Shown: positions 1 through 27,396 of the stretch, piece by piece
Numbering within the stretch: the first letter of the stretch is position 1
Layout of the letters: each line of letters starts with the position of its first letter
IMG/VR virus record: IMGVR_UViG_3300035698_003078
Coordinates: 1-27,396 of that record
Origin: a virus
Direction: 5' to 3' (one strand)
Length of the DNA stretch: 27,396 nucleotides
Made by a program: the position numbers and the translations under genes
The notes under the pieces: generated by a model
The model's database searches: none
What the model saw: the letters and a program-made list of their open reading frames with translations, nothing else
Told to the model about the DNA's origin: nothing

Positions 1-25
1 AGAAACTTAACCACTTTAAACCAAT

Positions 26-82
26 TATAGAGTAAGAAATAAATATTACCTACCACTTTGTAATATTTATTTTCTCTCTATA
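26..82. terminator. Long hairpin, possible bidirectional terminator
   Basis: A perfect 13-bp stem (37-49 with 60-72, AAATAAATATTAC against GTAATATTTATTT) encloses a 10-nt loop. It is extended outward by a second 7-bp stem TATAGAG/CTCTATA (26-32 with 76-82), with a small internal loop between them. The right arm is T-rich, as expected for a terminator reading rightward. No gene end is visible at its left within the window, so the transcript it would end is unknown. Confidence 0.5.
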
Positions 83-209
83 AACCCTACTAATCATTCT
101 ATTTCTCTTTGTATTTACCAGTAACCACTATAATATATATATATATGATTATAGATTACATACAAAGAGATTAGATATAGTTAGTTAGGTTATAAGATAA
201 GATTAATAA

Positions 210-235
210 TTAAGATAATTAGTTAAGATAATTTA
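210..235. repeat. 13-nt tandem repeat, two copies
   Basis: TTAAGATAATT occurs at 210-220 and again at 223-233, separated by AG, giving two near-identical 13-nt units. Related TAAGAT/GATTAAT words lie just upstream. It could be a binding site for a dimeric or cooperative regulator; nothing else supports that. Confidence 0.4.
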
Positions 236-264
236 CAACAGATTTGAAACTAAAGGAATTACAT

Positions 265-339
265 ATGATCATAGATAACCAGAGTTTAATTTTAGGTGAT
301 TGTTATAAAGTAATAAGATTTAATGCCGACGGTAAATAA
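265..339 (+). CDS. 24-aa micro-ORF, function unknown
   Basis: The ATG at 265 is preceded by TAAAGGAATT at a reasonable spacing, and the ORF runs 24 codons to TAA at 337-339. The peptide begins MIIDNQSLILGDCYKVIRF. The segment LILGDCYKV resembles the N-terminal ILGDCLEVLK segment seen in many N6-adenine/N4-cytosine DNA methyltransferases, but nothing after it matches, so it is at best a remnant. Its stop overlaps the left arm of the hairpin at 333-378, an arrangement like a leader peptide. Expression is uncertain. Confidence 0.25.
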   Translation: MIIDNQSLILGDCYKVIRFNADGK

Positions 340-378
340 GCACCCTCAATCAACTATTTGAAAGAGAGCGCTTATTTA
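333..378. other. Hairpin overlapping the micro-ORF stop
   Basis: A perfect 9-bp stem TAAATAAGC/GCTTATTTA (333-341 with 370-378) continues inward through a few more pairs (CTC 345-347 with GAG 364-366) with two mismatches. A ribosome binding site-like TAAAGGAG follows at about 381, but every ATG behind it runs into a stop within seven codons. There is no T-tract, so a terminator role is doubtful. Confidence 0.4.
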
Positions 379-440
379 ACTAAAGGAGTTTTAAAATCAT
401 GAAAAAATGAAAAAACCAAAATGAAGTATCGGCAAGAATA

Positions 441-466
441 ATTCATTTATAATATGTTCTATATTT
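441..466 (-). promoter_or_regulatory. 26-nt repeat, candidate promoter (copy 1)
   Basis: These 26 bases are identical to 1947-1972. Read on the minus strand they give AAATATAGAACATATTATAA followed by ATGAAT, which contains a -10-like TATTAT/TATAAA. The core ATAGAACATATTA recurs in plus orientation at 2023-2035. This copy abuts the stop of the 49-aa ORF and would drive leftward transcription into the non-coding left end. A promoter or operator role is inference from repetition and AT-rich form. Confidence 0.4.
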
Positions 467-615
467 TATGTGTTGTCATCTAGTGCCCAAACACACATCA
501 TTACTATACCAATACCAAATAAACCAATACCAATACCAAATAAACCAATACCAATAAAGATAGAATCCCTTAACCATTCAAGTGTATAATAAAATGATCT
601 TAATAATTTAATCAT
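466..615 (-). CDS. 49-aa single-pass membrane protein with internal repeat
   Basis: The ATG (613-615) follows AAAGGAAAGATA, an acceptable ribosome binding site, and the frame stays open for 49 codons to TAA (466-468). The peptide has a short basic/aromatic N-terminus (MIKLLRSFYYTLEWLRDS), then a glycine-rich hydrophobic segment at about residues 19-44 containing the exactly duplicated heptad IGLFGIG, and a short acidic tail (LDDNT). The duplication is perfect at DNA level (21-bp units). The shape is one membrane helix, with orientation unclear. It ends a minus-strand cassette of small membrane and lipid-anchored products. A holin/pinholin-like role is possible but rests only on size and topology. 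Confidence 0.6.
   Translation of the reverse strand: MIKLLRSFYYTLEWLRDSIFIGIGLFGIGIGLFGIGIVMMCVWALDDNT
508..555. repeat. 21-bp perfect tandem repeat, 2.3 copies
   Basis: ACCAATACCAAATAAACCAAT (21 bp) is at 508-528 and 529-549, followed by a partial ACCAAT at 550-555. The unit is a multiple of three and lies inside the minus-strand 49-aa ORF, where it encodes the repeated IGLFGIG membrane segment. In-frame unit loss or gain would change the length of the membrane helix by seven residues. Confidence 0.85.
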
Positions 616-724
616 TATCTTTCCTTTTTCATATTAACAATTATAGTAATTGAATCAAAGTCCATTTCCTCATGGTAACCTCCTACACTTTTAACTTAAC
701 TAAACAATCTCCGTGTAGTATCAT
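615..724 (-). other. Cluster of overlapping micro-ORFs with ribosome binding sites
   Basis: Between the lipoprotein gene and the 49-aa membrane protein, the minus strand holds three very short ORFs. One of 13 codons (724..683, MILHGDCLVKLKV) is preceded by AGGAGAAAGGT and begins just after the lipoprotein stop. One of 10 codons (673..641, MRKWTLIQLL) is preceded by a full AGGAGG. One of 16 codons (665..615, MDFDSITIIVNMKKER) has a stop that overlaps the next ATG as TAATG. They may be leader or coupling peptides, real micro-proteins, or debris of longer genes. Individually each is weak; the run of good Shine-Dalgarno sites is the reason to list them. Confidence 0.3.
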
Positions 725-733
725 ACCTTTCTC

Positions 734-925
734 CTATTTAGAATAACCGATAAAGTGATCGTTAACATCGTAATATCTCGTTTTATACTTAGTAATAACT
801 TGATAGCCGATATAGTGGTGACTTGAATCATACATTCTAATTCTATGAGAAGGTTGATAGTTCCCACCTGTATAAGTACATGATGTAATAAACAAAAAAG
901 AAACAACCAGAAATAAGTATCTCAT
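734..925 (-). CDS. 63-aa lipoprotein with duplicated YD-IGY motif
   Basis: The chosen start is ATG at 925 because GGAGG lies 9-13 bases upstream; the longer reading would need a TTG inside that site. The N-terminus MRYLFLVVSFLFITSC is a lipoprotein signal with lipobox ITSC (cysteine at residue 16), so the mature product is a lipid-anchored peptide of about 48 residues facing the periplasm or cell surface. The mature part contains two copies of a motif, YDSSHHYIGY and YDVNDHFIGY, about 20 residues apart. The preceding 31-aa ORF stops one base before this ATG, so translation is probably coupled. Size and anchoring would fit an outer-membrane spanin subunit or a superinfection-exclusion lipoprotein; neither is shown by sequence. 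Confidence 0.7.
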   Translation of the reverse strand: MRYLFLVVSFLFITSCTYTGGNYQPSHRIRMYDSSHHYIGYQVITKYKTRYYDVNDHFIGYSK

Positions 926-926
926 A

Positions 927-1022
927 TTAATATCCTCCAAAAAACATAATTATAAATTCAATAACACCTAAACATATAAGTATAAAAGAACTTATATATA
1001 ATAACACTCTTAAATATATCAT
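927..1022 (-). CDS. 31-aa hydrophobic membrane peptide
   Basis: The ATG at 1022 is preceded by AAAGGAGGTATCA, one of the best ribosome binding sites in the cassette. Its ATGA overlaps the TGA of the zinc-finger gene (1019-1021), and its own TAA ends one base before the lipoprotein ATG. The peptide starts MIYLRVLLYISSFILICLGV and is a single hydrophobic helix (about residues 4-28) with one Arg near the N-terminus and a Glu at residue 22. It matches no family I recognise. The tight coupling on both sides argues that it is translated. It could be a small membrane effector or lysis accessory, which is inference only. Confidence 0.55.
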   Translation of the reverse strand: MIYLRVLLYISSFILICLGVIEFIIMFFGGY

Positions 1023-1678
1023 TGATACCTCCTTTTAGGTATATTACTTAATTTATATCTAATGTAATTAACCAATTCTCTTCTAATTTCAACATCTAAA
1101 GGAATATGATGTATAGGACAACCATAATTAACTAAAGTAGTATAGTCCCTTTTATATATAGTTTCTTTAAAATGAGCACGACCTTTAATATAATTCTCTT
1201 GAAATTCAACACATGGTATACAATCATTATTATGTAACATTTTCATAGCTTTTCTTTTTTTAGCTTTAACATCAGGACGTTTTTGAACATCAGCAATAGC
1301 TTGTCTTTTTCTAAACTTAATAGCAGGGTTAATAGCATACATTTTCCTCATGTTATCACCAATAACTTTATGATAAGAAGGACATTCTCTAATTGATTGA
1401 CAACAACCGGGTCTTGGTCCAGATACTATGTATTTAGCAGGTTCCCCACAATAACAACATTTAGCAGTCCCATTAGCAATAGCAGTCCTAATCTTACCTA
1501 TTTTTGAATTAGGTATTCTACTTTTATTTCTAGCAACAAATAAATCTTTAGTTTTAGGACATTTACTAAAATGATTAGAACAACAATACTTATCAGCATT
1601 AGCAAAGTAATATAGAGCATCATTACCACAATCATATGAACATTTATATTTGCCAATATCCTCTTTAATTAGTTCCAT
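1019..1678 (-). CDS. Double zinc-finger protein related to HNH homing-endonuclease fingers
   Basis: This basic 219-aa protein carries two cysteine modules. Finger 1 has C13, C17, C32-C33 and C40 followed by Pro; finger 2 has C74/C75, C77, C92-C93 and C99 followed by Pro. Finger 1 has nearly the same spacing as the N-terminal finger of the HNH endonuclease at 2930-3556 (C5, C9, C23-C24, C31-Pro), so the two probably share ancestry. Lys/Arg-rich linkers follow (about residues 110-150), then a third group with C153, C156, C187, H190 and H191. No HNH or GIY-YIG catalytic core is evident. The start is supported by AAGGAGG, and its ATG overlaps the upstream stop (TAATG). It is probably a DNA-binding protein: either a degenerate homing-endonuclease relative or a repurposed regulator. 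Confidence 0.6.
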   Translation of the reverse strand: MELIKEDIGKYKCSYDCGNDALYYFANADKYCCSNHFSKCPKTKDLFVARNKSRIPNSKIGKIRTAIANGTAKCCYCGEPAKYIVSGPRPGCCQSIRECPSYHKVIGDNMRKMYAINPAIKFRKRQAIADVQKRPDVKAKKRKAMKMLHNNDCIPCVEFQENYIKGRAHFKETIYKRDYTTLVNYGCPIHHIPLDVEIRRELVNYIRYKLSNIPKRRYQ

Positions 1679-1926
1679 TATTCTACCTCCTTATCTACTA
1701 GTATACATCTAACCTTTGGTCTCCATAAACAATCTATTGTCTGTTCATTATATTCATCATTGAATAAGTCTATCTCCATCCAATCTGAATAGCCATATAA
1801 GACCATATCCCCATGCTTAAGACTAAAGTGTCCACTATGAATAACCATCCCTCTACAGGTGTCTCCCTTTTGTTCCAATCGTTTAATTAAAACATTATCA
1901 CCATATGCAGCAAATAATTGTCCCAT
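1678..1926 (-). CDS. Reduced GroES-like (Cpn10) co-chaperonin
   Basis: The ATG at 1926 is chosen because AAAGGAGGTATC precedes it; a further upstream start would be TTG. The 82-aa product follows the GroES pattern in order. An N-terminal strand GDNVLIKRLE corresponds to GroES DRVIVKRKE. A short loop with GMVI sits where the mobile loop has its hydrophobic tripeptide. LKHGDMVLYGYSDWMEI corresponds to VGDIVIFNDGYG plus the following strand. The C-terminal VRCILVDKEV corresponds to the ESDILAIVE strand. It is shorter than GroES (about 97 aa) and than T4 gp31 (about 111 aa). Phage Cpn10 proteins help the host GroEL fold the capsid protein. The assignment comes from pattern reading, so an unrelated small beta-barrel is possible. 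Confidence 0.55.
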   Translation of the reverse strand: MGQLFAAYGDNVLIKRLEQKGDTCRGMVIHSGHFSLKHGDMVLYGYSDWMEIDLFNDEYNEQTIDCLWRPKVRCILVDKEVE

Positions 1927-1946
1927 GATACCTCCTTTCAATAATC

Positions 1947-1972
1947 ATTCATTTATAATATGTTCTATATTT
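1947..1972 (-). promoter_or_regulatory. 26-nt repeat, candidate promoter (copy 2)
   Basis: Identical over 26 nt to 441-466, with similarity continuing a few bases on both sides. On the minus strand it lies about 10 bases upstream of the ribosome binding site of the GroES-like gene, with TATTAT/TATAAA as a possible -10 and TTAGCA 18 bases upstream of TATAAA as a weak -35. The position is right for a promoter of the leftward cassette from the GroES-like gene onward. An operator or phage-specific promoter is equally possible. Confidence 0.45.
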
Positions 1973-2066
1973 GTGTGCTAATTGGAAGAGTTAATATGCA
2001 ACTACTTAATCCAACTAAATAAATAGAACATATTAATAGGACTGGACTTGATACACCCAGTTCTAT
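1965..2066 (-). pseudogene. 33-codon hydrophobic ORF with ATA in place of ATG
   Basis: The minus strand reads AGGAGGTATC followed by ATA GAA CTG. The same ribosome binding site unit, AGGAGGTATCATG, precedes the GroES-like gene, so this looks like a start codon changed from ATG to ATA. The frame then stays open for 33 codons to TAG (1965-1967), giving a hydrophobic peptide beginning IELGVSSPVLLICSIYLVGL. It resembles the other small membrane peptides of this cassette. Either the gene was silenced by one substitution or ATA is used as a rare start. The ORF is short and could be chance, although the matching site makes that less likely. Confidence 0.35.
2023..2035 (+). promoter_or_regulatory. 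Divergent copy of the repeat core, candidate rightward promoter
   Basis: ATAGAACATATTA here is the core that both 26-nt copies carry on the minus strand, now in plus orientation, about 100 bases ahead of the first rightward gene (2134). With the copy at 1947-1972 it forms a divergent pair separated by about 50 bases, as expected for a shared control region between the leftward cassette and the late operon. Support is motif recurrence and placement only. Confidence 0.4.
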
Positions 2067-2075
2067 GATACCTCC

Positions 2076-2106
2076 TAAAGAGAGTAACTGATCACTACTC
2101 TCTTTA
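2076..2106. other. 11-bp perfect hairpin between divergent operons
   Basis: TAAAGAGAGTA (2076-2086) pairs perfectly with TACTCTCTTTA (2096-2106) across a 9-nt loop. On the plus strand it lies in the leader of the first late gene. On the minus strand it immediately precedes the AGGAGG of the ATA-start ORF. There is no T-tract, so an RNA-level control element or a protein-binding inverted repeat fits better than an intrinsic terminator. A weaker stem AGGACTGG/CCAGTTCT (2038-2045 with 2057-2064, one G-T pair) lies just upstream. Confidence 0.5.
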
Positions 2107-2133
2107 ACTATTGATCATTAAGGAATATAACTA

Positions 2134-2448
2134 ATGACAGAAAATATGATGAACTCTAATCACAAGTCATCTAATAAAATTTATAGAGATAACTATGATA
2201 GGATATTCAAAAAAGATGGTGATCACACAAGTTCAGAAATAGAACATATAAATGAACCTAAAAAATCATTAGAAGAAATAATGTGTGATTTAGTTATAAA
2301 AAGAGATGAAGTAATTAGAAAATCATTTAATAAAAATAAAACAAGTGGTCAATTCATTATTAGAGATCCTATAAGTAATAAAGAATGGATATATGATAAA
2401 CATATTACAAAATTGTTTGAAGATATACGTAATAAAGATACCAATTAA
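2134..2448 (+). CDS. 104-aa unknown protein at the head of the late operon
   Basis: The start ATG is preceded by AAGGAA, and the gene ends 11 bases before the next one. The product is highly charged and hydrophilic, with many Asn/Lys/Asp/Glu residues in the first 45, a probable helix at about residues 45-65 (SLEEIMCDLVIKRDEVIRKS) and a C-terminal stretch FIIRDPISNKEWIYDKHITK. It has no signal peptide, membrane segment or cysteine motif. I do not recognise a family. Its place directly before the terminase small subunit suggests a packaging or terminase accessory role, by position only. Confidence 0.7.
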   Translation: MTENMMNSNHKSSNKIYRDNYDRIFKKDGDHTSSEIEHINEPKKSLEEIMCDLVIKRDEVIRKSFNKNKTSGQFIIRDPISNKEWIYDKHITKLFEDIRNKDTN

Positions 2449-2459
2449 CTGGAGGGTTT

Positions 2460-2849
2460 ATGGAAAAATCAATATTAAGAGATCCTAAAACAGGTAGAGT
2501 ATTACCTGGAACAGCTCCTCTCAATCCAGCCGGTCGTCCTCCTAAAAAAAGAGACATATTAGATAAGATAATGAAAAGATTTTATGGTCCGGATTGTGAG
2601 CAATTGTTATTAAACATGATTGAGATAGCAGAATATGATTCAAAAGTGGATTATAATAATACAAAACCAAGTGAACGTAGATTCTTTAAACATAAATTCA
2701 GTTCTATTCAAATAGCAGATGCACGTAAGTTTCTATTTGAACACTTTTATGGGCGTCCTATAGCTGAAACACATACTGAAATTTCAACTCCACAAGATAC
2801 CGAGGTGAAGGTAAGTTTTATAAAATCAAAGAATATTGATATAGATTAA
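2460..2849 (+). CDS. Putative terminase small subunit (DUF5681-like N-terminus)
   Basis: The 129-aa product carries the segment PGTAPLNPAGRPPKKRD at about residues 16-32. This is the NPxGRP-plus-basic signature of DUF5681 proteins, which are commonly found just before phage terminase large subunits. The rest is mostly helical and charged, with a segment about residues 80-100 (IQIADARKFLFEHFYGRP) that resembles the oligomerisation part of small terminases. GGAGG stands seven bases before the ATG. The gene is followed by a hairpin and the HNH insertion, then the large subunit, so the usual TerS-TerL pair has been split. Small terminases recognise the packaging site and load the large subunit. 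Confidence 0.65.
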   Translation: MEKSILRDPKTGRVLPGTAPLNPAGRPPKKRDILDKIMKRFYGPDCEQLLLNMIEIAEYDSKVDYNNTKPSERRFFKHKFSSIQIADARKFLFEHFYGRPIAETHTEISTPQDTEVKVSFIKSKNIDID

Positions 2850-2854
2850 TAACT

Positions 2855-2907
2855 AAGGGTGGTAGCTCCAGTAAAGGGTTATGCTACTTCATAACCCGCC
2901 CTTTTAA
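2855..2907 (+). terminator. Hairpin with T-run between TerS and the HNH gene
   Basis: An inner 8-bp stem GGGTTATG/CATAACCC (2876-2883 with 2890-2897) competes with or stacks inside an outer stem AAGGGTGG/CCGCCCTT (2855-2862 with 2896-2903, one G-T pair), followed by TTTTAATT. It lies in the gap created by the endonuclease insertion and could attenuate read-through or protect transcript ends. It is GC-richer than its surroundings, as if it came in with the homing gene. Confidence 0.55.
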
Positions 2908-2929
2908 TTCCTAAGTAGAGGATAAGATT

Positions 2930-3556
2930 ATGAACAATTTATGTAAGTATGGTTGTGGACAAGAAGGTATAAAACAATTCAGTGATGCTACATGGTGTTG
3001 TAGTGAATCACATAATAGTTGTCCTGCAATGAAAAAGAAACAATTATTTGAATATACAGATGAAATGAGAAAAAAAATATCAGAAAGAACTATTGGTATT
3101 AATAATGCAATGTATGGAATGTGTGGAATTAAAAATCCAATGTATGGTAGGAAACATTCAGAAGAATCTAAAAATAAAATGAAATGTTTAAGACCAGAAA
3201 CCTCGAGAAAATTAACTGGTCATTCAGTTTCTATTGAAACAAGAAAAAAATTAAGTGAAGCAAATACTGGTAGAGTTATTAGTGAAGAATGGAAAGATAA
3301 TATTAGTAAGGGAATGATTGGGGTATGTGCAGGTCCTAAACAATATAAATGGAAAGGTGGAAATGCTGATTATTGGTCAAGAGAGTTAAGAAAGAAATAT
3401 AAAGAATGTTGTTTATGTAAATCAACAAATAGATTAGAATGTCATCATATAGATAAAGATAGAACTAATAATAATAAATCTAATCTTATTATTATTTGTA
3501 AAGAATGTCATTTATTTTGGCATGGTTATGGGGGGAATAAATTATATGGATATTAA
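2930..3556 (+). CDS. Free-standing HNH homing endonuclease with NUMOD3 repeats
   Basis: The 208-aa protein has three parts. An N-terminal zinc finger contains C5, C9, C23-C24 and C31-Pro. NUMOD3-type DNA-binding repeats follow at about 56-83 (NPMYGRKHSEESKNKM) and in the SIETRKKLSEANTG and SEEWKDNISKGMIG segments (about 101-130). The C-terminal HNH core has C160/C163, H172-H173, N-rich loop residues, C190/C193 and H198. All key residues are present, so it looks active. Such enzymes cut a conserved site in phages lacking the gene, which spreads it by recombination. It sits between the terminase subunits, and its last codons overlap the terminase ATG (3546). The interrupted Walker A codons of that gene lie about 70 bases downstream, which may be its target. 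Confidence 0.9.
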   Translation: MNNLCKYGCGQEGIKQFSDATWCCSESHNSCPAMKKKQLFEYTDEMRKKISERTIGINNAMYGMCGIKNPMYGRKHSEESKNKMKCLRPETSRKLTGHSVSIETRKKLSEANTGRVISEEWKDNISKGMIGVCAGPKQYKWKGGNADYWSRELRKKYKECCLCKSTNRLECHHIDKDRTNNNKSNLIIICKECHLFWHGYGGNKLYGY

Positions 3557-4745
3557 TATTGAGATACCAGAAATATTTGAGGATTTATTTTCCCCGTGTA
3601 GATATAAAATCTATTACGGGGGACGCTGACGTGGTGCTGGTAAGTCGCACTCTTTTGTTACTGCATTAGCTATATTAGGAACACAAGAATCATGTAAGAT
3701 TCTTGCATGTCGGGAATTTCAAAGCAGCATAAAAGATAGTGTTAAATCATTATTAGATTTAAAAATAAAAGAATTAGGTTTGGAATATTTTTATACATCA
3801 ACTCGGGATTCAGTTATTGGTTTAAATGGAACTGAATTTATATTTGCTGGATTAAAATCAAATGCTTCTAAAATTAAAAGTTTAGAAGGAATTAAATATT
3901 GTTTTGTAGAAGAAGGACAAACTATATCACAAGAAAGTATGGATATTTTAATTCCAACAATCAGAGTTGTTGATTCTGAAATATGGATTGGGTTTAATAC
4001 ATTATATGAAACAGACCCTGTATATAGAATGTTTGTTAAAGAAGGTAGACCAGATTCAATAGTTAAGAAAGTTAATTATTATGATAATCCATTTTTTCCA
4101 GATGTATTAAAAAAAGAAATGGAATTTGATAGAAAAAATAATCCAGATAAATATAAAAATGTATGGTTAGGTGAGATACTTACTATTAGTGAAGCAGCAG
4201 TATTTAAAGATAAGATTAAAATAGATAATTTTGAAACTCCTGAAGATGTAACATTTTATCAAGGATTGGATCCAGGATTCTCACAAGATTATTTAGCATT
4301 TATAAGATGTTGGATAGATGAAGAAACAAATCATTTGTATATAGATAAAGCAAATAGAAAATTAAAATTAGAGATAGATGATACACCAAGATTTTTAGAA
4401 CAAGTAATTCCTGGATGTAAAGAATGGATGATTACTTGTGATAGTGCAAGACCTGAATTAATAAGTTATCTAAAAAATAAAGATTTTTATATTCAATCAG
4501 CAAAGAAAGGACCAGGAAGTGTAGTTGAAGGGATATCATTTTTACAAAATTATACAATTGTTATACATGAAAGTTTAAAAGATGTTATTCAGGAATTTTT
4601 AATGTATAGTTATAAGATAGACAAACATACTGGTCAAATATTACCAAAATTAGAAGATGGTAATGATCATTATATAGATGCATTAAGATATGCTGTCGAA
4701 GATTATAACAGGGTTGATTATACAATAACGGTGCCGGGGGAATAA
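3546..4745 (+). CDS. terL: Terminase large subunit with in-frame TGA in the Walker A loop
   Basis: The frame from ATG 3546 to 4745 is 399 codons plus stop, with one internal TGA at codon 28 (3627-3629). Upstream residues end in RYKIYYGGR and the frame resumes with RGAGKSHSF, so the stop splits the Walker A loop. Downstream are the Walker B-like CFVEEGQ (about residues 119-125), the motif GFNTLYETDP, and the RNase H-like nuclease with D242 (GLDPGF), D299 (CDSARPE) and D374/D378 (NDHYIDALRY). This matches the Terminase_3 (PBSX/P22-type) packaging motor. The first usable start after the TGA is a TTG at 3780, which would yield only a product lacking the P-loop. Without recoding the gene would be null. 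Codons around the stop use CGC, CGT and CGG, unlike the AGA used elsewhere. Confidence 0.85.
3592..3632 (+). promoter_or_regulatory. Hairpin plus CGC-TGA-CGT, candidate recoding site
   Basis: The RNA hairpin is formed by CCCCGT (3592-3597) pairing with ACGGGG (3616-3621) and by an inner TAGAT/ATCTA (3599-3603 with 3609-3613), with a G-T pair, one bulged T and a loop of ATAAA. Five bases later come CGC TGA CGT (3624-3632). CGC and CGT are read by the same bacterial arginine tRNA (ICG anticodon). A six-base hop would therefore give GGR-GAGKS, the canonical P-loop. UGA followed by C is also a leaky stop context. A weak GTGC/GCAC stem (3634-3637 with 3647-3650) follows. A recoding function is inference. 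Confidence 0.35.
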
Positions 4746-4759
4746 ATAGGAAATATAAT

Positions 4760-6796
4760 ATGGACATATTAAAATGGTTTAAAAAAGACAATTCTGATTT
4801 GGATAATAAGGTTATTGCATTAGAAGATATTATAACCAAATCTATTAATTCAGCTTTGATGGGTATAGACAATAACGGTAATGTCCAATGGTACAATACT
4901 GGTAATAATGATGTATATGGTAGTCATTATACTATATATAGAGGTATTGATATGCTAGCATCATTGGGATCATCATTACCTGTTAATATATATAGAGGTG
5001 ATGAGATTATGCCTCCTGATTTCAAATTACCTAAAGGATTTGATATTAAAAAACCTCATCCAAATATGTCTCTTAAACAAATACTATATACAGCTCTAAT
5101 ATATTTCTTTTATAGAGGTGAGTTTATGATTGAAATTGTTGAAGACCCTTTCTTTCATTTACAACCAGTTAATCCAAAACATATGACAAGAGTGAAAGGA
5201 ACAAATAATTGGAAATATTCTTATGGTTCAACATCTAGAATAATAATAGAAGAAAGATTAGTATATATGCAACTAATGAACCCAGATAATGAATTAAGAG
5301 GGTTAAGTCCAGTTGATGTTGTTAAAGCTGATCTATTAAATGAAAAATCAGCAATTGAATACAATACTAGTTTCTTTAAAAACTTTGGTCAAATTGGTGG
5401 ATTCTTTTATGATCCAGAAGGAAAAGCAAGACACTCAGATATGAAAGTAGTAGTTGATCAATTTGATTATATTCATAAAAGTTATAAGAAAGCATATAAA
5501 ACTCTTGGATTACCTGGTGGAATTAGATATGAAGATTTTGGTCAGACAATGAGAGAGATGCAATACCTTGAATCTAGAAAAGATATTAGAGATCGCATAT
5601 TAGCTGTGTTAGGTATTCATAAATCATTATTTGGTGTAACAGATCAGGTTAATAGATCAGTATCAGAAGAAGCAACTAGAATGTTATGGATACACAACCT
5701 AAAACCAAAAATGGTAATGATTCAAGATAAAATTAACCAAGTATTATTTAGACAATTCTTTCCAGGGTTCACATTCAAATATAATTATTCTGAGATTGCT
5801 GAATTAAAAGAAGCTGCTGAATCTATCATGAAACAAGTAGTATTATATCAATCATTAGGTTATACAACAAATGAGATTAATGAAAAATTTGATCTTGGTA
5901 TGGAAGATATGAATGATCCTCGTGGTGATGTAAGATTAGTGCCTACTGGGTTTGTTCCTATGGATGATTTTATATATGATGAACCAGTTGCAGAGAAACC
6001 TAAAGAAGATACTAAATCATTAGAAACAATTTCAAAAGCATTAGAAATAGAAGATAAATCTAATAAGGTTAATAAAGCAAGGTTTATAAGAGATTATAAT
6101 AAACTATTTAGAAGATCATCTAAAATAATGGCAGGGAAACTTGGTAAATTTTTTAGTAGTGAATTAGGACAGGTTATGAAACTAGTATTGAAATATGATA
6201 ATGTTAAGTCGTCAATTGATTTAAATACATTATTAGCTGAAATTCAAAACACAATAACTATTAATAAAGATAACCTATCTAAAGTAATGGAACCATTATA
6301 TCATTCAGCTTCATTAGGTGCTGACTTATTAGCTATAACCACTATTAGAGCAACTGCTGAACCTGCTGCATCTGTAGTTGTGGTTGCATCATTAACTAAT
6401 AAAATAACACAGATTTCAAATCATACATATAGATTGATAAAAACTCAAGTTAAGAATGGAGTTAATGCAGGTGATACAATAGATGATATAGCAAAGAATA
6501 TAACAAGAGTATATAAGATGAACTCTGCTAGATCAAGAATGATTGCAAGAACTGAAACAGGTGAGGTTATACATAAAACTACAGATGAAAGATATAGATC
6601 TTCAGGTGTTGTTAAAAAAGAATGGTTAGATGCTGGAGATGGTGATGTTAGAGATAGTCATGCACATAATGCATCAATGGGAGTAGTTGATTATAATTAT
6701 GTATATAGTAATGGACAACAATTTCCAAATGATGGTGGTGGAGGAGCTGCTGATAACATAAATTGTCGTTGTACATACATTCCAGTGGTAACTTAA
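4760..6796 (+). CDS. Portal protein fused to a MuF-type minor head domain
   Basis: The 678-aa product combines two usual neighbours. Residues 1 to about 400 follow the HK97-type portal family (early YRGIDMLASLGSSLPVNIYRG-like region, LRGLSPVDVVKADLL, GPG/LPGGIRYEDFG and a VSEEATRMLWIHNL helix). Residues about 400-460 are an acidic/Lys-rich linker. The C-terminal part ends in a Phage_Mu_F/SPP1 gp7 signature: IARTETGEVIH at about 594, KKEWLDAGDGDVRDSH at about 619-634, and the NINCRC motif with C669 and C671. The portal forms the dodecameric channel for DNA; MuF proteins sit at the portal inside the head. The gene follows terminase by 14 bases with AGGA as the ribosome binding site. The frame is uninterrupted, so the fusion is genuine in this sequence. 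Confidence 0.88.
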   Translation: MDILKWFKKDNSDLDNKVIALEDIITKSINSALMGIDNNGNVQWYNTGNNDVYGSHYTIYRGIDMLASLGSSLPVNIYRGDEIMPPDFKLPKGFDIKKPHPNMSLKQILYTALIYFFYRGEFMIEIVEDPFFHLQPVNPKHMTRVKGTNNWKYSYGSTSRIIIEERLVYMQLMNPDNELRGLSPVDVVKADLLNEKSAIEYNTSFFKNFGQIGGFFYDPEGKARHSDMKVVVDQFDYIHKSYKKAYKTLGLPGGIRYEDFGQTMREMQYLESRKDIRDRILAVLGIHKSLFGVTDQVNRSVSEEATRMLWIHNLKPKMVMIQDKINQVLFRQFFPGFTFKYNYSEIAELKEAAESIMKQVVLYQSLGYTTNEINEKFDLGMEDMNDPRGDVRLVPTGFVPMDDFIYDEPVAEKPKEDTKSLETISKALEIEDKSNKVNKARFIRDYNKLFRRSSKIMAGKLGKFFSSELGQVMKLVLKYDNVKSSIDLNTLLAEIQNTITINKDNLSKVMEPLYHSASLGADLLAITTIRATAEPAASVVVVASLTNKITQISNHTYRLIKTQVKNGVNAGDTIDDIAKNITRVYKMNSARSRMIARTETGEVIHKTTDERYRSSGVVKKEWLDAGDGDVRDSHAHNASMGVVDYNYVYSNGQQFPNDGGGGAADNINCRCTYIPVVT

Positions 6797-6822
6797 ATTA
6801 ACGGGGTAATAGGAGTAATAAC

Positions 6823-7617
6823 ATGAACAAGAAGATGTATTTCAATTCGGACATGGAATTAAAAACTTCTAAGGAAGATAGTAGAGTTGTTGAATTTATT
6901 GCTTCTAAAGAGGTTGTTGACAGGGGTGGAGATGTAGTTAAGATAAAAGGTATGAATTTCAAAGAGTTTAAGAAAAATCCAGTTATCATGTGGAGTCATA
7001 ACCATGGTGATCCACCTATTGGTAAAGCTGTTTCAGTTCGTAAGACAGGTGATGAAGTTATTATTAAAGTTCAATTTGCAACTGAAGAAGAATATCCATT
7101 TGCAGATACTGTATTCAAACTTGTTAAGGGTGGATATATAAATGCTACGTCAATTGGTATTATCCCAAATTATGATACAATGGAATATCCTGATGGTAAG
7201 AAACAAAATGGTAAATCAGTTAGACGTATAGTTAATAATTCAGAATTATTTGAATTATCTATTGTTCCTATACCAATGAACCAAGATGCTCTTACTACTG
7301 GTAAATGTCTAACTAAAGCATTTGATGAAGGTATCATAACTGAAGATGAACTTAAATCATTCAATGAACCAGATCATGTTGAAGTTGATGAAGATATTAC
7401 AAATATAGAAACTAAATCAGAAACTGAAGATGAAACTTTGATAAAAAATCAGAACATATTAATGAAGGCAAGGATTGCTGAGCTTGAATTACTTGTTAAA
7501 GAGCAAGAAATGGAATCTGAGGAAGAGGAAAGCATTTATAAAAGTTTATATGATGAATTTATAGTAATGAAAGATAATAAAGATACGACTTATAATATTC
7601 TTGATGAATATTTATAA
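6823..7617 (+). CDS. Prohead protease (HK97 gp4-like, peptidase S78/U35) with acidic coiled-coil tail
   Basis: The 264-aa product has the S78 fold signatures: EFIASKEVVDRGGDVVKIKG near residues 24-43, PVIMWSHNHGDPPIGKA with candidate catalytic H59 or H61, and INATSIGIIP with S110. The conserved FELSIVPIPMNQDA segment follows. Residues about 185-250 are acidic with a coiled-coil pattern, perhaps an internal scaffold-like tail, while the capsid carries its own delta domain. The protease cleaves the capsid delta domain and itself during maturation. AGGAG precedes the ATG, and the gene sits between portal and capsid as expected. Confidence 0.9.
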   Translation: MNKKMYFNSDMELKTSKEDSRVVEFIASKEVVDRGGDVVKIKGMNFKEFKKNPVIMWSHNHGDPPIGKAVSVRKTGDEVIIKVQFATEEEYPFADTVFKLVKGGYINATSIGIIPNYDTMEYPDGKKQNGKSVRRIVNNSELFELSIVPIPMNQDALTTGKCLTKAFDEGIITEDELKSFNEPDHVEVDEDITNIETKSETEDETLIKNQNILMKARIAELELLVKEQEMESEEEESIYKSLYDEFIVMKDNKDTTYNILDEYL

Positions 7618-7728
7618 ATAGAAGTTTGTATAGGCGAGTAAGCCATAATTATGTGCATATTACTTAGCAACTATATGAAACCTCACAAACAAACAATAAC
7701 TTAATTTCAAATTAAAATGAGGTGTATT
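7618..7728 (+). other. Structured leader of the major capsid gene
   Basis: No ORF is supported here. Partly complementary segments are present: GTTTGT (about 7624) with ACAAAC (about 7685), the near palindrome ATAATTAT around 7647, and TAAG/CTTA flanking it. They suggest a folded 5' leader. The ribosome binding site GAGGTG at 7719-7724 precedes the capsid start. It could hold a promoter or processing site boosting capsid expression; neither is demonstrated. Confidence 0.3.
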
Positions 7729-8946
7729 ATGGAAGACAAAAGAGCAGAGTTAAAAGGTATTATCAAAGAAGTAGTTCAGGAAATGCCTAATGATAAAATT
7801 GCAGCTATGGAAACTAAAATGGATGAACAAGAAGAAACTAATGCTAAAGTCCTTGAAACTAATACTGAATTAAAAGCTCAGTTAGAAGGTATGCAAGGTA
7901 AATTGGTTACTTTAAAACAAAATACTGGAACTAATACTTTCTTGTTCAAAGGATTCGATCCTAATATGAGTAAGAACTTTAGAAGCACATTAAATTCAGA
8001 TGAAGCTAACCAAGTTGCTACTGTTATGGTCAAACAAGCTATTACACAACAAAATGGTGCAGTATTTAATGATGTAGCTATTGAAAAAGTATTTGAAGGT
8101 TCAAATGCAATTCCAGTTCAATATGGTAATGCAGTAATGGGATTAGCAGAGTTAAGTTCAGTAGCATTGAGTTATGCAAATGTGGTTCAAGTAAATGCAC
8201 CAGTGATTAAACTACCTACTAAAGGAACAAGAGATACTATTGATAGTCAATCATCTGGAACAGCTAATAGAGTAGCAACATCTACAATCGGTCAGTTAAC
8301 ATGGACTATTGATAAAAGAGTTGGTAACTATATTGAATTATATAATGATCAACTTGATGATGCTAACTTTGATATTGTTAATCAGATTATAATTCCATTT
8401 CAAGCAGAAGCAGTTGGACAAAATGTAGATGATGAAATGTTTAATGGAACTGAATTTACTTCTAGTGTTTCAGATGCATCAGCTTCTATTGATACCACTG
8501 CTGGTGTTGTATTCACATTTGCTAATTTGAATACTATGTTTTATGCATTAGAATGGGAAAGAATTTTAGGTGATCCTAAATGGTTTGGATCAAGAGGTGC
8601 ATTGAAAGATATTTCAGCATTGGTTGATACAACTGGTAAACCTATTTTTCAGCAAGTTCCTATTAATGGAAGACCTTCTCAAATGTTACTTGGTGCTCAG
8701 TATGTAGTTACCCCTGCAATTGCTAATGCTCCTGAAGATGGTGCTATTAGATTAGCATTTGGTGATCCTAAACATTATACTATCTTTATTAGAGGTAGTG
8801 AATTTGTTTCTATGGTCAACCCTTATATTAAAATGAAAGAAGATATTACTCAGTTCATTTGCAAAGCAAGAATGGACGGTAATATTGACGATCATGCAAC
8901 TGCATCTAGTTCTGGTGCATGGACAGTGGCTAAAAGAAACGACTAA
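7729..8946 (+). CDS. Major capsid protein, HK97 fold with N-terminal delta domain
   Basis: I place the start at ATG 7729 because GAGGTG lies just before it; an in-frame ATG at 7717 would include that site as codons. The 405-aa product begins with about 70 residues of charged coiled coil (the delta/scaffolding domain removed by the protease) and a Gln/Thr/Asn-rich linker. The HK97-fold body follows, with an N-arm and E-loop region around KLPTKGTRDTIDSQSSGTAN, a long spine helix near DQLDDANFDIVNQIIIPF, and a P-domain/A-domain part containing ALEWERILGDPKWFGS and the C-terminal PYIKMKEDITQFICKARMDG. No separate scaffold gene exists. It is followed by a strong terminator, which fits high independent expression. 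Confidence 0.92.
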   Translation: MEDKRAELKGIIKEVVQEMPNDKIAAMETKMDEQEETNAKVLETNTELKAQLEGMQGKLVTLKQNTGTNTFLFKGFDPNMSKNFRSTLNSDEANQVATVMVKQAITQQNGAVFNDVAIEKVFEGSNAIPVQYGNAVMGLAELSSVALSYANVVQVNAPVIKLPTKGTRDTIDSQSSGTANRVATSTIGQLTWTIDKRVGNYIELYNDQLDDANFDIVNQIIIPFQAEAVGQNVDDEMFNGTEFTSSVSDASASIDTTAGVVFTFANLNTMFYALEWERILGDPKWFGSRGALKDISALVDTTGKPIFQQVPINGRPSQMLLGAQYVVTPAIANAPEDGAIRLAFGDPKHYTIFIRGSEFVSMVNPYIKMKEDITQFICKARMDGNIDDHATASSSGAWTVAKRND

Positions 8947-8960
8947 TAATTAACCTTAGT

Positions 8961-8993
8961 AGGGGATCTGAAATATGGTCCCCTTTATTTTTA
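8961..8993 (+). terminator. Intrinsic terminator after the capsid gene
   Basis: AGGGGATC (8961-8968) pairs with GGTCCCCT (8977-8984, one T-G pair) across an 8-nt loop and is followed by a T-rich tail TTTATTTTT. This is the clearest rho-independent terminator in the window. It lies 15 bases after the capsid stop and would lower transcription of the downstream connector and tail genes relative to the capsid. Confidence 0.88.
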
Positions 8994-9025
8994 AATAATA
9001 TATCATCATAAATAGGAGATAATAT

Positions 9026-9604
9026 ATGGCTACATCAAAACTATGCTCCTTAGACGATGTTTTAGGACAATTAGGAATCAAAGAAACAAGTAATGATAAG
9101 GTTAATGATCTAATTGATAGAATGATTATATCTAAAACAGCAGGTATAACCAAATATATAGGTATGACACAAATATTAGCTCAAGATTATACTGAATATT
9201 ATAATGGTGATGGAGGTATAAGATTATATACAAACAATTCACCTATAAATTCAATTAGTGAACTAAATGCTGATTCTTATTGGGAATTTGAAAGTGGCAC
9301 TGAATTTGATGCATCTGATTATAGAATTTCAACTGATGGCACATATATATTATTAAAATATACAATATTTACTAAAGGTAATGAGAATATTAAGGTTATA
9401 TATAATGCAGGATATACTGAAGATCAAATAGTTGATTTGAAAGATGTATGTATTGAGGAAGTTACTAGATCATATAACGAAAAATTAAATGTTGGTATTG
9501 CTTCTAGAACAGATTCTAAAGGTGGAGTAACAAGAGTAGAGAAAGGTTGGATGAAACAATCGTTGCAGGTTATGGACAAATATAGAAAATGGACACTATT
9601 ATAA
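9026..9604 (+). CDS. Head-tail connector (gp6-like adaptor)
   Basis: The 192-aa protein starts with a small helical domain (CSLDDVLGQLGIKETSNDKV, then LIDRMIISKTAGITKYIG), typical of HK97 gp6/YqbG-type adaptors. A beta-rich insertion (TEYYNGDGGIRLYTNNSPI, SISELN) and YNAGYTEDQIVDLKDVCIEE before the C-terminal helix are the usual family elements. Adaptors form a ring under the portal. GGAG precedes the ATG. The stop overlaps the next start as TAATG, indicating coupled translation. The exact family is judged by pattern and position. Confidence 0.75.
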   Translation: MATSKLCSLDDVLGQLGIKETSNDKVNDLIDRMIISKTAGITKYIGMTQILAQDYTEYYNGDGGIRLYTNNSPINSISELNADSYWEFESGTEFDASDYRISTDGTYILLKYTIFTKGNENIKVIYNAGYTEDQIVDLKDVCIEEVTRSYNEKLNVGIASRTDSKGGVTRVEKGWMKQSLQVMDKYRKWTLL

Positions 9605-10008
9605 TGAAGATTAAACTAAATTTACCTAAAAAAGAGTTAGAAAAATTAAATAAAGGTAAAGCATTTAGAGCTGGTCTTCTTAAAGGTGTTACAGATGGAA
9701 TGTTATTTGCAGAAGGTGAAGCAAAGAAATCATTTGGTAGACCTGGTAAATTAAAAGTTAGAAGTGGTCTATTAAGAAAGAGTATAAAAACTAAAACTAA
9801 AGAAGTTAAAAATGGAGTTGAAGGAACTATAAGTAATGTTGTTAAGTATGCTGCTATACATGAATATGGTGGTAAGGCAGGTAGGAATAGAAATGTTACC
9901 ATACCTGCAAGACCATTTATGAAACCAGCTATTGAAGACAACAAAATAAAGATAAGTAGAATAATTCAACAAGCTATAAAGAAGGAGGTCATCAAAAATG
10001 CAAGATAG
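9604..10008 (+). CDS. HK97 gp10-like head-closure/tail-completion protein
   Basis: The ATG at 9604 overlaps the previous stop (TAATG) and is preferred over the in-frame ATG at 9589, giving 134 aa. The C-terminal half has the family hallmark: AAIHEYGG followed after a loop by IPARPFMKPAIEDNK, with basic, helix-forming flanks. These proteins (relatives of lambda gpZ) sit at the neck or the top of the tail. The gene overlaps the next by about four codons, and the ribosome binding site of the next gene (AAGGAGG) lies within its last codons. Confidence 0.85.
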   Translation: MKIKLNLPKKELEKLNKGKAFRAGLLKGVTDGMLFAEGEAKKSFGRPGKLKVRSGLLRKSIKTKTKEVKNGVEGTISNVVKYAAIHEYGGKAGRNRNVTIPARPFMKPAIEDNKIKISRIIQQAIKKEVIKNAR

Positions 10009-10432
10009 CAAAGATTATTTAGTGTTAAAGCAATTAAAATCTGACCTTGAAACCAAATATAATAATTCAACACGTATAGATGTTAGTGAATTTAAAATTG
10101 GTGAGTATATGTGGGAGGACTTTAAAAATAAACCAGCTATATGTTTTTCAGGTGATACAATAACAATAGATACTGAACATAAGATAATGGGTGGTCACTA
10201 TTATAAAAGCATATTAATAATTTTGGATATGTTCATGGATAATCAGCCGGATTTAGAAATACATGATGATATTTATAAATTCAAAGATGAAGTTGAAGAT
10301 TTTATTAGAAGCACAGATTGGACGTTTAGAGCTGAGACTGCATTTGATGAACAATCAATTGTATATATAGGTGGTCCTTCGGATCCTGTAAAACAAGCTC
10401 GATTAACATTCTCTGTATTATACAGGGATTAA
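9998..10432 (+). CDS. Tail terminator protein (gpU-like position)
   Basis: The 144-aa protein has mixed alpha/beta composition: N-terminal helix (KDYLVLKQLKSDLETKYNN), central strands (YKSILIILDMFMDN), then a helix (DDIYKFKDEVEDFIRSTDW) and C-terminal strands ending in ARLTFSVLYRD. This order and the location between the gp10-like and tube genes match small tail-terminator proteins that cap the tail tube. No diagnostic motif is visible, so the call rests on synteny and general pattern. GGAGG lies about 12 bases before the ATG. Confidence 0.6.
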   Translation: MQDSKDYLVLKQLKSDLETKYNNSTRIDVSEFKIGEYMWEDFKNKPAICFSGDTITIDTEHKIMGGHYYKSILIILDMFMDNQPDLEIHDDIYKFKDEVEDFIRSTDWTFRAETAFDEQSIVYIGGPSDPVKQARLTFSVLYRD

Positions 10433-10450
10433 AATTTAGGAGATATAAAT

Positions 10451-10846
10451 ATGGCTACTCAAACAGGTATAGATGCAGTAGTAAAGTTAGGTGATGTTAC
10501 TGTATTAGATCTAGCAACATGGTCAATTAGCGATTCTAAGGCGCCTATAACTGGTGCAACTTTTGGATCAACAATCACAAAGGTTCATGGAATGGGCATG
10601 AGAGAAATTTCAGGATCAGTTTCAGGTTACTTAAATACTTCAGATTCAACTGGACAAATTCTAATTGAAGCTGCTTATATTGCAGGAACACCATTAACTG
10701 ACTTTAGATTATATATTAATGATACTGAATATTATTCAGGAACAGCAGTATATATTTCAAACTATAACACAGAAGCAACTGCGGAGGATGCGGTAATTCC
10801 AGTTTCGTTTGATTTTAGTGTGTCAGATAATTGGACAAGAGCGTAA
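10451..10846 (+). CDS. Major tail tube protein
   Basis: The 131-aa, Thr/Ser/Gly-rich, almost all-beta protein starts GIDAVVKLGDVTVLDLATWS, includes MGMREISGSVSGYLNT and DFRLYINDTEYYSGTAVY, and ends VSFDFSVSDNW. This is the pattern of short siphovirus tube proteins related to lambda gpV without the extra Ig domain. The position directly before the G/GT chaperone pair supports it strongly. Hexamers stack to form the tail tube. AGGAG precedes the ATG. Confidence 0.82.
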   Translation: MATQTGIDAVVKLGDVTVLDLATWSISDSKAPITGATFGSTITKVHGMGMREISGSVSGYLNTSDSTGQILIEAAYIAGTPLTDFRLYINDTEYYSGTAVYISNYNTEATAEDAVIPVSFDFSVSDNWTRA

Positions 10847-10874
10847 ATAATAATTTAAACGGGGGATTTTAAAA

Positions 10875-11201
10875 ATGATTACTATAGATAAGAAAGCATC
10901 CAAAGAAAAATGGTTTGATTATGATGAAGATGTTAAATTCAAAATAAGACCATTTCCAATTTCAGTTAGATCATTACGTCCAGGTGCAAATGCATCATTC
11001 ATGGAATTACTATATAAACAAGCGACATATTGTTTAGTTGATTGGTCAGGAATTAAATCTATTGATGGTGAAGAAGTTCCATATTCAGATGAAAATAAAG
11101 AGTTCATATTCAATTATTCAGAAGCAATTATTCAATGGATATGTGTACAGAGCGCAGTTATAAATAATGATATAATTAATGTTTCTAAAAAAAAAATTTA
11201 G
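10875..11201 (+). CDS. Tail assembly chaperone, short form (gpG-like)
   Basis: A 108-aa helical/charged protein lies between the tube and tape measure genes, the position of lambda G. It ends in VSKKKI just before TAG (11199-11201), because the frame runs into a ten-A tract. GGGGGA precedes the ATG. In lambda, G and GT coat the tape measure protein and recruit tube subunits. The protein has motifs such as FKIRPFPISVRSLRPG and ATYCLVDWSGI that occur in other tail chaperones of this type. Its extended form is described separately. Confidence 0.8.
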   Translation: MITIDKKASKEKWFDYDEDVKFKIRPFPISVRSLRPGANASFMELLYKQATYCLVDWSGIKSIDGEEVPYSDENKEFIFNYSEAIIQWICVQSAVINNDIINVSKKKI

Positions 11202-11551
11202 TTGACTATTGTAAATTTATATTTCGTGATAGAAAGAAAGGAACTTGTGATCAGTGTATAAAGAAACATAATCAACTAGGTTTGGATGTAGATTGTATTA
11301 ATAAATGTCATCAAGGATTTGTTGAACCTTGTCCTGAGATATGGAATATGTTAGCTATATTTGAAACATATGAATTTTCATTATTTATAAAAGCTGATGA
11401 AAATAGTTTAAATTTAAATACTACTAGCATAAGAGACGTTCTTACTGCAGAAGGATATAAAGGAAACGAATATAAGATAATATTTCGTGATATGGTTGCA
11501 TTTCTTAATGAAGCAATGATAATATTCAACAAATCTAAACCTAAAAAATAG
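10875..11551 (+). CDS. Tail assembly chaperone, frameshifted long form (gpGT-like)
   Basis: A minus-one shift on the A tract (11187-11196) joins the 108-codon first frame to an open second frame that continues to TAA at 11549-11551, giving about 225 aa. The second frame has no plausible start of its own near the junction. It contains YCKFIFRDRKKGTCDQC, further cysteines (CINKCH, EPC) and PEIWNMLAIFETYE. Cysteine-rich linkers before an EIW/AWE helix are common in the T part of siphovirus chaperones. The distance arithmetic (677 bases plus one re-read) gives a whole number of codons. Confidence 0.82.
11187..11196 (+). promoter_or_regulatory. Ten-A slippery site for G/GT frameshifting
   Basis: Ten consecutive A residues in the context TCT AAA AAA AAA ATT TAG allow A-AAA-AAA minus-one slippage, and the run is also long enough for RNA polymerase slippage. 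The zero-frame stop is three bases beyond the run. In the minus-one frame, an upstream TAA at 11186-11188 excludes earlier entry, so the switch must occur within the run. Confidence 0.85.
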
Positions 11552-11562
11552 AGGAAAAAATT

Positions 11563-13470
11563 ATGGCTGCTGAAAGTGTAAAATTTGTGCTAGAAGTTGA
11601 TAGCAAAGGTGCTATAACCTCTATTAAAAAATTAGAAACAGCTACTAAAAATTCTACTGATAAAATGTCAAGTAGTTTTGATAAAGTCAAATCATTCGCT
11701 AAAGCAGCAGCAGTACCAATAATTGCTCTAACTGTAGTATATAAATCATTAGAAAAACTTATTAAAGAATCAAATTTAGGTGATGTTTTAAGAACACAGG
11801 AAGAGGCATTTACTAATCTTACATCATCTCATGGTTTAAATTCTAAAGAAATAATATCAAATCTCAAGACAATTTCAAATGAAACTATAGTAACAACTGA
11901 TTTAATGAGATCAGCAGGTCAAGCTATTCTATTAGGTGTGGATCCAACAAAGATAGCATCATTAATGAGAATAGCTCGTGCAACAATGAAAATAACAGGA
12001 CAGACAGCTACAGAAGCTTTCAATGATATTGTTGTTGCAGTAGGTAGACAATCAGCTATGATTCTTGATAACTTAGGTATCATAGTTAAGTTAGAAGAAG
12101 CATATAAAAATTATGCTAGACAAATTGGTAAGACCGTAGATGAACTAACAGATGCAGAAAAGAAACAAGCATTTTTGAATGAGACATTAATAAAAGGTGA
12201 AGAGTCTATTAAGAGAATTGGTGAAGAGACTGGTAACCAAAGAGAAGGTGTTAAAAAATTAGGTGTTGCATGGAAAGATTTTTCAGATGAGGGTGCTAAA
12301 GCTTTAAGTGTTATATTTGGTGGTGCTATAAATGATGTATCAGAAAAGATAGCAGCTTTATTAAAACAAATGCAAGAAGCGACAAAAACACTTACTAATA
12401 TGGTAACTGATGGTTTAAGAGGGCAAGCATCAGAAGCAGCGTTTAAGAAATTTCCATTGTTAGAAAGAGGTGATAAAAGATCATTTGAAGATAAGATGAA
12501 GTATAATAAGATGCGAGAATCTTATAGAGATATGTTACTTTCTCAATTACAATTACAAGCTGGTATAGATAAAACTAATAAAAAACTATTAGTGCCTATA
12601 CCAACACCAAAACCAACACCAACCCCAGATGGATATGCCGACGACTATCCTAATAATCAAACATCTAGTAATAGTTCTATTGATGATTATGGAAATGATG
12701 AAGTTCAAGCATATGTTGATCAAAGATTATCTGATTTAAATAATGAGAAATTAGCTTTAGCTGAAAATATAAAACTACAAAATCTTATGGAAGAAGCTGT
12801 TGAAGATACATATGATGTTGATATGGGACCATATTTAAGTTCTGTAGATGAAGCAGGTGAAGCAACTAAAAGTTTTAAAGATATATTTATGGAAAACACA
12901 GAAGAAATGGCAACATCACTTTCATTTGGTATGACTGATGCATTATTTGATTGGATTGATGGAACTAAATCTGCTAGTGATTCTTTTAGAGATTTCGCTG
13001 CATCATTCTTAAAACAAATTGCTAAAATGATTATTCAACAAGCTATACTAAATGCATTACAAGGATCAGATGGTTCAGGTGGTATATTTGGAATGATTGG
13101 TGGTTTAATACCAAGTGCCAAAGGTAATGTATTCAATAATGGTAATGTAATTCCATTTGCTAAAGGTGGTATTGTAAATAAACCAACTATATTTCCTATG
13201 GCTAATGGTGCAGGTCTTATGGGAGAAGCTGGTCCAGAAGCAATTATGCCTCTTAAACGTGGTTCAGGTGGAAGGTTAGGAATAGAAAGTTCTGGTGGTG
13301 GTGCTTCTATTAATGTAACTAATAATATTAATATTGATCAAGGTGCTGGTGGATCAGAAGAAGACAAACAAAAATTCGCTAATCAAACTGCTATGGCTAT
13401 AACTGCTAAAATTAAAGAAGTATTAGGTCAAGAAAAAAGATATGGTGGTTTACTATATGGAGGTGCTTAA
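11563..13470 (+). CDS. Tail length tape measure protein
   Basis: The 635-aa protein starts with a coiled-coil region (VDSKGAITSIKKLETATKNS, then VKSFAKAAAVPIIALTVVYK, a likely membrane-active helix at about residues 45-65). The middle is helical and charged; a Pro/Thr-rich hinge (PIPTPKPTPTPDG) lies near residue 350. The C-terminal part has hydrophobic/Gly segments and the lambda gpH-like AGPEAIMPLKRGSGG followed by a Gly/Asn-rich end. At about 1.5 angstrom per residue the tail would be roughly 95 nm long, before any proteolytic trimming. It follows GT by 11 bases with GAGGA as the ribosome binding site. Confidence 0.9.
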   Translation: MAAESVKFVLEVDSKGAITSIKKLETATKNSTDKMSSSFDKVKSFAKAAAVPIIALTVVYKSLEKLIKESNLGDVLRTQEEAFTNLTSSHGLNSKEIISNLKTISNETIVTTDLMRSAGQAILLGVDPTKIASLMRIARATMKITGQTATEAFNDIVVAVGRQSAMILDNLGIIVKLEEAYKNYARQIGKTVDELTDAEKKQAFLNETLIKGEESIKRIGEETGNQREGVKKLGVAWKDFSDEGAKALSVIFGGAINDVSEKIAALLKQMQEATKTLTNMVTDGLRGQASEAAFKKFPLLERGDKRSFEDKMKYNKMRESYRDMLLSQLQLQAGIDKTNKKLLVPIPTPKPTPTPDGYADDYPNNQTSSNSSIDDYGNDEVQAYVDQRLSDLNNEKLALAENIKLQNLMEEAVEDTYDVDMGPYLSSVDEAGEATKSFKDIFMENTEEMATSLSFGMTDALFDWIDGTKSASDSFRDFAASFLKQIAKMIIQQAILNALQGSDGSGGIFGMIGGLIPSAKGNVFNNGNVIPFAKGGIVNKPTIFPMANGAGLMGEAGPEAIMPLKRGSGGRLGIESSGGGASINVTNNINIDQGAGGSEEDKQKFANQTAMAITAKIKEVLGQEKRYGGLLYGGA

Positions 13471-13472
13471 AA

Positions 13473-13820
13473 ATGGCTGGAACTACATTCCCAACAACTA
13501 TTAAACCAGAAAATTCTTCTAATAGATCTCAAACACCAAGAGTTAAGATGATTAGTTTTGGTAATGGTTATAGACAAATAGCAGGTGATGGTTTAAATGC
13601 AAATTTAGAAAAGTGGAGTCTTATATTTGTTTTAAATGATACTAATAAACAAACTGTAGAAGATTTCTTTTTAGCTACTAATGGATATGATTGGTTCTAT
13701 TGGACATCACCTGAAGCAGGAGCTAATCAAAAGAAATATATAGTTCCTTCATGGTCAATACAACCTTTAGGAGCTAGTATGTATCAAATAACTTGTTCCT
13801 TTGAAGAGTGGGTAGGTTAA
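13473..13820 (+). CDS. Minor tail protein M-like
   Basis: The 115-aa protein carries the gpM-family pattern: TPRVKMISFGNGYRQIAGDG near residues 22-41, then WSLIFVLNDTNKQTVEDFF, WFYWTSPE and a final strand QITCSFEEWVG. It matches lambda gpM in length and place. It starts two bases after the tape measure stop and ends one base before the L gene, so the three are one translational unit. The protein is part of the distal tail tip. Confidence 0.87.
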   Translation: MAGTTFPTTIKPENSSNRSQTPRVKMISFGNGYRQIAGDGLNANLEKWSLIFVLNDTNKQTVEDFFLATNGYDWFYWTSPEAGANQKKYIVPSWSIQPLGASMYQITCSFEEWVG

Positions 13821-13821
13821 T

Positions 13822-14544
13822 ATGACAACTAATACTAAAATAAAAACTGATATTCAAAAATTAAATGTAGGTAGTGATCTAATTGATTTATATAAGATTG
13901 ATGCATCTAATGTAGATGGAGGAATTTATTACTTTACTCCAGCTACTGAAGGTGGATCAAGTGTAACATTTGGTGGTCAAATATATTTACAATTAGCTTG
14001 TGAAATAACTGGTATGGAAGTTACTGGTGATGGTAGAATGCCAAGACCAAAGATTAAGGTTGCTAATATATTTTTAGCATTTACTGGATTAATTAATGAA
14101 TATCAAGATGGTATAGGTGCTAAGGTAACTAGAATAAGAACTTTCAAAAAATATTTAGATAGTCAAGCTACTTCTGATGCAACTGCACAATTTCCTTCTG
14201 ATATATTTTATATAGAACAAAAAACAGTTCAAAATAAACATTATATTGAATGGGAATTGGTTAGTCCTTTAGATATTGGACAAAAACAAATACCAAAGAA
14301 TCAAGTATTATCTTATTGCCAACATAGATATAGGATATATGATTCAGGATTTGATTATACATTAGCTACATGTCCATATACAGGAACTACTTATTTTGAT
14401 AATGAAGGAGTATCGACTACTATTGCAAATGATAAATGTGGTAAGACCTTAAGTGATTGTGAATTGAGATATTCAACTGCTGATGCTGAATTACCATTTA
14501 AAGGTTTCCCTGTTGTGGGTCAAATTCAAAATAAGTATAGATAA
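13822..14544 (+). CDS. Minor tail protein L-like, Fe-S cysteines conserved
   Basis: The 240-aa protein begins with a strand-rich domain and has GDGRMPRPKIKVANI near residues 69-83. The segment QKQIPKNQVLSYCQHRYR and the later cysteines give C166, C184, C206 and C213. This four-cysteine arrangement corresponds to the iron-sulfur cluster ligands reported for lambda gpL. The product ends GFPVVGQ, also typical. It forms part of the tail tip hub between M and the J complex. AGGAG for the following K gene overlaps its stop. Confidence 0.87.
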   Translation: MTTNTKIKTDIQKLNVGSDLIDLYKIDASNVDGGIYYFTPATEGGSSVTFGGQIYLQLACEITGMEVTGDGRMPRPKIKVANIFLAFTGLINEYQDGIGAKVTRIRTFKKYLDSQATSDATAQFPSDIFYIEQKTVQNKHYIEWELVSPLDIGQKQIPKNQVLSYCQHRYRIYDSGFDYTLATCPYTGTTYFDNEGVSTTIANDKCGKTLSDCELRYSTADAELPFKGFPVVGQIQNKYR

Positions 14545-14553
14545 GGAGTTATC

Positions 14554-15297
14554 ATGACATTCAAATATTGTCCAAATATATATACAGGTGACCTTAATCA
14601 GGAAGCTATTCAGGAAGCTATTCAACATGCTCGATCAGAGTTTCCTAATGAATCTTGTGGTGCAATTATAAAAGGTGAATATGTTAGGTTTAAAAATATA
14701 GCAGAAGATCCTTCTAAACAATTTGTATTTGATGATGATATATGGTACATAGCTTATATTCAAGATGAAGTTGATTGTTTAGTACATAGTCATAATGATT
14801 ATAATAAACTATCATTAGATGATCAAATTCAACAAAGAGAATTATTAGTTCCTTCATTGGTTATTAATTTAAGAAATAAATCACTAATGGATTGTGTTGT
14901 ATTTGGAACTAAAGATCATGCTCCTTTAATGGGTAGACCATTCTTTTGGGGTGTATTTGATTGTGGTACATTAGTAGAACATTATGTTCAAGAAGTATTT
15001 GATTATACCATTAAGACCCCACCTCATGAATGGGCATTCTGGATGAAAAATGAAGATTGTTTCATGGAATATATTAACCAAGATGATAAGTTTTATGAGG
15101 TTCCTATTAATGATATAAGAAAGAATGATATCCTATTATATAACATTGATGGATCAAGGTATATCAATCATGTAGCTGCTGTAACAAGTGATAAAGGAGA
15201 AGTATTACATCATATGTATAATGGAGTATCAGGCACATATCCTATAAATTTCAATAGAAAATTTTTAAGAAAAGTAATGAGGTACTCTAATGATTAA
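14554..15297 (+). CDS. Tail tip protein K-like: JAMM peptidase plus NlpC/P60
   Basis: The 247-aa protein has two enzymatic modules. The N-terminal JAMM/MPN part has E33 (FPNESCG), the H78-S-H80 pair and S87/D90 in HSHNDYNKLSLDD, the complete zinc-binding set. The C-terminal NlpC/P60 part has C137 in FDCGTLVEHYV and H206 in INHVAAV, the catalytic pair. Lambda-type K proteins help tail tip assembly and may act on peptidoglycan during entry. The stop overlaps the start of the I gene by 8 bases. Confidence 0.88.
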   Translation: MTFKYCPNIYTGDLNQEAIQEAIQHARSEFPNESCGAIIKGEYVRFKNIAEDPSKQFVFDDDIWYIAYIQDEVDCLVHSHNDYNKLSLDDQIQQRELLVPSLVINLRNKSLMDCVVFGTKDHAPLMGRPFFWGVFDCGTLVEHYVQEVFDYTIKTPPHEWAFWMKNEDCFMEYINQDDKFYEVPINDIRKNDILLYNIDGSRYINHVAAVTSDKGEVLHHMYNGVSGTYPINFNRKFLRKVMRYSND

Positions 15298-15940
15298 ATT
15301 ATATGGAAAACTTGCTAAGAAATTTGGAAAGGTTTTGAATATCAGAGTTAATTCTGTCAAAGAAATGATGAAAGCATTAGAAGCTAATATACCTGGGTTT
15401 AGATCTAATATTGATAAAGATAAAAACTATGTTATTAGACGTGGAGACACATTCAAAACAGCCACAGATGTTGATGCTTTAGAAGTTGAAATGAATTTCG
15501 CTGATACTACTTGGCATATATTACCTTTACCAAGAGGAAGTGGAAGTTTTGGAAAGATAATATTAGGTGCTATATTAATTGTTATTGGTGTAGTATTAAA
15601 TGTTTATACTGGTATTTCTGGTACTTGGTTTATTAATGCTGGTATTGGTATGGTGATTGGTGGGATAGCAGGATTATTAGCACCAGCACCAACAGCAAGT
15701 AATTATGGAGATAGAGAAGTTGCTAATGAAAGACCTTCTTATTTATTTGATGGACCTACTAATAGAACTGCAGCAGGTGGAGCAGTACCTCTTATATATG
15801 GATTTGGTGCATTTGTAGGATCAACATTTATTTCAGGAGGGTTAGAAATAGGTGATATTTATGTTGCACCAGAAGTAGTTGAAACAGTAACACCAACCAT
15901 ACCAGCAGAACAAAACATAGATTATGGAGGACGTCACTAA
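15290..15940 (+). CDS. Tail assembly protein I-like with hydrophobic glycine-rich segment
   Basis: The 216-aa protein has an N-terminal ubiquitin-like half (IKLYGKLAKKFGK, VKEMMKALEANIPGF), then a strongly hydrophobic glycine-rich stretch at about residues 85-135 (IILGAILIVIGVVLNVYTG), and the conserved GGAVPLIYGFGAFVGS near residues 163-178. It ends in an acidic/proline tail. This is the standard gpI layout in lambda-like tips. The stop TAA shares its final A with the J gene ATG (TAATG). Confidence 0.88.
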   Translation: MIKLYGKLAKKFGKVLNIRVNSVKEMMKALEANIPGFRSNIDKDKNYVIRRGDTFKTATDVDALEVEMNFADTTWHILPLPRGSGSFGKIILGAILIVIGVVLNVYTGISGTWFINAGIGMVIGGIAGLLAPAPTASNYGDREVANERPSYLFDGPTNRTAAGGAVPLIYGFGAFVGSTFISGGLEIGDIYVAPEVVETVTPTIPAEQNIDYGGRH

Positions 15941-18900
15941 TGTCTAAAAAAATAATTAGAGGATCAGGTGGTGGTGGAGGTGAAGATACTTATATTCCAA
16001 TCGAAGCTGAAAATACATTACAAGCAAATACTATTGCAAAGTTAATTGATTTATTAGGTGAAGGTGAGATTGGTGGACCTGCAACAGGAGATAGTTGGTA
16101 TCAATCAACATACTTAAATGAAATTCCTATCCAAAATACAGATTTATCTTATAATTTTCAAGGTGTTTCATTAGATGCAAGAAAAGGAGAAGGAGATCAA
16201 GATTCATTAACTGATTTTCAAGGTGTTGAAACAACATATAGTGTTGGTTTAAATGTAACTGCTACAGGTGGTGCGATTGTAAGAAGTATTACAGATACAG
16301 ATGTTGATGACTGTAAAGTAACTATTTCAATACCTTCTATGATGGAACAAGCTGATAATGGTGATTTGAATGAAACAACATTACAATTACAAATTTCAGT
16401 TACTCCTGACGGTGGAACTAAACAAGCAGTTGTAAAGAGTGATGGTGGTGGACAGATATTTGGTAAATGTATAACTGAATATAGAAAGCAATTTATAATT
16501 GAAAATTTATTACAATATGGATCTGGTCCTTGGGTAATTACTGTTGAAAGAATAACTACTGATTCAGGTAGTGCTAAATTAGTCAATTCTTTCAAATGGT
16601 ATTCATATACTACTATAATTAAAACCAAATTAAAATATGATGATAGATCAGTAATTGGTCTTACCATTAATGGTAGAGAGTTTGGTAATAAGATGCCTAC
16701 AAGAGCATATAAAGTTAATGGTAGAAATATTAAAATCCCAAGTAATTATAGTCCAGCAGAAGATAATAGAACTTATTCAGGAATATGGGATGGTACATTT
16801 ATAACAGCTGTTTCTAATAATCCTGCATGGATAGTATATGATTTATTAACCGATCCTTATTCATGTTTAGGTTTAGTAATTGATGAAGACATGGTTGACA
16901 AATGGAGCTTATATACCGTTGGTCAATATTGTGATGAAACTGTTGATATTATAACAAGATCAAAAGATGAAGATACTGGAGTATGGTCTGACTCAACTGC
17001 TGTAGAACCAAGATTTTCATTCAATGGTGTTATTGAAACAAGAACTCAAGCATTAGAAGTTATAGTTCATATGTGTTCAGTGTTTAGAGGATATCCAATT
17101 TGGTCAGGTGGTCAGATTTCATTTGTACAAGATGCTCCAATAACATCTCCACCAAGACCAGTAGGTTTATCAAATGTAAGTGCAGAAGGATTTGAATATA
17201 CCGGTATACCTAAAAGAGATAGACATACAGTTGTTAAGGTATCATGGAATAATCCTGATATACTAGGTAAATTAGATGTCGTTGAGATTGTAGATGAAGC
17301 TGGTATTCAATTATATGGTTATAATGAAATGGACTTTGCTGCATTTGGATGTAATTCTAAAACTGAAGCAATTAGAAGAGGTAAGTATGCATTATATACT
17401 GACTTAAATGCTAAAGAAACAGTTTCATTTAGAGGTGGATTTGAATGGGCGGATGCATTACCTGGTGAATTAATAGCAGTTCAAGATCCAAATTATTCAA
17501 ATACTACATTAGAAGGTAGAGTAACTGATTCAACATCTAATTCAACTACACAATTAGTTTTAGATAAGGATATAGTAATAGAATCAGGTGTTACATATAC
17601 AATGTATCTTCAAACTGCTGAGGGTATACCTGTTGAAAGAGTTTTAATTAATCCATCAACTACTACTAATACATTAACTTGGTCATCTGCTTTAGATGAT
17701 ATTCCATTTACTGGTGCACAATTAGTATTATCAGCATCCAATTTAACGACTAGAAACTTTGTTATTATAAGTGTAGTTGAAAATGATGGTTTCTATGATG
17801 TTACTGGTGTTGAATATGATTCTGGTAAATATGATTATGTAGATAATGGTGTTATTAATTCAGTTGCACCTACTACTGGGTTATTAGCTTCTAAATTAAC
17901 TCCACCTACTGGATTATTTTATGAGACTTATACATATACTGAAAGTGATCAATCAATAAGAAAGTATGGTATTCAATTATCATGGTTACATTCAATTGAT
18001 CCTAGAACTATTTATTATGAGGTAATGTATAAACCAACAACATCTAGTTGGATTAAGTTAGGTAATTCATATGAAAGTTCTTATGATTGGAGAAATGTTT
18101 CAGATGGTGTTTATAGTATTAGAGTTAGAGGTGTTGGTGTTGGTTTAGTTTCTGAATGGTTAGTTGTAACCAATGTTGATTTAGCAGCAGGTCTAACTAA
18201 TTTACAACCTCCACAAAATTTAGATACCGTAGAAGGTGAAGGTGTATTTAGTGGTAGAGATTGCACTATTGAATGGGAACATTCTACTGGTATGGATTAT
18301 GATACTACTGGTAATATTATATTTGAACATGCAACTGTTGGTGGAAGTAATATATCATATTATAAAGTTGAGGCAAGGAAATATTCAGATTCAACATTGT
18401 TAGCTACATATAATGTTCCTTATGATGATTTAAAATTTACTTATACTTATTCAGATAATTCAGATCATCATTCAGGATCACCAAATAGAAATATAATATT
18501 TGATGTATATGCCGTAGATGTTTATGATACAGCATCTGCTTCTTATGCATCAGTTACATGCACCAATCCAGAACCAGATATGAGTAGCACTACTATTAAT
18601 CTAAGACCTGGTTCTACATATATGAAATTAGATTGGATTAATATAACTGATAATGATATGGATTATTATAGAGTATATTGGGGTGATACATTAGATAGTG
18701 AAACTGAATTTAAAGATATTAAATATCCAGGTAATAGAACTGAAATTATTGGTTTAAGTTATGGAACTACTTATTATTTCAAAATTATGCCATATGATCT
18801 ATTTGGTGCAGGAACAGAAACTACTGGTAATTTCAATGATCAAGCTACACAAATACCATCAGAAGATATTAATGTTGAATTACAAGCTTCTATTATATGG

Positions 18901-21000
18901 ACAGATGAAGATTCAAATACTACTACTACATTAAATGCTTTATATGATGGTGTTACTGATTCAGGTGGAGTTGCTTATACTGGTGGATGGAAATGGATTC
19001 AAGCAGATTTAGGTATTGAAGATTATATTAATGGTATTCAAATCTGGGGTGCTGGTGCTTTAAATGTAGCAGTTGCTTATAAAAGAAAAATAGAAGATGA
19101 TTGGTCATTCTTATCTGGTGATGCTTCTCATGAATTAGCTTTATCAAATGATCAATATAGATTAACTTCAAGATCAACATTAGCTTTAGCTGAAACTAAT
19201 TATTGGACTACTGATACTGGTTTTAATTATGCTTTCTTTCCTAATAATGTTATTGCTAGATATTGTAGATTATATATTAATGCTTCATCTTCAACTATTT
19301 ATGAATTGGTATTTAGAAGAATAGTTATTGCTGAGGATTTAGCGGTTGAAAGTTTAAGTGCTATTTCTGGTGATATAGGTGTTATTACAACAGGACTTAT
19401 TGAATCAACTGATTATCCAACATCTGGATTACAAATTGATATTGATGAAGGAACTATTAAGGGAACAGTAACATTTACAGGAAGTTCTTCAATAGATTAT
19501 AGTGCTATTATTGGTGATACTAAACCTGATGATAATGCAACAAGGAATTATTTCACTGGTGATTGGGTTAATGCAACAGCATATACTGTTGGTGATATAG
19601 TTTTAGATAGTAGTGATAATGGTTGGGTATGTATTTTAAATCATACTTCAACAACTGGAACTAATGAACCTCCAACATTACCTACAGAATCTAATACATG
19701 GTGGAGTGTATATACATTACAAGGTGCACCAGGTATAGATGGAACTGATGGTGCAGATGGAACTGACGGAACTAATGGAACTCCAGGTGTTGATGGAGAA
19801 GATGGATTAAGCACTTACGTTCATTATGCTTATGCAACAACAACCAATGGATCAACTGGATTTACAACTACTTATACTGGTGTTGAAAATTATGTAGGTA
19901 TACTAACTGATAATAATGTTGCTGATTCAACTACTTATAGTGATTATGATTGGGCATTATTTAAAGGTTCAGATGGATCTGATAACTCAGCTTGGGAACA
20001 TCCTTCTGATCAAACTAAAATTGATGGTGGAGATGTTTATGTTGGATCAAGTATAAAATTATCAGAAGGTGGATCTATTATTTGTGGTGATTATAATATT
20101 CAAATTAGAACATCTGCTAGTACTAATGATATAACTGTAGCACCTGATGGTGGAACATATCATAATGATTATTTGAATATGGATTCTGGTGATTTAAATT
20201 TTTATATTTGGAATGGTTCTAATCATGTTCCATATAAAACAGTTAGCCATATTGAAACTGGTGTTGGACAAAATAATACTCAAGTTACTATACCAGGTTA
20301 TTTCAAGAATAGACCTAAAGTAATTGTTTCACCAAATTCATTACAAACATATGATGGATCTGCTTCTGGACAGGATCAAACATTACATTTAGATGTTTCA
20401 GGATTAACAGAAACATATACTGGTTCTATGATATGGAAATTTACACCAGTTGCTCAATTAGTTATGGCATCTGGTTCCATAAGTGGTGTGGCAATTAGTG
20501 GATATACAGGAGGATCAGGAAATACTTCTACACCATCAGTAACAAGTTGGTATCAATTTGTTAATATAGCAAATATTAGAAGAGTTATTTGTTATGCATC
20601 ATTTGTAGGTTATACTTTTTCTAGTACTTATAATGGTGATGGTGATGAAGGTGGTGCTGGTGGAACTTACACAACAAGATATTTTGCAGCTAATGTTACT
20701 ATTAAATTTTCATGGTGGGATGGAGCTGAAAGATATAATTCAAAAATATATAAAGCTGCAAGTAATGGTTATACTCCAATAACTTTAGATACTGGAGTAT
20801 GGGGGTCTGACATATCTTATATTAGAGTTACTGCAACATATTCATCTGCAACATCAACAATATTAAGTTCAAATCCATATTCAACTGTTAATATAAATGG
20901 ATCAAGTATTATTGCAAGGATGGATAGTTATAGAACTGATTTAGGTGGAGCTCAAGTATTAGCTAATGGATCATTAAATTGGACAGCTATAGGACAATAA
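15940..21000 (+). CDS. Central tail tip/host specificity protein J-like, 1686 aa
   Basis: The N-terminal half follows lambda gpJ: LIDLLGEGEIGGP near residue 35, DARKGEGDQDS near 77, VYDLLTDPYSCLGL near 298, and FSFNGVIETRTQALEVI near 360. Fibronectin type III-like segments occupy about residues 645-970 (WLHSIDPRTIYYEVMYK; MDYYRVYWGDT). A discoidin-like domain follows at about 975-1130 (GGWKWIQADLGIEDYINGI). A short collagen-like run of GxD/GxP triplets lies near 1260-1290, then a YVHYAYATTTNGS module and a Gly/Ser/Thr-rich C-terminal receptor-binding region. It is about 550 residues longer than lambda gpJ (1132 aa), the surplus being in the C-terminal half. It forms the trimeric central fibre that contacts the receptor. 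Confidence 0.88.
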   Translation: MSKKIIRGSGGGGGEDTYIPIEAENTLQANTIAKLIDLLGEGEIGGPATGDSWYQSTYLNEIPIQNTDLSYNFQGVSLDARKGEGDQDSLTDFQGVETTYSVGLNVTATGGAIVRSITDTDVDDCKVTISIPSMMEQADNGDLNETTLQLQISVTPDGGTKQAVVKSDGGGQIFGKCITEYRKQFIIENLLQYGSGPWVITVERITTDSGSAKLVNSFKWYSYTTIIKTKLKYDDRSVIGLTINGREFGNKMPTRAYKVNGRNIKIPSNYSPAEDNRTYSGIWDGTFITAVSNNPAWIVYDLLTDPYSCLGLVIDEDMVDKWSLYTVGQYCDETVDIITRSKDEDTGVWSDSTAVEPRFSFNGVIETRTQALEVIVHMCSVFRGYPIWSGGQISFVQDAPITSPPRPVGLSNVSAEGFEYTGIPKRDRHTVVKVSWNNPDILGKLDVVEIVDEAGIQLYGYNEMDFAAFGCNSKTEAIRRGKYALYTDLNAKETVSFRGGFEWADALPGELIAVQDPNYSNTTLEGRVTDSTSNSTTQLVLDKDIVIESGVTYTMYLQTAEGIPVERVLINPSTTTNTLTWSSALDDIPFTGAQLVLSASNLTTRNFVIISVVENDGFYDVTGVEYDSGKYDYVDNGVINSVAPTTGLLASKLTPPTGLFYETYTYTESDQSIRKYGIQLSWLHSIDPRTIYYEVMYKPTTSSWIKLGNSYESSYDWRNVSDGVYSIRVRGVGVGLVSEWLVVTNVDLAAGLTNLQPPQNLDTVEGEGVFSGRDCTIEWEHSTGMDYDTTGNIIFEHATVGGSNISYYKVEARKYSDSTLLATYNVPYDDLKFTYTYSDNSDHHSGSPNRNIIFDVYAVDVYDTASASYASVTCTNPEPDMSSTTINLRPGSTYMKLDWINITDNDMDYYRVYWGDTLDSETEFKDIKYPGNRTEIIGLSYGTTYYFKIMPYDLFGAGTETTGNFNDQATQIPSEDINVELQASIIWTDEDSNTTTTLNALYDGVTDSGGVAYTGGWKWIQADLGIEDYINGIQIWGAGALNVAVAYKRKIEDDWSFLSGDASHELALSNDQYRLTSRSTLALAETNYWTTDTGFNYAFFPNNVIARYCRLYINASSSTIYELVFRRIVIAEDLAVESLSAISGDIGVITTGLIESTDYPTSGLQIDIDEGTIKGTVTFTGSSSIDYSAIIGDTKPDDNATRNYFTGDWVNATAYTVGDIVLDSSDNGWVCILNHTSTTGTNEPPTLPTESNTWWSVYTLQGAPGIDGTDGADGTDGTNGTPGVDGEDGLSTYVHYAYATTTNGSTGFTTTYTGVENYVGILTDNNVADSTTYSDYDWALFKGSDGSDNSAWEHPSDQTKIDGGDVYVGSSIKLSEGGSIICGDYNIQIRTSASTNDITVAPDGGTYHNDYLNMDSGDLNFYIWNGSNHVPYKTVSHIETGVGQNNTQVTIPGYFKNRPKVIVSPNSLQTYDGSASGQDQTLHLDVSGLTETYTGSMIWKFTPVAQLVMASGSISGVAISGYTGGSGNTSTPSVTSWYQFVNIANIRRVICYASFVGYTFSSTYNGDGDEGGAGGTYTTRYFAANVTIKFSWWDGAERYNSKIYKAASNGYTPITLDTGVWGSDISYIRVTATYSSATSTILSSNPYSTVNINGSSIIARMDSYRTDLGGAQVLANGSLNWTAIGQ

Positions 21001-21001
21001 A

Positions 21002-21574
21002 ATGGACAATATATTAGTTATGTTATCTGGTGGTGTAGATAGTGCTTATTGTATGTATTATTATTTAGAGAATACTAACTTACCTATCTACACACATCAT
21101 ATAATTTTAAGAAGTGATAGAGAACGTAGATATCAACAAGAAACTAAAGCTACTAATTCAATTATAGAATGGTGTAATAATAATTATCCTAATAGAATTG
21201 TTAAAAATTATAATAGTAATTGGTGGATTAATTCAAATGTTTCAGGACAAGATATTGATTTATCATTATTTATTGGTGCTACGGTTGCATGTAAGTTACC
21301 TGGTGTTACTGCTATAACTACTGGTCGTAATTTAGAAGATGGTGGTGTTGATGGAGATGTTGCTGCTAATAAAATATGGAAAGTATTTGCTGAAACATAT
21401 GATGGATTAGAATGGGAAACATTAAAACCAGGTAAAGATTTACATAAAGTTGAAGTTATAAAATTATTACCTAAAGATTTATTTGAATTAACTTGGTCTT
21501 GTAGATCATCACATACAGACAAACAATGTGGTCAATGTCATGCTTGTTTATTAAATAAAGGAGTTATAAGATGA
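21002..21574 (+). CDS. QueC-like 7-cyano-7-deazaguanine synthase family protein
   Basis: The 190-aa protein has the PP-loop ATP-pyrophosphatase signature SGGVDS (residues 9-14) at the N-terminus. The C-terminus has four cysteines C167, C176, C179 and C182 with spacing 8-2-2, the zinc-binding pattern of QueC, in context LTWSCRSS and CGQCHACLLNKG. QueC converts 7-carboxy-7-deazaguanine to preQ0 with ATP and ammonia; preQ0 feeds queuosine tRNA modification and, in some phages, DNA base modification. It is shorter than E. coli QueC (231 aa), with a reduced middle region. It starts one base after the J stop, and its TGA overlaps the next ATG (ATGA), so it is translated with tail genes. No FolE, QueD, QueE or DpdA gene is in the window. 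Its substrate here is unknown. Confidence 0.8.
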   Translation: MDNILVMLSGGVDSAYCMYYYLENTNLPIYTHHIILRSDRERRYQQETKATNSIIEWCNNNYPNRIVKNYNSNWWINSNVSGQDIDLSLFIGATVACKLPGVTAITTGRNLEDGGVDGDVAANKIWKVFAETYDGLEWETLKPGKDLHKVEVIKLLPKDLFELTWSCRSSHTDKQCGQCHACLLNKGVIR

Positions 21575-22470
21575 TAAATTATACATCTAATACTATTTCA
21601 GATATAATTAAAGCAATAAAATATAATTATTCAAATACTGATGAAGATACTGAAATTTCAATGTTATCAGACCTAACTGATGTTACTGAGAATTTTATGG
21701 ATTCAACTGGTGTTATTATAACTGAAAGTGATTGGTTAACATATAATAATGATGGAACGGGTTACTGGGATTATGATGTTACATATGGAGATTCTACTGC
21801 TGTTGCTGCTTGGAGACTTGATAATTATAGAGATACTTATTTACAAGCAAAGAGATCAACAGGATCAATATTATTCTGGGATAATTATAATACTATTCAA
21901 TATAGAACTGATATGGATGCTTATAATAATTTAATAGATGGAGATTCTAATTCTAATATTTCAATAACATATACTGATTCAACTTCTGAAATATTTTTAG
22001 AAACTGAATATCCAGTTGATCAAACAGCTAATTTAATTAAGGTTAGAGTAGATGAAGATGATGTTAAAGTATATTTCGCATACTCAATAAATGGTGAGGA
22101 TTGGACATATTTAGCTGCCACAACCACCAATCATTCACCAAGCACTTTGACCCAACAATCGACCAATGAACTAGCACAGGCATCATATATACAGTTAGAC
22201 TCAGGATTAAATACATTTCAAACACCTACTGATATTCAAATTAAATATATTAAAATGATATTTGTGCCAAGTGAATCTTCTAATACTGCTACTATTATAT
22301 CATTTAGTTTAAGATCAGTTGTATTCATTGAAGATTTAGGTGCAGGAACTATTACTACAGATCATATTGTTATTTCATCAGCAGATGGTAAGACAACATT
22401 TGATGGTAATACAATTACAGTTAAGGATAGTTTAGGAAACACCAGGGTAATATTAGGAGAGTTACCATAA
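21571..22470 (+). CDS. Tail tip/fibre accessory protein with J-like C-terminal module
   Basis: The 299-aa, Thr/Asp/Asn-rich beta protein has no enzymatic motif. The middle resembles a carbohydrate-binding or concanavalin-like sandwich (VKVYFAYSINGEDWTYLA). The C-terminus (FSLRSVVFIEDLGAGTITTD, then DSLGNTRVILGEL) parallels the segment ELVFRRIVIAEDLAVESLSA of the J-like protein at about residue 1125 and the common phage tip ending with LGNTRVxLGEL. It overlaps QueC by four bases and ends in TAATG shared with the next gene. It is probably a structural extension of the tail tip. Confidence 0.6.
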   Translation: MINYTSNTISDIIKAIKYNYSNTDEDTEISMLSDLTDVTENFMDSTGVIITESDWLTYNNDGTGYWDYDVTYGDSTAVAAWRLDNYRDTYLQAKRSTGSILFWDNYNTIQYRTDMDAYNNLIDGDSNSNISITYTDSTSEIFLETEYPVDQTANLIKVRVDEDDVKVYFAYSINGEDWTYLAATTTNHSPSTLTQQSTNELAQASYIQLDSGLNTFQTPTDIQIKYIKMIFVPSESSNTATIISFSLRSVVFIEDLGAGTITTDHIVISSADGKTTFDGNTITVKDSLGNTRVILGELP

Positions 22471-23318
22471 TGGCTATCTTATATGGAGATTTTATAGTTG
22501 TAGGTCAAGCAGATAATAATAATACTGCTGGGGTTGGTTCGGCATGGACTGATATAAATAATACCATAGATGGAACTGCAACAACATATGCTACTCTTAA
22601 TGATGTATCATATAGTAAGATATTATGGGTAGGTGGTAATAATATAAATACATCAAGATCAGATTATATAGTTAGTGTTGAAGTTGGATTTACTGGTTAT
22701 AGTGATATAGCTTCTAGATATGCAATGAGAGGATATAATAATAATATAACACCAAGGTTTGCATCAGAATATGAAGTAGGTAATATTTCAACAACAGAGG
22801 ATACTCATTGGTTAGAGATAACTGGTCGACATACTTGTCCTAATTATGGTGAATGGGAATGGTCTGATATACCTGGTTTACAAATATCTTTATTTGCATT
22901 AAGTAGTGATATAGAAACACCATCTATATTATTTGATTTACATTTAAATAACATTCAATTAAGAGTAACTACACAATCTACTCCATTAAAAAAATATGGT
23001 TTAAGATGTTATGATGATAATGGTGATGTTACTATAGATCCTAATGATAATATTTCAAGAATTTTATATAGTGAAATTGTAGAACCTGATGATAGTGGAA
23101 CTATATGGGTATCAACTGATGAAAAAACTGAAATAGTAGGATTTGTTCATTCATTAGCAAGTGGAACTCTAACACATAATCTAAATGTTTCAGATAATTA
23201 TACAACAATAGTTGATGGGGTTAGAACTGAAATGTGGGTTTATAATCCTATTATATTGGATTACATGGAATATGATATTAGAAATGGTAGATCACAAATT
23301 ATAATAATGGGGTATTAA
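22470..23318 (+). CDS. Tail tip/fibre protein A with YGL-x-ID module
   Basis: The 282-aa beta-rich protein has an N-terminal sandwich domain of about 170 residues and a C-terminal part beginning KKYGLRCYDDNGDVTIDPND, which matches the opening YGLVIKNSAGKVVIDS of the following gene. It ends in GRSQIIIMGY, a closing strand pattern common in phage tip proteins. It has no signal peptide or membrane segment. The start codon overlaps the previous stop (TAATG) and it ends one base before the next ATG. Confidence 0.6.
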   Translation: MAILYGDFIVVGQADNNNTAGVGSAWTDINNTIDGTATTYATLNDVSYSKILWVGGNNINTSRSDYIVSVEVGFTGYSDIASRYAMRGYNNNITPRFASEYEVGNISTTEDTHWLEITGRHTCPNYGEWEWSDIPGLQISLFALSSDIETPSILFDLHLNNIQLRVTTQSTPLKKYGLRCYDDNGDVTIDPNDNISRILYSEIVEPDDSGTIWVSTDEKTEIVGFVHSLASGTLTHNLNVSDNYTTIVDGVRTEMWVYNPIILDYMEYDIRNGRSQIIIMGY

Positions 23319-23319
23319 G

Positions 23320-23994
23320 ATGAGTGATTATGGTTTAGTAATTAAAAATTCAGCAGGCAAAGTAGTTATAGATAGTGTATATAAAAATTATACTTATTAT
23401 GAAAGTGGTACATCATCATTGGTTCCGGGTATAAATGAAATATCTATAACAAATACAACATCACATTTAGTATTAGTTTTAAAACCTAATACAGATGCTT
23501 ATATGATTCCATATGGATTTCTTGATACAACAACACCAGGAACATTTGAATCTATTATGATAGCTGCTGATGCTACTTGTGAATGTGAATGGATATTATA
23601 TAGAGATGGTCAAACAACAACTACTAATGATAATGGTTTAATAATATATGATTCAACAGCTAATGTTATATTCAATTCAAATGAAACAGGGTATGTAAAT
23701 ATATTAAATCATTATTATTGGAGTCTAACTGCTAATGATGAAACAGCTACAAATGATATAACGGTTAACGATTCAAATAATTATTTTAATATACAAGGAA
23801 CAATTAATTTAACAAAAACAGTTAGTCTTGTTGCAAGATATTATCAAGTAGGATTTAAAAAAATAGATTCAACAACAGTTAGAATGGGACACGTAATAAC
23901 AAAGTCACATTCAGTTTCAGTAGCACACCCAATAGGTCAAGGTAGTTTATATCCAATGACTATAATTGAATATAAAGCACCACCATCCATCTGA
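23320..23994 (+). CDS. Tail tip/fibre protein B with YGL-x-ID module
   Basis: The 224-aa protein begins MSDYGLVIKNSAGKVVIDSV, the same module as in the C-terminal part of the preceding gene. It continues as a beta-rich, Asn/Thr-rich chain with a second similar segment NGLIIYDSTANVIFNS near residue 105. It ends MTIIEYKAPPSI before TGA. The repeated module suggests trimeric or stacked tip decoration. Its specific role is unknown. Confidence 0.55.
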   Translation: MSDYGLVIKNSAGKVVIDSVYKNYTYYESGTSSLVPGINEISITNTTSHLVLVLKPNTDAYMIPYGFLDTTTPGTFESIMIAADATCECEWILYRDGQTTTTNDNGLIIYDSTANVIFNSNETGYVNILNHYYWSLTANDETATNDITVNDSNNYFNIQGTINLTKTVSLVARYYQVGFKKIDSTTVRMGHVITKSHSVSVAHPIGQGSLYPMTIIEYKAPPSI

Positions 23995-24034
23995 TATTTT
24001 TCAGAACATATATATAAACAATAGGAGAAATATT

Positions 24035-27000
24035 ATGTCTATATCTGCAACTTATATAAGTGCAAATAGCTTTTCATTATTAGGAAATAATACTACTGAA
24101 TTTCATGCAGGACGAAAAGTCCAACTTACTGGTAATTCAACTTGGTATGGAACTATTGAGAGTTCAGCGTATACATCTATAACTACAGTTACTCTTACTG
24201 ATGATAGTGATAATATTGATTCCTCATTGATAGCTGTTAATTATGGTATTGTTGGCGCTATAAATAGTTCATTACCAGATCATACTCATGTTAAGAGTGA
24301 GGTTGGATTAAGTAATGTTCCAAATTTAGATACCACATCTGCAGTTTTTAATGATCATTCAGAATCTCATACCGTTGCTTCTCATTCAGATACTACTGTT
24401 ACAGGTGCTCAATTAAATACTTTATATTCAAATACATCTGGATCTAATACTGGTGATCAAGATTTATCAGGAAAAGAAGATGTAGGAACAGCTAGTGGTT
24501 TAATATCAAGTCATGTTAGTAGTCATCCAGCTCCAACTAATAGGGATACTAGAAATGAAATAGCAGGAACAGCTAGTGGTTTAATATCAACTCATACCAC
24601 AACTCATCCAGCACCAACTAGCAGGGATACTAGAAATGAAATAGCTAAAGGTTCAGATGATAATTTTGTAACAGATGCTGAAAAAACTATATTAAGTAAT
24701 ACTAGTGGATCAAATAGTGGTGATAATGCAACCAATACACAATATTCAAGTTTAGAAACTAATACTAATATAACACATACTGGTGAAGTAACTGATACAT
24801 CTGGATCATTAGTTATTAAAGATAATGTTATTGATGAAGCTAATTTGAAATTAGATGAAGGACCTACTAATGATTTTGTATTAACTGCTGACTCTACTAA
24901 ATCAGGTGGTATGAAATGGAAAGAAGTAGTATCTGGTGGTGGTGTAACTGATCATGGTTCATTAACTGGATTAACAGATGACGATCATTCTCAATATCAT
25001 AATGATACAAGAGGTGATGCAAGATACGAATCTAAAAATTCAAATATTCAAACTCATGTTACTGCTACTACTGGTAATCCACATTCAGTTAGTAAATCAG
25101 ATGTTGGTTTAGGTAATGTAGCTAATACTGATTTAACATCTGCAGTTAATTTGAATACTGCTAAAGTTACAAATGTTTCAACTAATTTAAGTGAAGGAAC
25201 TGCTACAACAACTACAGTTAATGTTAATTCAAGTGATGGTGATAATGCCACATTAGTTTCAGCATCAACTAGTAGAGCAGGTTTATTAACTAAAGCTAAA
25301 TTTGATGAAATAACTGCTAATACTAATAAAATTTCATATACTGCGGCATCTGCTGTTGCATTAAATACTGCTAAAGTTACAAATGCTACTCATACAGGTG
25401 AAGTAACAGGTTCTGGTGCTTTAACAATTGCTAATAATATTGTTGATGAAGCTAATATGAAAATTTCAAATGCACCAACAAATGATTTTGTATTAACTGC
25501 TGATAGTGGTGCTACAGGTGGATGGAAATGGGCGGCTGCAAGTTCTGGATTTAGTGATCCAATGACTACTCGTGGTGATATTATAATTAAAAATTCAAGT
25601 GGAACTACTACTAGATTACCAGTTGGAACTGCTGGCCAGGCACTTACTTCTGATGGAACTGATGTTGAATGGGGTGATGTTTCTAGTGGTGGAGTAACTG
25701 ATCATGGTTTATTAACTGGTAGAGATGACGATGATCATTCCCAATATCATAATAATACAAGAGGTGATGCACGTTATGATTTAAGTGCTACAGTTGATTC
25801 TAAAATTGATACTGATATTTCAACACATACTGCTTTACCAAATGCACATCATGCTCAATCTCATACAGTTGCTTCTCATTCAGATACTACAGCTACTGGT
25901 TCAGAATTAGAAACCTTAACTGATGGATCTAATACTGCTCTACATAGTCATACAGTTACTAAAAGTGATGTAGGTTTAGGTAATGTAGCTAATACTGATT
26001 TAACATCTGCAGTTAATTTAAATACAGCTAAGGTTACAAATGTTTCAACTAATATTACAGTAGTAGAAGCTCCAACTAATGTTGAAATTCAATCAAGTGA
26101 TGGAACTAATGATACAATAGCTGCTGCAGATGGAACTAATGCTGGTGTAATGACTACTACAATGTATGATGAACACGTTGCAAATAATGTTAAAGTTTCA
26201 GATATAAATCATAATGTTTCAACTAATTTAAGTGAAGGAACTGCTACAACAACTACAGTTAATGTTAATTCAAGTGATGGTGATAATGCTACATTAGTTT
26301 CTGCTAGTACAACAAGAGCTGGTTTATTAACTAAAGCTAAATTTGATGAAATAACTGCTAACACAGCTAAAGTTTCATATACAGATGCTTCTGCAGTTTC
26401 ATCTAATACATCTCATAGAACGACTACTACTGGTAATCCACATTCAGTTACTAAAACTGATATTGGATTAGGTAATGTAGCTAATACTGATTTAACATCT
26501 GCTGTTGGATTGAATACTGCTAAAGTTACATATCCATCTGGTGATTCAACTAAAGTATCTTATATAAGTGTTACACAAGCAGTTAATTTAGATACTATGG
26601 AAAGTAATATAGCTACTAATAATTCTAAAGTTTCATATCCAGGTTCTGCTAATGCTACTGAATTGAATATATTAGATGGTGCAACATTAACTACTACTGA
26701 ATTAAATTATGTTGATGGAGTAACTAGTTCTATTCAAACTCAATTAAATAATAAAGTTTCAAATGTTACACATACTGGTGAAGTTACTGGTTCAACTGCT
26801 CTAACAATTGCTGCTAATGTTGTTGATGAAGCTAATATGTTAATAAGTAATGCACCAACAAATGATTTTGTATTGACTGCTGATAGTGGTGCTACAGGTG
26901 GTTGGAAATGGGCAGCTAGTTCATCTGGTTTCTCTGATCCATTAACTACACGTGGTGATATTATATATAGATCTGATAGTGCTACAACAAGATTACCAGT

Positions 27001-27235
27001 TGGAACATCAGGTCAGGTATTATCAAGTGATGGTACTGATATTAGTTGGGGTTCTGTTCCAGCGGATTCTACTAAGGTTGATGTTGCTGGTGAAACAATG
27101 ACAGGTGCTTTGGTTGCTTCAGATCATGGAACAGCAGCTACAGATGAAGTAGTAAATGTTGCTTATGGAACAGGAGATGCACCTACAGCTTCAACTACAA
27201 CAATTGGTAGTCTATACTTTAAGTATACAGCATAA
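24035..27235 (+). CDS. Large repeat-built tail fibre protein, 1066 aa
   Basis: The start at ATG 24035 is chosen because AGGAG lies 8-12 bases before it; the longer in-frame reading would overlap the preceding gene. After a distinct N-terminal domain of about 85 residues (probable attachment part), the protein consists of recurring fibre modules: KSDVGLGNVANTDLTSAV (four related copies), HTVASHSDTT (two), GTASGLIS-HPAPT-RDTRNEIA (two in tandem), DHGSLTG-DDDHSQYHN (two), and APTNDFVLTADSGATGGWKW (two, plus one variant). The C-terminal end GSLYFKYTA resembles fibre segments preceding a tip or chaperone. His-rich SH repeats and VxLGNV modules are typical of trimeric fibres. It is probably a side or distal fibre for host recognition. 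Confidence 0.82.
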   Translation: MSISATYISANSFSLLGNNTTEFHAGRKVQLTGNSTWYGTIESSAYTSITTVTLTDDSDNIDSSLIAVNYGIVGAINSSLPDHTHVKSEVGLSNVPNLDTTSAVFNDHSESHTVASHSDTTVTGAQLNTLYSNTSGSNTGDQDLSGKEDVGTASGLISSHVSSHPAPTNRDTRNEIAGTASGLISTHTTTHPAPTSRDTRNEIAKGSDDNFVTDAEKTILSNTSGSNSGDNATNTQYSSLETNTNITHTGEVTDTSGSLVIKDNVIDEANLKLDEGPTNDFVLTADSTKSGGMKWKEVVSGGGVTDHGSLTGLTDDDHSQYHNDTRGDARYESKNSNIQTHVTATTGNPHSVSKSDVGLGNVANTDLTSAVNLNTAKVTNVSTNLSEGTATTTTVNVNSSDGDNATLVSASTSRAGLLTKAKFDEITANTNKISYTAASAVALNTAKVTNATHTGEVTGSGALTIANNIVDEANMKISNAPTNDFVLTADSGATGGWKWAAASSGFSDPMTTRGDIIIKNSSGTTTRLPVGTAGQALTSDGTDVEWGDVSSGGVTDHGLLTGRDDDDHSQYHNNTRGDARYDLSATVDSKIDTDISTHTALPNAHHAQSHTVASHSDTTATGSELETLTDGSNTALHSHTVTKSDVGLGNVANTDLTSAVNLNTAKVTNVSTNITVVEAPTNVEIQSSDGTNDTIAAADGTNAGVMTTTMYDEHVANNVKVSDINHNVSTNLSEGTATTTTVNVNSSDGDNATLVSASTTRAGLLTKAKFDEITANTAKVSYTDASAVSSNTSHRTTTTGNPHSVTKTDIGLGNVANTDLTSAVGLNTAKVTYPSGDSTKVSYISVTQAVNLDTMESNIATNNSKVSYPGSANATELNILDGATLTTTELNYVDGVTSSIQTQLNNKVSNVTHTGEVTGSTALTIAANVVDEANMLISNAPTNDFVLTADSGATGGWKWAASSSGFSDPLTTRGDIIYRSDSATTRLPVGTSGQVLSSDGTDISWGSVPADSTKVDVAGETMTGALVASDHGTAATDEVVNVAYGTGDAPTASTTTIGSLYFKYTA
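24485..24646 (+). repeat. 81-bp tandem repeat in the fibre gene, two copies
   Basis: 24485-24565 and 24566-24646 encode GTASGLIS(S/T)H followed by HPAPT and RDTRNEIA, 27 codons each, in frame and adjacent. The DNA copies differ at only a small number of positions. Confidence 0.85.
25172..25248 (+). repeat. 77-nt exact direct repeat, copy 1
   Basis: These 77 bases recur without difference at 26213-26289. The similarity continues on the right through the AGLLTKAKFDEITAN codons (about 150 bases in all). Both copies are in frame in the fibre gene. A related GLGNVANTDLTSAV block lies upstream (about 25105) and elsewhere (about 25970 and 26465). Confidence 0.85.
26213..26289 (+). repeat. 77-nt exact direct repeat, copy 2
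   Basis: Second copy of 25172-25248, about 1.04 kb downstream and in the same frame. Recombination between the two would delete about 347 codons without changing frame. Confidence 0.85.
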
Positions 27236-27244
27236 GGGGGTAAA

Positions 27245-27396
27245 GTGGCTAATTCAGATAATAAGATTAATATTGGAGATACTTGGAAATCTTTAGATAG
27301 TATCCAAATAAACATAGGGGATACTTGGAAAGATGTTACCGAAGGGTATGTTAATGTAGGTGATAGCTGGAAACAATTCTGGGCGGCTGATACTGC
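27245..27396 (+). CDS. Short-repeat tail protein, N-terminal part (cut by window end)
   Basis: A GTG start at 27245 follows GGGGGTAAA, and the frame stays open to the window end (50 codons and two bases). The peptide has three copies of a short motif: INIGDTWKSL, INIGDTWKDV and VNVGDSWKQF, spaced 13-15 residues apart. Similar I-x-V/I-G-x-x-WK repeats occur in tail-tip and receptor-binding proteins of phages. It follows the fibre gene by nine bases and probably belongs to the same host-recognition module. The rest is outside the window. Confidence 0.6.
   Translation, partial: MANSDNKINIGDTWKSLDSIQINIGDTWKDVTEGYVNVGDSWKQFWAADT

What the first reader, a model, noticed from the sequence alone, without database searches (positions are those of the whole stretch)
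3546..3660. In-frame TGA inside the Walker A loop of the terminase, flanked by synonymous arginine codons
Seen: the terminase frame reads GGA CGC TGA CGT GGT GCT GGT AAG TCG and is otherwise intact from 3546 to 4745. Deleting six bases (CTGACG, or CGCTGA) gives GGRGAGKS, the canonical P-loop of this family; simple read-through would instead lengthen the loop by two residues and shift the P-loop glycine. Known: forward hopping of a peptidyl-tRNA over a stop between matching codons (+6) has been demonstrated in E. coli, and T4 gene 60 uses programmed bypassing. One arginine tRNA (ICG) reads both CGC and CGU. Inference: the motor protein may be made only by a six-base ribosomal hop. The null hypotheses are a 6-bp insertion scar (GACG is duplicated around CT), a dead terminase, or an assembly error.
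Basis: partly seen in the sequence, partly recalled or inferred. Interest (0 to 1): 0.88.

Follow-up and report, generated by a model that had tools for sequence, protein, structure and literature searches.

The report
Stop codon hopped inside phage terminase
A phage's DNA-packaging motor gene has a stop codon in its ATP-binding loop, and at least two unrelated phage lineages have one at the same codon, which suggests the ribosome must jump over it to make the protein.

Summary
The large-terminase (terL) frame 3546-4745 has one defect, TGA 3627-3629, created by a 6-nt in-frame insertion between two arginine codons (CGC TGA CGT). The ~98 relatives first compared read GGRGxxKS with no insertion. 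TGA is not reassigned here. New evidence: (1) the most stable short hairpin on the + strand of the window (3590-3623) ends exactly at the CGC codon; 0 of 20,000 synonymous recodings fold as well. (2) Two other lineages carry a stop at the same codon. L214 has CGA TAA CGA, also +6, with matched Arg codons. L184/L185 have CGA TAA GT (+5), and a -25.8 kcal/mol hairpin at the same place that close stop-free relatives lack. (3) L184 and L185 come from different samples, differ by 25 SNPs over 6.3 kb (21 synonymous, 4 nonsynonymous codons), and both keep the lesion, so it is not an assembly error or a recently dead gene. (4) In the window and in L214 an HNH endonuclease gene of unrelated type sits between terS and terL; L214 even keeps the severed original terL 5' end, cut right before the P-loop. 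Best explanation: programmed ribosome bypass (stop-hop), built like T4 mobA/gene 60. Translation itself is untested.

The parts
3546..4745 (+). large terminase subunit (terL) frame, one internal stop
   Evidence: Pfam Terminase_3 3e-30 and Terminase_3C 2e-17 for the part after the stop; PHROG terminase large subunit
3590..3623 (+). RNA hairpin in coding sequence: 5' arm 3590-3603 (UUCCCCGUGUAGAU), loop 3604-3608, 3' arm 3609-3623 with bulged U3614; ends directly before the take-off codon
   Evidence: most stable 36-nt window of the + strand and 0 of 20,000 synonymous recodings as stable; z -4.7
3618..3622 (+). G-run (SD-like; forms the 3' arm of the hairpin), 1 nt before the take-off codon and 7 nt before the landing codon
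   Evidence: sequence; G-run of 5 or more in all three stop-bearing lineages against about 20 of 155 relatives, Fisher p 0.0024; role inferred
3624..3626 (+). inferred take-off codon CGC (Arg)
   Evidence: sequence; CGC otherwise used once in 8,124 codons
3627..3629 (+). in-frame stop TGA (followed by C)
3630..3632 (+). inferred landing codon CGT (Arg); coding resumes at GGT 3633
   Evidence: sequence; resumption gives the GGRGAGKS consensus
2930..3556 (+). HNH homing-endonuclease gene (NUMOD3 + HNH), overlaps the terL start
   Evidence: Pfam NUMOD3 5e-12, PHROG HNH / homing endonuclease; absent between terS and terL in L134 and L135
2460..2849 (+). probable small terminase subunit gene (terS)
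   Evidence: position and size as in L134/L135, where it directly precedes terL; no Pfam hit above cut-off
3530..3535 (+). Shine-Dalgarno-like G-run before the terL ATG
   Evidence: sequence

Best explanation
The terL gene carries a short translational bypass element. Ribosomes start at ATG 3546 and translate through a coding-region hairpin to CGC 3624 with UGA in the A site. Peptidyl-tRNA-Arg then leaves CGC, the ribosome moves forward 6 nt, re-pairs on CGU 3630 and resumes at GGU, making the canonical GGRGAGKS P-loop. The G-run directly 5' of CGC (SD-like) and refolding of the hairpin behind the ribosome are proposed to drive the forward movement. The 6-nt insert probably persists because it breaks a homing site in the conserved P-loop DNA; the HNH gene between terS and terL is the presumed homing nuclease. 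Shown here: the stop, the insertion, the hairpin (predicted), the G-run association, recurrence in independent lineages, persistence of a stop-bearing lineage, HNH adjacency in two lineages, and an HNH cassette inserted at the P-loop in L214. Inferred: the hop itself, the roles of hairpin and G-run, and the immunity function.
For: Matched Arg codons flank the stop in the window (CGC TGA CGT) and, independently, in L214 (CGA TAA CGA) at the same P-loop codon. A third lineage (L184, L185, two metagenomes) has CGA TAA GT there; skipping 5 nt restores GGRGSGKS. The hairpin abutting the take-off codon beats all synonymous recodings in the window and in L184 (-25.8 kcal/mol, z -8.2), while its relatives without the stop have none or at most a weak one (z -1.0 in L181 and L179). 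Strong hairpins: 2 of 3 stop lineages against 1 of 152 others, Fisher p 7.5e-4; G-run 3 of 3 against about 19 of 154, p 0.0024. L184 and L185 share the lesion while differing by 25 SNPs in 6.3 kb: 21 synonymous and 4 nonsynonymous codons, terL 2 and 0. The codons before the stop are as conserved as the rest. In L214 the second terL 5' copy is 68% identical in DNA but 90% in protein to the severed first copy. UAA and UGA are both used and L184 needs a frame change, so readthrough does not explain the set. T4 gene 60 shows the same parts: stop after the take-off codon, matched codons, a 5' stem-loop that promotes forward sliding, and an adjacent HNH gene mobA (PMC11194080, PMC3014915, PMC5009743).
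Against: No translation, proteomic or read-level data. No close relative (more than about 60% identity) of the window covers the P-loop, so the element's conservation within its own lineage is untested. L214 has only a weak stem (p 0.045), and L184/L185 lack an HNH gene next to terL and a fully matching landing codon (CGA to AGU, two of three pairs). L071 has a comparable hairpin without a stop. The 3' arm of the hairpin would lie inside the ribosome at take-off, so the hairpin can only act as it re-emerges. Natural in-frame stop-hopping had no known case in 2016 (PMC5009743), so the prior is low. The L184 and G-run findings came out of exploratory searches.
Confidence: 0.66

Rival explanations
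1. Dead terminase: the insert is a mutational scar (hairpin-promoted slippage or imprecise repair of an HNH nick or break) and the contig is a defective phage or decaying prophage.
For: A null mutation is the commonest cause of an internal stop; GACG is repeated around the insert; hairpins and nuclease cuts promote indels (general knowledge). The HNH gene lies next door.
Against: The other main window genes are open. 0 of 174 long terL matches showed an internal stop (that alignment missed the L184/L185 defect). The same codon is hit in three lineages, always with a stop directly after GGR. L184 and L185 diverged by 25 SNPs under purifying selection while keeping the lesion. A scar does not explain why the hairpin and G-run are there.
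Confidence: 0.15
2. Sequencing or assembly error in the metagenomic contig.
For: Single uncultivated contig; reads are not available; the site is a hairpin with a G-run, where errors are commoner.
Against: A 6-nt in-frame insert with matched codons is not a typical error. The equivalent insert occurs in L214, and an insert at the same codon occurs identically in two independent samples (L184, L185).
Confidence: 0.06
3. Stop-codon readthrough: UGA is decoded and the P-loop is made two residues longer (GGR-X-R-GAGKS).
For: UGA C is a leaky context in E. coli (own knowledge); the frame stays open.
Against: It lengthens an otherwise invariant P-loop. L214 uses UAA, a tight stop. L184/L185 need a frame change. 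It leaves matched codons unexplained. TGA is not a sense codon elsewhere.
Confidence: 0.06
4. Another form of recoding at the same element, such as -1 slippage on the G-run in L184/L185 (giving GGAISGSGKS), with the window using the hairpin and G-run for something other than a codon-matched hop.
For: L184 has the perfect heptamer G GGG GGG followed by a 0-frame stop.
Against: -1 or +1 shifts cannot restore the frame in the window or L214; in L184 it would insert two residues into the P-loop.
Confidence: 0.07

Closest known systems
Phage T4 gene 60 programmed translational bypass with the mobA HNH homing endonuclease
   Different: Gap of 6 nt instead of 50 nt, in frame instead of out of frame; hairpin abuts the take-off codon and no take-off stem-loop was seen in the gap; no nascent-peptide signal tested; gene is terL and the site is the P-loop; recurs in several lineages, whereas the T4 case was described as unique.
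Synthetic stop-hops in E. coli (Weiss et al. 1987, as reviewed in PMC5009743)
   Different: Those were constructs; the review states that no natural in-frame stop hop is known.
Streptomyces phage Hau3 terminase, proposed bypass (PMC5009743)
   Same: A terminase gene proposed to be expressed by ribosome bypassing.
   Different: Centred on a UUA codon, thought to be regulatory rather than bypass of an insert.
prfB (RF2) programmed +1 frameshift
   Same: G-run SD-like sequence and UGA C close to the slip codon (own knowledge).
   Different: +1 shift by one base, 3-nt spacer; a +1 shift does not restore frame here.
Magnusiomyces mitochondrial byps
   Same: Short inserts neutralised by ribosome bypassing (PMC5009743).
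   Different: Mitochondrial, many copies, an unused codon in the A site, largely independent of context.
Spliced phage terL genes with neighbouring homing endonucleases (e.g. ICP1, PMC10448857)
   Same: terL is a homing hot spot with an endonuclease gene next to the gene.
   Different: There the intron is removed from the RNA; here only 5-6 nt are extra and no Rfam intron is found.

Membership tests
T4 gene 60-type programmed bypass | stop codon directly after the take-off codon | tested here: met
   CGC TGA
[quoted passage not shown]
   CGC/CGT in the window, CGA/CGA in L214; not met in L184/L185
T4 gene 60-type programmed bypass | 5' stem-loop upstream of take-off | tested here: met
   predicted at 3590-3623, 0 of 20,000 recodings as stable; L184 z -8.2; L214 weak
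T4 gene 60-type programmed bypass | take-off stem-loop containing the stop | tested here: not met
   no stable structure beyond synonymous expectation from the take-off codon onwards (window 0..+45 and 0..+60)
T4 gene 60-type programmed bypass | nascent-peptide signal | not testable with these tools
   needs translation assays
T4 gene 60-type programmed bypass | protein made from both sides of the gap | not testable with these tools
   no proteomic data
Homing-endonuclease cassette | nuclease gene of homing type next to the interrupted gene, absent in relatives | tested here: met
   NUMOD3/HNH gene 2930-3556; L134 and L135 lack it; L214 has an unrelated HNH gene at the same place
Homing-endonuclease cassette | nuclease cuts the insert-free site and not the insert-bearing one | not testable with these tools
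   needs a cleavage assay; L214's severed terL 5' end ending right before the P-loop is indirect support
Reassigned genetic code (table 4 or 25) | TGA used as sense codon in other genes | tested here: not met
   no other in-frame TGA in 8,124 codons; three genes end in TGA
Self-splicing intron | intron RNA at the site | tested here: not met
   no Rfam match in the window; only 6 extra nt

The most novel reading that the evidence does not exclude
A recurrent class of minimal translational introns: 5-6 nt inserts with a stop codon in the P-loop codons of terminase genes, removed at decoding by ribosome hopping driven by an abutting hairpin and G-run, and maintained because they make the phage's most conserved DNA immune to HNH homing nucleases; unrelated nucleases and unrelated phages arrived at it independently.
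Probability: 0.45. Interest if true: 0.95.

Novelty: new variant of a known kind. Interest (0 to 1): 0.88.

Why it matters
Only a handful of programmed bypasses are known, and a 2016 review states that natural in-frame stop-hopping has no known case (PMC5009743). If this is one, it shows that ribosome bypass evolved repeatedly as a way to tolerate inserts at homing sites, turns T4 gene 60 from a singular curiosity into one of a class, and gives small, testable elements (about 45 nt) for studying how mRNA hairpins and SD-like runs move ribosomes. It also warns that terminase genes with a stop in the P-loop may be wrongly discarded as pseudogenes in viral surveys.

Tried and rejected
Reassigned TGA was rejected. 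The exact +6 CGN-TGA-CGN pattern in all viral contigs gave 0 hits, and the 22 hits in bacterial genomes are not terminases. A looser pattern gave 5 viral hits, one of which (L214) is a terminase. A 398-genome scan of one phylum gave two hits: one is the known non-terminase site of L040, the other was not examined. Relatives in GenBank phages that looked suspicious by annotation or match length (MW202691, MW202674, MW202520) have intact P-loops; Nonlabens phage P12024L is annotated as one uninterrupted terL gene and Bacteroides phage BS-TP2 reads GGRGSGKS. Rfam and tRNA scans of the window were empty. A family-wide hairpin tendency was tested and rejected: only about 6% of relatives fall under p 0.05. 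Recombination of the terL 5' end was only suggestive: rare codons cluster at 3591-3804, best relatives differ between the first 66 residues and the rest, and DNA matches to L134/L135 start at 3729/3740; the rare codons are partly explained by the hairpin. The closest lineage relatives (L026, L132, L133) all begin downstream of the P-loop. The genome's own reads could not be examined.

Full report
Observation. The window is a 27.4-kb viral contig. terL starts at ATG 3546 and runs to TAA 4745, interrupted only by TGA 3627-3629. The part after the stop is Terminase_3/Terminase_3C. In relatives from public viral contigs the region reads [YWH]GGRG[SGA][GA]KS with no extra codons. The window therefore has a 6-nt in-frame insertion giving CGC TGA CGT, and skipping six bases restores GGRGAGKS. 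The insert can be written in five equivalent ways because GACG is repeated, so matched Arg codons follow partly from that repeat. For a random stop-containing 6-mer they would occur in about 3% of cases. TGA is not reassigned: no other in-frame TGA in 8,124 codons, 108 TGG codons, and three genes end in TGA.

The hairpin. Folding the region showed a stem 3590-3603/3609-3623 that ends at the base before CGC. It is the most stable 36-nt window on the + strand of the whole contig. None of 20,000 synonymous recodings with the phage's own codon usage folds as well, and 17 of 20,000 do with uniform codon choice. The terL rare codons sit in and around it. The family as a whole does not have such a hairpin.

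The neighbour. Between terS (2460-2849) and terL lies a NUMOD3/HNH homing-endonuclease gene, 2930-3556, that overlaps the terL start. In the two relatives L134 and L135 terS and terL are directly adjacent, so the HNH gene is an insertion.

Independent cases. A pattern scan of viral contigs found L214 (35.6-kb contig): GGG GGG CGA TAA CGA GGG GGA GCA AAG, that is GGR-stop-R-GGAKS, the same codon and the same +6 design with another stop. Its HNH gene also lies between terS and terL and overlaps the terL ATG, but is unrelated in sequence to the window's HNH and belongs to another HNH family. Upstream of it the original terL 5' end survives as a remnant (391-459, MPAIQLPEKAQCLFKPSRYKILY), severed right before the P-loop. 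The copy in use (from ATG 1196) is 68% identical in DNA but 90% in protein over 20 codons. This indicates that an HNH cassette with a replacement terL 5' end was inserted at the P-loop.

A check of all fetched relatives then revealed L184 and L185, distant terminases from two different metagenomes, with ACG GGG GGG CGA TAA GT GGG AGC GGT AAA: a stop at the same codon and a 5-nt insert. They carry a hairpin of -25.8 kcal/mol ending one base before the take-off codon (z -8.2 against synonymous recodings), whereas relatives without the stop have none, or only a weak one (z -1.0 in L181 and L179). L184 and L185 differ at 25 positions in 6.3 kb, 21 synonymous and 4 nonsynonymous codons in the frames examined, terL 2 and 0. 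The lesion-bearing lineage therefore persisted under selection. L214 has only a weaker stem in which CUCCCU pairs with the G-run (p 0.045).

Associations. Hairpin with z below -4: two of three stop lineages against 1 of 152 relatives (Fisher p 7.5e-4). G-run of five or more before the Arg codon: three of three against about 19 of 154 (p 0.0024). These were found after the fact and rest on three lineages. The one stop-free relative with a strong hairpin is L071.

Interpretation. Readthrough would lengthen the P-loop, does not fit UAA in L214 and cannot fix the frame in L184. A dead gene or an assembly error does not fit recurrence and persistence. The parts match T4 gene 60: stop after the take-off codon, matched codons, a 5' stem-loop that folds behind the ribosome and promotes forward sliding, an SD-like element, and an adjacent HNH gene, mobA (PMC11194080, PMC3014915, PMC5009743). 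There the insert has been proposed to protect against the nuclease (PMC5009743). The review also states that no natural in-frame stop hop is known and mentions a proposed bypass in the Hau3 terminase. The best explanation is thus a short programmed bypass linked to homing immunity. What is shown is sequence, structure prediction, recurrence and persistence; the hop, the roles of the parts and the immunity are inferred.

Weak points. No relative close to the window covers the site. The +5 case has an imperfect landing codon, and the L184 contig has an HNH gene about 6 kb away but none next to terL. Geometry limits the hairpin to acting after take-off begins. No read-level or protein data exist.

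Noticed in passing
L214:391-459: Severed remnant of the original terL 5' end upstream of the HNH gene; a second, synonymously diverged copy follows the HNH gene: a homing cassette that carries a replacement gene end.
   Followed up: partly
L071:1780-1840 and 317-1228: terL relative with a strong coding hairpin and G-run before the P-loop (z -4.7 to -6.2) but no stop; a gene with weak similarity to a PHROG homing-endonuclease family lies upstream.
   Followed up: partly
window 2850-2929: Inverted repeat GGGTTATG...CATAACCC followed by CCCTTTT between terS and the HNH gene, terminator-like.
   Followed up: no
window 8950-8995 and 9877-9912: Next most stable short hairpins of the + strand; the first lies in the gap after the capsid gene and may be a terminator, the second inside ORF 9589-10008.
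   Followed up: no
L226:1432-1851 (contig of L184): Short HNH protein gene about 6 kb upstream of the stop-bearing terL; whether it is a homing nuclease is unknown.
   Followed up: partly
L026, L132, L133: The three closest contigs by capsid or portal protein all begin downstream of the terL P-loop, so conservation of the element in its own lineage could not be read.
   Followed up: yes

Follow-up and report, generated by a model that had tools for sequence, protein, structure and literature searches.

Enzymes of the PP-loop type, QueC among them, activate a carboxylate by adenylation so that an amine can attack it. QueC homologues have also been recruited outside queuosine synthesis, by QatC and by type IV CBASS, and a preliminary description of the locus studied here was correct on this point, as far as the available text of three papers goes (PMC13329287, PMC11996544, PMC13279940). 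The reactions of QueC and of Cap9, the QueC-like protein of type IV CBASS, are described in PMC13329287 and PMC13279940. According to the available text, Cap9 joins 7-carboxy-7-deazaguanine (CDG) to an amine of a protein (PMC13279940), and the function of E. coli QueC requires Y35, R99, Y131, and Y189 (PMC13329287).

A QueC-like gene in a phage tail-tip operon

The DNA that we analyzed, which we call the window, is an entire IMG/VR virus record of 27,396 bases and is probably a fragment of a genome. The ORF at 21002–21574 (+ strand) is an intact QueC-like gene that encodes 190 amino acids from its ATG, and its product matches PF06508 in Pfam (E 2.5e-9) and phrog_1550 (E 1.9e-19). The SGGVDS ATP-pyrophosphatase loop is present at residues 9–14 (21026–21043), and its S, G, G, D, and S are invariant in all 21 members of our family alignment. 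The zinc cysteines are complete as well (C167-x8-C176-x2-C179-x2-C182; with W165 and R168, they span 21494–21547), so the PP-loop and the 8-2-2 cysteine spacing are intact, as first described.

The gene's setting also proved to be as described. The J-like ORF (15940–21000, + strand) stops with TAA at 20998–21000, a single base follows, and the QueC-like gene begins with ATG at 21002; its TGA overlaps the ATG of the next gene as ATGA (21571–21574), which confirms the proposed translational coupling. Because the upstream gene is J-like (phrog_31, E 2.6e-193; PF24801, E 4e-28), the placement inside a tail-tip operon holds. The J-like product is a central tail fibre or tip attachment protein of 1686 amino acids. 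On the same strand, it is preceded by genes for a K-like tail tip protein with NlpC/P60 and JAB-like regions (14554–15297; Pfam and PHROG) and an I-like tail assembly protein (15290–15940; phrog_32, E 3.2e-44). The QueC-like gene is followed by genes for three tip accessory proteins, also on the + strand, of 299 amino acids (21571–22470), 282 amino acids (22470–23318; from the ORF list and comparison with a sister phage), and 224 amino acids (23320–23994; from the ORF, PHROG, and the sister comparison).

Close sisters of the window turned up when we scanned with its J protein. In one of them (L234, 59% in J), J is followed directly by a homologue of the window's 299-amino-acid protein, with no enzyme between, and there is no QueC-like gene in the 34-kb L234 record. 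The QueC-like gene is therefore an accessory insertion in a conserved tip operon. Our preferred reading, in which we place a little better than even confidence, is that this accessory member of phrog_1550 would most likely be an ATP-dependent ligase for the phage's own virion proteins and not a preQ0 synthase.

The window has other features of note. A NUMOD3/HNH homing-type endonuclease (2930–3556) lies just before the terminase large subunit (3780–4745), whose match begins at position 345 of 807 of the profile, which would fit an N-terminal part that is interrupted or encoded in another place. The proteins encoded at 1019–1678 (- strand) and 2930–3556 (+ strand) have a similar Cys-rich start (C-x3-C ... 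CC ... C), perhaps a shared zinc finger. At 23966–27235 there is a long repetitive protein of 1089 amino acids, with repeated SHTVASHSDT- and GLGNVANTDLTSAV-like units and no Pfam match.

Substrate residues, fold, and deazaguanine

The window protein is far from the models of characterized enzymes. It scores 22.7 bits against the QueC equivalog model of NCBIfam (cut-off 150.3) and 15.9 bits against the QatC model (cut-off 280); it does match the QueC model of PADLOC (E 1.6e-8). With the window protein as the query, tblastn found 10 annotated phage records (best E 3e-10).

We added E. coli QueC (K-12 record) to the 21-member alignment to map its residues. Y189 corresponds to an arginine that is invariant in 21/21 members (R168 in the window protein), and Y35 falls in a variable column. 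R99 aligns with gaps in 21/21 rows and Y131 with gaps in 20/21; since the alignment is uncertain in this gapped middle region, these two statements are weaker than the one about Y189. E42 of QueC is retained in 21/21 members and K165 in 20/21. The QueC motifs YxQxHxxE, VPxRN, and YPDC are, like the essential Y189, not retained in the window protein or the family alignment. In their place, the family has invariants of its own (a set that we defined in this analysis: HH, R, E, and WxCR), and the window protein has them all. H32, E47, A50, W165, and R168 are found in 21/21 members, and H33 and R43 in 95%. HH (residues 32–33), R43, and E47 (21095–21142) replace YxQxHxxE.

As judged from these residues, the window gene is not a queuosine-type QueC: the ATP loop and the zinc cysteines are kept, and the substrate residues of QueC appear to be missing or swapped for a different conserved set, mostly basic. 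All 21 aligned members match phrog_1550. The conserved residues do not support the function suggested by the PHROG's label, "QueC-like queuosine biosynthesis".

The preliminary description had suggested that the enzyme supplies preQ0 for DNA modification. More broadly, it might be a diverged preQ0 synthase that serves the modification of DNA or tRNA together with partners that the phage or the host encodes elsewhere. PF06508 membership and the intact ATP loop and zinc site would fit this, and the genome is probably incomplete. Profile searches for PTPS (QueD), TGT (DpdA-like), and radical-SAM (QueE-like) genes found none in the 27,396-base record, in agreement with the initial description, although partner genes may still lie outside of it because it is probably a fragment. 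However, PTPS and TGT genes were also absent from all 10 family records searched, which include the complete phages Muddy and PIS136. Given the lost essential residues and the low equivalog score as well, we consider a preQ0 synthase to be quite improbable, and the proposal of preQ0 supply for DNA modification is not supported. (One radical-SAM gene, G010:C1:15163-15675, lies about 11 kb upstream of a QueC-like gene and is the only such match among the 10 family records.)

Host genomes bear on deazaguanine as well. In Mycobacteriaceae, the host family of the Muddy-type members, just 1 of 81 genomes has a full-length QueC and 8 of 81 have PTPS. Because of these counts and the lack of PTPS and TGT in Muddy and PIS136, CDG, and deazaguanine in general, is unlikely as the modifying group for the family, an argument that does not reach the window's host.

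The fold is that of Cap9 and QueC. An AlphaFold2 model of the window protein, built with 21 sequences, has a mean pLDDT of 87.5 and a pTM of 0.86. Foldseek ranks Cap9 (9NTO_B) first (E 3.2e-7, TM 0.73/0.76). With VIA-align, Cap9 scores Z 19.9 (171 residues aligned, rmsd 2.6), QueC scores Z 18.6 and 17.6 (PDB 3BL5 and 2PG3), and QatC scores Z 16.3 (PDB 9Y01), so Cap9 is ahead of QueC by slightly more than one unit of Z. Canonical QueC does not appear among the best 50 Foldseek rows, which is no evidence of distance, as it does appear by VIA-align. In a search with the family profile, Cap9 (E 3.2e-6) and QueC (E 3.7e-6) score nearly the same. The modeled fold thus appears to be retained, but it shows no function.

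Compared with the described systems, the window protein shares with QueC the fold, SGGxDS, C-x8-C-x2-C-x2-C, and the conserved E and K; it differs from QueC in the four essential residues, in being far below the equivalog cut-off, and in lacking pathway neighbors. QatC of qatABCD resembles it in the common QueC core, an altered CDG pocket, and a link with a protein partner. In contrast to the window protein, QatC has N- and C-terminal extensions and about 400 amino acids, roughly twice as many, and there are no qatA, qatB, or qatD neighbors here.

Cap9 (type IV CBASS, PDB 9NTO) is the most similar of the three, with the best-matching fold, the same minimal length (about 185 amino acids in the available text of PMC13329287, versus 190), the ATP loop, and the zinc site, and it acts on a protein, as we propose for the window enzyme. 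A Cap9-like deazaguanylase that joins host-made CDG to the N-terminal glycine of a phage protein would account for these similarities and for the PADLOC match. However, the residues with which Cap9 and QueC bind CDG (YxQ..E, RN, YxDC) are lost, among them Cap9's recognition motifs Y/FxQ(x)5E and YxDC. The setting differs too: the window gene is in a phage tail operon, the record has no TGT-like Cap10, and Pfam finds no CD-NTase among the J-like and three downstream proteins. The window's neighboring proteins begin with MSKK, MINY, MAIL, and MSDY, so none offers the Met-Gly start that a Cap9-type reaction would use; MGNK starts occur downstream in L006 and L172, not in other loci. Also, Muddy-type members probably have no CDG available, given that a full-length QueC is present in 1 of 81 Mycobacteriaceae genomes. 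We consider a Cap9-like deazaguanylase to be improbable.

Virion proteins with acidic, glycine-rich tails

We collected relatives of the enzyme in several ways. With gp16 of phage Muddy as the query, tblastn matched 19 annotated phage records. Pattern scans of IMG/VR, with a search of related loci, found ORFs with both motifs in 25 loci (some are the same record twice), while a scan of viral contigs with the window protein alone found no relative and a plasmid search gave no match. A scan of species genomes found two relatives, a Mycolicibacter locus and a Bacilli contig. When 396 Actinomycetota and 392 Bacillota genomes were searched with a profile, each set gave one hit, and these were the Mycolicibacter and Bacilli seeds; the family is thus mainly viral.

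Judged from sequence, the relatives are in genomes whose virion proteins, often encoded by directly adjoining genes, bear appended acidic, Gly-rich tails. In Muddy, gp16 (the QueC-like gene) follows the gene for the major tail protein, which ends with GGGGEGEGEGE, and the capsid ends with GGGSGEGEGESE. In L008 and L009, the enzyme gene comes after the capsid genes, and the capsids end with GGGSGEGEGEGEEI and GGGGENGGENGGENGGEV. In L014, it comes after the gene for a tail-tube protein ending with TGEGEGGGE, and the capsid ends with GGSGEGGE. In L023, it comes after the gene for a 397-amino-acid protein, a capsid by position only, that ends with GESGESGESGEGGEGGT. The capsids of PIS136 and L005 end with GEGEGEGGEGGEG and GEGEGEGGEGGGENA. 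In record G008 (L015), both the capsid (GGEGEGEGEGEGEGEGE) and the tail-tube protein (GGGEGEGEGEGEGE) have such ends, and in G012 (L050), (GE)n closes the major head protein and the tail-tube protein as well as a phrog_779 protein. L013 and L067 have shorter Gly-Glu tails. L075 has a Gly-Asp version: its enzyme gene follows that of a capsid ending with GDGDGTPGDGVGDGV. In L038, which is outside of the tail-bearing clade, the enzyme gene follows a gene whose product ends with AGIDGSPGTDGNNGSTDIATY.

Overall, appended Gly-Glu tails such as (GE)8 are found on capsid or tail-tube proteins in about 10 lineages with the enzyme. PHROG confirms the capsid or tail-tube identities for L008, L009, L014, G008, G012, L075, the PIS136 capsid, and the L013 tail tube. 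The tailed capsids belong to different PHROGs (10, 247, and 777, and 29 for the Gly-Asp version). The tail codons are mixed (GGC, GGT, and GGA; GAG and GAA), and this suggests that selection acts at the protein level. The available capsid and tail proteins of L006/G002, L038, L171, and L172 have no Gly-Glu tail.

A second ligase gene is sometimes nearby. In PIS136, a RimK-like ATP-grasp gene (L187 20693–21442; Pfam RimK, E 2.6e-7) comes after the enzyme gene; an ORF similar to it follows the enzyme gene in L005 (6161–6913), and a RimK-like fragment precedes the enzyme gene in L067 (1–354). RimK-type ATP-grasp ligases add Glu to the C-terminus of ribosomal protein S6. They would resemble the proposed enzyme in using ATP to activate a carboxylate at an acidic C-terminus and differ from it in fold and activation chemistry; none was seen in the window.

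Controls support the association of the enzyme with the tails. The (GE)3 coding pattern is present in 8 of 21 family records (the window has none) and in 0 of 50 other IMG/VR records from the pattern scan that lack the enzyme (50 of the 52 non-family loci were used; Fisher p 1.3e-5 with the window left out, descriptive). Similarly, 12 of the 344 ORFs from 16 family loci have a G/E-rich 8-mer, and these ORFs come from 8 of the loci; among 52 control loci, the count is 0 of 597 ORFs. The capsid or tail-tube homologues of 17 phages outside of the tblastn matches (13 phages along with Bbif-1, BiggityBass, TVCOM_ph1, and Prickles) have no Gly-Glu tail. By our own grouping of lineages, tails are present in 10 of 15 with the enzyme and in 0 of 17 without it (p 4.7e-5, descriptive); this count omits L075 (Gly-Asp tail), L082, L065, and the jumbo-size members, which have a tail other than Gly-Glu or no available capsid or tail-tube protein. 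These p values are only descriptive because we noticed the pattern in some of the counted loci and because the lineages are related.

The clearest evidence for the link comes from matched pairs of homologues. The tail tube of G012 ends with AADIAPDQPACEGEGEGEGEGEGEGE, and that of BiggityBass, which lacks the enzyme, ends with AADIAPAQAACVGN: both have AADIAP-x-Q-x-AC, and then G012 has (EG)n where BiggityBass has VGN and a stop. Similarly, the L009 capsid ends with VAFKHKVALGSGGGGENGGENGGENGGEV and the TVCOM_ph1 capsid ends with VAFKHKI; after the common VAFKHK, there is a tail in L009 versus I and a stop in TVCOM_ph1.

The repeat on its own is not a marker of the enzyme. Among 27 ORFs that end with GEGEGE and a stop (TGA only), none has a QueC-like ORF on the retrieved sequence, which makes three GE repeats on an arbitrary ORF a poor indicator. 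Eight of these ORFs were scanned and include one portal and one head-tail connector protein (L085, L118) and a third, in L162, with portal and head-morphogenesis matches; in L085 and L118, virion proteins end with GEGEGE and there is no QueC-like gene on the retrieved sequence.

Could the enzyme and the tails co-occur by shared ancestry of a few gene cassettes, with no functional link? Most tail-bearing members are in one clade, and the pattern was spotted in part of the loci that were counted. However, the tailed capsids fall in different PHROGs, a single genome can have tails on several of its proteins, and more cases turned up after we noticed the pattern (L009, L023, G008, and G012), so we consider this to be very improbable.

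Another reading is that the enzyme modifies a small molecule or a host component, for metabolism, counter-defense, or superinfection, and that its virion-gene neighborhood reflects late expression only. Four loci (L065, L047, L052, and L056) have no capsid or tail gene nearby, PHROG classes the family as moron or auxiliary metabolism, and the gene is missing from the sister L234. This would not account for the Gly-Glu tails that about 10 lineages have on their capsid and tail proteins, and we consider it to be unlikely, although less so than the other alternatives.

Some members have unusual arrangements. L065, a 115-kb record classed as viral, has two tandem QueC-like genes (5557–6834) that are the nearest relatives of the window protein, beside genes that resemble, by eye, isopropylmalate-type amino acid biosynthesis genes; it has no Gly-Glu tail and no evident virion operon. 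Two different QueC-like genes are in tandem in the capsid-tail operon of L013 (6865–8087). The jumbo-size members have no recognized capsid or tail gene nearby (neighbors were scanned with the family library for one member). In two of these, a small acidic protein is encoded two genes upstream of the QueC-like gene (L242 7080–7415; L240, reverse complement, 7179–7445), with MEGEEGQT-like repeats in one of the two records, which makes a further case of an acidic Gly repeat near the enzyme. In Mycobacterium phage Prickles, a queuine tRNA-ribosyltransferase is annotated close to the major tail gene (L249 6361–6501, - strand), and this phage has no gene of the QueC-like family among the tblastn matches.

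The window's J protein and a possible reaction

The window itself lacks Gly-Glu tails: its capsid (7717–8946) ends with GAWTVAKRND, and its tail tube (10451–10846) ends with SDNWTRA. In the tree, the window protein is on a long branch, joins the tandem copies of L065 (L065a/b; 94/90), and is outside of the 15-row clade that holds the tail-bearing members.

The J-like protein is the likeliest substrate in the window, by way of a collagen-like Gly-X-Asp stretch (residues 1262–1291; 19723–19812, + strand), but this is a tentative assignment that comes from one genome pair. The stretch is missing from the J protein of L234, which lacks the enzyme, and from all five further readable J proteins, which are from named phages; two sister J fragments fall short of the region, and the J of Rhizobium P106B was left out of the readable set. 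Acidic Gly repeats were found in 2 of 1163 control ORFs by a greedy both-strand screen, a figure that serves as a control count only, as shadow ORFs hid known tails. Collagen-like stretches are ordinary in tail fibres, so this supports J only weakly. J also has a Gly-rich acidic stretch near its N-terminus (GSGGGGGED, residues 8–16; 15961–15987, + strand), which we rejected as a mark of the substrate because the Gly run is also common in the J proteins of phages without the gene. The family-level link between the enzyme and the tails is a stronger result than the identification of J.

Of the three functions first suggested for the gene, modification of a tip protein comes nearest, and counter-defense gained no support from this analysis. 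It would be one case of a family-wide link to acidic, Gly-rich virion segments, and the deazaguanine that had been proposed as the modifying group is probably not involved. In the reaction that we envisage, the ligase would adenylate a carboxylate, as other PP-loop enzymes do, here on a Glu or Asp side chain in a flexible Gly-rich segment, and the activated side chain would then be joined to an amine. Gly-Glu tails offer carboxylates and not amines, so the polarity would be the reverse of Cap9's: the protein side chain would be activated and the amine would be added. An acidic peptide would be a good match for the conserved H, H, R, R, and K. More broadly, and with less confidence than we have in the ligase itself, we suggest that phages may have evolved a system of virion modification in which Glu or Asp side chains in the disordered Gly-rich tails of capsid, tail-tube, and tip proteins are decorated by a ligase of the QueC fold, in some cases together with a RimK-like ATP-grasp enzyme, and the donor is other than deazaguanine.

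A literature search, mostly outside of subscription papers, found no report that links a QueC-like enzyme with Gly-Glu virion tails. If the virion-modification system is real, it would be a protein modification that the papers found in this search do not describe, it would occur both in the window's tail-tip operon and in phages of therapeutic use such as Muddy, and it would re-explain a PHROG that is labeled as queuosine biosynthesis. QueC-like protein modifiers are known from bacterial anti-phage defense (shown for Cap9 and proposed for QatC); here, phages may use the same fold on their own particles. Candidate substrates, the Gly-Glu tails, are visible in the sequence of an isolated phage, Muddy, and modification of the virion would bear on the surface that a phage presents to its hosts and to antibodies.
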